DNA of 64,000 bases from Linnemannia hyalina (Eukaryota > Mortierellomycota > Mortierellomycetes > Mortierellales > Mortierellaceae): contig JAHRHY010000009.1 of the NCBI GenBank assembly GCA_019671135.1, positions 1 through 64,000 of the forward strand. The letters run 5' to 3'. The translations under genes were made by a program, and so were the position numbers. How positions within the stretch are numbered: the stretch's first letter is position 1; each line of letters starts with the position of its first letter. Below are positions 1 to 64,000 of the stretch, piece by piece. The notes beneath the pieces were generated by a model. It was not told where the DNA came from, did not search any database, and saw nothing but the letters and a program-made list of their open reading frames with translations.

Positions 1-2339
1 TATCGCCCATAATTTGCTGGGTGGATTTCAATTTGCCGTTATATGTTGCTACAGATGCATCTAACGTTGGAATTGGAGCAATTTTATATCAGCTGCCGGA
101 AGGCGAGGCGAATCCCAAAAACATTAGATATATTTCTTTTGTTGCGCGCTCATTGCAACCCAGTGAACGACGCTATAGTACAACTCAGAAGGAGTTATTG
201 GCAATTGTGTTTGCACTGAAGAAGTTGCATTACTATTTGTGGGGCCGTCACTTTACGCTTTTCACGGATCATCGCGCTCTTACTTTTATGCATACGCAGA
301 AGGATATGAACTCGATGCTTACCGCATGGCAGGAGACTATTTTGGATTACACGTTTAAGGTTGTTTATCGACCTGGCGTTCTGAACGTTTTACCAGACGC
401 TTTGTCTCGCCAGTTTCCTCAAGAGTTGTGGACAGCCCGCATTCAAGGATCTGCTCCGAGCAAAATTTATGGTTATGTTCACTTAATCCAGGACGCCGAC
501 ACTCAACGTGTGACGGTAGCTGTCTCAGAGAGAAGAGGAGTGTTAGTCGACGCACATGCGCTTGGTCACATTGGGACCAATGCCATGGTCAAGCATATTC
601 ATTCGTTGCAAAAGACGTGGCCTAATCTGGCCAAGGATTGCTTGGAGTATGTTCAGCGTTGCCAAGAATGCCAGCGAGTCAACATCGCACGCAAGGGATA
701 CCACCCTCTGACGGCCATTCATGCTCAGTTACCAGGTGAACATATGGCGGTTGATTTGACCGGTCCATTCCCTGTGGAGAGCGATGGAAACCTATTCCTA
801 CTCATTTTGGTTGATGTTTGTACAAGGTTCGTCTTCTTGGAACCCATACCTGACAAGAAGGGGATGACCATTGCAAAAGTTTTGTTCAAAATCTTCACCA
901 CTATTGGTTTTCCACGTATCCTCCAATCTGACAATGGCAGAGAATTCGTTAACGAGGCGGTGCAAGTGATGACTACCACTATGGGAGTGCAACATAGGTT
1001 ACTCACCCCTTATCACCCTCGCGGAAACGGAGTCGCCGAAAATCATGTGAAAACAGCATGCACTATCATTCGCAAAGAGGTTCAAGACCATAAACAAGCA
1101 TGGGCGAAACATGTTCCTATGGCACAGCTAGCTATGAACACCAGAATTGTGGCTCTACACAATTCGTCCCCATTTCTTTGTTTTTTGCGCGGCGTTATAA
1201 TGGTATTAGCAATTTTTCGGACACGACAGAGAAGTTATCATCCCAGGAGGAGCTCTTAAAGCGGCTTGAGTACATGACCAAGACCGTCTTTCCAGCGATT
1301 GACACTAAATACCCGCGAACTCAACGTCGAATGATTGAGCGTGTCAATAGAACAGTACTGCACAGTGAATTCCCTGATGGAGCAAAGGTTATGTCTTTGG
1401 ACCCGATCTTGGGCGACAAGCTTTCGCCTAGGTATGAAGGCCCTTATATTGTAGTCAGACGAACAACTGGTGGATCCTATGTGTTGAAGGATGCCACAGG
1501 AGAAGAGTTAGGTCGTAAATTTGCGCCGTCGCAGCTAAAGCTTGTGCTCGACGATTTGAAGGCAACTGACACATACGTAGTAGAAAAAGTCTCAACCACA
1601 GGCATGGACCTAGGGGGGGGGATGGAATACCGCGTAAAAATGGAAAGGGTACAAAGAGGAAACCTGGGAGCCTCAAGAGAATTTTATTGAGCGAAAGTGT
1701 ATCACAGACTACTGGAAGACTAAAAACCTACCAGGATCGCAATCTCTAACGCAGCCTCGTCAAACGGCCGCGACTCTCGGGACTAAGGGTCAAGAGCAGG
1801 AGCTCAATCCATCGCAACGTAAAGGTGCTACTAAAACATCAAAGAACATATCCAATGGTGATGCTCTTAATAAGGGTACATGCAAGCGTGCAAAACCCGA
1901 CGAAGAAGAAGATCAATTGTCGATCGACGCAGGTCTAAACGACTGCGAAGAAATAATGCTAATGGCGAGAAGATGAGTATTGAGCTTTAGGACGATGCGC
2001 GGGCGTATGCTGATCGTCATTAGCATGCAATCATCAGTTGCATCCGATGAATAATGCAGTAGGGGTTTTTCCCGCTTCCCCTACAATCCACGTTCGAGGT
2101 TTTCCCTCTTGGGTTTTCCCCTCGCAAGGATTTTAAACGATTTTTTTGCCTTGAGTGAACAATTAATGTCATGTGAGGATTGTTGATCCTCAACCTGTCT
2201 GCAAGGTTTTATTCAGATTTTTTCCTGGCAGAACAGTAAAAATAATTGCACAGAGTCCAAGTGATTCTTAGACACAACCGAGCAGAGCATATATGCGTTT
2301 TTAAGCAGACGGCTTTCAGCCTTTCCCATGGGAGGGGAT
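1..2339 (+). pseudogene. Family C chromovirus pol, 3' part, frameshifted
   Basis: This is the 3' half of the gag-pol gene that is intact on the minus strand at 15637-21243. It enters at the end of reverse transcriptase and runs through RNase H (YVATDAS near the start), integrase with HHCC and DDE core (LQSDNGREF; HPRGNGVAEN), a GPY-type C-terminal domain and a chromodomain. Compared with the intact copy it has a 1-nt deletion near 1172, a further 1-nt deletion near 1590, an altered G run near 1612 and an extra A near 1640, so no single frame covers integrase and chromodomain. It is a dead copy, cut by the window edge at its 5' side and followed directly by its 3' LTR. The family is certain from the near-identity to the intact copy. 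Confidence 0.92.
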
Positions 2340-2509
2340 TGTCGCATATTTGCCTGTCTCGGGGGTGTCAGCTAATGTAATTAGGCTAGAGACAGTAATT
2401 TAGTCATATGACCAGACACCGACATAAATGGAGGTGTCTGGGCTGTTAACAAAGATCCCTCTCATTGTCTTATCAATTCGATTGTGCGTGACTAGCGTAA
2501 AAAATTTCA
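2340..2509 (+). repeat. 3' LTR of family C copy
   Basis: A 170-bp repeat starting TGTCGC and ending TTTCA, preceded by a polypurine tract (gggagggga) as expected for a 3' LTR. It matches the 169-bp LTRs at 15157-15325, 22007-22175 and 30844-31012. It contains a stem-loop made of CAGACACC and GGTGTCTG. The 3' flank GTACT lies in a fragment of foldback F, which shows that this C copy inserted into an F element. Confidence 0.9.
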
Positions 2510-2600
2510 GTACTCTCAAGGAACACACTGTTTTAATAGGTGTTGACAGATATTTTTATACTGTAGTCTATGGTTGGTGGAGCGAACATGGATGGCCTCC
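2510..2600 (+). mobile_element. Remnant of foldback element F
   Basis: These 91 bp match 40430-40521, the distal part of the right arm of the complete F element at 40071-40521, with one base missing. The remnant ends in the same terminus (ATGGCCTCC). Its right flank TAGGTTTG is coding sequence of B ORF2, so F had inserted into a B element before a C retrotransposon landed in F. Confidence 0.85.
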
Positions 2601-2824
2601 TAGGTTTGTTGGAGAAAGATTATTCCAACTACGAAACATGGCACATGGATAAGTTTGGTTCCCGCGAACCACATTCCGATATATTATGTAAGTTTGCAAA
2701 AGAAGGATCTAACAACAGAAAAACCATAGTGCAAAGTGTATTAGATAGTATTCAAGCCAAAGAGAAAAGTACGATGGAAGAAAAGAAGCCTCTTGAAGTA
2801 ACATTTGAGACCGCAGAAGAGTAG
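2601..2824 (+). pseudogene. B element ORF2, C-terminal fragment
   Basis: The translation equals the last 74 residues of the 753-aa ORF2 protein encoded at 22376-24637 (minus strand), from LGLLEKDYSN to the stop. The upstream nine tenths of the gene is missing because F and then a family C retrotransposon interrupt it. The fragment shows that this is a B2-type copy, since the B1 ORF2 has a different C-terminus. It is not expected to be functional. Confidence 0.9.
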
Positions 2825-3296
2825 ATCAAGAATTTTAAAAACTGTAGATATACCACTTGCACAAATAAAGCTTTTATATATGGAATACACATGTAATATT
2901 ATCCTCGTCCCTTCCAATGAGATTCACCAGATATATTACCCATCTTTTTAAAAACTTCCACCATCCTTTGCACAATTTACAATATTTCTTTCTGATCACA
3001 GTGGTGTTTATCCACAATCTACTTATATTTAACATTACGAAAATTACAATAACTATATCTAATATGTTCTACAATGCATGCACTCTTTATGACATTTATT
3101 TTTTCACCATTGGCATATTTACCAACGATCTGTATAGGAGGCCGCATATCAACAAATATTATAACAATCGTAACTTCCTACAAAGTATGTTACATCAAAC
3201 ATTATAAAAACCACGATAACTTCATCTGAGACGTTCCACAATGCATGCACCCTCACCATTATTGCATTACCCATATTTTTTTAAAACATTCACCTA
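2825..3296 (+). other. B element 3' noncoding region
   Basis: AT-rich sequence between the ORF2 stop and the downstream TDR. It matches the corresponding region of B2, which is interrupted there by the C element with the 5-bp duplication AGTAG. It contains two copies of a sequence like ACAATGCATGCAC about 170 bp apart. I see no gene. Confidence 0.7.
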
Positions 3297-3791
3297 GGAG
3301 GCCTTTCACGTCCAAGTTATCATATGGTGTTTGTTACATCTCTGTAGATCTCGACAATATCCATAGCGACTATGGGATGAGAATGTATATATGATACCAG
3401 GCATATAAGACAACCATTGTAACATTTTTTGTTTAACTATCCTACTAAACACCAACCTATTCTCCAAACAACAAAGTCTTCTTATTTTTCGCACACCACA
3501 CTCTTGAATATGTCCATCTACTATTAACCTGTAACCCTCACTGCAAGATTCGCCAGAGTAGTTCTTGTATGTCATCATCTAAAGCACTTGTACTCTCAAC
3601 TGTATCTTTGGGGCGAAATACAGGGGAGAGATTACATTTTAAAAAAACATGTGCTGTCTATTGCTATTTTATTCTGTGTTCTGTTGCCCACTATGAAGAG
3701 ATATGTCAGTTATGGAAGTAAACACTCCGTTCCTTGGGCTTTGGATATTTTTTATATGCCTTTTTATATCCTCTGCACATGAAGGGGCCGC
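3297..3791 (+). repeat. B terminal direct repeat (right TDR of truncated copy)
   Basis: A 495-bp unit beginning GGAGGCCTTTCA and ending TGAAGGGGCCGC, with imperfect inverted ends. The sequence just upstream (CACCTA) is the same internal boundary found before the right TDR in B1 and B2. It is of the B2 sequence type (TAGCGACTATGG region). Its short ORFs overlap on both strands and are not credible genes. Confidence 0.88.
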
Positions 3792-3868
3792 ATAGTCGCT
3801 ATGGATATTGTCGAGATCTACAGAGATGTAACAAACACCATATGATAACTTGGACCTGAAAGGCCTCC
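3792..3868 (-). repeat. Truncated B TDR, 77-bp end fragment
   Basis: The terminal 77 bp of a TDR in inverted orientation (ends AAAGGCCTCC), abutting the forward TDR at 3791. The rest of this unit is missing, so a deletion or recombination between inverted TDRs probably occurred here. Confidence 0.8.
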
Positions 3869-3871
3869 TAA

Positions 3872-4367
3872 GCGGCCCCTTCATGTGCAGAGGATATAAA
3901 AAGGCATATAAAAAATATCCAAAGTCCAAGGAACGGAGTGTTGACTTCCATAACTGGCATATCTCTTCATAGTGGGCAACAGAACACAGAATAAAATAGC
4001 AATAGACAGCACAAGAATTTTTTAAAATGTAATCTCTCCCCTGTATTTCACGACAAAGATACAGTTGGGAATACAAGTGCTTTAGATGATCACATACAAG
4101 AACTACTCTGTCGAATCTTGCAGTGAGGGTTACAGGTTAATAGTAGATGGACATATTCAAGAGTTTGGTGTGCGAAAAATAAGAAGACTTTGTTGTTTGG
4201 AGAATGTAGTTGTGTTTAGTAGGATAATCGCGCAAGGAATGTTACAGTGGTTGTTTTAAATGGTTGATATCATACATACACTCTCCTCTAATGGACGCGG
4301 TGGATATCGTCAAGATCTGCAGAGATGTAACAAACACCATATGATAATTTGGACTTGAAAGGCCTCC
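3872..4367 (-). mobile_element. Solo B TDR with TAA target duplication
   Basis: A complete 496-bp unit in inverted orientation, flanked by TAA at 3869-3871 and 4368-4370. It inserted exactly next to the end of the preceding TDR fragment. A solo unit with its own duplication shows either that the unit moves alone or that a full element collapsed to one TDR by recombination. Confidence 0.88.
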
Positions 4368-4370
4368 TAA

Positions 4371-5016
4371 GCAAGGAGTTGCAATGGTCAGACATTTAGG
4401 GAATAAAATGCCCAAAAGAAATACCTCCTTACTTGCTGCATTTGTTTGGTCTGCAGTGATTTAGCCTTCAGTGGCGGCGGTGTAAGATCCTGTAGCGGTA
4501 GCTGTGGCAGTGGGCGACGCTGGTGCTGGTGATGGTGCTGGTGGTGGTTAGGGCTTCCATTCGAATCCATTCGAACTCGCCTTGGTTTAAGTAGATATAG
4601 TGCCTTCAACTCGATTTAAACGCATTGCAATAGTGCGGCCTATTCGAACAAAAATTTCGAATCAGATTCGAATTCGAATGCGCACAACCGAATGCAAACC
4701 ATAGTGGATTCGAATGGATTCGAATAGAAGCCCTAGTGGTGGTGCTGGTGGTGTTAGTGGTGCCGATGGTGCTGGTGGTGATGGCGGTGGACGATAGTGC
4801 CGCTTCCGACTCCTCGTCAGTCTCCTCTTCAACAATCATTCGCCCTCGCTTGTCCAACGTAACCGAGGACGTTTCAACAATGGACGGGCGATCGCTATTA
4901 ATGGTACCGTTTTGGTAGGCATTGTGAATGGCTATTGAAAGACATTGTCAAAGTTGCCGTTCGTCAGCACACCATTCAGGGCGTCAATGAAATCATTGTT
5001 GTCGTTGAATCCATAG
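4371..5016 (-). pseudogene. Disrupted host gene remnant, unrecognised
   Basis: On the minus strand three stretches read as ordinary protein: a segment containing NDFIDALNGVLTNGNF (4935-5005), an acidic/Ser-Thr-rich segment with RMIVEEETDEESEAALSS (4770-4910), and a Gln/His/Pro-rich segment with PQLPLQDLTPPPLKAKSLQ ending at a possible splice donor GTAAGG near 4418. The first two are in different frames. The third is separated by insertion of a foldback element (4549-4735). GGT/GCT trinucleotide runs encode Thr/Ser or His/Gln tracts. It resembles a low-complexity fungal regulatory protein, but I do not recognise it. Confidence 0.35.
4549..4735. mobile_element. TTCGAA-rich foldback element, 187 bp, 8-bp flanks
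   Basis: It starts TAGGGCTTCC and ends GAAGCCCTA, with most of its length forming an imperfect inverted repeat rich in TTCGAAT. GTGGTGGT flanks both sides (4541-4548, 4736-4743), which would fit an 8-bp hAT-like target duplication, but the host sequence is itself a GGT repeat, so the duplication is not proven. No coding capacity. Confidence 0.7.
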
Positions 5017-6051
5017 TAGGGCTTCTAATCGAATCATTCGAATCGATTTTTGCCAGATTCGAATTCGGTTCGAATAAAGTAAGTTCGAATTCGATTCGAA
5101 TCCGAATAGAAGTATTAATTCGAATTCGATTCGATTGGATTCGAACAAAATCAATCGAATTATTCGAACCATTCGAACCATTCGAACCTATTCAAATTCG
5201 AAGTATTCGAACCTATTCAAATTCGAAGTATTCGAACCTATTCAAATTCGAAGTATTCGAACCTATTCAAATTCGAAGTATTCGAACCTATTCAAATTCG
5301 AAGTATTCGAACCTATTCAAATTCGAAGTATTCGAACCTATTCAAATTCGAAGTATTCGAACCAAACGAACCTATTCGAAGTATTCGAACCAAACGAACC
5401 TATTCGAACCATTCGAACCTAATCGAATTCGAATTATTCGAACCATTCGAACCATTTGAACCTGTTCGAATTCGAATTATTTGAACCATTCGAACCATTT
5501 GAACCTATTCGAATTTGAATTATTCGAACCATTCGAACCATTCGAACCATTCGGACTATTCGAACCATTCGAACCATTCGAACCATTCGAACCATTCGGA
5601 CTATTCGAACCATTCGAACCATTCGAACCATTCGAACCATTCGAACCATTCGGACTATTCGAACCATTCGAACCATTCGGACTATTCGAACCATTCGAAC
5701 CATTCGGACTATTCGAACCATTCGAACCATTCGGACTATTCGAACCATTCGAACCATTCGAACCATTCAAAGTATTCGAACCACTCGAACCATTCGAACC
5801 ACTCGAACCATTCGAACCACTCGAACCATTCGAACCACTCGAAACCATTCGAACCACTCGAACCATTCGAACCATTCGAACTATTCAAATTCGAGTAAGA
5901 CTCAAGGGGCATCATTCGAATTATTCGAATCATTCGAATCGAATCCACAAAGTCTATTAGAATTCGAATCGAATTCATATCAGTTCGAATTCGATTTGAA
6001 TGCATTCGAACCCATTCGAATTCGGATAATTCGATTCGATTAGATGCCCTA
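5017..6051. mobile_element. Expanded TTCGAA foldback with internal minisatellite
   Basis: The termini TAGGGCTTCTAATCGAA and its near complement (TCGATTAGATGCCCTA) match the 187-bp foldback family. The interior has grown into tandem arrays: seven copies of a 25-bp unit at 5187-5362, then a field of 9-bp units of the type ATTCGAACC, with CGGAC variants at intervals, up to about 5890. All frames stay open as artefacts of the repeat (Ser-Asn-His, Phe-Glu-Pro or Val-Arg-Met strings), so the ORFs are not genes. I see no target duplication. Confidence 0.75.
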
Positions 6052-6078
6052 GCAACATCGGCAGGGTTTCTCACGAAT

Positions 6079-6560
6079 ATTCGATATTCGCAATTCGATT
6101 CGCATTCGATTCGATTTCTCGAATACGAATTCTGCAGTCAATCGATTCGCATATTGCGAATAAAGGCCTTGTTCGATTCGCATGTTATTCGAATTCGCAT
6201 TTATTCGATTCGCAATTAATAGCATTCGATTCGCAAATAATCGTATTCGATTCGCGATTAATTTCATCCGCGATTAAATCGCATTTGCATGTTATTCGCA
6301 ATTAATCGCATTCGATTCGCGATTAATTCTATACGCGATTAATTCGCATTTGCATGTTATTCGCGATTATTCGCATTCGATTTGCGATAATTCGCATTCG
6401 ATTTGCGATAATTCGCATTCGATTCGCGATAATTCGCATTCGATTCGCGATTAATTTTATTCGCGAATAATTCGCATTTGCATGATATTCGCGATTATTC
6501 GCATTCGCATTTGCATTGATTAGATCCGCATTCGCATTTGCATTGATTTACATCCACTTG
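6079..6560. repeat. Degenerate ATTCGCATTCGAT-type tandem repeat
   Basis: About 480 bp of short degenerate units mixing ATTCGCATT, CGATTCGCGAT and TTTGCATG. They differ from the ATTCGAACC arrays upstream by a GC step in the unit. No open frame is credible. Nothing further is seen in 6561-6697. Confidence 0.65.
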
Positions 6561-6697
6561 ATTCATTTTTTTTGATGGTTATTCATATTCAGGCATATTT
6601 ATAGTATTGAAAACGTATAGTTTCACTTATTTTTGCGATTGAAATAATCATACCAAGAGTCCAGTAGCATTCTGCTCTTGGATCCTGTCAGGACTAA

Positions 6698-7192
6698 GGA
6701 GGCCTTTCAAGTCCAAATTATCATATGGTGTTTGTTACATCTCTGCAGATCTTGACGATATCCACCGCGTCCATTAGAGGAGAATGTATATATGATACCA
6801 AGCATATAAGACAACCATTGTAACATTTTTTGTTTAACTATCCTACTAAACACCAACCTATTCTCCAAACAACAAAGTCTTCTTATTTTTCGCACACCAA
6901 ACTCTTGAATATGTCCATCTACTATTAACCTGTAACCCTCACTGCAAGATTCGACAGAGTAGTTCTTGTATGTAATCATCTAAAGCACTTGTATTCTCAA
7001 CTGTATCTTTGTCGTGAAATACAGGGGAGAGATTACATTTTAAAAATTCTTGTGCTGTCTATTGCTATTTTATTCTGTGTTCTGTTGCCCACTATGAAGA
7101 GATATGCCAGTTATGGAAGTCAACACTCCGTTCCTTGGACTTTGGATATTTTTTATATGCCTTTTTATATCCTCTGCACATGAAGGGGTCGC
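6698..7192 (+). repeat. B TDR, left end of truncated copy B4
   Basis: A 495-bp unit with a GGAGGCC start and a GGGGTCGC end, preceded by ACTAA and followed by the internal boundary TACCGAATAAAATATA that also follows the left TDR in B2. It therefore marks the left end of a B copy whose right half is lost beyond the gypsy A insertion at 8888. Confidence 0.87.
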
Positions 7193-7353
7193 TACCGAAT
7201 AAAATATAAAAATATATTTGTATTCTCAACTATGTGCTTGCTGTATGATAGATACCATCCTACATGCTGTTGTGTATACAGTTAAGTATAAGCCTTTTTA
7301 AAAAATTGTTATTGTTGGTTAACGTCATGACAATCCAATACATAAATATTATT

Positions 7354-8644
7354 ATGGATCTAACAAAACACTTCCAACAACTGCTTGATGACCATTGGAC
7401 TTTCCTCAACGCTGGATGGCCAACAATTACACCACGTAATAATCATCGTACTGTAAGCAAGGAAATTGGGTATATGCCAGAAATAAAAGAAACCCTAAAT
7501 CGACGCCTTGGTCCTATTCCAGTGTACTTCTTTCTTGTTGACATCTGGCCAAAGGTTAAGTATCCTGGTCCATACAAAGAAGTGGAGAAAGGTCTTTTAA
7601 TGCTCTATCATCTTGTCAAAGGACTGTCTATGGAAGCAATGGAACCACACATGCCAAAAAGTAGTTTTCATGCAATGCACTCTGTGTTTTATAAGAAAGA
7701 ATATACTTTGCACAACAAGTACATCACCAACTGTATTGCAACAATGTTCTCCACAATTAAAATACGCCTTTTGTCTGCAAAGGAAAAGAATCCTCCATTA
7801 TTTAAGCATGTTACATTGCATCTTGATGGTCATGATACAAGAGCAACATACAAAGGTGAGAGTAGTGCTGATATGTACTCTTACAAGCTGAAAAAGTCAG
7901 GATTACGCACACAGGTAGCAATGGATTGTAATGGCATGGCTTTATTTGTCTCCAAATCTGCATCTTGCAAGAACAATGCTGATGGAACAATGCTGCTAAC
8001 GATGAAGTTGGACAAGAGAGTGCATGAGATGGATTGCATTGCTCTCGATGGAGGGTATCCACAGTTCTTAAGGAGGCTTATAGATGAGTCTGATACTCTT
8101 AAAGTCCAAAATTTCGCTCATCCATACCGTAAACAGAAGAACAAGGAACTTACACAGGAAGAAGCGTTATACAATACCACCTTTGGTAGTTTCCGCTCGC
8201 AGATGGAATCTCTGTTTGCAGACCTTGGTTCCACATTTGAGAAACACAACAACCGTAACTCCTGTGTTGGTGGATAAGAAACAAACATATAATTTGCAGT
8301 TGAAGTTATCTTTGTTACTCTTAAACATGAAAAAGATGGTTGCTTTGTTGAAGATTTCTGCAGAACCAATTCATACAGCTTGGCTTCGCGAAGGATTCGA
8401 GTATCCGACGACAGAGAACGACGTTGAGCAACCAATGGGATATGTTGATGTTGGTGCGCTAGTGGAGGATGGAAATACAATGGCACAACTCCAGAACAAA
8501 TTTCTTGGTATTAATCTTCATGGTGATGTTGATGTTAATGTTGATGAGGACACACCAATGGATCAAGCAGTAATAATGCAACCCGGTCTTTCCATTGAGC
8601 TTAGAGGTACGAAGCGACAAATGGATGTTAATGGTAATTTGTAG
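7354..8644 (+). pseudogene. B ORF1 transposase-like gene, 1-nt frameshift (B4)
   Basis: This copy encodes the same DDE transposase-like protein as B2 (25269-26648) and B1 (56075-57397). One extra A near 8256, just after the codons for EKHNNR, shifts the frame; the C-terminal third continues in the next frame to 8644. The presumed catalytic Asp residues (LHLDGHD, ALDGGYP) and the Glu-containing helix (FRSQMESLF) lie upstream of the shift, so only the C-terminal region is lost. I place the start at the ATG of MDLTKHF, because upstream codons are poorly conserved between copies. Confidence 0.88.
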
Positions 8645-8887
8645 ACTTATTGCAGGTTTTTAAAAGAATAGACATACATAGCCTATTTAGTCAGCGTTGA
8701 GATACGGTATTAACTGCCTAGACGCTAATATGCACCGGTATCTATTATTAAAAGTCATGGTATTATTGTAGTAGATCGGATGCTATTCTATGCTATTCTA
8801 CAACATTCCTTTTTATTTAACAAAGAGGATAAACACATGTACAAACCTACGTCATAAAAGAATACATAAACACATGTACAAACCTAC

Positions 8888-9084
8888 TGTCACGAGACAA
8901 GAGCTTGCTCTTGTGACTTCGCCCTAACGAGTATAAAAGGGCCTTAGATAGCAAATCTATAGCTCTTTACTTGGTATCGCCAATACAACATACTCTTTAA
9001 CCTATTCCTTATACTCATTTCTTAGTCCTTGATCAAGGTTCTCTTTATCTACTTCATTCTATTGCTTGGTCTGCTTTCTTGACA
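8888..9084 (+). repeat. 5' LTR of gypsy A
   Basis: A 197-bp repeat, TGTCACGAG to TTGACA, with no difference from 27642-27838 that I noticed. That near-identity implies a young insertion or later homogenisation. A long poly-A run follows at about 9157-9183 in the leader. Confidence 0.92.
8930..8943 (+). promoter_or_regulatory. TATA box in gypsy A LTR
   Basis: GTATAAAAGGG within the LTR, located where the U3 promoter of an LTR element should lie. The same motif is present in the 3' LTR near 27686. Confidence 0.7.
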
Positions 9085-9308
9085 ATACCAAGTCATACAC
9101 CTAAAGAACCTTGGATCAAACTTTGTCTGTTTTCTATTGATATACTTCAGCGCTCAAAAAAAAAAAAAAAAAAAAAAAAAAAAGCCTTTTCCACAACAAA
9201 ACCAAACCCTATCTTCTTCAAGTTCTTTCCTCTTTTACTACCATCTTCCGTACACAACCCACAACCCTCAGAAACTACAACAACTCTTCACTTTCCGTAT
9301 CAACTACA

Positions 9309-10604
9309 ATGCTACCCGATAGTGAGATCCTTACAGCCAACGCGCGCTTCCAAGCACTGATGGACCGAGTAGCCACACTTGAACAAATAGTTCAGACGGT
9401 CACTCCCTTGCAAGCCAAAGTCACCGAACTCGAGGAGACTGTTCAGAAGTACCGTGATATGCTGGACTTCATTCTTTCGAACGAAGATTTCTTCACAAGC
9501 CTGACCGTCAACCTCAACCCTCGATTACTCAGCCTCGAATCCAACGTCCAGAAGATGACGTCACAATTACCACCCATCACTCGCGCAGAACTAGGCAAAC
9601 TATTTTATGATCACAAGACCGATGTCACCAACACAGTGAGTGCCATCTTCCAATCAACTACACCTCACTCCAGCAATAGCTCCCCTTCGAGGCCAAAAGT
9701 AGCACCCCCCGCAGTCTTCTCCGGCAAGCGTGAAGATTGGAAAGGGTTTCAGGCTCAGCTGGAACTCTTCTTCGTTGCAAACGAGACCCTCTATCCGAAC
9801 GACCACGACCGCATTGTGCTGGCTATCTCGCGCCTCGGTGATACTGCAGCGTTCAAGTACATGCAGAGATACGTTCCGTCCTTCAAGTTGCCTGTCGAGG
9901 AGAGACCCGCATGTATTTCTAACCTGGATCAATTCTTTGCTCTTATGAGTAAGAACTTTGGAGTCTCCAATGCTCACGTCCTAGCAGAAACCCAACTCCG
10001 TCAACTTAGACAGCGCGGTTCTGCCATCGACTATACAAACCGTTTCGTCAACCTTGCAGCGGATACAGCATGGAATGATAGCGCAATGATTTCACAGTTC
10101 CGCCTCGGCCTGAAGGAGTCTGTTCAAGAAGCCATGGCAAACTACCCCGAGCCACCTACCTTTGCCGAGTTTTCACAATTGGCTATCGACATCGACAACC
10201 GACAGTACGGCTATGCAGTGACCCGTTCCGGCAACAAATCTTCCAGCACTCCGTCCCGTTCCACCACTGCCCACACTTCCACTACCACTCAAGCCTCATC
10301 CACCCCAACTACCGCGTCCACCCCTGCTACCTCAGCTCCCGCGACCACTTCGATGGACATGGATCTCTCGCATGCTCGCCATGGTCCTTTGCCACCGTCT
10401 GAGCGTCTTCGTCGTCAAAAGGAAGGACTGTGCACCTACTGTGGTTCAGCAGATCATTGGCTTGACGACTGCCCCAAGAAACCTGCAAAGCCCTCGTTCA
10501 AGAACGCCCCAAAGGCAACAGCCTCGATCTCGGCCCTTCAGCCTACACAGACTAGCGACCAGCCCGATGCAATCTCTTTCCAATTGGAAAAAGATTCAGC
10601 CTAG
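9309..10604 (+). CDS. gag: Gypsy A Gag polyprotein
   Basis: A 431-aa capsid/nucleocapsid protein. An N-terminal coiled-coil-like segment (residues 10-70, VATLEQIVQTV... ELEETVQKY) precedes a retrotransposon Gag capsid domain at about 135-300 (FSGKREDWKGFQAQL; GSAIDYTNRF). A Ser/Thr-rich linker follows, then one CCHC zinc knuckle, C-x2-C-x4-H-x4-C (CTYCGSADHWLDDC), near residues 377-390. It packages the element RNA in virus-like particles. Pol follows in the -1 frame after a 14-nt gap from the Gag stop, so Pol expression needs frameshifting, reinitiation or bypass. Confidence 0.93.
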   Translation: MLPDSEILTANARFQALMDRVATLEQIVQTVTPLQAKVTELEETVQKYRDMLDFILSNEDFFTSLTVNLNPRLLSLESNVQKMTSQLPPITRAELGKLFYDHKTDVTNTVSAIFQSTTPHSSNSSPSRPKVAPPAVFSGKREDWKGFQAQLELFFVANETLYPNDHDRIVLAISRLGDTAAFKYMQRYVPSFKLPVEERPACISNLDQFFALMSKNFGVSNAHVLAETQLRQLRQRGSAIDYTNRFVNLAADTAWNDSAMISQFRLGLKESVQEAMANYPEPPTFAEFSQLAIDIDNRQYGYAVTRSGNKSSSTPSRSTTAHTSTTTQASSTPTTASTPATSAPATTSMDMDLSHARHGPLPPSERLRRQKEGLCTYCGSADHWLDDCPKKPAKPSFKNAPKATASISALQPTQTSDQPDAISFQLEKDSA

Positions 10605-10618
10605 ACAGTAAAGTTGGA

Positions 10619-12438
10619 GTGTGTCTGGGCGAGCTGTATAACAAATCTCCAAATGATCCTCTGCTATCCCCTATTACTATTCCAATTACTCTTCACTTCC
10701 AAAACTCCTCACTACCAGTCCATGCAATGATCGACTCAGGAGCAACCATCTCATTCATTCATCAAAATCCAGCACAACAGCACAATCTTCCACTAGCACA
10801 ACACTTATTACAAATCTCTCTTGCCAATGGTTCAACACATACCTCTCATCACGCCACCACATTGGTTATGCAATCCCACTCACAACACTTTTCCACACAC
10901 ACTTTTCAACTCATTGCACTTGGCAATTATGCCATTATTCTTGGCATGGACTGGCTCCGCTCACACAACCCATATATCGACTGGGAGAAACGAACCATTA
11001 CTATGCCATGCCTCCATCAGCACACACTCGACAAGCTTTCCCCCCTTGCACAATCAACAATGCCTCGATCCATCCCTTCCTTCCAGGAACAAGACCGAAT
11101 CCTTCTGCCACCTTCCAAACCCAAATCCACTTTGGTTCCCACCAAGTACACCTCAGGATCCAACCAACTATCCAAATCCGCCAAGAACCGATCAGCAACC
11201 AACATCTCCATTATTAGCAATACACAACTCCGTCAGATCCTCAAGACCAATCAAGGAGTCGGATACATGCTCGACGTCTCCCGAATCGAAGAACTCGCCA
11301 GCGCAACCACCAACGACAACTCTATCCCTGAATCAAAACCCACAGTCCAACTGCCCGAGAAATATGCCGAATATGCTCAGGTATTCTCCAAGATGCAAGC
11401 CGACAAGCTACCGCCACATCGACCCTATGATCACAATATCCCTGTGGTCGAAGGAGCCACCGTGCCATTTGGACCAGTGTACAACCTATCACAAACGGAA
11501 CTGCAAGTTCTACGCGAATATATTCAAGAAAACCTTGCAAAAGGGTTCATCCGTCGATCCGAGTCTCCAGCTGGCGCCCCCGTCCTTTTTGTTAAAAAGA
11601 AAGACGGTTCTCTCCGCCTCTGTGTCGACTATCGAGGCCTCAACAAGGTGACTGTCCCCAATCGATGCCCTCTGCCACTGATCTCCGAAACTTTCGACCG
11701 ACTAGGCAAAGCCAAGTATTTCACCAAGCTCGACATGCGAGGAGCATACAATCTTCTCCGCATCAAGGAGGGCGACGAATGGAAGACTGCATTCCGCTGC
11801 CGCTATGGCCACTTCGAGTATACAGTCATGCCCTTCGGACTAATGAACGCTCCCGGAACTTTCCAAGCTTTCGCCAACGACGTCCTCCGCGATTACCTAG
11901 ATGACTTTGTCGTGCTATACATTGACGACATTCTCATCTACTCCGACACCCTTGAGGAACATACCGCGCATGTCCGCAAAGTTCTCAGCAAGCTCCAAGA
12001 CGCTGGTCTATGCTTAAAACTCGAGAAATGCTCGTTCGACAAGGACAAAGTCGAATTCCTCGGCTTTGTGATCGGAACTGACGGTATTTCTATGGACCCC
12101 GCCAAGGTTGCCGCCATTCGCGATTGGCCCACTCCCTCTTCCGTTTCGGATGTCCAGTGCTTTCTGGGTTTCTCCAACTTCTACCGTCGTTTTGTACGGA
12201 AATACTCCCATATCGCCGCGCCTCTCACCGCGTTACTCAAGAAAAATACTAACTTTGTCTGGACCGCTATCGCACAAGCCGCTTTCACGGAGCTCAAGTC
12301 ACGCTTCATGTCTGGCCCCGTCCTTCGGCATTTCCAACCAGATCGCCCCTGCATCATTGAAACTGACGCTTCTGACAAGGCCCTCGGCGCTGTCTGCAGT
12401 CAGCGTGACCAAGATGGACGCCTACATCCTATCGCTTA
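10619..12438 (+). CDS. pol: Gypsy A Pol, part 1: protease, RT, start of RNase H
   Basis: The aspartic protease motif is MIDSGATISF near residue 38. The reverse transcriptase domain spans about residues 270-470, with the catalytic YIDD box near residue 434 (VVLYIDDILIYSD) and the thumb following. RNase H begins at ETDASDKALGA and is broken by a solo TDR at 12439, where the frame meets TAG at the first base of the insert. The frame resumes at 12937. The start given is only the beginning of the open frame; the natural start depends on how ribosomes pass the gag stop. All catalytic residues seen are intact. Confidence 0.92.
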
Positions 12439-12933
12439 GGAGGCCTTTCAAGTCCAAATTATCATATGGTGTTTGTTACATCTCTGCAGATCTTGACGAT
12501 ATCCACCGCGTCCATTAGAGGAGAGTGTATGTATGATATCAACCATTTAAAACAACCACTGTAACATTCCTTGCGCGATTATCCTACTAAACACAACTAC
12601 ATTCTCCAAACAACAAAGTCTTCTTATTTTTCGCTCACCAATATCTTGAATGTGTTCATCTACTATTAAACTGTAACCCTCACTGCAAGATTCGACAGAG
12701 TAGTTCTTGTATGTGATCATCTAAAGCACTTGTATTCTCAACTGTATCTTTGTCGTGAAATACAGGGGAGAGATTACATTTTAAAAATTCTTGTGCTGTC
12801 TATTGCTATTTTATTCTGTGTTCTGTTGCCCACTATGAAGAGATATGCCAGTTATGGAAGTCAACACTCCGTTCCTTGGACTTTGGATATTTTTTATATG
12901 CTTTTTTATATCCTCTGCACATGAAGGGGCCGC
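12439..12933 (+). mobile_element. Solo B TDR inside gypsy A RNase H, TTA duplication
   Basis: A 495-bp unit, GGAGGCC to GGGGCCGC, flanked by TTA at 12436-12438 and 12934-12936. Removing it plus one TTA rejoins the RNase H codons (HPIA / YYSRKLL). The middle third differs from the B1 and B2 TDRs, so it belongs to another sequence variant. The last 31 codons of the unit are open in frame with downstream pol, which creates an artificial N-terminus with a hydrophobic segment. Confidence 0.93.
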
Positions 12934-12936
12934 TTA

Positions 12937-14383
12937 CTACTCCCGAAAACTATTGCCTGCTGAACTCAACTATCAGATCTACGACAAAGAACTCCTTGCC
13001 ATTGTGTCTGCCTTTAAACATTGGCGACACTACCTGGAATTCTCGCCCGCTACCACGGAAGTCATCACCGACCACAGAAATCTTGAGTACTTTACCACCA
13101 CGCGCCAATTGAGCCGCCGTCAAGTCCGCTGGTCTGAAATCTTGTCTGACTACAACTTTACCATCCATTACCGCCCTGGCTCCCAGAATGCCGCTGCCGA
13201 TGCTTTGTCCCGGCGGGACAACCCTGGAGAGGGAGGTGCGGCCCAGCACGGCAAGACCGAGATGACCCTCCTACCGCCGATCCAGATTCTGAACACCATC
13301 CAGGCCCGGTCACTGCAACCAGAGACGCCAGCGATCCAGGAAAAAATCAAGACACTAATCCCCGATGATCTATACTTTGGTCCAATACTCGCCAAGACCG
13401 CAAAGTCGAACTCGGACAATGCCCAGTACTCAATTCAAGATGGGCTACTCCTGCGGGATGGCCTTGTCTGCGTCCCCGACGATCCCGAACTCAAGAAACA
13501 AATCCTTCAAGAATGTCACGACGCCCCAACCGCCGGTCATTTTGGAATTACCAAGACCTCAGACCTTGTCAGTCGAACCTTTTACTGTCCTTCCATGTGG
13601 CGTTACATCAAGGATTACATCAACGGTTGTGACACCTGCCAACGGACAAAGTCATCCACTCACAAGCCTTATGGACTTTTACAACCCCTGCCTGTACCCG
13701 ATCGCCCCTGGACCTCAGTATCGATGGATTTCATCACCCAACTCCCCCCCTCAAACGGCTATACGGCAATCTGTGTTTTTGTGGACCGATTCACCAAGAT
13801 GGCACACTTTGTCCCCACCTACGACAACATCAATGCACAGGATACGGTCTGTTTGTTCCTAGAACGCGTATTTTCAGCCCACGGTCTCCCGGATGACATT
13901 GTTTCTGACAGAGGCGCCACCTTCACTTCAGCCTTCGTTTCCACCATGTTCAAGTCTCTGGGGATCAATCAGAAGCTTTCTACCGCCTACCACCAACGCA
14001 CCGATGGACAGACCGAGAGAGTAAATTCAATACTGGAACAGTACCTACGAGGGTATATCGACTATCAGCAAACGGACTGGAGCACCCTTCTACCGATAGC
14101 AGAATTTGCATACAACAACGCAACACACTCAACAACAAAAACAACACCATTCTTTGCCAACCTCGGCTACCATCCGAAATTCACCATCACCATCCCAAGA
14201 GTCTCGAAGGACAATGTCCCAGCCCAGGAACGCGTCCAGGCCCTAAAGAACCTCTATGCGGAGATGCAACTCAATATCCACACCGCCATTGAACAGCATG
14301 CCAGGAACTTCGACACCAAGGCCCAACCACAACCCAATCTGCAAGTAGGAGATCTTGTATGGCTAGACGCCCGGAACCTCCAA
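12937..14383 (+). CDS. pol: Gypsy A Pol, part 2: RNase H and integrase
   Basis: Continues from YYSRKLLPAELN in RNase H (DKELLAIV, TDHRNLEYF). The integrase has an HHCC zinc domain (HFGITKTSDLV ... CDTCQR) and a catalytic core with D (SMDFITQLP), D (VSDRGATFTS) and E (GQTERVNSILEQ). The GPY-like C-terminal domain starts at VGDLVWLDARNLQ and is cut by the B2 insertion at 14384. The frame continues unchanged at 27218. Family A integrase is typical of chromoviruses. The segment has no internal stop and is functional in principle apart from the interruption. Confidence 0.92.
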
Positions 14384-14878
14384 GCAGCCCCTTCATGTGC
14401 AGAGGATATAAAAAGGCATATAAAAAATATCCAAAGCCCAAGGAACGGAGTGTTTACTTCCATAACTGACATATCTCTTCATAGTGGGCAACAGAACACA
14501 GAATAAAATAGCAATAGACAGCACATGTTTTTTTAAAATGTAATCTCTCCCCTGTATTTCGCCCCAAAGATACAGTTGAGAGTACAAGTGCTTTAGATGA
14601 TGACATACAAGAACTACTCTGGCGAATCTTGCAGTGAGGGTTACAGGTTAATAGTAGATGGACATATTCAAGAGTGTGGTGTGCGAAAAATAAGAAGACT
14701 TTGTTGTTTGGAGAATAGGTTGGTGTTTAGTAGGATAGTTAAACAAAAAATGTTACAATGGTTGTCTTATATGCTTGGTATCATATATACATTCTCATCC
14801 CATAGTCGCTATGGATATTGTCGAGATCTACAGAGATGTAACAAACACCATATGATAACTTGGACCTGAAAGGCCTCC
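14384..14878 (-). repeat. B2 TDR (3' side of the element)
   Basis: 495 bp, ends GCAGCCCC and GGCCTCC. It shares with the other B2 TDR a terminal variant (GCAG rather than GCGG), the TAGTCGCTATGG block, the ATAACTTGGACC block and the ACATGTTTTTTT block. All of these differ from the two B1 TDRs. Confidence 0.92.
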
Positions 14879-15156
14879 TAGGTGAATGTTTTAAAAAAAT
14901 ATGGGTAATGCAATAATGGTGAGGGTGCATGCATTGTGGAACGTCTCAGATGAAGTTATCGTGGTTTTTATAATGTTTGATGTAACATACTTTGTAGGAA
15001 GTTACGATTGTTATAATATTTGTTGATATGCGGCCTCCTATACAGATCGTTGGTAAACATGCCAATGGTGAAAAAATAAATGTCATAAAGAGTGCATGCA
15101 TTGTAGAACATATTAGATATAGTTATTGTAATTTTCGTAATGTTAAATATAAGTAG
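14879..15156 (-). other. B2 3' noncoding region, distal part
   Basis: Matches 3025-3296 in inverted orientation. It ends at AGTAG (15152-15156), the target duplication of the nested C element. No gene seen. Confidence 0.75.
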
Positions 15157-15325
15157 TGAAAATTTTTACGCTAGTCACGCACAATCGACTTGATAAGACA
15201 AGAGAGGGATCTTTGTTAACAGCCCAGACACCTCCATTTATGTCGGTGTCTGGTCATATGACTAAATTACTGTCTCTAGCCTAATTACATTAGCTGACAC
15301 CCCCGAGACAGGCAAATATGCGACA
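15157..15325 (-). repeat. 3' LTR of C1
   Basis: 169-bp LTR, TGAAAATTTTTACGC to ATATGCGACA in plus-strand reading. No difference from 22007-22175 was noticed. The purine tract (minus strand GGGAGGGGAT) abuts it at about 15326-15340. Confidence 0.92.
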
Positions 15326-15636
15326 ATCCCCTCCCATGGGAAAGGCTGAAAGCCGTCTGCTTAAAAACGCATATATGCTCTGCTCGTTTGTGTCTAAGAA
15401 TCACTTGGACTCTGTGCATTATTTTACTGTTCTGCCAGGAAAAAATCTGAATAAAAACCTTGCAGACAGGTTGAGGATCAACAATCCTCACATGACATTA
15501 ATTGTTCACTCAAGGCAAAAAATCGTTTAAAAATCCTTGCGAGGGGAAAACCCAAGAGGGAAAACCTCGAACGTGATTGTAGGGGAAGCGGAAAAACCCC
15601 TACTGCATTATTCATCGGATGCACTGATGATGCATG

Positions 15637-18600
15637 CTAATGACGATCAGGCATACGCCCGCGAATCGTCCTAAGCTCAATACTCATCTTCTCGCCATTA
15701 GCATTATTTCTTCGCAGTCGTTTAGACCTGCGTCGATCGACCAATTGATCTTCTTCTTCGTCGGGGTTTGCACGCTTGCATGTACCCTTATTAAGAGCAT
15801 CACCATTGGATATGTTCTTTGATGTTTTAGTAGCACCTTTACGTTGCGATGGATTGAGCTCCTGCTCTTGACCCTTAGTCCCGAGAGTCGCGGCCGTTTG
15901 ACGAGGCTGCGTTAGAGATTGCGATCCTGGTAGGTTTTTAGTCTTCCAGTAGTCTGTGATACACTTTCTCTCAATAAAATTCTCTTGAGGCTCCCAGGTT
16001 TCCTCTTTGTACCCTTTCCATTTTACGCGGTATTCCATCCCCCCCCTAGGTCCATGCCTGTGGTTGAGAACTTTTTCTACTACGTATGTGTCAGTTGCTT
16101 CAAAATCGTCGAGCACAAGCTTTAGCTGCGACGGCGCAAATTTACGACCTAACTCTTCTCCTGTGGCATCCTTCAACACATAGGATCCACCAGTTGTTCG
16201 TCTGACTACAATATAAGGGCCTTCATACCTAGGCGAAAGCTTGTCGCCCAAGATCGGGTCCAAAGACATAACCTTTGCTCCATCAGGGAATTCACTGTGC
16301 AGTACTGTTCTATTGAAACGCTCAATCATTCGACGTTGAGTTTCACGGGTCTTAGTGTCAATCGCTGGAAAGACGGTCTTGGTCATGTACTCAAGCCGCT
16401 TTAAGAGCTCCTCCTGGGATGATAACTTCTCTGTCGTGTCCGAAAAATTGCTAATACCATTATAACGCCGCGCAAAAAACAAAGAAAATGGGGACGAATT
16501 GTGTAGAGCCACAATTCTGGTGTTCATAGCTAGCTGTGCCATAGGAACATGTTTCGCCCATGCTTGTTTATGGTCTTGAACCTCTTTGCGAATGATAGTG
16601 CATGCTGTTTTCACATGATTTTCGGCGACTCCGTTTCCGCGAGGGTGATAAGGGGTGAGTAACCTATGTTGCACTCCCATAGTGGTAGTCATCACTTGCA
16701 CCGCCTCGTTAACGAATTCTCTGCCATTGTCAGATTGGAGGATACGTGGAAAACCAATAGTGGTGAAGATTTTGAACAAAACTTTTGCAATGGTCATCCC
16801 CTTCTTGTCAGGTATGGGTTCCAAGAAGACGAACCTTGTACAAACATCAACCAAAATGAGTAGGAATAGGTTTCCATCGCTCTCCACAGGGAATGGACCG
16901 GTCAAATCAACCGCCATATGTTCACCTGGTAACTGAGCATGAATGGCCGTCAGAGGGTGGTATCCCTTGCGTGCGATGTTGACTCGCTGGCATTCTTGGC
17001 AACGCTGAACATACTCCAAGCAATCCTTGGCCAGATTAGGCCACGTCTTTTGCAACGAATGAATATGCTTGACCATGGCATTGGTCCCAATGTGACCAAG
17101 CGCATGTGCGTCGACTAACACTCCTCTTCTCTCTGAGACAGCTACCGTCACACGTTGAGTGTCGGCGTCCTGGATTAAGTGAACATAACCATATATTTTG
17201 CTCGGAGCAGATCCTTGAATGCGGGCTGTCCACAACTCTTGAGGAAACTGGCGAGACAAAGCGTCTGGTAAAACGTTCAGAACGCCAGGTCGATAAACAA
17301 CCTTAAACGTGTAATCCAAAATAGTCTCCTGCCATGCGGTAAGCATCGAGTTCATATCCTTCTGCGTATGCATAAAAGTAAGAGCGCGATGATCCGTGAA
17401 AAGCGTAAAGTGACGGCCCCACAAATAGTAATGCAACTTCTTCAGTGCAAACACAATTGCCAATAACTCCTTCTGAGTTGTACTATAGCGTCGTTCACTG
17501 GGTTGCAATGAGCGCGCAACAAAAGAAATATATCTAATGTTTTTGGGATTCGCCTCGCCTTCCGGCAGCTGATATAAAATTGCTCCAATTCCAACGTCAG
17601 ATGCATCTGTAGCAACATATAACGGCAAATTGAAATCCACCCAGCAAATTATGGGCGATAAGACCAACAAATTCTTTAGTGCCTCAAAGCTCTTCAACTG
17701 AGCAGCATTCAACGTAAATGGACCCACCACATTACGCATAGCATCTAGCGGAGCGCTAATGGTAGCTATAATGGGTACGTGATCGCGGAAAAAATTAAAA
17801 GTCCCCATATAAGATTGAACCTGCTTACCCGTAGTTGGGGGTTTCCAATCATTGATATTCACCAATTTATTGGGATCAATTCTTTTTCCATCAAGATCCA
17901 CAATGAAGCCCAGCAACGCCACCTGCGTACTGTAGAACTTGCACTTGTCAAGGTTAATAATAAGCTTGGCATCAGTTAGCCGTTTAACCAACTCTATCAT
18001 CTGAATCGCATGATCGCTTCTGTTCTTTGATGCGAGAAGAATGTCATCGATAAAATTTCTGACAAATTTCAAATCCCCAAGGATTCGGCTCATGCCACGC
18101 TGAAACAAACTGGACAAGGGCTTCAATCCAAAAGGAGCCTTCTTGAACATATATTGAATCCCGTTATGCATAAATGCCGTCAACGGCTGATCTTCTTCAT
18201 GGATTGGTAATCGATGATACGCCTGCTTTAGGTCCACAGTCGAGAACACTGCATTGCCTCCAGCAAATTGCATGATGTCTGATATAAGTGGTACCGGAAA
18301 ATTATCATCGGGTAGGTGCGCGTTTAAGGGCCGCGGATCCAAGCACACTCGGTAGAGAGTCTTGTTTCCGTTAGCATCTTTCTTAGCCGCTAGCGTTAAT
18401 GTGTTGTTGTGTGCATTACCTGCAGGTGCTAATGTAATTACATCATCCTTCAGCCAATTCTGGATTGCTTCATCAAGAACCGGCATTTGCGATGCAGCAA
18501 ATACTTTAGGTCTGCGGTAGAGGATAACGTCATCAGGGACTGGCAAATACACCTTCATTTCAGGTATAGTACAATGACTTGTATTTGGAATCTTGGCGTT

Positions 18601-21243
18601 TAACCTCAGCGACTCTTCTATACTCTTCATGAACGCGTCCTTTTCCGCAATAAATTCCTGCGTCTTTTCTCGTTCTGGAATCGTGAGAGGTATCAGCGTG
18701 GGCTTTTCGTCTTCAACTGGCGCTGGCATCCGTCCAGACGACTCATCTACATCGGGTAGTCCAACGATATTGAATCCATAGCGGTGAAAGAGATCCATGC
18801 CAATGGTAACTGCATGACTCTGTTCAATAACCTCATATGGCGCGCTAAGCACATTCTGTCCACAGACAATCTCTACGTTTTCCGTTTCTCCAACGCGTTT
18901 AATGACAGACGAGTCAGCTAATTCAATGTATCCTTCCATTGGTTTAACCGGAATAGAATACTTTTTGACTACAGCTGCACTAATAAATGAATGTGTGGCA
19001 CCAGTATCAATGAGTGCAAGATGTCGCTCTTGATTAAGATAAACAGGAACAAACAGTCGATTATCCGGCTGATGTTTTCGTTTACTTGAACCATAGTGCT
19101 TGTGTACTAACTCAAAGTCCTTCTCTCCAAAGGAGAATAATGGGTAACCATCACATGCGTCTGACACTGGGTTATCACTAATTGAAAATCTTTCGAAGGC
19201 CCTTAGGTACTCGTCGTCTACTACATCCTCGATGTTGTACTCGGCCGGTGCATTATCTCTTCCTTCTTTAACAATGCCCATAGCTCCATACTTCACCTTT
19301 GCTTGGTCGACAGCCACTTTAGCATCACCGCTACCTTCCCCCCCGTCGAGAGGATGCATCGGCAATGGACCTACATGAACTCTCATACCCAAACCGGATT
19401 CACCACGCAGTTTGCTCTTCAATTCGATTTTCGCAATACCCTTTGCATTCTTCTTTTTCTTCTTTCTCTTCTTCACTGTTTCACTCCGTGGGTTGATGTC
19501 ACTGACATTCTTCTCGTCAGTTGTTGTTTCATTCACTATGACTACTTCTGTTAAACTGTGCGACTGCTCCTCCAGTTCATGTACATCAGTTTGTTGCATC
19601 TCACTGCTTGTTTCCACCTGTTTGGAATGCAGAATGAAAGACGCGTCGTTAGTCATGCGGTCATGTTCGACTTCGGTGACGTCACCATTTTCGTTACTCA
19701 TCTCAACGACATCTTGGTCGACAACAGACATCTCACCACCATCTACTTCAACTTTTTCTTCAGATGCATCATCATACTCAACAGTGTGGTTTAGCTTACC
19801 ATTGCTGTTTCCTCTGCCAGGATAAGGATGGTGTCCACGGTTGAAGTTCCTCTTGTAACCTCCACGACCATGACTACCTCCTCGACCTCTAGGCGCACCA
19901 GAACCACTACCATTACCGAAGGCGCCACGTTGACCGCCGAATCCAGCATTCCCCTTCTGGACCGAACTGTCACCCGCTGTAGGAACTTGGTTGATGCTAC
20001 CACCAGTAGTCCCCCCGACACGCGTTCCACTTGTCGTCGCAAGCGTTGCTGCTGCCGCTGCCCTCTTCTGCTGGTTGATGAGCTTATCCTTTAAACTCTG
20101 GGCCTGCCTCGCTGCTTCGTTATCTGCAGCCCCGGTCAATCGTCTCCTCTCCAAAATAACCGGTGCCCACTCATCACTGTCTGCGGGTCCCTGCATATGC
20201 TGCAAACTGTCCATATAAGACTCGAAGGTTGTTTCATCAGGTGCCACACCCAGCATCCCCTCAAGGACCGCAATGCGCTTCTGTAACAAGATCATCGTAA
20301 GAACGCTCGGGTCGACCGCTCTCTGCAGCAAGAATAACAAATCAGCGAACTTGGGTAAGTCCTTGACTTGGTACATATCCATCAACCTCTTCATCCGATG
20401 GTAGTACTGCTTGTACGATTCACCTCGTTCTAACCCCATCTTGATCACCTTCTCAACCTCATCTGTTCTCTCAGTCTGCGTCATAGCACTCTCCACAAAC
20501 ACTTTCTCGCATCTCGCCCACGGCCACTTTCCTTCAGGGTCACGACTCAAGACTGCATTCATGGCATCAGACGCTTTGCGATCCATATTCGCCAAGCACA
20601 ACAACCTTGAACATCTCTCATCGAACCCGCCCGTCGTGAACTTTGTTACTCCTATTCTATGGAATTCGTACAGGAACTCTCGGACGTTGGTAATCAAGGG
20701 ACCGTGGATCTTGATGTCAAGAACAGGAAGCAGATGAGCCTCGACCAACCGATGGTAACGCGGAAACTCATTCGACAACTTGATCTCGTCAATCTTTCCA
20801 CCCTTCTTAACCCCCAACTCCTCATTCTCCTCTCTGGTCACAACACTAGAGAATGCCGTCCTCCCCATGGACCTCTCAGCACTCTCTAGGTCATCCAGCA
20901 TGACATTCCACTCGTTCATCGCGGTCTTGGCCTCAGCGATCTGACGTGTTAGTTCCGCCAACTTTGGTCGCTCCTGGTCGCCCTCCTCTTGGCTCAACCC
21001 TTGGATGCGCGCGGCTAACTGCATCTTCTGTCTCGTCAACGTCGCCAGTTGCATCGAATACTCCTTCATCTTTCCTCTGGCTGCATGGGCATCCATAAAG
21101 TCAGAGCCAACAGTCTCCTGCATGTCAACATCAACGTCCATGCCTGCTCCCTCATCTCGTCCCGACGTCAAGGTAAGTGCATCTAACGCACCAACAACCT
21201 TATTGCCAACGTCCTCGTTCTTCTTTGCCGTATTCGCTGCCAT
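15637..21243 (-). CDS. Family C Gag-Pol polyprotein with chromodomain
   Basis: A single 1868-aa ORF. Residues 1-400 are Gag capsid with a helical N-terminus. An RG-rich basic stretch near 445-480 (GRGGSHGRGGYKRNF) takes the place of a CCHC knuckle, and an acidic linker follows. The protease motif IDTGATHSF lies near 745 and RT with FIDD rather than YxDD near 1065. RNase H (YVATDASDVGIGA) is near 1208, and integrase HHCC and DDE (AVDLTGPF, LQSDNGREF, NGVAENHV) fall at about 1370-1545. A GPY-type domain precedes the C-terminal chromodomain near 1725-1765 (EYRVKWKGY, ETWEP). Chromodomains direct integration to modified histones. The start is the first ATG after the 760-nt leader. The other two copies in the window are broken. 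Confidence 0.94.
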   Translation of the reverse strand: MAANTAKKNEDVGNKVVGALDALTLTSGRDEGAGMDVDVDMQETVGSDFMDAHAARGKMKEYSMQLATLTRQKMQLAARIQGLSQEEGDQERPKLAELTRQIAEAKTAMNEWNVMLDDLESAERSMGRTAFSSVVTREENEELGVKKGGKIDEIKLSNEFPRYHRLVEAHLLPVLDIKIHGPLITNVREFLYEFHRIGVTKFTTGGFDERCSRLLCLANMDRKASDAMNAVLSRDPEGKWPWARCEKVFVESAMTQTERTDEVEKVIKMGLERGESYKQYYHRMKRLMDMYQVKDLPKFADLLFLLQRAVDPSVLTMILLQKRIAVLEGMLGVAPDETTFESYMDSLQHMQGPADSDEWAPVILERRRLTGAADNEAARQAQSLKDKLINQQKRAAAAATLATTSGTRVGGTTGGSINQVPTAGDSSVQKGNAGFGGQRGAFGNGSGSGAPRGRGGSHGRGGYKRNFNRGHHPYPGRGNSNGKLNHTVEYDDASEEKVEVDGGEMSVVDQDVVEMSNENGDVTEVEHDRMTNDASFILHSKQVETSSEMQQTDVHELEEQSHSLTEVVIVNETTTDEKNVSDINPRSETVKKRKKKKKNAKGIAKIELKSKLRGESGLGMRVHVGPLPMHPLDGGEGSGDAKVAVDQAKVKYGAMGIVKEGRDNAPAEYNIEDVVDDEYLRAFERFSISDNPVSDACDGYPLFSFGEKDFELVHKHYGSSKRKHQPDNRLFVPVYLNQERHLALIDTGATHSFISAAVVKKYSIPVKPMEGYIELADSSVIKRVGETENVEIVCGQNVLSAPYEVIEQSHAVTIGMDLFHRYGFNIVGLPDVDESSGRMPAPVEDEKPTLIPLTIPEREKTQEFIAEKDAFMKSIEESLRLNAKIPNTSHCTIPEMKVYLPVPDDVILYRRPKVFAASQMPVLDEAIQNWLKDDVITLAPAGNAHNNTLTLAAKKDANGNKTLYRVCLDPRPLNAHLPDDNFPVPLISDIMQFAGGNAVFSTVDLKQAYHRLPIHEEDQPLTAFMHNGIQYMFKKAPFGLKPLSSLFQRGMSRILGDLKFVRNFIDDILLASKNRSDHAIQMIELVKRLTDAKLIINLDKCKFYSTQVALLGFIVDLDGKRIDPNKLVNINDWKPPTTGKQVQSYMGTFNFFRDHVPIIATISAPLDAMRNVVGPFTLNAAQLKSFEALKNLLVLSPIICWVDFNLPLYVATDASDVGIGAILYQLPEGEANPKNIRYISFVARSLQPSERRYSTTQKELLAIVFALKKLHYYLWGRHFTLFTDHRALTFMHTQKDMNSMLTAWQETILDYTFKVVYRPGVLNVLPDALSRQFPQELWTARIQGSAPSKIYGYVHLIQDADTQRVTVAVSERRGVLVDAHALGHIGTNAMVKHIHSLQKTWPNLAKDCLEYVQRCQECQRVNIARKGYHPLTAIHAQLPGEHMAVDLTGPFPVESDGNLFLLILVDVCTRFVFLEPIPDKKGMTIAKVLFKIFTTIGFPRILQSDNGREFVNEAVQVMTTTMGVQHRLLTPYHPRGNGVAENHVKTACTIIRKEVQDHKQAWAKHVPMAQLAMNTRIVALHNSSPFSLFFARRYNGISNFSDTTEKLSSQEELLKRLEYMTKTVFPAIDTKTRETQRRMIERFNRTVLHSEFPDGAKVMSLDPILGDKLSPRYEGPYIVVRRTTGGSYVLKDATGEELGRKFAPSQLKLVLDDFEATDTYVVEKVLNHRHGPRGGMEYRVKWKGYKEETWEPQENFIERKCITDYWKTKNLPGSQSLTQPRQTAATLGTKGQEQELNPSQRKGATKTSKNISNGDALNKGTCKRANPDEEEDQLVDRRRSKRLRRNNANGEKMSIELRTIRGRMPDRH

Positions 21244-22006
21244 TCTCTATGACCCAATTAAAGGAAAAGAAAACAAACAGACAAGCAGAATAAACAGAAA
21301 ACGAAATGAGCTTTTGAAAACTGATGATCAACCAGACTGCACCCCAGAAAAAATAATACTGTTACTACTAACGTCAACTTCCAGTACTTTTTTGCTCAGT
21401 GATCCACTTGATTCAAAATAAAAATAAAAAACAACACCCAGAAAAAAACTAAAAGTTTTCTGATGCAAATGAATTCGGATGAGGGCACACCTAAATGCCA
21501 ACAAAGACGAATCCCGCGTTTATTTGAACAAGAATGTCCTTGATCAAAACTAACGGTGAGTTTTCTAATGAATCTCTGCTACCGTGTTATATGAAGACCT
21601 CAAATGACCACACAGATGTATGATCGCACTTGAAAGCTCCAACACAAAAAGGTAGCATAGTAACCAAATAATAACAACGAAAGTAACCGCCTGTTACACT
21701 TCGTATTAATGATCAGTCTCTGCTGTAACCTTGTCACTAGTGACCAGATGCACGCACGAAATGACCACAAATAAAAGAAAAGGATCCTGTCCTTGTTGGA
21801 TTATCCTGAAAATAGAGAAAAATCCTGACAGTAAAGGTCCTGTTCTGTAATGATCCGTAAATGCTCCCGTTACGTCCTGAATCGCTCCTGTAGATTGATG
21901 GAGTGTTCCTCGTAATGGGTTGAATGAATAAATAAATGAGTGGATGGATCCTGTCAATCGTTGGACGGATTCTGATCCCGATCCGTGTTGTATTTATCAA
22001 AAAAAA
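21244..22006 (-). other. C1 leader between 5' LTR and Gag-Pol
   Basis: A 763-bp A/T-rich untranslated leader, nearly identical to 30083-30843 in copy C2 (a few substitutions and one A fewer). I do not see a standard tRNA primer site beside the LTR (next bases on the minus strand are a T run), so the priming mode is uncertain. Short ORFs here are not supported. Confidence 0.7.
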
Positions 22007-22175
22007 TGAAAATTTTTACGCTAGTCACGCACAATCGACTTGATAAGACAAGAGAGGGATCTTTGTTAACAGCCCAGACACCTCCATTTATGTCGGTGTC
22101 TGGTCATATGACTAAATTACTGTCTCTAGCCTAATTACATTAGCTGACACCCCCGAGACAGGCAAATATGCGACA
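22007..22175 (-). repeat. 5' LTR of C1
   Basis: The 169-bp partner of 15157-15325. It contains the CAGACACC/GGTGTCTG stem-loop seen in all family C LTRs of the window. Confidence 0.92.
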
Positions 22176-22375
22176 AGTAGATTGTGGATAAACACCACTG
22201 TGATCAAGAAAGAAATATTGTAAATTGTGCAAAGGATGGTGGAAGTTTTTAAAAAGATGGGTAATATATCTGGTGAATCTCATTGGAAGGGACGAGGATA
22301 ATATTACATGTGTATTCCATATATAAAAGCTTTATTTGTGCAAGTGGTATATCTACAGTTTTTAAAATTCTTGAT

Positions 22376-24637
22376 CTACTCTTCTGCGGTCTCAAATGTT
22401 ACTTCAAGAGGCTTCTTTTCTTCCATCGTACTTTTCTCTTTGGCTTGAATACTATCTAATACACTTTGCACTATGGTTTTTCTGTTGTTAGATCCTTCTT
22501 TTGCAAACTTACATAATATATCGGAATGTGGTTCGCGGGAACCAAACTTATCCATGTGCCATGTTTCGTAGTTGGAATAATCTTTCTCCAACAAACCTAG
22601 GTGAAAAATTAGTTCTTTTTCTTCTGCATTACCATCTGCCGAAACGTATTCCTCGCGGAGTTCTTCTTCGATAGCTGTTATTTTGCTATATACTTCTCCC
22701 ATTGCCTTCAGAAAATCATGATGGTCTTTTGTAGTGTAAACACTTGAGGCATTCACATTTTCGCTTTCCATAGGTCCACCATCTTCTAGAGTTTTCTTAA
22801 CATCCGACTCTTGCACCTCATCATCTACTTTTTCTACAAGTTCATCTAAAGTTTCCTTAATATTCGACTCTTGCACCTCATCATCTATTTTTTCTACCGG
22901 TTCACCTTTCTCTGTCGACCTATCCTTAGACCATTGTGGCTTAAAGCCCATAGCAAAGATCTTTTCTTTTTCCTTTTGGTTAAGATTATCATAGTCGACA
23001 TTCTCTGCACCAATGTGGTCATCAGTCACCAAGCCAACTACAATGTTTTGCTTGCGGATCTTGAGAATGTGCTTTCCATTTACAAGTACATTCTTGGAAT
23101 ACTCCAATTGCTGCTTGTGAAACCTTTTCCATTTCATCTTGGATATATCTGTCGGTCCTTCCACTGGTAGTTCCTCTTCTACTTCGACCTCCTCGTTGAA
23201 AAGCATCTTTCTCTCTTCATCAGACATTTCTTGAAGTTTCATCTTGCTAAGCATGGAGCGTTCCAAGATATCCATCTCTGGAACATCACCACCGCCACGC
23301 AGATGATCAAGCGTAAACAGGCCAACGTATGTATTCTTTCCACATAGCTTGACAATGTACTTAGCCTTCATCGTAAAGTTAGTTGCATACTCAAGCATGT
23401 CGTTATTAGGATGAACCATCCATCCTCCATCCTTTGCAAGTGGTATGTCTTTCTCTGATCTAATGTTACGCACCGTTGTGGCCAGTGCAAATGTGTGTTC
23501 ATCTTTTTCATCCTTAGAAACATCTACATTAGAAGATGGCTCTGCATTTTTGGGCATCTCTGAATGCCTTTTCTTTCGAGAAGTCTTCTTCTCATCATCC
23601 TTAGATGGCTTTTTATGAGATAGTTTTTCATCAGGGTTATCCTTAGAGGTATCATCTCCAGATTCTACATCAGGTCTGTTATTGGACTTGCCATCATCAG
23701 AGTCTTTATCTTTAGAGGAATCATCCTCAGAGTCAGCATTATCAGACGTATCACCATCATCTGTATCATCGTCAGAATTCTCATCAGCAGAAGACTCTTC
23801 TATTTTTTCTACATCTGCTGAAGTTGCCTCTTGAAGACCCATCTTGGCCAATATGCGTGCCTCTTTCTCAGATATTTCTGGCGCAGGGAGATTCTTGCCC
23901 ATGAGCTTAGGTGGACACAATGCAATGTAGAGATTCTTTTCCTTTAGCCTAATAATGTACTTGCCATTTACAGTAAAGCTTTTTGCATACAGGAAAGCTG
24001 GATTAGTTGCATAACGCGTCCATATACATGTATTAGCGAGTGGTACATTTTTCTTGGACGTTATGTCAACTACCTTTGGACTCAACGGAAAGGAGACGGC
24101 AATTATATCTTCTTCATCATCATCATCGGACGGCTCTTCATCCGATGACTCCTGCTTGTTTCTCTTTCGCTTCTTTGGTTCTTCATCCTCGGAAGTCATA
24201 TCGTCATCGGAAGACACAAACTTAGAAGTATGTGTCTTCTTTAAAGCCTTGGAAGACTTAGTACGCTTGTCGACAGGTGCGTTGTTGTTACTACGTTTTA
24301 TATAACCTCTATCTTGATCTTGATGACGTCCACAGTATGTTTGACCAAGTTTGGCTACACTACCACAATTAGCACCCTTAATAGTTGTGCCTTGACACTT
24401 GCGCGCAGGATCGTGGACATAACAATGCATGCCTTCATCATCAACTTCCTTCATGCATTTGCGCTTGGACTTGGTGCACTTTTCTCCACAAAAGTAGTAT
24501 CTCTCTACTTCCTCATCCTCATCAAGCGCCTTAAAGATCTTATTTGCATCTTTCTTGTTAAACTCCACTCCCTTCTTAGAGGAGAATGTCTCAAAGGCCT
24601 TGGTGATGAGCTCGATTGTAAGCTGAACGTACTTCAT
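22376..24637 (-). CDS. B element ORF2: zinc-binding acidic repeat protein (B2 type)
   Basis: 753 aa. The N-terminal 45 residues are helical (QLTIELITKAFETFSSKKG). Two tandem Cys/His modules follow at about 50-105: C-x6-C-x10-C-x2-H, then C-x9-C-x10-C-x2-H (CQGTTIKGANC ... YCGRH), a zinc-ribbon-like pattern. Lys-rich and Asp/Glu/Ser-rich stretches separate three homologous modules of about 65 residues, each with (E/F)YA-NGK-I-L--KN--VGL and ending in an MG-Q or MGF helix. The C-terminal 150 residues are helical and unlike B1 ORF2. Function unknown; a DNA- or chromatin-binding partner of the ORF1 transposase is the simplest idea. It has its own TATA box about 200 bp upstream (near 24855). Confidence 0.85.
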   Translation of the reverse strand: MKYVQLTIELITKAFETFSSKKGVEFNKKDANKIFKALDEDEEVERYYFCGEKCTKSKRKCMKEVDDEGMHCYVHDPARKCQGTTIKGANCGSVAKLGQTYCGRHQDQDRGYIKRSNNNAPVDKRTKSSKALKKTHTSKFVSSDDDMTSEDEEPKKRKRNKQESSDEEPSDDDDEEDIIAVSFPLSPKVVDITSKKNVPLANTCIWTRYATNPAFLYAKSFTVNGKYIIRLKEKNLYIALCPPKLMGKNLPAPEISEKEARILAKMGLQEATSADVEKIEESSADENSDDDTDDGDTSDNADSEDDSSKDKDSDDGKSNNRPDVESGDDTSKDNPDEKLSHKKPSKDDEKKTSRKKRHSEMPKNAEPSSNVDVSKDEKDEHTFALATTVRNIRSEKDIPLAKDGGWMVHPNNDMLEYATNFTMKAKYIVKLCGKNTYVGLFTLDHLRGGGDVPEMDILERSMLSKMKLQEMSDEERKMLFNEEVEVEEELPVEGPTDISKMKWKRFHKQQLEYSKNVLVNGKHILKIRKQNIVVGLVTDDHIGAENVDYDNLNQKEKEKIFAMGFKPQWSKDRSTEKGEPVEKIDDEVQESNIKETLDELVEKVDDEVQESDVKKTLEDGGPMESENVNASSVYTTKDHHDFLKAMGEVYSKITAIEEELREEYVSADGNAEEKELIFHLGLLEKDYSNYETWHMDKFGSREPHSDILCKFAKEGSNNRKTIVQSVLDSIQAKEKSTMEEKKPLEVTFETAEE

Positions 24638-25268
24638 GTTTTTGGATATGAATAATATGGATTGTACTTGTGGTATGGTGGGTGTGAATGAGTTTTCAGT
24701 TTATGTGTGGTAGATTGCAGCTGCTTAGTACACTGATATAAAGAATTGCAATAAAAGATGGTTGTATAGGTATGGATGGTTGTATAGATATGGATAATTG
24801 TTGGTTGGTTACTAGATAAAGATTAAGCAAGAGGGAAGTGGACTCCTTTATTTATACTAATTCAGGAACACTGCCACAATGGACATTAATAGCGCTTGCT
24901 TATTAGCACTGCTTGGCGCTTAGTAACAAAAGAGTTTTAAAAAGGCATCTAAGTGGTTAATAATGTAGTGTTCCTCGTATGACGTAGATCTTGCTTATTA
25001 AGACTGCTTGGCATTAAAGACGGGGTTTAAAAATGGTTAAGAATGTAGTATTATTTTATGACGTAGGTTTGTACATGTGTTTATCCTCTGTGTTAAATAA
25101 AAAGGAATGCTGTAGAATAGCATAGAATAGCATCCGATCTACTACAATAATACCATGGCTTTTAATAATAGATACCGGTGCATATTAGCGTCTTGGCAGT
25201 TAATACCGTATCTTAAAGCTGACTAAATAGGCCATGTATGTCTATTCTTTTAAAAACCTGCAATAAGT
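24638..25268 (-). promoter_or_regulatory. B2 region between ORF1 and ORF2, ORF2 promoter
   Basis: About 630 bp without a gene. Reading the minus strand, TATAAATAAAGG occurs near 24855, at the same place as in B1, followed by a CT-rich tract typical of fungal start regions. Blocks such as AAGCAGTCTTAATAAGCAAG are repeated. ORF2 is therefore probably transcribed separately from ORF1. Confidence 0.6.
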
Positions 25269-26648
25269 CTACAGATTACCATTAACATCCATTTGTCGCT
25301 TCGTACCTCTAAGCTCAATGGAAAGACCGGGTTGCATTATTACTGCTTGATCCATTGGTGTGTCCTCATCAACATTAACATCAACATCACCATGAAGATT
25401 AATACCAAGAAATTTGTTCTGGAGTTGTGCCATTGTATTTCCATCCTCCACTAGCGCACCAACATCAACATATCCCATTGGTTGCTCAACGTCGTTCTCT
25501 GTCGTCGGATACTCGAATCCTTCGCGAAGCCAAGCTGTATGAATTGGTTCTGCAGAAATCTTCAACAAAGCAACCATCTTTTTCATGTTTAAGAGTAACA
25601 AAGATAACTTCAACTGCAAATTATATGTTTGTTTCTTATCCACCAACACAGGAGTACGGTTGTTGTGTTTCTCAAATGTGGAACCAAGGTCTGCAAACAG
25701 AGATTCCATCTGCGAGCGGAAACTACCAAAGGTGGTATTGTATAACGCTTCTTCCTGTGTAAGTTCCTTGTTCTTCTGTTTACGGTATGGATGAGCGAAA
25801 TTTTGGACTTTAAGAGTATCAGACTCATCTATAAGCCTCCTTAAGAACTGTGGATACCCTCCATCGAGAGCAATGCAATCCATCTCATGCACTCTCTTGT
25901 CCAACTTCATCGTTAGCAGCATTGTTCCATCAGCATTGTTCTTGCAAGATGCAGATTTGGAGACAAATAAGGCCATGCCATTACAATCCATTGCTACCTG
26001 TGTGCGTAACCCTGACTTTTTCAGCTTGTAAGAGTACATATCAGCACTGCTCTCACCTTTGTATGTTGCTCTTGTATCATGACCATCAAGATGCAATGTA
26101 ACATGCTTAAATAATGGAGGATTCTTTTCCTTTGCAGACAATAGGCGTATTTTAATTGTGGAGAACATTGTTGCAATACAGTTGGTGATGTACTTGTTGT
26201 GCAAAGTATATTCTTTCTTATAAAACACAGAGTGCATTGCATGAAAACTACTTTTTGGCATGTGTGGTTCCATTGCTTCCATAGACAGTCCTTTGACAAG
26301 ATGATAGAGCATTAAAAGACCTTTCTCCACTTCTTTGTATGGACCAGGATACTTAACCTTTGGCCAGATGTCAACAAGAAAGAAGTACACTGGAATAGGA
26401 CCAAGGCGTCGATTTAGGGTTTCTTTTATTTCTGGCATATACCCAATTTCCTTGCTTACAGTACGATGATTATTACGTGGTGTAATTGTTGGCCATCCAG
26501 CGTTGAGGAAAGTCCAATGGTCATCAAGCAGTTGTTGGAAGTGTTTTGTTAGATCCATAATAATATTTATGTATTGGATTGTCATGACGTTAACCAACAA
26601 TAACAATTTTTTAAAAAGGCTTATACTTAACTGCATACACAACAGCAT
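25269..26648 (-). CDS. B element ORF1: DDE transposase-like protein
   Basis: 459 aa as an open frame; the likely start is the internal ATG of MDLTKHF (residue about 31), as in the other copies. An N-terminal helical region with NNHRTVSKEIG and KSSFHAMHSVFYKKE resembles a helix-turn-helix. The catalytic fold follows: first Asp in LHLDGHDTRA, YSYK-KK--LRTQVAMD strand region, second Asp in CIALDGGYP, and Glu in SFRSQMESLF after a long helix. This arrangement is that of IS5/PIF-Harbinger-like (DDE_Tnp_4) enzymes. A 3-bp target duplication and a second element-encoded protein also fit Harbinger. Terminal direct repeats do not. The C-terminus is acidic. Confidence 0.82.
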   Translation of the reverse strand: MLLCMQLSISLFKKLLLLVNVMTIQYINIIMDLTKHFQQLLDDHWTFLNAGWPTITPRNNHRTVSKEIGYMPEIKETLNRRLGPIPVYFFLVDIWPKVKYPGPYKEVEKGLLMLYHLVKGLSMEAMEPHMPKSSFHAMHSVFYKKEYTLHNKYITNCIATMFSTIKIRLLSAKEKNPPLFKHVTLHLDGHDTRATYKGESSADMYSYKLKKSGLRTQVAMDCNGMALFVSKSASCKNNADGTMLLTMKLDKRVHEMDCIALDGGYPQFLRRLIDESDTLKVQNFAHPYRKQKNKELTQEEALYNTTFGSFRSQMESLFADLGSTFEKHNNRTPVLVDKKQTYNLQLKLSLLLLNMKKMVALLKISAEPIHTAWLREGFEYPTTENDVEQPMGYVDVGALVEDGNTMAQLQNKFLGINLHGDVDVNVDEDTPMDQAVIMQPGLSIELRGTKRQMDVNGNL

Positions 26649-26719
26649 GTAGGATGGTATCTATCATACAGCAAGCACATAGTTGAGAATACAAATATAT
26701 TTTTATATTTTATTCGGTA

Positions 26720-27214
26720 GCAGCCCCTTCATGTGCAGAGGATATAAAAAGGCATATAAAAAATATCCAAAGCCCAAGGAACGGAGTGTTTACTTCCATA
26801 ACTGACATATCTCTTCATAGTGGGCAACAGAACACAGAATAAAATAGCAATAGACAGCACATGTTTTTTTAAAATGTAATCTCTCCCCTGTATTTCGCCC
26901 CAAAGATACAGTTGAGAGTACAAGTGCTTTAGATGATGACATACAAGAACTACTCTGGCGAATCTTGCAGTGAGGGTTACAGGTTAATAGTAGATGGACA
27001 TATTCAAGAGTGTGGTGTGCGAAAAATAAGAAGACTTTGTTGTTTGGAGAATAGGTTGGTGTTTAGTAGGATAGTTAAACAAAAAATGTTACAATGGTTG
27101 TCTTATATGCTTGGTATCATATATACATTCTCATCCCATAGTCGCTATGGATATTGTCGAGATCTACAGAGATGTAACAAACACCATATGATAACTTGGA
27201 CCTGAAAGGCCTCC
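26720..27214 (-). repeat. B2 TDR (5' side of the element)
   Basis: 495 bp, the 5' terminal repeat relative to ORF1 and of the same variant as 14384-14878, including the GCAG terminus. The 71 bp between it and ORF1 form the leader, beginning TACCGAATAAAA on the minus strand. Confidence 0.92.
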
Positions 27215-27217
27215 CAA

Positions 27218-27631
27218 ACGAACAGACCATGCAAGAAGCTCGACCATAAGCGCATGGGCCCTTACCGTATTCTCGAAAAAATCGGCACTCGATCCTTCCG
27301 TCTCGATTTACCACCAACGACCAAGCTACATCCTGTCTTTCATGTAAACTTACTTGAGCGTGCGCATCCAGATACGATCCCCGGTCGAGCCTCAAAACGA
27401 CCTCCTCCGCTTGTCGTCTCCGGCGATGAGGAGTACGAGGTTGAGGCCATTTTGGATTCACGGATCAGGCGCAACCACCTTGAATACTATATACATTGGA
27501 GAGGCTACCCCGTATCCGAACGAACCTGGGAACCGGCCGCCTGTGTCAAGAATTCCCCGGACCTTGTTCGCGAGTTCCATCTGCAACACCCTCACAAACC
27601 CAGCCAAAGGCCTCTTGGAACTCGGCCCTAG
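27218..27631 (+). CDS. pol: Gypsy A Pol, part 3: integrase C-terminus and chromodomain
   Basis: The frame continues from the codons interrupted at 14383. It first completes the GPY domain (KRMGPYRILEKIG; LHPVFHVNLLE). A chromodomain follows (EYEVEAILDSRI ... YYIHWRGYP ... TWEP), with the aromatic-cage candidates Y, W and W kept. The stop is at 27629-27631, immediately before the polypurine tract and 3' LTR. With the inserts removed, pol would run uninterrupted from protease to chromodomain. Confidence 0.9.
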   Translation, partial: TNRPCKKLDHKRMGPYRILEKIGTRSFRLDLPPTTKLHPVFHVNLLERAHPDTIPGRASKRPPPLVVSGDEEYEVEAILDSRIRRNHLEYYIHWRGYPVSERTWEPAACVKNSPDLVREFHLQHPHKPSQRPLGTRP

Positions 27632-27641
27632 AGGGGGAGGT

Positions 27642-27838
27642 TGTCACGAGACAAGAGCTTGCTCTTGTGACTTCGCCCTAACGAGTATAAAAGGGCCTTA
27701 GATAGCAAATCTATAGCTCTTTACTTGGTATCGCCAATACAACATACTCTTTAACCTATTCCTTATACTCATTTCTTAGTCCTTGATCAAGGTTCTCTTT
27801 ATCTACTTCATTCTATTGCTTGGTCTGCTTTCTTGACA
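27642..27838 (+). repeat. 3' LTR of gypsy A
   Basis: 197 bp, TGTCACGAG to TTGACA. Its right flank is GCTACCACCAG, which lies inside a family C gag gene. Confidence 0.92.
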
Positions 27839-28328
27839 GCTACCACCAGTAGTCCCCCCGACACGCGTTCCACTTGTCGTCGCAAGCGTTGCTGCTGCCG
27901 CTGCCCTCTTCTGCTGGTTGATGAGCTTATCCTTTAAACTCTGGGCCTGTCTCGCTGCTTCGTTATCTGCAGCCCCGGTCAATCGTCTCCTCTCCAAAAT
28001 AACCGGTGCCCACTCATCACTGTCTGCGGGTCCCTGCATATGCTGCAAACTGTCCATATAAGACTCGAAGGTTGTTTCATCAGGTGCCACACCCAGCATC
28101 CCCTCAAGGACCGCAATGCGCTTCTGTAACAAGATCATCGTAAGAACGCTCGGGTCGACCGCTCTCTGCAGCAAGAATAACAAATCAGCGAACTTGGGTA
28201 AGTCCTTGACTTGGTACACATCCATCAACCTCTTCATCCGATGGTAGTACTGCTTGTACGATTCACCTCGTTCTAACCCCATCTTGATCACCTTCTCAAC
28301 CTCATCTGTTCTCTCAGTCTGCGTCATA

Positions 28329-29321
28329 GGAGGCCTTTCAGGTCCAAGTTATCATATGGTGTTTGTTACATCTCTGTAGATCTCGACAATATCCATAGCG
28401 ACTATGGGATGAGAATGTATATATGATACCAAGCATATAAGACAACCATTGTAACATTTTTTGTTCAACTATCCTACTAAACACCAACCTATTCTCCAAA
28501 CAACAAAGTCTTCTTATTTTTCGCACACCACACTCTTGAATATGTCCATCTACTATTAACCTGTAACCCTCACTGCAAGATTCGCCAGAGTAGTTCTTGT
28601 ATGCGGCCCCTTCATGTGCAGAGGATATAAAAAGGCATATAAAAAATATCCAAAGTCCAAGGAACGGAGTGTTGACTTCCATAACTGGCATATCTCTTCA
28701 TAGTGGGCAACAGAACACAGAATAAAATAGCAATAGACAGCACAAGAATTTTTAAAATGTAATCTCTCCCCTGTATTTCACGACAAAGATACAGTTGGGA
28801 ATACAAGTGCTTTAGATGATCACATACAAGAACTACTCTGTCGAATCTTGCAGTGAGGGTTACAGGTTAATAGTAGATGGACATATTCAAGAGTTTGGTG
28901 TGCGAAAAATAAGAAGACTTTGTTGTTTGGAGAATAGGTTGGTGTTTAGTAGGATAGTTAAACAAAAAATGTTACAATGGTTGTCTTATATGCTTGGTAT
29001 CATATATACATTCTCCTCTAATGGACGCGGTGGATATCGTCAAGATCTGCAGAGATGTAACAAACACCATATGATAATTTGGACTTGAAAGGCCTCCTAT
29101 GTCATCATCTAAAGCACTTGTACTCTCAACTGTATCTTTGGGGCGAAATACAGGGGAGAGATTACATTTTAAAAAAACATGTGCTGTCTATTGCTATTTT
29201 ATTCTGTGTTCTGTTGCCCACTATGAAGAGATATGTCAGTTATGGAAGTAAACACTCCGTTCCTTGGGCTTTGGATATTTTTTATATGCCTTTTTATATC
29301 CTCTGCACATGAAGGGGCAGC
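28329..29321 (+). mobile_element. B TDR (outer), ATA duplication, split by another TDR
   Basis: The forward unit occupies 28329-28602 and 29101-29321 (495 bp joined). ATA flanks it at 28326-28328 and 29322-29324, and removal restores the C2 gag codons. Its right terminus is GGGGCAGC, the variant also found in B2. Confidence 0.92.
28603..29097 (-). mobile_element. B TDR (inner), TAT duplication, nested in another TDR
   Basis: A complete inverted 495-bp unit (GCGGCCCC to GGCCTCC) inserted in the outer TDR with TAT at 28600-28602 and 29098-29100. It has the GTTTGG / GCGGTGGATATC variants also found in the 6698 copy. Confidence 0.92.
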
Positions 29322-30843
29322 ATAGCACTCTCCACAAACACTTTCTCGCATCTCGCCCACGGCCACTTTCCTTCAGGGTCACGACTCAAGACTGCATTCA
29401 TGGCATCAGACGCTTTGCGATCCATATTCGCCAAGCACAACAACCTTGAACATCTCTCATCGAACCCGCCCGTCGTGAACTTTGTTACTCCTATTCTATG
29501 GAACTCGTACAGGAACTCTCGGACGTTGGTAATCAAGGGACCATGGATCTTGATGTCAAGAACAGGAAGCAGATGAGCCTCGACCAACCGATGGTAACGC
29601 GGAAACTCATTCAACAACTTGATCTCGTCAATCTTTCCACCCTTCTTAACCCCCAACTCCTCATTCTCCTCTCTGGTCACAACACTAGAGAATGCCGTCC
29701 TCCCCATGGACCTCTCAGCACTCTCTAGGTCATCCAGCATGACATTCCACTCGTTCATCGCGGTCTTGGCCTCAGCGATCTGACGTGTTAGTTCCGCCAA
29801 CTTTGGTCGCTCCTGGTCGCCCTCCTCTTGGCTCAACCCTTGGATGCGCGCGGCTAACTGCATCTTCTGTCTCGTCAACGTCGCCAGTTGCATCGAATAC
29901 TCCTTCATCTTTCCTCTGGCTGCATGGGCATCCATAAAGTCAGAGCCAACAGTCTCCTGCATGTCAACATCAACGTCCATGCCTGCTCCCTCATCTCGTC
30001 CCGACGTCAAGGTAAGTGCATCTAACGCACCAACAACCTTATTGCCAACGTCCTCGTTCTTCTTTGCCGTATTCGCTGCCATTCTCTATGACCCAATTAA
30101 AGGAAAAGAAAACAAACAGACAAGCAGAATAAACAGAAAACGAAATGAGCTTTTGAAAACTGATGATCAACCAGACTGCACCCCAGAAAAAATAATACTG
30201 TTACTATTAACGTCAACTTCCAGTACTTTTTTGCTCAGTGATCCACTTGATTCAAAATAAAAATAAAAAACAACACCCAGAAAAAACTAAAAGTTTTCTG
30301 ATGCAAATGAATTCGGATGAGGGCACACCTAAATGCCAACAAAGACGAATCCCGCGTTTATTTGAACAAGAATGTCCTTGATCAAAACTAACGGTGAGTT
30401 TTCTAATGAATCTCTGCTACCGTGTTATATGAAGACCTCAAATGACCACACAGATGTATGATCGCACTTGAAAGCTCCAACACAAAAAGGTAGAATAGTA
30501 ACCAAATAATAACAACGAAAGTAACCGCCTGTTACACTTCGTATTAATGATCAGTCTCTGCTGTAACCTTGTCACTAGTGACCAGATACACGCACGAAAT
30601 GACCACAAATAAAAGAAAAGGATCCTGTCCTTGTTGGATTATCCTGAAAATAGAGAAAAATCCTGACAGTAAAGGTCCTGTTCTGTAATGATCCGTAAAT
30701 GCTCCCGTTACGTCCTGAATCGCTCCTGTAGATTGATGGAGTGTTCCTCGTAATGGGTTGAATGAATAAATAAATGAGTGGATGGATCCTGTCAATCGTT
30801 CGACGGATTCTGATCCCGATCCGTGTTGTATTTATCAAAAAAA

Positions 30844-31012
30844 TGAAAATATTTACGCTAGTCACGCACAATCGACTTGATAAGACAAGAGAGGGATCTT
30901 TGTTAACAGCCCAGACACCTCCATTTATGTAGGTGTCTGGTCATATGACTAAATTACTGTCTCTAGCCTAATTACATTAGCTGACATCCCCGAGACAGGC
31001 AAATATGCGACA
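30844..31012 (-). repeat. 5' LTR of C2
   Basis: 169 bp, TGAAAATATTTACGC to ATATGCGACA, with a few substitutions from C1. Its outer flank is GATGTTTAAA; no target duplication can be assigned because the other end is lost. Confidence 0.88.
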
Positions 31013-31060
31013 GATGTTTAAAAAAACCATTTCCGTGCGACGTGTACATGAAAAATCGCT

Positions 31061-31201
31061 TAATGTAATTAGGCTAGAGACAGTAATTTAGTCATATGAC
31101 CTGACCAGACACCAACATAAATGGAGGTGTCTGGGCTGTTAACAAAGATCCCTCTCTTGTATTATCAATTTGATTGTGCGTGACTGGCATAAAAATTTTC
31201 A
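31061..31201 (+). repeat. Truncated, inverted family C LTR
   Basis: About 141 bp matching the family C LTR in the orientation opposite to C2 (TAATGTAATTAGGC ... AAAATTTTCA), lacking the first 30 bp. It is more diverged (extra CTGAC, AATTTG), hence older. Confidence 0.82.
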
Positions 31202-31433
31202 ACCCTATTCCCTTACCTCTTGCCTGTTCCTTCCGGTTTCCTGGCAGAGGTGATAGCTAATCACGGAGGTGGTAAGTAATCACGGAGATGATAATTGTTA
31301 TAAATAATTACGGATATGATTTGTTGAGCACCGACCATCTGTCATGTGGTGATGTGGTCACTAGCAGCACTTCTTCATTAAATAAAAAGACGGGGTAAAA
31401 TAGTAATAAAAACCTCGTACCGCAACATTAGCA

Positions 31434-31572
31434 CGTATTAGTCAGCACCTATTAGTCAGCACCTATTAGTCAGCACCTATTAGTCATCACCCATTAGTTA
31501 GCACCCATTAGTCAGCACCCCATTAGTCAGCACTTCTATTAGTCAGCGCCCATTAGTCAGTAACATCCACTC
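31434..31572. repeat. Tandem repeat of a 15-bp ATTAGTCAGCACC unit
   Basis: About nine imperfect copies of TATTAGTCAGCACC or CATTAGTCAGCACC directly upstream of the TATA box of K0. The position suggests a promoter-proximal minisatellite, perhaps with repeated protein-binding sites. Confidence 0.75.
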
Positions 31573-31584
31573 TGTATATATAGC
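31573..31584 (+). promoter_or_regulatory. TATA box of K0
   Basis: TGTATATATAGC about 30 bp upstream of a CT-rich region (31610-31690) that resembles a fungal transcription start and 5' leader. Confidence 0.5.
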
Positions 31585-31721
31585 CCCAATCCTTATAATA
31601 ATACCATTATCAATTCTTGCACCTTTCAACCTTGCTCTCCTGTTCCCTCTTATTTCTTCCTTATCTTTGTCCTTGTCCCCTGCCCTGTATCTCTATTTCT
31701 ATTACAACACCTCTGCGCAAT

Positions 31722-32486
31722 ATGAACAGCAGGCTCGCTTGCTGAGATAGCGGAACCATGTGTGGAAGAATCCTTCAAAAGAAACTTGTAGTGGATTGAG
31801 TTGGGCAAACCAGAAGGTACGTTTTGAAATCCTGCAACTTATAATAACTTTCGTTTTCGGCGCCCTGATGCAACTAAACTCATGCTTATATTGTCCTCTG
31901 GGCATAAATATGCATAGGTGTAATCATCACCATCAGAGACGAGAGCAAGACCTCTACCGCTTGTGAGTTGGACCTCGATACGGCTGCTGAAGGTAGGTGT
32001 GATCTGCTTTTCTGAAGAGTGGAAGCTAATATCATGTTACATTTCTTGAGTGGTTGATAGTGAGGAGCGTGTTGTTCGATGGCTCATCTATATTTTATTG
32101 TATTGTCCTACCCACATTGTTGCACACTGCTAAACACTGCCATCTCTCAAATGACATTGTGAAATTTTCTTTCTTAGATGCCAGGTCATCACCAGGCCAC
32201 ACCATTGCTGTGCCCCCTCTTAGTGTGAGATCGAGTCCATTTCATAACCTCATTCTGTATATGTTCCGGAAGGTATGTAAATGATAATGTATGCTCCTTT
32301 GTATATGGGTAAATGGGCCTATCGAGTTATAATGAATGGGCCTCTCAAGTTATAATGCTAATGCTCTAGGCTAAACTATTGTTGCAGGCAAAGAGAAGGA
32401 CTGCTTTCCTCCCCACCACTATTTCCAGCGGACTGTCGAAATTGCACAGAGAAATGTATGCGGCTGCCCTGGAAGAACTGAAATAG
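31722..32486 (+). pseudogene. K0: multi-exon fungal gene, premature stop
   Basis: Exons can be joined by phase. 31918-31992 encodes IITIRDESKTSTACELDLDT. 32061-32272 encodes 70 residues ending LILYMFRK. 32388-32486 encodes AKRRTAFLPTT ... AAALEELK and ends in TAG. All introns are GT-AG. After the TAG the same frame continues with PGPVINKKDVL and a stop, and the gene P1 in the palindrome ends EQKDVL at the same distance from a conserved phase-0 intron. The TAG therefore looks like a nonsense mutation in a paralogue of P1. The first exon is unclear. Function unknown. Confidence 0.5.
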
Positions 32487-32522
32487 CCAGGCCCTGTTAT
32501 CAATAAGAAGGACGTGCTGTAA

Positions 32523-33517
32523 ATGAAGCTTTGGTTTGCCGGCAATGTAGCATATGCCAAACAAGTCGGGCACCATTTGCTAATTGCTTTGCTTGTTTAT
32601 TCTCATAACGTACTACTGTCCACCATCATCAATACACTCTTATCATGTGGCCGGCGTTTCAGTATCTCCAAGAGCATTATGGAAGCATCTGTTTCCGGAC
32701 TATATCATAGCTCTGACTTCTACAACGTTGTTAAGAGCCTGCTCCGTAAGCTCCTATTCGCCCTGCATCCGCAGATTGAACAAGATCGACACTGCCCACC
32801 TGACTTTGGACAGCTCAAAATGCGAGTCTGGATTCTGATGCTCGACAGTGCTAAGAAGTCAGCTTTCTACACCGTCTTACAGATCGTCAACCAGATTCTT
32901 CTTTGGATCGAACTTGAGATGTTTGCGCCGCCGACATCAGAACATATGTACGTTTCCGCTTGGTCCCTTCTTTTCAACATTCTGCTCTTGGACACGAATA
33001 TCAGAGCGATTCCGTAAGTGACTATATGTAGTATCTTGCTGCTCTTTCCTATGTTCCTTTCTCGTTTAATGTAGGGGTGAGTTGGTGTCCAAGGCCAGCA
33101 CGAACGCACTCCAGCATATGGAGAGCACCTTCGGCTCCGCGACGTCAACCTCGTGTGGCCGGAAAGTCGACATGAGTGTCCGCATCCGCGTGGATAACCG
33201 GTGGATGACTGAAATTGCGATTTGAGTTCAAGTCGTCTACGGCCAGCTCAGAGATATGCCGCAAGCAGCAGAAGAAGTCTGTGCGCCTAAATGCCGCCAT
33301 CATGCTTGAGCTTGAGTCATGTGACCTGAACATCAATCATTCCTACCCGATCATTGCAGAGGGCCAAGCCCTAGAACTCAACTTCTACACCCTACGGCGA
33401 TATGGCATTGTCCTGGGCGCCGGCAAGGCATCAACAAAAGTAGCGTTGCATTCGCAGGTGGAGCACCTGAAGGCGTTCTTTGGGCCCGACGTGATCTTCA
33501 TACTACTAGCTTTTAAA
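32523..33517 (+). pseudogene. K1: lineage-specific fungal protein with PD-(D/E)XK-like core
   Basis: Exon 1 (32523-33013, from ATG) is helix-rich (FYNVVKSLLRKLLFAL; SAKKSAFYTVLQ). A 61-bp GT-AG intron joins it in phase to exon 2 (33075-33517). Exon 2 reads GELVSKASTNALQ, then GRKVDMSVRI and, after a 1-nt frameshift near 33218, FEFKSS and QKKSVRLNAA. The spacing Asp ... Glu-x-Lys followed by a helix is that of PD-(D/E)XK nuclease folds. Another donor at 33518 is followed by a TDR insertion at 33546, so the 3' exons are lost. P2 in the palindrome is a paralogue with the same intron before GE-(L/T). The nuclease assignment is an inference from motif spacing. Confidence 0.5.
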
Positions 33518-33545
33518 GTAAGAGACTTTATCTGCTATTGCCCAA

Positions 33546-34535
33546 GGAGGCCTTTCGTCCAAATTATCATATGGTGTTTGTTACATCTCTGTAGATCTCG
33601 ACGATATCCATAGCGACTATGAGATGAGAATGTATATATGATACCAAGCATGTAAGATAACCATTGTAACATTTTTTTGTTTAATTATTCTAGGAGGCCT
33701 TTCAAGTCCAAATTGTAATATAGTATATGTTACATCTCTGCAGACCTTGACAATATCTACAGCGACCATTAGAGGAGAGTGTATGTATAATATCCACCAT
33801 GTAAAACAACCACTGTAACATCCCTTGCATAACTATCCTACTAAATACCAACCTATTCTCCAAACAACAAAGTCTTCTTATTTTTCGCACACCAATCTCT
33901 TGAATGTGTCAATCTACTATTAAACTGTAACCCTCACTGCAAGATTAAGGGTAGTGCTTCTTGTATGTGATCATCTAAAGCACCTGCACCCTCAACTGTA
34001 TTTTGTCGTGAAATACAGGGGAGAGATTACATTTTAAAAAACATGTGCTATCTATTGCTATTTTATCTCATGTTCTATTGCCGACTTTAAAGAGATACAT
34101 CAGCTATGGAAGTCAACACTGTATTCCTTGGGCTTTGGATATTTTGTATATGCCTTGTTATCTCCTTTGCACATGGAGAGGCCGCCTACTAAACACCATC
34201 ATATTCTTCAAACAACAAAGTCTTCTTATCTTTTGCACTCCAATCTCTTGAATGTCTCCATCTACTAATAAACTGTACCCCTCACTGCAAGATTAAGCAG
34301 AGTACTTCTTGTATGTGATCATCTAATGCACTTGTAGTCTTAACTGTATCTTTGGGGCGAAATACAGGGGAGAGATTACATTTTAAAAAATCTTGTGCTG
34401 TCTATTGTTATTTTATTCTGTGTTCTGTTGCGCACTATGAAGAGATATGTCAGTTATGGAAATCAACACTCCGTTCCTTGGGCCTTGGATATTTTTTATA
34501 TGCTTTTTTATATCCTCTGCACATGGAAGGGTCGC
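33546..34535 (+). mobile_element. B TDR (outer), split by another TDR
   Basis: Forward unit in two pieces, 33546-33692 and 34189-34535 (494 bp joined). It lacks two bases near its start (CTTTCGTCC) and ends GGGTCGC. The outer flanks (CAA left, TTA right) do not match, so one flank has been rearranged. It interrupts the intron after K1 exon 2. Confidence 0.85.
33693..34185 (+). mobile_element. B TDR (inner), CTA duplication, diverged
   Basis: A 493-bp unit flanked by CTA (33690-33692, 34186-34188) inside the outer TDR. It is the most diverged copy (ATTGTAATATAG, GGAGAGGCCGC end), so nesting of units is not confined to recent activity. Confidence 0.88.
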
Positions 34536-34710
34536 TTATCTGTCACCTCTGCATCTTTAGCGAAGACAGACCTTGCATTATCCAGATCCCCTTGCTGAAC
34601 AGCTCGCTCAATACAAGAGCGTTGATAATGGTACGATCGTGTACTGCTACGCATCCCGCCTGCCATCCAAGACTGCCTGACGACATACTTGTGAATAGAC
34701 TTTCTCAACT
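34536..34710 (-). pseudogene. Host gene fragment, N-terminal part, unrecognised
   Basis: The minus strand reads RKSIHKYVVRQSWMAGG, then SYHYQRSCIERAVQQ and GDLDNARSVFAKDAE, broken by the TDR. The basic/Ser-rich start and the helical GDLDNARSVF segment would suit a mitochondrial helical-repeat (PPR-like) protein, but too little is left to say. Upstream, TTCGAA-type repeat DNA has replaced the start. Confidence 0.3.
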
Positions 34711-35144
34711 GTTGAATCGAATCGAATATGAGTCCCAATCGTATTCGATTTGAATTTTTTGATTCGAATATCAAGTGCATTTGATTTGACATCAGTCAAA
34801 TAAGGACCCCATTCGATCCGACTTTTATTCGATTCGACCTTATAAAATCGAATAAAAGTCGAATAAAAGTCGAATCGAATTGAATCGGAGCACTATTAAA
34901 ATTTGAAAATATCGATTCAAATCGGATCAAATGCCGAATGTCGAATATTCTTGAGAAAGTCTACTTGCAAACCATTTTTGTTCTGTGAAGAGCTCGCAAA
35001 ATCGGGGTATGGCACCCTGCACACTGTGGTAACGGACCCATTGCTGCAATAAGACACTTGGAGAATCCTATTTCATAATGAGGCTTCTTTCATGGGGGAG
35101 TGGCTGGTGGCTGTAAGGGCGAGGATTGCTTGGTCGAATCCATA
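34711..35144. other. TTCGAA-type repeat relics and unassigned sequence
   Basis: 34711-34950 holds AATCGAA/TTCGATT-rich inverted-repeat relics, including a stem around GACTTTTATTCGATTCGACC. 34951-35144 shows no feature I can support. Confidence 0.5.
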
Positions 35145-35254
35145 GCGGCCCCTTCATGTGCAGAGGATATAAAAAGGCATATAAAAAATATCCAAAGTCC
35201 AAGGAACGGAGTGTTGACTTCCATAACTGGCATATCTCTTTATAGTGGGCAACA
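35145..35254 (-). repeat. B TDR, part 1 (split by gypsy D)
   Basis: The first 110 bp (GCGGCCCC start) of an inverted TDR that continues at 40951-41335. CAACA at 35250-35254 is the duplicated target of gypsy D. This part carries the GCCAG / GTCAACACTCC / GGACTTT variants, unlike B1's left TDR. Confidence 0.9.
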
Positions 35255-35353
35255 TGCAACAGTTGAACCTCCGATCAGAGTAGCTTTAGATAAATAGACA
35301 CACACTACCATAATACATCCACATCTCTTACTTCCACTCCTCCTAAAGTTGCA
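35255..35353 (+). repeat. 5' LTR of gypsy D (99 bp)
   Basis: TGCAACAG to AAGTTGCA, no difference from 40847-40945 noticed. It is very short for an LTR and has no obvious TATA box. Confidence 0.92.
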
Positions 35354-36534
35354 TGGTAGCAAAGGTTCACGAATCCACTGACCAGACCCCCGACCCCCCA
35401 GTACAAACCCCAGACCCCTCCAGTTCCCCTGACACCTCACCCAGCACCTCTTCCATCCCCTCGCCCTGTCTTCCCCCTATCGACACGTATTTTATCACAG
35501 ATTTTTTATCGGAACTCACCATCATGAACAACGACAACCAATCCCTTCCCACCATCATTGAACTCGACACCACCTCCAAACCCGCCAAGTATGACGGCAC
35601 TCGCGATGGCTTCAAATGCCTTGCGTGGCTAAAGGAGGTGCAACGCTACTTCACCATGAAGAACGTACCTGACAGAAAACGCACCATTCATGCCGTCAAC
35701 CTCCTTAACCAAACCTCTCTCCTCTGGTGGGAATCCCTTAACATCGACGACACCTGCGAGTACCTCACCTTCACAACCTTGTTCAAGAAGGCATATATGC
35801 CTGACGGCTTCCTTGAACACGTCCGCGGCCTCCTCCTCAATGCCAAGCTCACCACCAACCTCGCCGAGTACCTTACCCGCATCCGCCTCTACATGAACAT
35901 TTTACTTGCGGAGGATCCCACCGGCCGCGTCTTCCTTGAATCCACCGTCAGAGTTGTTTTTCTCCAAGGCTGCCCCGACGACCTGAGGCAATTACTTCAG
36001 ACTGATCAGGTATCTAACCCCAACAACACTTTTTTCGACATGTGCTCCAAGGCTGAAGGATTTGACACCATCTATGCTTCCGGACCCAGAGGCGCCACCA
36101 AGGGTATGTTCGCCAAGGCTATGAATAACATCCGCTCACAAACCCCGACCTCCAACTCAGCCCCAACCTCCGCCCCCGCCTTCGACCCAATGGCGATGGA
36201 GATTGATAACATCAGTGTCGACCCCACCACCCGCGCACTCATGTCCTCGGTCCAGTCCCTCACTATCGCTGTCAACGCTATGGCATCTCAGTTCAACAAC
36301 CAGCAACAGCAACAAAACCGCCCGCGCCTTGCCCGCCTCACCGATGAAGAAAGACTATACTTGGAGAACAACAACGGCTGTTTCAAGTGCCGCCGACCCA
36401 ATGCCGGACATTACTCCTGGGACTGTGGGAAAAACCGCAATACGCCCCGACCTCCCAGGTCCCAGGCCGTCAACAACATTGCTTACGTGGGCAACCCCCC
36501 AACAGACCAGTCGGGAAATGCCCCCAGCAACTAG
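35353..36534 (+). CDS. gag: Gypsy D Gag polyprotein
   Basis: 393 aa. A Pro/Ser/Thr-rich N-terminus (residues 1-45) precedes a Gag capsid domain at about 65-235 (KPAKYDGTRDGFKCLAWL; LLWWESL; FKKAYMPDGF). One zinc knuckle lies at about 346-361, C-x2-C-x5-H-x4-C (CFKCRRPNAGHYSWDC), which has one more residue than the usual x4 before His. The first ATG overlaps the LTR/primer-site junction; a later ATG at 35524 (MNNDNQS) is an alternative start. Pol overlaps the end of gag in the -1 frame. Confidence 0.9.
   Translation: MVAKVHESTDQTPDPPVQTPDPSSSPDTSPSTSSIPSPCLPPIDTYFITDFLSELTIMNNDNQSLPTIIELDTTSKPAKYDGTRDGFKCLAWLKEVQRYFTMKNVPDRKRTIHAVNLLNQTSLLWWESLNIDDTCEYLTFTTLFKKAYMPDGFLEHVRGLLLNAKLTTNLAEYLTRIRLYMNILLAEDPTGRVFLESTVRVVFLQGCPDDLRQLLQTDQVSNPNNTFFDMCSKAEGFDTIYASGPRGATKGMFAKAMNNIRSQTPTSNSAPTSAPAFDPMAMEIDNISVDPTTRALMSSVQSLTIAVNAMASQFNNQQQQQNRPRLARLTDEERLYLENNNGCFKCRRPNAGHYSWDCGKNRNTPRPPRSQAVNNIAYVGNPPTDQSGNAPSN
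35354..35365 (+). promoter_or_regulatory. Primer binding site of gypsy D
   Basis: TGGTAGC directly after the LTR is complementary to the 3' end (GCTACCA) of initiator methionine tRNA, the primer used by Ty1-like and many Ty3-like elements. Confidence 0.6.
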
Positions 36535-39500
36535 GTGCAGTCCAGGACTCAGTTGCTGAAACCCCCTCCTTTTACCCCAGCGGTGAAGGGAGTGCTCACA
36601 CACCAGAGTTAAGTTCAAAAGAAAAAATAAAAAAGTCGCCAGATCTATCAGTTGAAAGTACTTCTAGCCAAACTCAGATTTCAAACTCAATTCGTGATGC
36701 TCACTCCCCCCCCACCCTGGCACCTTCACTGGACCAGACCCCAACCTTTGACTCGTCCCATATTGTGTCTAGAACTTCAGATGGCCCAGACCTGGACCTG
36801 ACCGCCCCTGTTGTGTCGACCACACCGCCTACGAAGCGACAGTTGAGAAGACGGAGACAAAAGCAATTGCGTCTCTGTTCATTTTCTATCGCCGAGGCTG
36901 AGCGCCAACTGCTCACTTTTAATTGCCTTGTCAGCGGCTTTCCGGCTCGCGTGCTGATTGATGGCGGTGCTGAAGGTAACGTGATCAGTACCTCATTTCA
37001 AAAGAAAAACAATTTGTCACGAACCGTCATCAACCCCATTCCTGTCCTCCTTCCCGACGGCTCATCCTCCATCACCAACCATACTGTCAACATCACCATC
37101 GAACGCAACGGCTACTCCGACACTCTCGACCCCATTCTCTACCCACTCAAGAAATACGACCTGATTCTGGGAAAACCATGGCTCACACACATCAACCCTC
37201 AAATCAACTGGCGTACAAATGCTCTACACTTCACCCACAACAACACATCCATCAAATGGGACTGCACAGGATTTAAATCAAACAGCATCCAAACCCGCAC
37301 CAAAGGTCTCCTCCTCTCCCACCTACACTTTCATACCATGGCTACCCTCCCCGGCTCGGACATATTCTTGGCTCTGGTCAAGTCCTCGAAGGATCTGCAG
37401 AAGGACAAGGACAGGAATGACAAGGACTCACCATCGCCACCCAAGCGCCCTCTTATGACACCTGAGATCAGGTCAATCGTCGAAGATGAGTTTAAGGACG
37501 TATTCCCCGACACACTTCCCAGCGGCCTCCCACCAGACAGAGGCGATGCGATGAAAATCGAGACAGACCCCACAGCAGACCCACCATTCAAGCCAGTCAT
37601 TCGCCTCTCCATTGCAGAACTCGACGAACTCAGGAAGCAGCTGGATGAATTACTCGCCAAAAAATTCATCAAGCCCAGTACATCACCTTACGGCGCTCCA
37701 GTACTTTTCGTTCGGAAAAAGGATGGCACCCTGCGTATGTGCGTGGACTACCGAGCTTTGAACGGGATCACCAAGAAAAATCGGCATCCACTCCCCAGGA
37801 TCGACGAGCTAATTGACCGTTTTCGTGGCGCACGTTATTTCAGTAAACTGGATCTACTCTCAGGATACCACCAACAGAGGATCTACGAACCACACACACA
37901 CAAAACAGCATTCCGATGCAGATATGGACACTTTGAATTTAACGTCGTCCCATTCGGCCTCACCAACGCACCCGCCTCCTTCTCCAACATGATGCTAAGG
38001 GTACTCGACCCGGTTTTGGATAAATGGGTTGTTGTCTATCTAGACGATATTCTTATCTACTCTAAAACTAAGGCCGAGCATCTAAAGCACCTTCGCAGCG
38101 TCCTCGCCCTCCTTCGACAACATGGACTTTACGCCAAACTCAGCAAGTGTTCGTTTATGCAGGAGGAAACCGAATTTCTTGGACACACCATCTCCAAGGA
38201 CGGGATCTCAACTTCAGCAGGACTTGTCAAAGCCATTCGGGAATGGCCACGCCCCACCAGCATCAAAGACATCCAACAGTTCCTGGGCTTGGCACAATTC
38301 TACCAGACTTACATTGACAAGTTCGCCCAGATCGCCCTTCCGCTCTCTCAGCTTCTAGCAGGCGGCGCAACTTTTTCATGGGATAATGACAAGGAACAGG
38401 CATTTCTCTCCCTTAAAACCGCCATCAGCTCTGCCCCGGTCCTACGCATATTCGATCCCGACTTGCTAACAACCGTCGAGACCGACGCATCCGGATTTGC
38501 TATCGGCGCTGTTCTCTTTCAGACGGACGCATCAGGAGTATCCCGACCCGTTGCTTTCACTTCACGGAAACTTCAACCGGCAGAGAGAAACTACCCAACC
38601 CATGAGCAGGAGCTACTGGCAGTTGTGCATGCCCTCAGGACGTGGCGATACTACCTGGATGGATCCCACTTTGTCGTGTACACGGATCATGCAACCCTCC
38701 GCCATTTTCCGACACAACCAAAACTCACCCGCCGCCAGGCTCGATGGATGGAGCTACTGCAGGAATATGACTTCGACTTCAAGTACAAGCGCGGAGCCGA
38801 CAACACAGTACCCGACGCCCTATCTCGCCGACCCGACCATCGTGCAGAAGATCCTGTCAGCCCAACAACAGACACAGTCGAGATCCATTCAATCGATATC
38901 CAACTTGAACCAGGTGTGAGGCAGCGCCTGATAGAAGACTACCAGAGCAGCCCCAGGCTCAGTCTCGTCTACAAAAGCTGCCTCGAGGGAAGTGCCCCCT
39001 CTGGTTACTCTTTTCATAATGGTCTTCTCTACTATGATCGCCGTGGTACCACCGTCCTTGCCATACCACAGAAAGCTGACATTTGCCGCTCTCTTTTACA
39101 TGACTGCCACGATACCCCCATAGCTGGTCACTTCGGGTTCAGGAAGACATACGACAAACTGCGACGGATGGCATACTGGCCCAACATGGCCAAGGAGACT
39201 CAACTCTACGTCGACTCATGCGAGAAGTGTCAACGCAATAAGCCAAGTCAGGAGCGACCTGCAGGACTCCTCCAACCTCTCCCCATCCCCGCCAGTCGCT
39301 GGGAGGTTGTGACCATGGACTTTATGACCCACCTACCCAAGACACCCCGCAACCATGATGCCATTACCGTCTTTGTCGATAAATTATCGAAGCATGTCCA
39401 CTTCGTTCCCAGCACCACCACCGCTACCGCCACCGACGTTGCTCGCCAGTTTTTCGACAATGTCTTCCGCCATCATGGAATGCCAACGACAATCGTCTCG

Positions 39501-40067
39501 GATCGCGACAGCAAATTCACCAGTCACTTTTGGCAGGAACTTCATCGACTCATGGATGTCAAGCTTGCAATGTCAACAGCCTATCACCCACAAACGGACG
39601 GACAGACGGAGGTCATGAACAAGACACTAGGAGTTATGCTACGCGCTTTCATCGACGAAAAACAGACCAACTGGGATACCCTCCTTCCAGCCGCGGAATT
39701 TGCATATAATAACTCCGTCAACCACTCGACCGGCTATTCACCTTTTTTCCTCAACACCGGCCAACATCCCCGCATCCCCGCCAGTCTCCTCTCCCACACC
39801 GACAGCAACGTACCCAGCGTTCACAACTATCTTGATCAACAGTCGACAGCACTACTTTTCGCACAAGACGCACTACAACGAGCCCAGGATCATCAGAAGG
39901 AACAGGCCGACAAGAGAAGACGCGACCACGACTACAAGGTCGGCGACAAGATCCTCCTTAGTGCAGAGAACATCACCATGCCAGCCGACAGTGGACTCAG
40001 CTCGGATAAACTCAAACCTCGCTTCATCGGACCCTTTACATTGCTGGAGCAGCGATCACCAGTCACT
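36387..40067 (+). CDS. pol: Gypsy D Pol: protease, RT, RNase H, integrase
   Basis: Open from within gag (the -1 frame relative to it); the true N-terminus depends on frameshifting before 36534. The protease region reads ARVLIDGGAEGNVIS near residue 190, with DGG in place of the usual D(S/T)G. RT has YLDDILIYS near 552, and RNase H has ETDASGFAIGAVLF near 700. Integrase HHCC (HFGFRKTYDKL ... CEKCQR) is near 912-950 and the DDE core (TMDFMTHLP, VSDRDSKFTS, DGQTEVMNKTLG) follows. The C-terminal GPY segment (KLKPRFIGPFTLLEQ) is broken at 40071 by foldback F. All domains but the last are open. Confidence 0.9.
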
Positions 40068-40070
40068 TTT

Positions 40071-40521
40071 GGAGGCCATCCATGTTCGGCTCCACCAACC
40101 ATAGACTACAGTATAAAAATATCTGTCAACACCTATTAAAACAGTGTGTTCCTTGAGAGTACAACAAATCTCATCAGCTTTTTCCTTCCACCAGTCTCCA
40201 TTTTCTACATTCACCACCACTACTTTGTAACATCATCTACTTTAGCTGAGAAAGCCTTGGACATGATCATCTCATATTGGATCCTGGATATTACAGATAG
40301 TAATTTCCTTTCCAATATGAGATGATCATGTCCAAGGCTTTCTCAGCTAAAGTAGATGATGTTACAAAGTAGTGGTGGTGAATGTAGAAAATGGAGACTG
40401 GTGGAAGGAAAAAGCTGATGAGATTTGTTGTACTCTCAAGGAACACACTGTTTTAATAGGTGTTGACAGATATTTTTATACTGTAGTCTATGGTTGGTGG
40501 AGCCGAACATGGATGGCCTCC
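40071..40521. mobile_element. Foldback element F: 211-bp perfect inverted repeats, TTT duplication
   Basis: 451 bp: arms 40071-40281 and 40311-40521 are perfect complements around a 29-bp loop. Ends are GGAGGCCATCC, sharing GGAGGCC with the B TDR, and the flanks are TTT (40068-40070, 40522-40524), again 3 bp. No ORF. Removing it with one TTT restores the gypsy D frame (PVTF / LVDLPPSYN). A likely non-autonomous relative of B. Confidence 0.9.
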
Positions 40522-40524
40522 TTT

Positions 40525-40834
40525 CTAGTCGACCTACCGCCCTCCTACAACATCCACAATGTCTTCCACGTCGACCTCTTCCGCCATCACATCGAGTCAC
40601 CACTTGCATTTGGCCGCCGAACATTAGCACCACCACCACCAGTTGTCATCGAGGGCAATGAAGAATACGAGGTCGAGTCCATTTTGCGTTACAGGAAATA
40701 CCGACGGCAACACCAGTTCCTTGTGTCATGGAAAGGGTACGGACGGGAGGACCAAACGTGAGAGCCCGTCGCCAACCTGGAGAACTGCCGCGACCTAGTT
40801 GACGCGTTCAAAAAGGACCAGGGGATCGTTTTTT
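40525..40834 (+). pseudogene. Gypsy D Pol C-terminus with chromodomain, nonsense codon
   Basis: The frame continues from the foldback insertion: LVDLPPSYNIHNVFHVDLF, then a chromodomain (EYEVESILRYRK, FLVSWKGYG). TGA at 40759-40761 replaces the Trp codon of the usual TWEP motif; after it the frame runs on as EPVANLENCRDLVDAF to a stop at the polypurine tract. The element is therefore doubly inactivated at the integrase tail. Confidence 0.88.
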
Positions 40835-40846
40835 AAAAGGGGAAGG

Positions 40847-40945
40847 TGCAACAGTTGAACCTCCGATCAGAGTAGCTTTAGATAAATAGACACACACTAC
40901 CATAATACATCCACATCTCTTACTTCCACTCCTCCTAAAGTTGCA
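40847..40945 (+). repeat. 3' LTR of gypsy D
   Basis: The 99-bp partner of 35255-35353, followed by CAACA (40946-40950). Confidence 0.92.
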
Positions 40946-40950
40946 CAACA

Positions 40951-41335
40951 GAACACGGAATAAAATAGCAATAGACAGCACAAGTTTTTTTAAAATGTAA
41001 ACTCTCCCCTGTATTTCGCCCCAAAGATACAGTTGAGAGTACAAGTGCTTTAGATGATGACATACAAGAACTACTCTGGCGAATCTTGCAGTGAGGGTTA
41101 CAGGTTAATAGTAGATGGACATATTCAAGAGTGTGGTGTGCGAAAAATAAGAAGACTTTGTTGTTTGGAGAATAGGTTGGTGTTTAGTAGGATAGTTAAA
41201 CAAAAAATGTTACAATGGTTGTCTTATATGCTTGGTATCATACATACACTCTCCTCTAATGGACGCGGTGGATATCGTCAAGATCTGCAGAGATGTAACA
41301 AACACCATATGATAATTTGGACTTGAAAGGCCTCC
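40951..41335 (-). repeat. B TDR, part 2 (split by gypsy D), chimeric
   Basis: The remaining 385 bp of the inverted TDR. From 41002 to 41335 it matches the complement of B1's left TDR (55475-55808) without a difference I could find. From 41001 toward 40951 differences begin (TAAACTCTC versus TAATCTCTC, an AAGTTTTTTT block, ACACGG versus ACACAG) and continue in part 1. The unit thus joins two TDR variants at the palindrome border. Confidence 0.88.
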
Positions 41336-41475
41336 AATCTAATCGATTTATTTGAATTCCCTATGGTTTGCATTGGGTTTGTGCGCATTCGAGTCGAAAA
41401 TTTTAATCCGTTTCGAATGCGCACAAATCCTAAGCAAAACATAGGAAATTCGAATAAATTCGATTAGACGCTCTA
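41336..41475. mobile_element. TTCGAA-family hairpin MITE (left arm)
   Basis: About 140 bp of imperfect inverted repeat (ATCTAATCGA ... TCGATTAGACGCTCTA), with GCGCACAAA/TTTGTGCGC stems around an AAAATTTT loop. It is related to the foldbacks at 4549 and 5017. One end abuts a B TDR, whose insertion removed the terminus. Confidence 0.7.
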
Positions 41476-41629
41476 CTTGTAGTCTCGAACTATTGAACCA
41501 CGTCAGCAATTGCAACGTAAGCATCCCCGTCTGAAATGGCATCAAAGCTTGCTTCGCAGTTGTTACCATTATAACTTAGGAGTTGTGCTGTAAAGAGGCG
41601 GCAATCTGAGCAATTGTGGTCTGTTTACT

Positions 41630-41960
41630 CTAAAATACCGTTTGTTTTCCTTTATAGTAGGGACAGTAACAACTTGTCGACCTTTGTTGGCCGTTCCCAC
41701 GTCCACGATGCTTGGCACACCTACTGATGGAGGAGGAAGAGGAGGTAAAAGGGGGGAAAGAGGGAAAAGAAGAAGAGGAGGAAGAAGAAGAGGAGGAAGA
41801 AGAGGAGGAATGAGGAGGAAGAGTAAGGGGTGATGGCATTGAGTTTGGCGGTGATAGTGGTGGTACATTTGGTGGAAAGGAAGTGGAGAGTGGAGGAAGT
41901 AGAGGGAGCGCTAGCAGTAGAGCGACCTTGTTAAGTTGGTCGCCTTGGCCCGTCTGTATC
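41630..41960 (-). CDS. P3: Ser/Pro-rich protein, 3' exon (left arm copy)
   Basis: Mirror copy of 54850-55180; see that entry. The TCC/TCT array that encodes the serine run is at 41740-41820. Confidence 0.35.
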
Positions 41961-43127
41961 CTGTAAAGGTCGCAGAAGGAGAGACATCAGGGGTGGAAGT
42001 GGTAGTAAGAGTGACACGGTGAGAGCGAGTGGAAGGTATGCTGGCTACTGACAGATAAAAAAAAAAAAAAAAAAAAAAAAGAGAAAGGAAGGAAAGAAAA
42101 TATGCTTGTCCGTGAAAGAGAAAGAAAAGTCATCGGCTCTACTCTCTCCATTCTCCATTTTCGCATCTTAACATGCTTACTGCTTACCGGCAGATCTTCT
42201 TACCGGCGTGGCTCTCATTCCGCAGTCGCATTTTAACATGGTTACCGGCAGATCTGCTTACCGGTATGACTCTGATTGCAACCCCCATCCATCTCTCATT
42301 TTAATTTAATTAACTTTAAACTAAAAAAAACGCACACAGCACACACAACACACACAACACACACAAACACTTACACACACACTACACATACACCATACAC
42401 ACCATACACACACCACAACACCACACACACCACAACACCGTGAGAAAGAGAAAGAGGGAACATCACATGATTTACGATAAGTCAGGTGATGGAGATAACG
42501 ATTTTGTATTAGTAGAAGATAGGTTCCTGGTCTGGTGTGTCCTTTGTGGACTGCTGTTCCAGGTTACTACTGTCAACTCCCTCTAGAACATAACAGTAAA
42601 AGACGCTTTCCCGCATCTCTTGGCCACTAGGTTTCCATGGAACCATATGCCTGTAATGATCATGACCATGGCCATTAAGAGATTACGCATTTGCTTCAGC
42701 GATGAAGCGCTTGAGTAGTACAGTGTCGTTATTGTTAGCGATCCATGGGCAACGGTGCTCTTGCTAGTTTTCTTTGTTTCATTCTTTTTGTCTTAATTCC
42801 GATCGAACAGTCAGAAATATATTAACGTTGGTAATATTTACTCTCCTCTCTATCTTATTATCCAGAGCTTTTATGCACGTTCTAACATCGGAAGAAAAGA
42901 GGCAGGCTGCAGATGGATTTGTCCATGTATTGAAACGAATGCTACGCAATCAAAGAAGCAAAGAGAGAGGAAAGAAGTGCAACAGTCCAATAGCTGGGAA
43001 TACTGTGGGAAGCTACTATATGAAAATCGTTGACATCCTGTTAAAATAAAAATAACAAGTCCAAGAAAGGTCATGTGCGCCATCTTGTTGTTTGCCTATA
43101 GCCGGAAAAGTAATTTCTTACGGTTTT
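41961..43127. other. Left arm noncoding stretch with simple repeats
   Basis: Holds an A homopolymer (about 42058-42080), a CCGGTAAG/CCGGCAGATC repeat pair near 42180-42260 and a CA-rich microsatellite at about 42330-42445. A 91-codon frame at 42774-43049 (plus strand) has no support from splicing or motif. Mirrors 53683-54849. Confidence 0.5.
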
Positions 43128-44763
43128 TCATTTCGGCTTTGTTGGTGTGTAAAATGTTGGCGGATGAATCCGCGGGCACAATGATTGAGGGGGGGTACAA
43201 AGTCCCGGGTGCAGAGAGGTGTCTGTCCATTCTTCTTCAGTAGAGACCGTTGTTGTTGTGCAGGATTGAAATTTGCCTGGTACTGCTGCTCCTGTAGTGT
43301 AGGTTGTGACTCCTGTGGAGTCGCCAGTATGGCCTTCGGCACCTGTCCATGCGACTGGTGTGTTTGCCAAACTATTCAAGGGATGTTGGGCGTGGACAGG
43401 GGTACTGAGTTCCGACTGTAAAGGAGCTTGAGCGTGGGTGTGGACAGAGGCACTGGGAACTAGGCCGCGACGAGAGGTGCTTGGTCTTCGTGGGTTAGAT
43501 ACAAGACCCTGAACTTTTCTCGCCAGAGACAGGATATGCTCCTAGCGATGCGGTATTAAAAGTTGTAAGTACATTTGAAACAACGCTGGGTAACAAGGAA
43601 ATCGTTTATGCTTACTTACCCTGTATGCCAAGAGGCGCTCCATACCATCCTCAAGTAAAAAACCGCCCAACTCGAACTCATTTGATGGGAGGCGCAATGG
43701 AGGTTCTTCCGTTTCGCAACATAGCATCACATCTTTGAATGGACACATAATGTTCCAGGTCCCCTCGAGTCCTAGCATAGAATGAGGAAAAATCAAGGAT
43801 ATATAAATGGGCAACAACACAACTGTCATTGCTAAAAGCAAGTAAATATAAAGTCAACCCACCTACAACATCCTGATACACATTGCCGGTGGCCATGGGT
43901 ACTTTTTCCGTTCATGACAATGCTCTTATTGAGGCGCATATTTTTCTTCCTTTGGATGTCTGCTGCCAACCCCGACGATCCAAGGCCTCTGTGCTCATCG
44001 TTACTCAAGGTAAACGGCTCAAAGCGCTGACCCGTCTTGATGGTGGCGATCAATCTGAAATCAAGCTTGCGGCCAGATACGCCAGCTCGACCAATCGCGG
44101 CCTTCGAGCCTACAACAACACGAACAGCAACTTGATCTCTCTGGGCCTCTCTGAGGATCGTTTCCCCACTATAAATTTCAAATTGCGGTTAGCACAGATG
44201 ATCGAACACTCAGGACAGTTAAAAAAGAGCAATAAAAAAGACTTCACTTACACTTCTACCTCCACCACCGTGCAAGCAAAAAGAACTTCCCACACTGCAT
44301 ACCAAACAAAGAGTGTGAATGACTCTGTTCTCTTGGAACGACCGAATTTGTCCGAAACACACCGCTTCACGCTAAGCAAGGGAATAATAAATGTATGCAT
44401 TAGTCTAGTGTCCAGGGGAAAAAAGTCTTGAAACACAATTACCACCAACAATGAAATGACTTACAGGATCATCAATATCTCGGCAACCACCATCTTTGTT
44501 GATCCCTCCTCGAAGTGAGCCATGTCTATTCTGAGCTGGTGCTTCAGATCATCTAGTCGCGCCTCTTCCACATCGTCGTTCACGTCCACAAACACTTGGT
44601 ACGACTTAATCTGTTCGCGAACAGAGGGAAATGCAAAGCTAACTCCTGCTCTGCATCTTCGGACAAGATCGTCTCATTGTGGGAATAAAGCGTGTAGCTC
44701 TAGATCGACAATACCGCTAACCGCGACACTATTGACATTAATAGAGGAAAAGTCAGATGACAT
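43128..44763 (-). pseudogene. P2 (left arm copy)
   Basis: Mirror copy of 52047-53682, same exons and the same frameshift; see that entry. Confidence 0.5.
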
Positions 44764-44828
44764 GAATTGAGGAAAAGGCAGAAGGCGTGAATGTATGCAA
44801 AGTATATTCCATTACAGCAAATTGGAGA

Positions 44829-45739
44829 TTACAAGACGTCTTTTTGCTCCGATGGTGCCATGGTTCTGAATGCGTCCAGACGCGAATAAACGAGGTTCCA
44901 CAAAAAAGACTGTTGTGTGCTCAAAGCTGGTTTTGGATTTGGTGTTTGAAACCTTTCGCCCCGTGCCTAATGAAAGGAGTGCAAGAAGAGAGACGTATGA
45001 GCTACGATACAACCTCGACACCGCAGTGAATACAGAGAAGAGACGAACTTACCGCATGGTAGAGTGCCCGAAAGAGTGGATAAAATCCAGGTTCGGTGTC
45101 CTTCTCCGCCTCGCGGAGTTCTCGAATAACGTTCCAGTGGCTTTCTTCATCCTGGACACCTGCCTCATCTTCTAATACTTCACTGTCGCTTTCGCCATCG
45201 CTTGCTTCATCGCCGCCTGCTTCATCGCCGCCTCTCGTCTTCTTTGAGGTTGATCGGATTTGGTAGCGAGCGCTCCGGTTTTTTTGTAGGGGGATTGACG
45301 AGATTGACGCGTCACCCTCATCTCCCGTCAACGCTTCATTCTAATAGCACAAGTAAGGCATACATATTAGCATAGATTAGAGAACAAGGCGCAATTTTTT
45401 TTGTAACAGTGGACAACTTGCCTGGATGGCCTTGGAAAGCTCGTTTGTTGCCGCGTCAACCAAACCTATGGTTGCGACCGACTTTCCTTTCTTAATGGAT
45501 ACTGACTGTCTCTATTGCATCCAAAATAAAGTAGCATGAGATTTGTTCGTTTTCCAAGTATTGAATTTCCTGATGACCGAAGTCTTCGATTGGGCCTTCA
45601 GTCGCGACTTTTCGACGGCCGCCTTGAAATCAAGGTACGCAATTTGTGGATCGGTGTACAAAAACTTGGTCGCGAACCCCTCGATAGTGTGGTCAGAGGT
45701 TTCCTCTACCCACTTCTGGTGGATTGTGGGAACTTCCAT
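44829..45739 (-). CDS. P1 (left arm copy)
   Basis: Mirror copy of 51071-51981, same exon structure and the same in-frame TAG; see that entry. Confidence 0.5.
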
Positions 45740-47328
45740 TATTCTAGCTTGTGGAGTACGAAACCAGAAGATTAATAGTATCAGGTAGTCACTTCGCAAT
45801 TGAGGGAAGTACGGGAGTTAAATATGGCTGTAGAGAATTTAGCATGCCTTGTAGATGCCAGCCTGTTTGTCATTATTTTCAAAGAGACAAGTAAACCATC
45901 GTTTCCCGACCAAAGGTCCAGGCAGGGGCATTTCCTTGTATTAACAAGGCGCAGGCATGTCTGGTTCAGAATGGAGTTCAGAGTGCATAAAAAACCTGCC
46001 CAACACACATCTGGAAACAGAAATGAAGGTCCAGCCAGTTTAATGCAGCATTCTCCTATCTCTTGTAGACAAAGGCCACTTAGTCCCTCTTTCAAAGAGA
46101 CAAGTAAACCACCGTTTCCCGACCAGAGGTCCAGGCAGGGGCGTTTCCTTGTATTAACAAGGCGCAGGCATGTCTGGTTCAGAATGGAATTCAGAGTGCA
46201 TAAAAACCTGCCCAACACACACCTGGAAACAGAAACAAAGGTTCAGCCAGTTCTACGAAACCTCGATCCCAATTCTTCAACTTACTTTCTCAAAAGGCGC
46301 GCAAGCTCAAATGCGAATCGGTGCGTGGGCAGAGTTGATGCAACATATTAGGTTTATCATTGCGCTCTAGTTAATCATTTCATGTCACTCTCTATCATCT
46401 CTGACTCTGTATAACACTACACCTAGAAACCTAGTTGGCGACTTTGTATATATATTTAGTTGTACCATAGTAATAATATCAATCATCACTGCTTCAACTC
46501 TCGTCCCCGTTCTATACTTCTCTGTCCCAGTCTTCGCCTGTTGCAGTTGAGTCTGAGTGTGGTCGACAGGGCGCTGAAAATGGGATGAGAAGAGAATCAA
46601 ACGCTGCGGTGATGCTCTTCTCACCATTGATATTGATGGACTGTGGAAAGGGGCGATGCATGTCTGAGCCCTCCTCATCGGTCATTTCAACCCAGAGGTG
46701 GCTTAGGCAGGTTGTGACGTCTTTTTTCGCCCTTCTCTGGGATCCCGTTTGATGTAGTAGTAAAGCACCCCTCTCACAATCTATAGGTCCCGGGTGGGAG
46801 AGCGTTTGGCTTGGCGCATCTTACTCTCACCAAGGAGTTGAGGGCTCATATCTCTTCTACAGCGCGAAGTCTTCCCCCCAAAATCCAGAGTCTTGCCGCT
46901 GCCTCCTGCAAATTTTCTTAAGAAGTACTATCTTCTTCAAAACCCATAGAGGCTTGTTGAAGGTTTAAAAAAAATCTTACTCCTTCCTTTATCTGTTTAT
47001 CACCACATTTTACTTTCTTTTAATGCTTCGCAACGCCATGCCTAACAGCGACCTGACCTTCTTCTGCGTTGTTGACGGTGAATCGATCCCGTTCCTCGTT
47101 GCGAGTTCAGTGATGTCGATGCAGACATGCTCACACTCTGGCGCGTCTCAATCCTCGTAGTGCCCAAGAAGGATTGCAAGGAACTCTTGCTGGCTTAAAG
47201 GTGAATAAGAAATAAGTGACCCAGAGGAAAAGTGACCTTTTGAAAAGGTCTTTTTTGGGCAACTGCACGTGACCCTTGAGAATGTCAAGTCGACCAAAAA
47301 ATAAACAAAAATAGTCATTAGGTCACTT
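45740..47328. other. Left arm region with a 212-bp-spaced duplication
   Basis: Contains a direct duplication of about 163 bp (45877-46040 and 46090-46252) that differs at a few bases and indels. Open frames across it on both strands result from the duplication and are not accepted as genes. The remainder (46260-47328) shows only an exon-like stretch on the minus strand near 46510-46684 (RPFPQSININGEKSI). Mirrors 49482-51070. Confidence 0.5.
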
Positions 47329-47971
47329 TTGAAAAAAAAAAAAAAAAAAGCGAAAAGTGAATTCGAAGCTGCCCTTTTTCGGTATATCGAACACGTCCTA
47401 GAAAAGTCTTCAGAGGACACAGCTAAACTTGTTTTGGGCGTTGCAGAGCTCGCCTATAGAGCGTTGACCAAGAAAGGACAGGTAACAAACGTGCGCTTGC
47501 TGCTTGTCTTCTTATGTCTGAAGCGCATACATGAAAACCTTGCCGACCAACCGTAAGATGACTATCATGGAGGCGGTCACGCATTGCTACTACTACATGG
47601 AGAGATTTGAGGTTGACGATGAACTTATATCGACAGGGTACTCTCTTAGCTATGGCAGCAAAGATAAACCAATCCCCAAGTATGTTGATCCCAAGTACTA
47701 CAATGATGGCGAGCCAAACCTACGGTCTATCCCCAACAAGCCTGAACGCTCCTCTTTGTCCTCTGGTCAAGACAACTATCCGCCCACCCCTTTTTCTCAT
47801 GATGAGATATTATCCTCACAAGCCCAGCCTTACTCGCCCTCCTTTCAAGATCTAAAGTGCCCCACAAAAGTGTTCAACCAAAACACGATTTCGCCGTTTT
47901 TTTTGAAATGCTCATTCACCAATGTTCCAGCTGGCCTCCAGATTCCTGTCATTCATTCTCTTGATTCGTAA
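47329..47971 (+). CDS. Alpha: unrecognised two-segment gene (left arm copy)
   Basis: Mirror copy of 48839-49481; see that entry. The first segment follows a poly-A run, whose Lys codons are not believable as protein. Confidence 0.35.
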
Positions 47972-48328
47972 CCCCATTCACCACTACTTGCCTTTTTTTG
48001 CATGAACCCACATTGGATCATCGCCGGAATTGAAATGCCTAACTCCGCTTGAACAATTAAATGGATTACATGCATCACGATCTCCTTTTTCAACTTGCGG
48101 GGCCTTCGTAGTTTCTTACTACCTCTACATTTTAACGAGTTACTTCCTCAATCCTATATGACATTGTGTCCAGGTTTGGAGTTCCTACTCATAGTCTTTT
48201 GTATGTGACTTATATGCATGATTTTACATGGGTTTAGCATGTATTTAGCTGTTTTTTTAATACCACAAGCTCAATGCACTTTCAACAGGCAAACTGAGAG
48301 CTGGCCCATATATAAGACATGTTGTGGA

Positions 48329-48481
48329 TCAGCAGCATAGAAAAGGTATGAGATTACCGCAACGTTAACATGAGATATCACTAAAGTAAGTATTGTTACA
48401 TGGAGTTAGCATGACTTTATCTTGTCACGATATTACACTTCATTGAGAGTAGCTGGTGTATTACATTAAGGACTTTTAGAT
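48329..48481. other. Palindrome spacer, 153 bp
   Basis: Unique asymmetric sequence between the arms. The flanking arms here read GGCCCATATATAAGACATG outward in both directions. I see no internal inverted repeat large enough to extend the palindrome, and no ORF. Confidence 0.85.
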
Positions 48482-48838
48482 TCCACAACATGTCTTATAT
48501 ATGGGCCAGCTCTCAGTTTGCCTGTTGAAAGTGCATTGAGCTTGTGGTATTAAAAAAACAGCTAAATACATGCTAAACCCATGTAAAATCATGCATATAA
48601 GTCACATACAAAAGACTATGAGTAGGAACTCCAAACCTGGACACAATGTCATATAGGATTGAGGAAGTAACTCGTTAAAATGTAGAGGTAGTAAGAAACT
48701 ACGAAGGCCCCGCAAGTTGAAAAAGGAGATCGTGATGCATGTAATCCATTTAATTGTTCAAGCGGAGTTAGGCATTTCAATTCCGGCGATGATCCAATGT
48801 GGGTTCATGCAAAAAAAGGCAAGTAGTGGTGAATGGGG

Positions 48839-49481
48839 TTACGAATCAAGAGAATGAATGACAGGAATCTGGAGGCCAGCTGGAACATTGGTGAATGAGC
48901 ATTTCAAAAAAAACGGCGAAATCGTGTTTTGGTTGAACACTTTTGTGGGGCACTTTAGATCTTGAAAGGAGGGCGAGTAAGGCTGGGCTTGTGAGGATAA
49001 TATCTCATCATGAGAAAAAGGGGTGGGCGGATAGTTGTCTTGACCAGAGGACAAAGAGGAGCGTTCAGGCTTGTTGGGGATAGACCGTAGGTTTGGCTCG
49101 CCATCATTGTAGTACTTGGGATCAACATACTTGGGGATTGGTTTATCTTTGCTGCCATAGCTAAGAGAGTACCCTGTCGATATAAGTTCATCGTCAACCT
49201 CAAATCTCTCCATGTAGTAGTAGCAATGCGTGACCGCCTCCATGATAGTCATCTTACGGTTGGTCGGCAAGGTTTTCATGTATGCGCTTCAGACATAAGA
49301 AGACAAGCAGCAAGCGCACGTTTGTTACCTGTCCTTTCTTGGTCAACGCTCTATAGGCGAGCTCTGCAACGCCCAAAACAAGTTTAGCTGTGTCCTCTGA
49401 AGACTTTTCTAGGACGTGTTCGATATACCGAAAAAGGGCAGCTTCGAATTCACTTTTCGCTTTTTTTTTTTTTTTTTTCAA
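48839..49481 (-). CDS. Alpha: unrecognised two-segment gene (right arm copy)
   Basis: Segment 1 (minus, about 49454 to 49341) reads KSEFEAALFRYIEHVLEKSS and LVLGVAELAYRALTKKGQ, clearly helical. It ends at a good donor GTAACA. Segment 2 (49279 to 48839) reads MTIMEAVTHCYYYMERFEVDDE, then a Pro/Ser-rich tail to a stop. The frames do not join cleanly by any GT-AG intron I could place, so either a non-obvious splice or a frameshift lies between. The conserved look suggests a real gene or recent pseudogene. No family recognised. Confidence 0.38.
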
Positions 49482-51070
49482 AAGTGACCTAATGACTATT
49501 TTTGTTTATTTTTTGGTCGACTTGACATTCTCAAGGGTCACGTGCAGTTGCCCAAAAAAGACCTTTTCAAAAGGTCACTTTTCCTCTGGGTCACTTATTT
49601 CTTATTCACCTTTAAGCCAGCAAGAGTTCCTTGCAATCCTTCTTGGGCACTACGAGGATTGAGACGCGCCAGAGTGTGAGCATGTCTGCATCGACATCAC
49701 TGAACTCGCAACGAGGAACGGGATCGATTCACCGTCAACAACGCAGAAGAAGGTCAGGTCGCTGTTAGGCATGGCGTTGCGAAGCATTAAAAGAAAGTAA
49801 AATGTGGTGATAAACAGATAAAGGAAGGAGTAAGATTTTTTTTAAACCTTCAACAAGCCTCTATGGGTTTTGAAGAAGATAGTACTTCTTAAGAAAATTT
49901 GCAGGAGGCAGCGGCAAGACTCTGGATTTTGGGGGGAAGACTTCGCGCTGTAGAAGAGATATGAGCCCTCAACTCCTTGGTGAGAGTAAGATGCGCCAAG
50001 CCAAACGCTCTCCCACCCGGGACCTATAGATTGTGAGAGGGGTGCTTTACTACTACATCAAACGGGATCCCAGAGAAGGGCGAAAAAAGACGTCACAACC
50101 TGCCTAAGCCACCTCTGGGTTGAAATGACCGATGAGGAGGGCTCAGACATGCATCGCCCCTTTCCACAGTCCATCAATATCAATGGTGAGAAGAGCATCA
50201 CCGCAGCGTTTGATTCTCTTCTCATCCCATTTTCAGCGCCCTGTCGACCACACTCAGACTCAACTGCAACAGGCGAAGACTGGGACAGAGAAGTATAGAA
50301 CGGGGACGAGAGTTGAAGCAGTGATGATTGATATTATTACTATGGTACAACTAAATATATATACAAAGTCGCCAACTAGGTTTCTAGGTGTAGTGTTATA
50401 CAGAGTCAGAGATGATAGAGAGTGACATGAAATGATTAACTAGAGCGCAATGATAAACCTAATATGTTGCATCAACTCTGCCCACGCACCGATTCGCATT
50501 TGAGCTTGCGCGCCTTTTGAGAAAGTAAGTTGAAGAATTGGGATCGAGGTTTCGTAGAACTGGCTGAACCTTTGTTTCTGTTTCCAGGTGTGTGTTGGGC
50601 AGGTTTTTATGCACTCTGAATTCCATTCTGAACCAGACATGCCTGCGCCTTGTTAATACAAGGAAACGCCCCTGCCTGGACCTCTGGTCGGGAAACGGTG
50701 GTTTACTTGTCTCTTTGAAAGAGGGACTAAGTGGCCTTTGTCTACAAGAGATAGGAGAATGCTGCATTAAACTGGCTGGACCTTCATTTCTGTTTCCAGA
50801 TGTGTGTTGGGCAGGTTTTTTATGCACTCTGAACTCCATTCTGAACCAGACATGCCTGCGCCTTGTTAATACAAGGAAATGCCCCTGCCTGGACCTTTGG
50901 TCGGGAAACGATGGTTTACTTGTCTCTTTGAAAATAATGACAAACAGGCTGGCATCTACAAGGCATGCTAAATTCTCTACAGCCATATTTAACTCCCGTA
51001 CTTCCCTCAATTGCGAAGTGACTACCTGATACTATTAATCTTCTGGTTTCGTACTCCACAAGCTAGAATA
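49482..51070. other. Right arm region with a 212-bp-spaced duplication
   Basis: Mirror of 45740-47328. Duplicated copies at 50558-50720 and 50770-50933. An exon-like stretch on the plus strand at 50126-50300 begins MTDEEGSDMHRPFPQS and ends DWDREV; it may be a first exon of an unknown gene. Confidence 0.5.
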
Positions 51071-51981
51071 ATGGAAGTTCCCACAATCCACCAGAAGTGG
51101 GTAGAGGAAACCTCTGACCACACTATCGAGGGGTTCGCGACCAAGTTTTTGTACACCGATCCACAAATTGCGTACCTTGATTTCAAGGCGGCCGTCGAAA
51201 AGTCGCGACTGAAGGCCCAATCGAAGACTTCGGTCATCAGGAAATTCAATACTTGGAAAACGAACAAATCTCATGCTACTTTATTTTGGATGCAATAGAG
51301 ACAGTCAGTATCCATTAAGAAAGGAAAGTCGGTCGCAACCATAGGTTTGGTTGACGCGGCAACAAACGAGCTTTCCAAGGCCATCCAGGCAAGTTGTCCA
51401 CTGTTACAAAAAAAATTGCGCCTTGTTCTCTAATCTATGCTAATATGTATGCCTTACTTGTGCTATTAGAATGAAGCGTTGACGGGAGATGAGGGTGACG
51501 CGTCAATCTCGTCAATCCCCCTACAAAAAAACCGGAGCGCTCGCTACCAAATCCGATCAACCTCAAAGAAGACGAGAGGCGGCGATGAAGCAGGCGGCGA
51601 TGAAGCAAGCGATGGCGAAAGCGACAGTGAAGTATTAGAAGATGAGGCAGGTGTCCAGGATGAAGAAAGCCACTGGAACGTTATTCGAGAACTCCGCGAG
51701 GCGGAGAAGGACACCGAACCTGGATTTTATCCACTCTTTCGGGCACTCTACCATGCGGTAAGTTCGTCTCTTCTCTGTATTCACTGCGGTGTCGAGGTTG
51801 TATCGTAGCTCATACGTCTCTCTTCTTGCACTCCTTTCATTAGGCACGGGGCGAAAGGTTTCAAACACCAAATCCAAAACCAGCTTTGAGCACACAACAG
51901 TCTTTTTTGTGGAACCTCGTTTATTCGCGTCTGGACGCATTCAGAACCATGGCACCATCGGAGCAAAAAGACGTCTTGTAA
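51071..51981 (+). CDS. P1: acidic multi-exon fungal protein (right arm copy)
   Basis: Three exons join in phase 0. 51071-51388 (MEVPTIHQKWVEETSD ... ATNELSKAIQ) is followed by a GC-AG intron, 51470-51757 (NEALTGDEGDAS ... YPLFRALYHA) by a GT-AG intron, and 51844-51981 (ARGERFQTPNPK ... PSEQKDVL, stop) ends the gene. Exon 2 has an acidic stretch (residues about 145-170) and a Lys/Arg patch. An in-frame TAG at 51296-51298 interrupts exon 1. It is either a nonsense mutation or lies in an additional 66-bp intron starting at a weak donor (GTCATC) and ending CAATAG. A paralogue of K0 by its 3' end and intron position. Function unknown. Confidence 0.5.
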
Positions 51982-52046
51982 TCTCCAATTTGCTGTAATG
52001 GAATATACTTTGCATACATTCACGCCTTCTGCCTTTTCCTCAATTC

Positions 52047-53682
52047 ATGTCATCTGACTTTTCCTCTATTAATGTCAATAGTGTCGCGGTTAGCGGTATT
52101 GTCGATCTAGAGCTACACGCTTTATTCCCACAATGAGACGATCTTGTCCGAAGATGCAGAGCAGGAGTTAGCTTTGCATTTCCCTCTGTTCGCGAACAGA
52201 TTAAGTCGTACCAAGTGTTTGTGGACGTGAACGACGATGTGGAAGAGGCGCGACTAGATGATCTGAAGCACCAGCTCAGAATAGACATGGCTCACTTCGA
52301 GGAGGGATCAACAAAGATGGTGGTTGCCGAGATATTGATGATCCTGTAAGTCATTTCATTGTTGGTGGTAATTGTGTTTCAAGACTTTTTTCCCCTGGAC
52401 ACTAGACTAATGCATACATTTATTATTCCCTTGCTTAGCGTGAAGCGGTGTGTTTCGGACAAATTCGGTCGTTCCAAGAGAACAGAGTCATTCACACTCT
52501 TTGTTTGGTATGCAGTGTGGGAAGTTCTTTTTGCTTGCACGGTGGTGGAGGTAGAAGTGTAAGTGAAGTCTTTTTTATTGCTCTTTTTTAACTGTCCTGA
52601 GTGTTCGATCATCTGTGCTAACCGCAATTTGAAATTTATAGTGGGGAAACGATCCTCAGAGAGGCCCAGAGAGATCAAGTTGCTGTTCGTGTTGTTGTAG
52701 GCTCGAAGGCCGCGATTGGTCGAGCTGGCGTATCTGGCCGCAAGCTTGATTTCAGATTGATCGCCACCATCAAGACGGGTCAGCGCTTTGAGCCGTTTAC
52801 CTTGAGTAACGATGAGCACAGAGGCCTTGGATCGTCGGGGTTGGCAGCAGACATCCAAAGGAAGAAAAATATGCGCCTCAATAAGAGCATTGTCATGAAC
52901 GGAAAAAGTACCCATGGCCACCGGCAATGTGTATCAGGATGTTGTAGGTGGGTTGACTTTATATTTACTTGCTTTTAGCAATGACAGTTGTGTTGTTGCC
53001 CATTTATATATCCTTGATTTTTCCTCATTCTATGCTAGGACTCGAGGGGACCTGGAACATTATGTGTCCATTCAAAGATGTGATGCTATGTTGCGAAACG
53101 GAAGAACCTCCATTGCGCCTCCCATCAAATGAGTTCGAGTTGGGCGGTTTTTTACTTGAGGATGGTATGGAGCGCCTCTTGGCATACAGGGTAAGTAAGC
53201 ATAAACGATTTCCTTGTTACCCAGCGTTGTTTCAAATGTACTTACAACTTTTAATACCGCATCGCTAGGAGCATATCCTGTCTCTGGCGAGAAAAGTTCA
53301 GGGTCTTGTATCTAACCCACGAAGACCAAGCACCTCTCGTCGCGGCCTAGTTCCCAGTGCCTCTGTCCACACCCACGCTCAAGCTCCTTTACAGTCGGAA
53401 CTCAGTACCCCTGTCCACGCCCAACATCCCTTGAATAGTTTGGCAAACACACCAGTCGCATGGACAGGTGCCGAAGGCCATACTGGCGACTCCACAGGAG
53501 TCACAACCTACACTACAGGAGCAGCAGTACCAGGCAAATTTCAATCCTGCACAACAACAACGGTCTCTACTGAAGAAGAATGGACAGACACCTCTCTGCA
53601 CCCGGGACTTTGTACCCCCCCTCAATCATTGTGCCCGCGGATTCATCCGCCAACATTTTACACACCAACAAAGCCGAAATGA
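52047..53682 (+). pseudogene. P2: paralogue of K1, multi-exon, frameshifted (right arm copy)
   Basis: Five good exons follow an unclear 5' part (ATG 52047; the frame shifts before IDMAHFEEGSTKM). The exons end at 52345, then run 52439-52558, 52642-52947, 53039-53190 and 53269-53682. All introns are GT-AG. The fourth-last to last exons encode VKRCVSDKFGRSKR, GETILREAQRD, GRKLDFRLIATI, IQRKKNMRLNKSI, GTWNIMCPFKDVM, ELGGFLLEDGMERLL and a Ser/Thr-rich tail. One extra A in an A run near 52903 shifts the frame within the third. The GRK-x-D and (K/R)K-x-x-RLN blocks align with K1, but the Glu-x-Lys of K1 is absent, so any nuclease activity would be lost. Confidence 0.52.
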
Positions 53683-54849
53683 AAAACCGTAAGAAATTAC
53701 TTTTCCGGCTATAGGCAAACAACAAGATGGCGCACATGACCTTTCTTGGACTTGTTATTTTTATTTTAACAGGATGTCAACGATTTTCATATAGTAGCTT
53801 CCCACAGTATTCCCAGCTATTGGACTGTTGCACTTCTTTCCTCTCTCTTTGCTTCTTTGATTGCGTAGCATTCGTTTCAATACATGGACAAATCCATCTG
53901 CAGCCTGCCTCTTTTCTTCCGATGTTAGAACGTGCATAAAAGCTCTGGATAATAAGATAGAGAGGAGAGTAAATATTACCAACGTTAATATATTTCTGAC
54001 TGTTCGATCGGAATTAAGACAAAAAGAATGAAACAAAGAAAACTAGCAAGAGCACCGTTGCCCATGGATCGCTAACAATAACGACACTGTACTACTCAAG
54101 CGCTTCATCGCTGAAGCAAATGCATAATCTCTTAATGGCCATGGTCATGATCATTACAGGCATATGGTTCCATGGAAACCTAGTGGCCAAGAGATGCGGG
54201 AAAGCGTCTTTTACTGTTATGTTCTAGAGGGAGTTGACAGTAGTAACCTGGAACAGCAGTCCACAAAGGACACACCAGACCAGGAACCTATCTTCTACTA
54301 ATACAAAATCGTTATCTCCATCACCTGACTTATCGTAAATCATGTGATGTTCCCTCTTTCTCTTTCTCACGGTGTTGTGGTGTGTGTGGTGTTGTGGTGT
54401 GTGTATGGTGTGTATGGTGTATGTGTAGTGTGTGTGTAAGTGTTTGTGTGTGTTGTGTGTGTTGTGTGTGCTGTGTGCGTTTTTTTTAGTTTAAAGTTAA
54501 TTAAATTAAAATGAGAGATGGATGGGGGTTGCAATCAGAGTCATACCGGTAAGCAGATCTGCCGGTAACCATGTTAAAATGCGACTGCGGAATGAGAGCC
54601 ACGCCGGTAAGAAGATCTGCCGGTAAGCAGTAAGCATGTTAAGATGCGAAAATGGAGAATGGAGAGAGTAGAGCCGATGACTTTTCTTTCTCTTTCACGG
54701 ACAAGCATATTTTCTTTCCTTCCTTTCTCTTTTTTTTTTTTTTTTTTTTTTTTATCTGTCAGTAGCCAGCATACCTTCCACTCGCTCTCACCGTGTCACT
54801 CTTACTACCACTTCCACCCCTGATGTCTCTCCTTCTGCGACCTTTACAG
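53683..54849. other. Right arm noncoding stretch with simple repeats
   Basis: Mirror of 41961-43127: TG-rich microsatellite at about 54365-54480, CCGGTAAG repeats near 54550-54630, and a T homopolymer near 54730-54752. No supported gene. Confidence 0.5.
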
Positions 54850-55180
54850 GATACAGACGGGCCAAGGCGACCAACTTAACAAGGTCGCTCTACTGCTAGC
54901 GCTCCCTCTACTTCCTCCACTCTCCACTTCCTTTCCACCAAATGTACCACCACTATCACCGCCAAACTCAATGCCATCACCCCTTACTCTTCCTCCTCAT
55001 TCCTCCTCTTCTTCCTCCTCTTCTTCTTCCTCCTCTTCTTCTTTTCCCTCTTTCCCCCCTTTTACCTCCTCTTCCTCCTCCATCAGTAGGTGTGCCAAGC
55101 ATCGTGGACGTGGGAACGGCCAACAAAGGTCGACAAGTTGTTACTGTCCCTACTATAAAGGAAAACAAACGGTATTTTAG
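54850..55180 (+). CDS. P3: Ser/Pro-rich protein, 3' exon (right arm copy)
   Basis: After a good acceptor (CCTTTACAG) the frame reads IQTGQGDQLNKVALLLALPLL, then a Pro-rich segment, a run of about 14 serines from a TCC/TCT array, and a Cys/His-containing end (RCAKHRGRGNGQQ, SCYCPYYKG) before the stop. The C-terminal C-x2-H ... C-x-C pattern could bind metal. The upstream exon may lie at about 54760-54840. Because the serine run is a simple repeat in DNA, the coding claim rests on the two flanking segments. No family recognised. Confidence 0.38.
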
Positions 55181-55334
55181 AGTAAACAGACCACAATTGC
55201 TCAGATTGCCGCCTCTTTACAGCACAACTCCTAAGTTATAATGGTAACAACTGCGAAGCAAGCTTTGATGCCATTTCAGACGGGGATGCTTACGTTGCAA
55301 TTGCTGACGTGGTTCAATAGTTCGAGACTACAAG

Positions 55335-55474
55335 TAGAGCGTCTAATCGAATTTATTCGAATTTCCTATGTTTTGCTTAGGATTTGTGCGCATTCGAAAC
55401 GGATTAAAATTTTCGACTCGAATGCGCACAAACCCAATGCAAACCATAGGGAATTCAAATAAATCGATTAGATT
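55335..55474. mobile_element. TTCGAA-family hairpin MITE (right arm)
   Basis: Mirror copy of 41336-41475. Its distal end ATT (55472-55474) is the left target duplication of B1, so B1 inserted at or beside the MITE terminus. Confidence 0.7.
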
Positions 55475-55969
55475 GGAGGCCTTTCAAGTCCAAATTATCA
55501 TATGGTGTTTGTTACATCTCTGCAGATCTTGACGATATCCACCGCGTCCATTAGAGGAGAGTGTATGTATGATACCAAGCATATAAGACAACCATTGTAA
55601 CATTTTTTGTTTAACTATCCTACTAAACACCAACCTATTCTCCAAACAACAAAGTCTTCTTATTTTTCGCACACCACACTCTTGAATATGTCCATCTACT
55701 ATTAACCTGTAACCCTCACTGCAAGATTCGCCAGAGTAGTTCTTGTATGTCATCATCTAAAGCACTTGTACTCTCAACTGTATCTTTGGGGCGAAATACA
55801 GGGGAGAGATTACATTTTAAAAATTCTTGTGCTGTCTATTGCTATTTTATTCTGTGTTCTGTTGCCCACTATGAAGAGATATGTCAGTTATGGAAGTAAA
55901 CACTCCGTTCCTTGGGCTTTGGATATTTTTTATATGCCTTTTTATATCCTCTGCACATGAAGGGGCCGC
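55475..55969 (+). repeat. B1 left TDR
   Basis: 495 bp, GGAGGCCTTTCA to TGAAGGGGCCGC, followed by the internal boundary TACCGAA. The first 334 bp also belong to the palindrome. Confidence 0.93.
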
Positions 55970-56074
55970 TACCGAAAAAAAATATAAACGTATATTTGTA
56001 TTCTCAACTATGTGCTTGCTGTGAGATACAGTTGATAGATACCATCCTACATGCTCTTGTGTATGCAGTAAAGT

Positions 56075-57397
56075 ATGAGCATTTTTAAAAAATTGTTATT
56101 GTTGGTCAACGTCATGACAATCCAATACATAAATATTATTATGGCTCTAACAAAACATTTCAAACAACTGCTTGATGACCATTGGACTTTCCTTGACGCT
56201 GGATGGCCAACAGTTACACCACGTAATAACCATCGTACTGTAAGCAAGGAAATTGGGTTTATGCCACAAATAAAAGAGACTCTGAATCGACGCCTTGGAC
56301 CTATTCCAGTGTACTTCTTTCTTGTTGATATCTGGCCAAAAGTCAAGTATCCTGGGCCATACAAAGAAGTGGAGAAAGGTCTTTTAATGCTCTATCATCT
56401 TGTCAAAGGACTGTCTATGGAAGCAATGGAACCACACATGCCAAAAAGTAGTTTTCATGCAATGCACTCTGTGTTTTATAAGAAAGAATATACTTTGCAC
56501 AATAAGTACATTACCAACTGTATTGCAACAATGTTCTCCACAATTAAAATACGCCTATTGTCTGCAAAGGAAAAGAATCCTGTATTATTTAAGCATGTCA
56601 CATTGCATCTTGATGGTCATGATACAAGAGCAACATACAAAGGTGAGAGCAGTGCTGATATGTATTCTTACAAGCTGAAAAAGTCAGGATTACGCACACA
56701 GGTAGCAATGGATTGTAATGGCATGGCTTTATTTGTCTCCAAATCTGCATCTTGCAAGAACAATGCTGATGGAACAATGCTGCTGACGATGAAGTTGGAC
56801 AAGAGAGTGCATGAGATGGATTGCATAGCTCTCGATGGAGGGTATCCACAGTTCTTAAGGAGGCTTGTAGATGAGTCTGATACTCTTAGATTCCAAAATT
56901 TCGCTCATCCATACCGTAAAAAGAAGAACAAGGAACTTACAGAGGAAGAAGCGTTATACAATACCACCTTTGGTAGTTTCCGCTCACAGATGGAATCTCT
57001 GTTTGCAGATCTTGGTTCCACATTTGAGAAACACAACAATCGTACTCCTGTATTGGTGGATAAGAAACAAACATATAATTTGCAGTTGAAGTTATCTTTG
57101 TTACTCTTAAACATGAAAAAGATGGTTGCTTTGTTAAAGATTCCTGCAGAACCAATTCATACAGCTTGGCTCCGCGAAGGATTCGAGTATCCGACGACAG
57201 AGAACGATGTTGAGCAACCAATGGGATATGTTGATGTTGGTGCACTAGTGGAGGATGGAAATACAATGGCACAACTCCAGAACGAATTTCTTGGTCTTGA
57301 ACTTCATGATAATGTTGATGAGGACCAGTACTCTGATGAGGACACACCAATGGATCCACCAGTAATACTGCAACCCGGCCTTTCCATTGCGCTTTGA
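56075..57397 (+). CDS. B element ORF1: DDE transposase-like protein (B1)
   Basis: 440 aa; the likely start is the ATG at 56141 (MALTKHF), since this is where similarity to the other copies becomes continuous. Presumed catalytic residues in this numbering: D180 (LHLDGHD), D254 (ALDGGYP), E307 (FRSQMESLF). A helical N-terminal third (residues 23-160) may bind DNA. The C-terminal tail is acidic. AGA to TGA at 57395 removes the last 14 or so residues found in B2 (RGTKRQMDVNGNL), whose codons remain, frameshifted, downstream. About 90% identical to the B2 protein by eye, with many synonymous differences, which suggests selection on the protein. Best match by motif: the PIF-Harbinger/IS5-like group. 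Confidence 0.83.
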   Translation: MSIFKKLLLLVNVMTIQYINIIMALTKHFKQLLDDHWTFLDAGWPTVTPRNNHRTVSKEIGFMPQIKETLNRRLGPIPVYFFLVDIWPKVKYPGPYKEVEKGLLMLYHLVKGLSMEAMEPHMPKSSFHAMHSVFYKKEYTLHNKYITNCIATMFSTIKIRLLSAKEKNPVLFKHVTLHLDGHDTRATYKGESSADMYSYKLKKSGLRTQVAMDCNGMALFVSKSASCKNNADGTMLLTMKLDKRVHEMDCIALDGGYPQFLRRLVDESDTLRFQNFAHPYRKKKNKELTEEEALYNTTFGSFRSQMESLFADLGSTFEKHNNRTPVLVDKKQTYNLQLKLSLLLLNMKKMVALLKIPAEPIHTAWLREGFEYPTTENDVEQPMGYVDVGALVEDGNTMAQLQNEFLGLELHDNVDEDQYSDEDTPMDPPVILQPGLSIAL

Positions 57398-58117
57398 GGT
57401 ACGTAGTACGAAGCGACAAATGGATGTTAATGGTAATTTGTAGACTTATTGCAGGTTTTTAAAAGAATAGACATACATAGCCTATTTAGTCAGCGTTGAG
57501 ATACGGTATTAACTGCCTAGACGCTAATATGCACCGGTATCTATTATTAAAAGTCATGGTATTATTGTAGTAGATCGGATGCTATTCTATGCTATTCTAC
57601 AACATTCCTTTTTATTTAACAAAGAGGATAAACACATGTACAAACCTACGTCATAAAAGAATACATAAACACATGTACAAACCTACGTCATAAAAGAATA
57701 CTACATTCTTAACCATTTTTAAACCCCGTCTTTAACGCCAAGCAGTCTTAATAAGCAAGATCTACGTCATACGAGGAACACTACGTTATTAACCACTTAG
57801 ATGCCTTTTTAAAACTCTTTTGTTACTAAGCGCCAAGCAGTGTTAATAAGCAAGCGCTATTAATATCCAATGTGGCAGTGTCCCATGAATTAGTATAAAT
57901 AAAGGACTCCACTTCCCTCTTGCTTAATCTTTATCTTATCTAGTAACCAACCAACCATTATCCATATCTATACAACCATCCATACCTATACAACCATCTT
58001 TTATTGCAATTCTTTATATCAGTGTACTAAGCAGCTGCAATCTACCACACATAAACTGAAAAGTCATTCACACCCACCATACCACAAGTACAATCTATAT
58101 CGTTCATATCCAAAAAC
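57398..58117 (+). promoter_or_regulatory. B1 region between ORF1 and ORF2, with TATA box
   Basis: 720 bp. A 33-bp unit (ACACATGTACAAACCTACG core) is tandemly duplicated at about 57631-57697; gypsy A inserted in the same repeat of B4. Two related blocks with AAGCAGT-TTAATAAGCAAG follow. TATAAATA at 57894-57901 and a CT-rich tract precede the ORF2 start by about 200 bp. Confidence 0.65.
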
Positions 58118-60340
58118 ATGCAGTACGTTCAGCTTACAATCGAGCTCATCACCAAGGCCTTCGAGACATTTTCTTCTAAGAAGGGAGTGGAGTTTACCAA
58201 GAAAGATGCAAATAAGATCTTTAAGGCGCTTGATGGGGATAAGGAAGTGGAGAGATACTACTTTTGTGGAGCAAAGTGCGTCAAGTCCAAGCGTAAATGC
58301 ATGAAGGAAGTTGACGATGAAGGCATGCATTGTTATGTCCACGATCCTGCGCGCAAGTGTCAAGGCACAACCATTAAGGGCGCTAATTGTGGTAGTGTAG
58401 CCAAAATTGGTCAAACATACTGTGGGCGTCATCAAGATCAAGATAGAGGTCATATAAAACGTGGTAACAAGAATGCACCTGTCGTTACGCGTCCCAAGTC
58501 TTCCAAGGCTTTAAAGAAGACACATACTTCTAAGTTTGTATCATCTGATGACGATATGACTTCCGAGGATGAAGAGCCGTCCGACGATGATGATGAAGAA
58601 GATAAAATTGCCGTCTCCTTTCCGTTGAGTCCAAAGGTAGTTGACATAACGTCCAAGAAAAATGTACCACTCGCTAATACAGGCATATGGATGCGTTATG
58701 CAACTAATCCAGCTTTTCTGTATGCAAAAAACTATACTGTAAATGGCAAGTACATTATTAAGCTGAAGGAAAAGGATCTCTACGTTGTATTGTGTCCACC
58801 TGAGCTCATGGGGAAAAATCTTTCTGTACCGGAATTATCTGACAAAGAGGTACGTATATTGCAAAAGATGGGACTCCAAGAGGCAACTCCTGCAGATGTA
58901 GAAAAAATAGAAGAGTCTTCTGCTGATGAGAATTCTGACGATGATACAGATGATGGTGATACGTCTGATGATGGTGATACGTCTGATGATGCTGGCTCTG
59001 ACGATGATTCCCCTGATGATAAAGACTCTGATGATGGCAAGTCCAATAACAGACCTAATGTAGAATCTGGAGATGATACCTCTAAGGATAACCCTGATGA
59101 AAAACTATCTCATAAAAAGTCATCTAAGGATGATAAGAAGAAGACTCTTCGAAAGAAAAGGCCTTCAAAGATGCCCAAAAATGCAGAGCCATCTTCTAAT
59201 GTAGACGTTTCTAAGGATGGAAAAGATGAACATACATTTGCACTGGCCACAACGGTGCATAACATTAGATCAGAGAAAGACATAGCACGTGCGAAGGACA
59301 GAGGATGGATGATTCATCCTAATAACGACATGCTTGAGTATGCAACTAAGTTTACGATGAATGGCAAGTACATTGTCAGGCTATCTGGAAAGAATACATA
59401 CGTTGGCCTGTTTACGCTTGATGCTCTGCGCGGTGTCGGTGATGTTCCAGAGTTGGATATCTTGGAACGCTCCATGCTTAGCAAGATGAAACTTCAACCA
59501 TTGTCTGATGAAGAGAGAAAGACGCTTTTCAACGAGGAGATCGAAGTAGAAGAAGAAGTACCAGTAGAAGGACCAACAGATAAATCCAAGGTGATATGGA
59601 AAAAACTTAACAAGTACTTGGAATATTCCGAGAATGTACTTGTAAATGGAATGCACATTCTCAAGATGCGCAAAAAAGACACTGTAATCGGCTTGATGAC
59701 TGATGACCATATTGCTGCAGAGAATGTAGAGTGTCATTCTCTTAGCCAGAAGGAAAAAGAGAAGTTGTTTGCTATGGGATTTAAACCGCATGAGCATAAG
59801 CAAAGCTTGCCACAGAAAGATGAGAGCACATGTGAGGATGATAAAGATGCTGAGGGCGATAAAGATGCTGAGGATGACAAAGATGCGGTGGGTGATAAAG
59901 ATGCTGAAGATGACAAAGATGCTGAGGGTGATAACGATGCTGAGGATGACAAAGATGCTGAGGGTGATAACGATGCTGAAGATGATAAAGATGCTGAGGA
60001 TGATAAAGATGCTGAGGATGTTATGTGGAAAAGGTACCCTAAAGATAAAAGCTCCTCGGGTATAATCGTCATAGATAAAGACGAAATTAAATGGACAACA
60101 TGTTCGTTTGACAAGAAGCATGAATATGCAACCAACTACCTTTTCGACGGATGTCATCTGCTCAAGAGGTACGAAGAGGACATTATTGTTGGACTGCTGT
60201 ATAAGATACCTGCAAACGGTGACAGTAACTATAGTCGAGACAAATTTACCAACAACAAACAAAAGCAGAAGTTAATTGCCATGGGGTTCACGATCGAGGA
60301 ATTGCCTAAATTGTACTCTCCAGATGTAAAGTTTTGGTAG
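58118..60340 (+). CDS. B element ORF2: zinc-binding acidic repeat protein (B1 type)
   Basis: 740 aa. Zinc modules: C54-x6-C61-x10-C72-x2-H75 and C81-x9-C91-x10-C102-x2-H105 (with C50 as a further candidate). Basic linker 110-140, acidic 143-162. Four copies of a module of about 65 residues (about 185-255, 385-460, 490-560, 655-730), each with an aromatic-Ala start, NGKYI-L strand, VGL strand and a terminal MG helix. A tandem DKDAE(G/D) array lies at about 577-630. The fourth module and the last 80 residues replace the unrelated helical C-terminus of B2 ORF2. The CxxxTxxGxxC...YCxxH pattern is also known from proteins of large DNA viruses (general knowledge, not searched here). Role unknown; probably nucleic-acid or histone binding. 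Confidence 0.85.
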   Translation: MQYVQLTIELITKAFETFSSKKGVEFTKKDANKIFKALDGDKEVERYYFCGAKCVKSKRKCMKEVDDEGMHCYVHDPARKCQGTTIKGANCGSVAKIGQTYCGRHQDQDRGHIKRGNKNAPVVTRPKSSKALKKTHTSKFVSSDDDMTSEDEEPSDDDDEEDKIAVSFPLSPKVVDITSKKNVPLANTGIWMRYATNPAFLYAKNYTVNGKYIIKLKEKDLYVVLCPPELMGKNLSVPELSDKEVRILQKMGLQEATPADVEKIEESSADENSDDDTDDGDTSDDGDTSDDAGSDDDSPDDKDSDDGKSNNRPNVESGDDTSKDNPDEKLSHKKSSKDDKKKTLRKKRPSKMPKNAEPSSNVDVSKDGKDEHTFALATTVHNIRSEKDIARAKDRGWMIHPNNDMLEYATKFTMNGKYIVRLSGKNTYVGLFTLDALRGVGDVPELDILERSMLSKMKLQPLSDEERKTLFNEEIEVEEEVPVEGPTDKSKVIWKKLNKYLEYSENVLVNGMHILKMRKKDTVIGLMTDDHIAAENVECHSLSQKEKEKLFAMGFKPHEHKQSLPQKDESTCEDDKDAEGDKDAEDDKDAVGDKDAEDDKDAEGDNDAEDDKDAEGDNDAEDDKDAEDDKDAEDVMWKRYPKDKSSSGIIVIDKDEIKWTTCSFDKKHEYATNYLFDGCHLLKRYEEDIIVGLLYKIPANGDSNYSRDKFTNNKQKQKLIAMGFTIEELPKLYSPDVKFW

Positions 60341-60463
60341 TTGTTGAGACAGATGAAGAGTAGATATTTTAAAAACTATCCAATTGTCAACAGTTGGCAT
60401 TTGTGGTTGTATATATAGCATGAACTTTTTAAAAATGTAACATGTCTTCGACACTTCCACCTA
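60341..60463 (+). other. B1 3' noncoding region
   Basis: About 120 bp, shorter than in B2, ending in CCACCTA directly before the right TDR, the same boundary as in the other copies. Confidence 0.7.
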
Positions 60464-60958
60464 GGAGGCCTTTCAAGTCCAAATTATCATATGGTGTTTG
60501 TTACATCTCTGCAGATCTTGACGATATCCACCGCGTCCATTAGAGGAGAGTGTATGTATGATACCAAGCATATAAGACAACCATTGTAACATTTTTTGTT
60601 TAACTATCCTACTAAACACCAACCTATTCTCCAAACAACAAAGTCTTCTTATTTTTCGCACACCACACTCTTGAATATGTCCATCTACTATTAACCTGTA
60701 ACCCTCACTGCAAGATTCGCCAGAGTAGTTCTTGTATGTCATCATCTAAAGCACTTGTACTCTCAACTGTATCTTTGGGGCGAAATACAGGGGAGAGATT
60801 ACATTTTAAAAATTCTTGTGCTGTCTATTGCTATTTTATTCTGTGTTCTGTTGCCCACTATGAAGAGATATGTCAGTTATGGAAGTAAACACTCCGTTCC
60901 TTGGGCTTTGGATATTTTTTATATGCCTTTTTATATCCTCTGCACATGAAGGGGCCGC
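60464..60958 (+). repeat. B1 right TDR
   Basis: 495 bp, of the same variant as 55475-55969 at every diagnostic site checked (GCGTCCATTAGAGG, AAAATTCTTGTGC, GCGGCC end). Confidence 0.93.
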
Positions 60959-60961
60959 ATT

Positions 60962-61248
60962 GGCTAACTACAAGTCAGACAACGATTGAGTGAGAGGGTG
61001 AGGGGAGTGAGGATGGGTCATCGATCAGGCGGCGGAGGCACTGGTACCGGGGGAATGCTTCCAGCCTGAGGCCTACCATTCCGACCCATTTAGGTAACAT
61101 AAGCGACAACGACGACCTGCTGAAGGAGAAAAGCCGATTGTCCCAGTTACGCATGATTGTAGCAGCCACGCATGGCTCCAGCCCAACGCCAACCATTCCG
61201 ACCCATTCCGGCCCATTTAGGTAACGTGAGCGAGCTATTGCCATCGCA
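60962..61248. other. Flank of B1 with a repeated splice-like motif
   Basis: The sequence ACCATTCCGACCCAT...TTAGGTAAC(A/G)T occurs twice (near 61076-61104 and 61191-61223). Each is followed by a GT that could be a donor (TTTAG/GTAAC). No ORF is convincing before 61249. Confidence 0.4.
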
Positions 61249-61557
61249 TTGCATAGTGCTCCTCAGTCCTCTGCTACGAGATGTAATGCTTGCAGACAAC
61301 TTGGTCACCGTTGTACAGCTCATGCGGATTGCCTTTTGAGCAGGAAGCGCATAATCGTTGCAGAATCTCTTGCTTCTACTCCTTCCACGGTCCTTGCTAC
61401 TCCAGCCGCTTCTGCCGCTCCTGTTGCCCCTGCTGCTTATGTTACCCCTGCTACTCATGTTTCCTTTGTTGCTCATGTTGCTCCCGCTGATCTACGTGTT
61501 TTTGGGAATAGAGTAGCTGCTGTTAAGGAGCAGGACGACACAGTGTACATGATCTAG
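61249..61557 (+). CDS. Small zinc-knuckle-like protein
   Basis: 102 aa, or the last exon of a longer gene: an intron ending CATTGCATAG could join it to upstream coding sequence. The N-terminus has C12-x2-C15-x4-H20-x7-C28 with a further H25 (CNACRQLGHRCTAHADC), which resembles zinc knuckles found beside transposase or helicase genes in fungi. An Ala/Pro/Val/Thr repeat follows (residues 40-85), then VAAVKEQDDTVYMI and the stop. It lies 1.1 kb upstream of a Helitron-like 3' end and could be cargo of that element. Function unproven. Confidence 0.4.
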   Translation: MHSAPQSSATRCNACRQLGHRCTAHADCLLSRKRIIVAESLASTPSTVLATPAASAAPVAPAAYVTPATHVSFVAHVAPADLRVFGNRVAAVKEQDDTVYMI

Positions 61558-62591
61558 GAATTGATGAGCGTGGTCTGCTCTCATTGGGGTGCTTTACATT
61601 GGACAGAGGTAACCAGTTACGATAATACCTACAACTATTCTACATTCTTCTTTCTTTTTATTGATGCGCGATTTAATTATTTATTTTGAATACGCAGGAG
61701 CGTGTCGGACGTACAGTCGCTAATCCACGCTTCTCTGTGTGCTGCCTAAGAGTCAAAATGCCAGCCATCGAAGCTTCCCTTGCTGGATTGCAAAGCCATT
61801 TCAGAGGTATTTCTTGCAACCACCCGGACCTTCAACAGTGTCTTTGCCTTTACATTACATCCTTTGGTACCAGTACAAAGTACCGTGACATTCGACATGC
61901 GTTGACCGCCTGGCAGAGGGAAAGCGAAAAGAAAAAAAGGTATTGTGAGTGCGATAGAGGACTTTGGGAGGATGGAGATATGGCACGTACGTTACAAGGG
62001 CGACGGTCGAATAGGGAATGACCCAAGGAATAACACCTCGAGAGAGGAAGGCAGGTTTGAGCAAAGGAGGAAAACCGACAGGATTTAGCCCGCCAAGGCA
62101 ACGAGTCGATTTGTCAAACAAAGTCTGAATGAGGCGGACGAGAGGGTTGTACAGTACGTTCATGGCAAGACGGTGTTGTATTTGATAGAAAGAAAGGAGA
62201 CTGCTGCATAAAATCTTTGACCGAGATCTCGACTGACAGAGGGCTCATCAGACACGACAGGTCGCATTGGGGATGCGGAGGGCTGGCTCGGTGCTCGCCA
62301 CTTCATGGCATTCATGCGACCCAAGTTGTGTATCTATAGGCATTCGAGCTCCCAGGGATCCCGTCTGACACCTCCTCCCCGTGGCTGTGGCTTGGATTAG
62401 TCAGGCCTGGCACGCTGGCACGATTTGTGGAATCTGACAAAGAAAAAAAAAGGAAGGGAGGGCAAAACGAAAAAAAAAAGTGAAGACAGAAATAGAAAAG
62501 TGAGAGAGAAATGAGGAACTAACAAACACAAATAAACTTTGCAATATTCAACCACCACCACTTTTTTATCAATTCACACTTGCTCCACACC
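61558..62591. other. No supported gene
   Basis: Frames exist on both strands at 61680-62160 (plus: VANPRFSVCCLRVKMPAIEAS; minus: MNVLYNPLVRLIQTLFDKST). They overlap and I cannot choose between them. Purine-rich simple sequence at 62440-62510. Confidence 0.35.
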
Positions 62592-62622
62592 TCCGCGAGC
62601 GAAGCCGCGGGTACTATTCTAG
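62592..62622 (+). mobile_element. Helitron-like 3' terminus
   Basis: A GC-rich hairpin (CCGCG, loop AGCGAAGC, CGCGG), an 8-nt spacer and then CTAG, followed by T at 62623. This is the standard architecture of a Helitron 3' end (hairpin about 10 nt before CTRR, insertion between A/G and T). The 5' end (TC) has not been located. Confidence 0.55.
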
Positions 62623-62832
62623 TACGTCTATACATTTGCTATGTAACATTTTTTATGTGAGTCTTTTTCCATGCTATGTGGTAAGTTGACTGCTGTCTTT
62701 TCAATGGGTGATTACTTTTCAGTCTCTGTCCAGGAATCCTTTGCACCTGGTTATGCTCACTGCCATTCATCTGATGCCTCACAGGTGCTGGCGATTACGT
62801 TACTTCATTTGATCATTGCCTTGTGACTCAGT

Positions 62833-63031
62833 TGTGAGGACAACTCGATATGCTACGTATGTGCAAGAAACGCTTTCTTTGATCCGCCGACCCCCTCTGC
62901 CATCGACGTCTCCTTCCCGATTCAAAGAGCCTTTTGCTGCCCTCACTCCACTCAAGCACAACAAGAAAAGTATACAGAAGAGGCCGACGAGGATCAGGAC
63001 GTTGTTGAAGATCGAGAAGAGGAGGAAGGTA
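62833..63031 (+). CDS. Possible acidic exon
   Basis: After an acceptor-like GTGACTCAG the frame reads CEDNSICYVCARNAFF, a Pro-containing stretch, then EEADEDQDVVEDREEEE, and meets a possible donor (GTATGG) at 63030. Composition supports coding only weakly. Confidence 0.22.
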
Positions 63032-63885
63032 TGGAGTGAGAGTCCAAGGACGTGCTCCAAGGCCACTTGTATTTCATTTTTTTCTCTTTGTTCAGTTAAC
63101 TTTTGCATTACTGAGCAATCACAGGCATGGTTCAGATATACTATAGTTTGACTTTTTCCTGTTCCCTTCTTTCTAGACCCCACCTTTTGTCCTCTAGCTC
63201 TCTCGCTCGCTCACCTTTGCCGCCCTTCCCTCTCTCATTCCTTGTCTTCCCTTCCCTCCACACTCTTCCCCTTCACTTTTTCGCTTCCCGTAGTCCTTTG
63301 CGATCAGCATACACACACATATACCCTCCCGGCTATCGAATGTACACACGACCCTCACCTCACCTCACGAATCACAGCGTAATTGCCCCCACCCCACCCT
63401 TCTTCTCTCTTTCTCATCCTAATGGAGAAATAAATTAAAAAAAAAAGGGTGAGAGATAAGAGTGTACGTATCAGTGGGAAATAGGGACAAGTGAGAGGAA
63501 GGATCTATCGTGTTGATTGTGTCTGTGTTGCTCATCTGGAAGTAATGAGTGAATGTGAATGGTTGTTGTTGTTTAGGGGGGTGTGAATGGGATGGGGAAA
63601 AGACAACCGAAAAAAAGACAAAATATGAGTGATGCAAAAAGTGGTTTGTATGTGTGTGCTATTCTTGCAGGTTTTGTGGATAGGAAGAAATGAAAGAGCG
63701 CGTAGGGATCAAATGGAAGAAGTGGAAGAAGTGAAAGGGAAGAGGAGAAACGTGGGTGCGTGAAAAGGGACATGCGTCTTTGCCCACGGCCTTTTTTGTC
63801 TTCCCACGCCAAAAAAAAATAAAGGCAATGCACTGTGTGTCGACTTTATTCTTGCTCGTCGTTTCCCAGTACTCCCAACAGGCAC
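63032..63885. other. No supported gene; pyrimidine- and purine-rich flanks
   Basis: 63160-63430 is CT-rich, 63430-63800 is purine-rich. Open frames here follow composition. The sequence just right of 63820 would be the 3' region of the minus-strand gene that enters at the window edge. Confidence 0.4.
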
Positions 63886-64000
63886 CTAGAGCTCCTCGCG
63901 GCCGACTTTTTCGACTTTGTGGGTGTGGCGGAAGGGTGACTTGTAGGCGCCAGCAGTGTAATCATGTCGCTCTTTCGCCTGGTCATCCGCTGTCCGCTTG
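63886..64000 (-). CDS. C-terminus of a host gene (partial)
   Basis: The minus strand, open from the window edge to a TAG at 63886-63888, ends with the residues QAKERHDYTAGAYKS, then SPFRHTHKVEKVGREEL. The charged, His/Lys-rich end looks like a normal soluble cytosolic fungal protein. Codon use is GC-richer than in the neighbouring elements. Too short to name. Confidence 0.5.
   Translation of the reverse strand, partial: KRTADDQAKERHDYTAGAYKSPFRHTHKVEKVGREEL

Follow-up and report, generated by a model that had tools for sequence, protein, structure and literature searches.

A PIF/Harbinger-type DNA transposon of Linnemannia hyalina with long direct repeats at both ends

Long identical direct repeats at the ends of a mobile element are commonly read as a sign of a retroelement. 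The element at positions 55475-60958 of the window examined here, i.e., the initial 64 kb of contig C50 (2,317,658 bp), has such ends and encodes a DDE transposase. The question raised by this locus is what kind of element it represents and how its two end repeats come to be identical. The window belongs to the PacBio-sequenced genome of the soil fungus Linnemannia hyalina SCG-10 (N50 of 2,317,658 bp; PMC8444964). The survey covered this one genome (GCA_019671135.1; 51.5 Mb, 50 contigs).

Layout and coding capacity of the element

The element, designated B1, is one copy of a multi-copy transposon with the structure LTDR-INT-LTDR, where LTDR is the long direct repeat at each element end and INT is the interior between the LTDRs, about 4.5 kb in B1 (Table 1). 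The two LTDRs are in direct orientation and identical at 495 of 495 positions, and ATT is present on both sides, as stated in an earlier note on this DNA. The LTDR begins with GGAGG and finishes with GGCCGC. Its inverted ends are imperfect (their score is equalled by 0.56% of 5000 internal pairs) and bound the LTDR and the whole element alike; inverted ends of its own were not seen in INT. The view of the earlier note that each end is a TIR-bounded unit agrees with these inverted ends and with the occurrence of single LTDRs flanked by their own 3-bp duplications. LTDR positions 292-357 (55766-55831) resemble INT positions 27-92 (55996-56061), with 70% over 66 nt (E 0.002). The similarity may mark a regulatory stretch common to both or be left over from the way LTDR and INT originated.

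Table 1. Element copies, single repeats and related features in the 64-kb window
Feature	Position	Strand	Basis
3-bp target duplication ATT, left copy of B1	55472..55474	.	sequence
B1 left LTDR, 495 bp; imperfect inverted ends 55475-55491 and 55953-55969	55475..55969	+	
B1 INT, type A 3' end	55970..60463	+	
B1 ORF1, DDE_Tnp_4 (PIF/Harbinger-type) transposase, D180 D254 E307	56075..57397 (stop included)	+	
B1 ORF2, Cys/His-rich N-terminus and internal repeats	58118..60340 (stop included)	+	
B1 right LTDR, identical to left	60464..60958	+	
3-bp target duplication ATT, right copy of B1	60959..60961	.	sequence
B2 left LTDR	26720..27214	-	
B2 right LTDR, type B INT end, identical to B2 left LTDR	14384..14878	-	
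CAA duplications of B2	14381-14383 and 27215-27217		
B2 ORF1	25269..26648	-	
B2 ORF2	22376..24637	-	
Third copy, truncated: left LTDR and first part of INT, ORF1 frame broken	6698..8887	+	
Right-hand remnant of a further copy: type B INT end and right LTDR (3297-3791)	3019..3791	+	
Solo LTDR in gypsy pol, TTA duplication	12439..12933	+	
Solo LTDR inside another LTDR (28329-29321), ATA duplication	28603..29097	-	
Solo LTDR inside another LTDR (33546-34535), CTA duplication	33693..34185	+	
Solo LTDR, TTA duplication	3872..4367	-	

The second complete copy, B2 (14384-27214), has the same layout as B1, is located in a gypsy pol gene and also contains a nested gypsy element. The pol gene reads '...DLVWLDARNLQ' before B2 and 'QTNRPCKKLDHKRMGPYRI...' beyond it; the flanks were translated apart, and the frame continues across B2. 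Repetition of the B1 architecture, the CAA duplication and restoration of the gypsy pol frame, all proposed for B2 before, are therefore borne out by its identical LTDRs and by the joining flank translations.

A near-perfect inverted repeat of 7.4 kb lies beside B1 (40913-48328 and 48482-55897, with a 153-bp spacer). One of its arms ends in the left LTDR of B1; the LTDR at the end of the other arm is interrupted by a gypsy element (35247-40945). Interpretation of the two arms as the same site with and without INT was rejected: the arm LTDR (41335 down to 35145) shares the left (5') flank of B1, but the right (3') flank differs. Elsewhere in the window, a long 9-bp tandem repeat occupies positions 5459-5881, where an open frame reads as repeated 'EPF'.

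The product of ORF1 passes the Pfam cut-off for DDE_Tnp_4 (E 6.9e-8), in line with its earlier assignment to transposases of the IS5/PIF-Harbinger kind. All 74 aligned ORF1-type sequences match this family at E 0.001. The proposed catalytic residues, D180, D254 and E307, are invariant in this alignment (where numbering from a later Met makes them D158, D232 and E285), and ORF1 is under constraint, with a dN/dS of 0.24. The AlphaFold2 model of ORF1 aligns best to DDE transposases in VIA-align, so that the possibility that ORF1 lacks a DDE fold, which had been named as fatal to the proposal, did not materialize. Foldseek gave no significant match for this model (best E 0.12), and the fold assignment is based on VIA-align and Pfam. 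A sequence search of solved structures returned nothing credible for either ORF1 or ORF2.

Pfam matches to reverse transcriptase or integrase were absent from both ORFs, as the earlier note had suggested for reverse transcriptase. Pfam also revealed no Myb domain in 11 ORF2-type sequences and no His-Me finger nuclease in ORF1 or ORF2-type sequences, a result compatible with remote similarity. ORF2 probably encodes an accessory DNA-binding protein. The 495-bp LTDRs contain no ORF of at least 150 aa wholly inside them; ORF1 is located in INT.

Two further abundant DDE_Tnp_4 families are present in the genome. Their open frames span about 441 and 458 aa and share 49% and 56% identity, respectively, with ORF1 over the stretches compared. 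Downstream of one of these sister families, a 1.5-kb stretch occurs once per element, a count that fits elements both with and without direct-repeat ends.

Genomic copies and target duplications

Copies were counted with sequence patterns allowing up to 3 mismatches; the reversed-pattern control gave 0 each time, and the counts include old or partial copies. Further copies, which the earlier note had proposed to seek genome-wide, are numerous: 135 LTDR-to-INT junctions, 127 INT cores (copies of the ORF1 core word) and 123 INT-to-LTDR junctions in direct orientation (65 of type A and 58 of type B; 118 without mismatch). The near equality of these three numbers indicates that most INT copies lie between two LTDRs. 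In inverted orientation, an LTDR adjoining the INT end gave 2 exact matches, versus the 123 direct ones. LTDR starts number 473 in total.

The left ends examined comprised 100 listed among the 135 junctions and 19 obtained via the ORF1 list. A right LTDR on the same strand was located 4.76-5.81 kb further on for 78 of these 119 ends. Type A accounts for 48 of the 78 elements, with a spacing of 4989-5008 bp in 32 of them, and type B for 30, with a spacing of 5303-5325 bp in 24. The left end C12:3813261 was omitted from the 78, its nearest right end being already assigned to another element. For the other 41 left ends, the right end was farther off, as in B2 with its nested gypsy element, or none was found.

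At least seven LTDRs, four of which were read, are shared by consecutive copies, closing one INT on its right and opening the following one on its left. Among the exact LTDR starts listed on contigs C1-C18, 40 of 100 touch no listed junction, giving at most 40 solo LTDRs among these; by subtraction, the genome contains roughly 220. Four type A right junctions at C44:2819095-2844177, about 8.36 kb apart, form a tandem array of a larger segment with the right end of the element. Their interpretation as a multimer was rejected, since these LTDRs are followed by TAAGTG and not by INT; they were not counted as dimers.

The copies are crowded near contig ends. On contigs of known length above 500 kb, 72 of 82 left element ends are within 100 kb of a contig end, where 10.8% are expected. 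Four TTAGGG repeats gave no match in the genome search, and the location is claimed only as near contig ends.

In total, 166 full-length LTDRs were read with their flanks. Both LTDRs were read for 64 elements (63 of the 78 plus B2), and an exact 3-bp duplication outside the pair was identified in 49 of them, compared to 7.0% in a control of mismatched left and right flanks. Copied contig-end regions can duplicate insertions, and four elements with copied flanks were removed, solely by the criterion of the same 8-bp flanks. After this deduplication, 45 of 60 elements have an exact duplication and 15 do not. Both dimers with the two outer flanks read are also bounded by duplications, AAT on C8 and TAA on C12. 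On C4, a whole element is inserted in an LTDR, with a TTT duplication. Thus, the complete LTDR-INT-LTDR unit is inserted in one piece and duplicates 3 bp of its target; that the unit moves whole had been proposed on the basis of B2.

The LTDR also occurs alone with the same 3-bp stagger: 18 of 22 deduplicated solo LTDRs have a 3-bp duplication. Solos inside other LTDRs were revealed at window positions 28603 and 33693 and on contigs C10 and C11. These solos may stem from independent transposition of the LTDR or from LTDR-LTDR recombination within an element, two routes that are not separable in these data. The pooled target is palindromic, C-TWA-G (C in 64%, G in 67%; n=64, one of these being a copied-flank solo), and the duplication is strictly TTA or TAA in 15 of 63 cases.

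Given abundant solo LTDRs crowded near contig ends, two of them could flank a transposase gene by accident, and the earlier note had regarded such chance pairs of solo units as a possible refutation. This explanation has a negligible probability. It is refuted by the constant junctions and spacing, the direct orientation, the outer duplications common to both sides and the matched LTDR pairs described below, and it does not agree with the pairing of 78 of 119 left ends with a right LTDR.

It is also very improbable that the element is a non-autonomous LTR retroelement that carries a DDE gene by accident and is copied with reverse transcriptase supplied by other elements. LTR retrotransposons share with it the paired direct repeats, which are identical at insertion and diverge later, as well as solo repeats and tandem copies with a common repeat. 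However, no reverse transcriptase was found in ORF1 or ORF2, the repeat has the GGAGG...GGCCGC ends instead of TG...CA, and the left repeat is followed by TACCGAAAA and not, judged by eye, by a recognisable primer site of the TGG type. Inspection by eye also showed no polypurine tract before the right repeat. The 3-bp duplications at C-TWA-G, the constraint on the DDE gene and the insertion of the repeat alone, with its inverted ends, also argue against a retroelement.

Identity of the LTDR pairs and its possible origin

In a simple cut-and-paste composite, the left and right repeats would descend separately. The LTDR pairs display a different pattern. Of the 45 deduplicated insertions that carry a duplication, 36 have identical LTDRs, eight have pairs 1-3 columns apart and one has a pair 19 columns apart. 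The mean LTDR difference is 0.73 within pairs versus 23.4 between elements. The summed within-pair difference equals 33, while the minimum in 10,000 within-type shuffles was 325. The identical pairs comprise 17 distinct LTDR sequences, which are up to 51 columns (10%) apart. Left-left and right-right distances are alike (23.1 and 23.7), and no column is fixed between left and right. All 64 elements give the same, though noisier, picture: 43 identical pairs and a sum of 201, versus a minimum of 572 in 2000 shuffles.

In six of the eight slightly different pairs, the differences are mainly states that are absent from the 164 other copies or occur in one of them, which indicates that they arose after insertion; in the remaining two, they are short tracts common to many copies. 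The two LTDRs of an element therefore start out identical and are reset together, as in LTR retroelements, with no reverse transcriptase found. This LTR-like reset of the repeat pair is the strongest feature of the element and was absent from the earlier note.

For 24 elements, 2.6 kb of INT was read and compared. Among these, C1:4258701 differs from B1 in 2 INT columns, yet both of its LTDRs differ from those of B1 at the same 27 of 27 sites; each of these pairs is internally identical and has its own duplication (TTT and ATT, respectively). Relative to B1, C24:141277 has 4 differences in INT and 29-30 in the LTDRs, its own pair being 1 apart, and C27:38167 has 8 in INT and 48 in the LTDRs, its own pair being 2 apart. 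The contrast between C1:4258701 and B1 could also reflect conversion of INT, and the case is built on the pair statistics.

We moderately favour the view that this DNA transposon is composite-like, has a PIF/Harbinger-type transposase acting on the LTDR and moves via a circle with a single LTDR and a cointegrate-like insertion duplicating this LTDR. The 495-bp LTDR would be the unit acted on by the transposase, with INT supplying ORF1 and ORF2. Recombination between the two LTDRs of an element would leave a solo LTDR and release a circle of one LTDR plus INT. The transposase encoded in INT would then join the single LTDR of the circle, at both its ends, to a new target, with the joining points staggered by 3 bp. 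Synthesis across the LTDR would yield target-LTDR-INT-LTDR-target, in a cointegrate-like manner, as discussed for the IS26 translocatable units. One LTDR copied at insertion would thereby give the identical pair, which LTR retroelements obtain by reverse transcription. Circles recombining with resident LTDRs would produce dimers and swap LTDR alleles. The proposed scheme would account jointly for the identical pairs, the direct orientation, solos with duplications, dimers and LTDR allele exchange. To our knowledge, Harbinger-type transposases have no established replicative (cointegrate) mode of transposition. Counted against the scheme are the occurrence of conversion between LTDRs in C10:1299846 and C20:3939 and the elements without a duplication, several of which are mismatched. 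Among the 15 deduplicated elements of the latter kind, the within-pair differences exceeding 3 are 7, 13, 9, 6, 51, 22 and 9; six of the 15 have pairs that differ by more than 8 or by tracts of up to 51 columns. Such mismatched pairs are expected if recombination joined different elements.

The strongest rival is gene conversion between the two ends. Here, the whole composite is cut and pasted by its outermost inverted ends, and the LTDRs are kept alike by frequent conversion, helped by the crowding of copies near contig ends. Conversion-like tracts are indeed seen in C10:1299846 (positions 87-162, 76 bp), C8:42809 (350-353) and C2:39640. Despite their duplications, C10:1299846 and its flank copy C35:32594 have pairs differing by 19 bases within the above tract, and C20:3939, a flank copy of C14:8130, has a pair differing by 26 bases. 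The LTDRs are also recombinant: the four-gamete test was failed by 240 of 1953 informative site pairs among 17 haplotypes. Frequent conversion should, however, make partial tracts common, yet a single one of the 45 pairs differs by more than 3 bases. The identity also extends to a variant located 3 bases from the LTDR end, on both sides in 4 type B elements, and the left and right LTDR sets have no separate history. We therefore regard maintenance by conversion as unlikely.

Less likely still is that the transposase moves solo LTDRs only, while one-LTDR circles carry INT into these resident solos by homologous recombination. This improbable route corresponds to model b1 of Kojima and Bao (PMC9587614). 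Dimers with common LTDRs exist, and solos with duplications are abundant. Crossover in unlike LTDRs, however, leaves two hybrids, yet 44 of 45 pairs are at most 3 bases apart although the alleles differ by up to 51 columns.

Relationship to known elements

The DDE_Tnp_4 transposase, the 3-bp duplication, the palindromic T/A-rich target, the short G...C inverted ends and the presence of two genes are shared with PIF/Harbinger elements. The second gene of the latter is of the Myb/SANT type, and the members known to us end in inverted repeats only. The L. hyalina element, by contrast, has a 495-bp direct repeat at each end and no Myb-like second protein detectable by Pfam. Full-text searches of open-access literature listed no Harbinger-type or fungal element of such build.

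The closest precedent is KolobokP (Kojima and Bao, 2022, Mob DNA 13:24, PMC9587614), an LTDR-INT-LTDR element reported from seven animal phyla, whose proteins are a Kolobok transposase and a His-Me nuclease. These authors describe it as different from all other DNA transposons and consider both unequal crossover and an IS26-like circle. KolobokP resembles the L. hyalina element in having LTDRs (of about 450 or 660 bp) with their own short TIRs, a DDE transposase and a second protein in INT, solo LTDRs, (LTDR-INT)n-LTDR multimers and target duplications. It differs in belonging to the Kolobok superfamily, in its occurrence in animals, in duplications of 3-5 bp and in the His-Me finger nuclease. 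The element described here is from a fungus, has 3-bp duplications at C-TWA-G and an unrelated-looking ORF2, and its ORF1 matches DDE_Tnp_4 in Pfam. A within-pair LTDR comparison for KolobokP was not found in the consulted text of PMC9587614.

The 'possibly undescribed architecture' of the earlier note is therefore too strong a wording. The searches of open-access literature brought up no description of it for the Harbinger superfamily or for fungi, but the same parts have been published for KolobokP (PMC9587614). A described family with the same structure, which that note had named as a possible refutation, thus exists in part, but in animals and with a transposase of another superfamily.

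The translocatable units and pseudo-compound transposons of IS26/IS6 are likewise direct repeats with inverted ends around a cargo. Insertion of their one-repeat circle yields a matched pair; in L. hyalina, the matched pairs fit this route, and the circle would be its counterpart. The IS26/IS6 elements are bacterial and have the transposase inside the repeat, whereas the L. hyalina repeat is non-coding and the transposase is in the cargo (comparison based in part on the discussion in PMC9587614).

The evidence leaves it evenly balanced whether this eukaryotic DDE transposon follows a life cycle like that of bacterial translocatable units, that is, with replicative insertion of a circle carrying a single non-coding TIR-bounded repeat and an LTR-like pair formed without reverse transcription. 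If true, the composite direct-repeat architecture would have arisen a second time in eukaryotes, KolobokP being the first case, and reset of the pair at insertion would be backed by evidence at population level. The architecture is now represented in two DDE superfamilies and two kingdoms, which suggests a workable strategy rather than an accident. The matched-pair statistics make it directly testable how KolobokP-like elements keep two repeats. With more than 100 copies in one fungus of a DNA transposon with retroelement-like ends, such elements can be misfiled.
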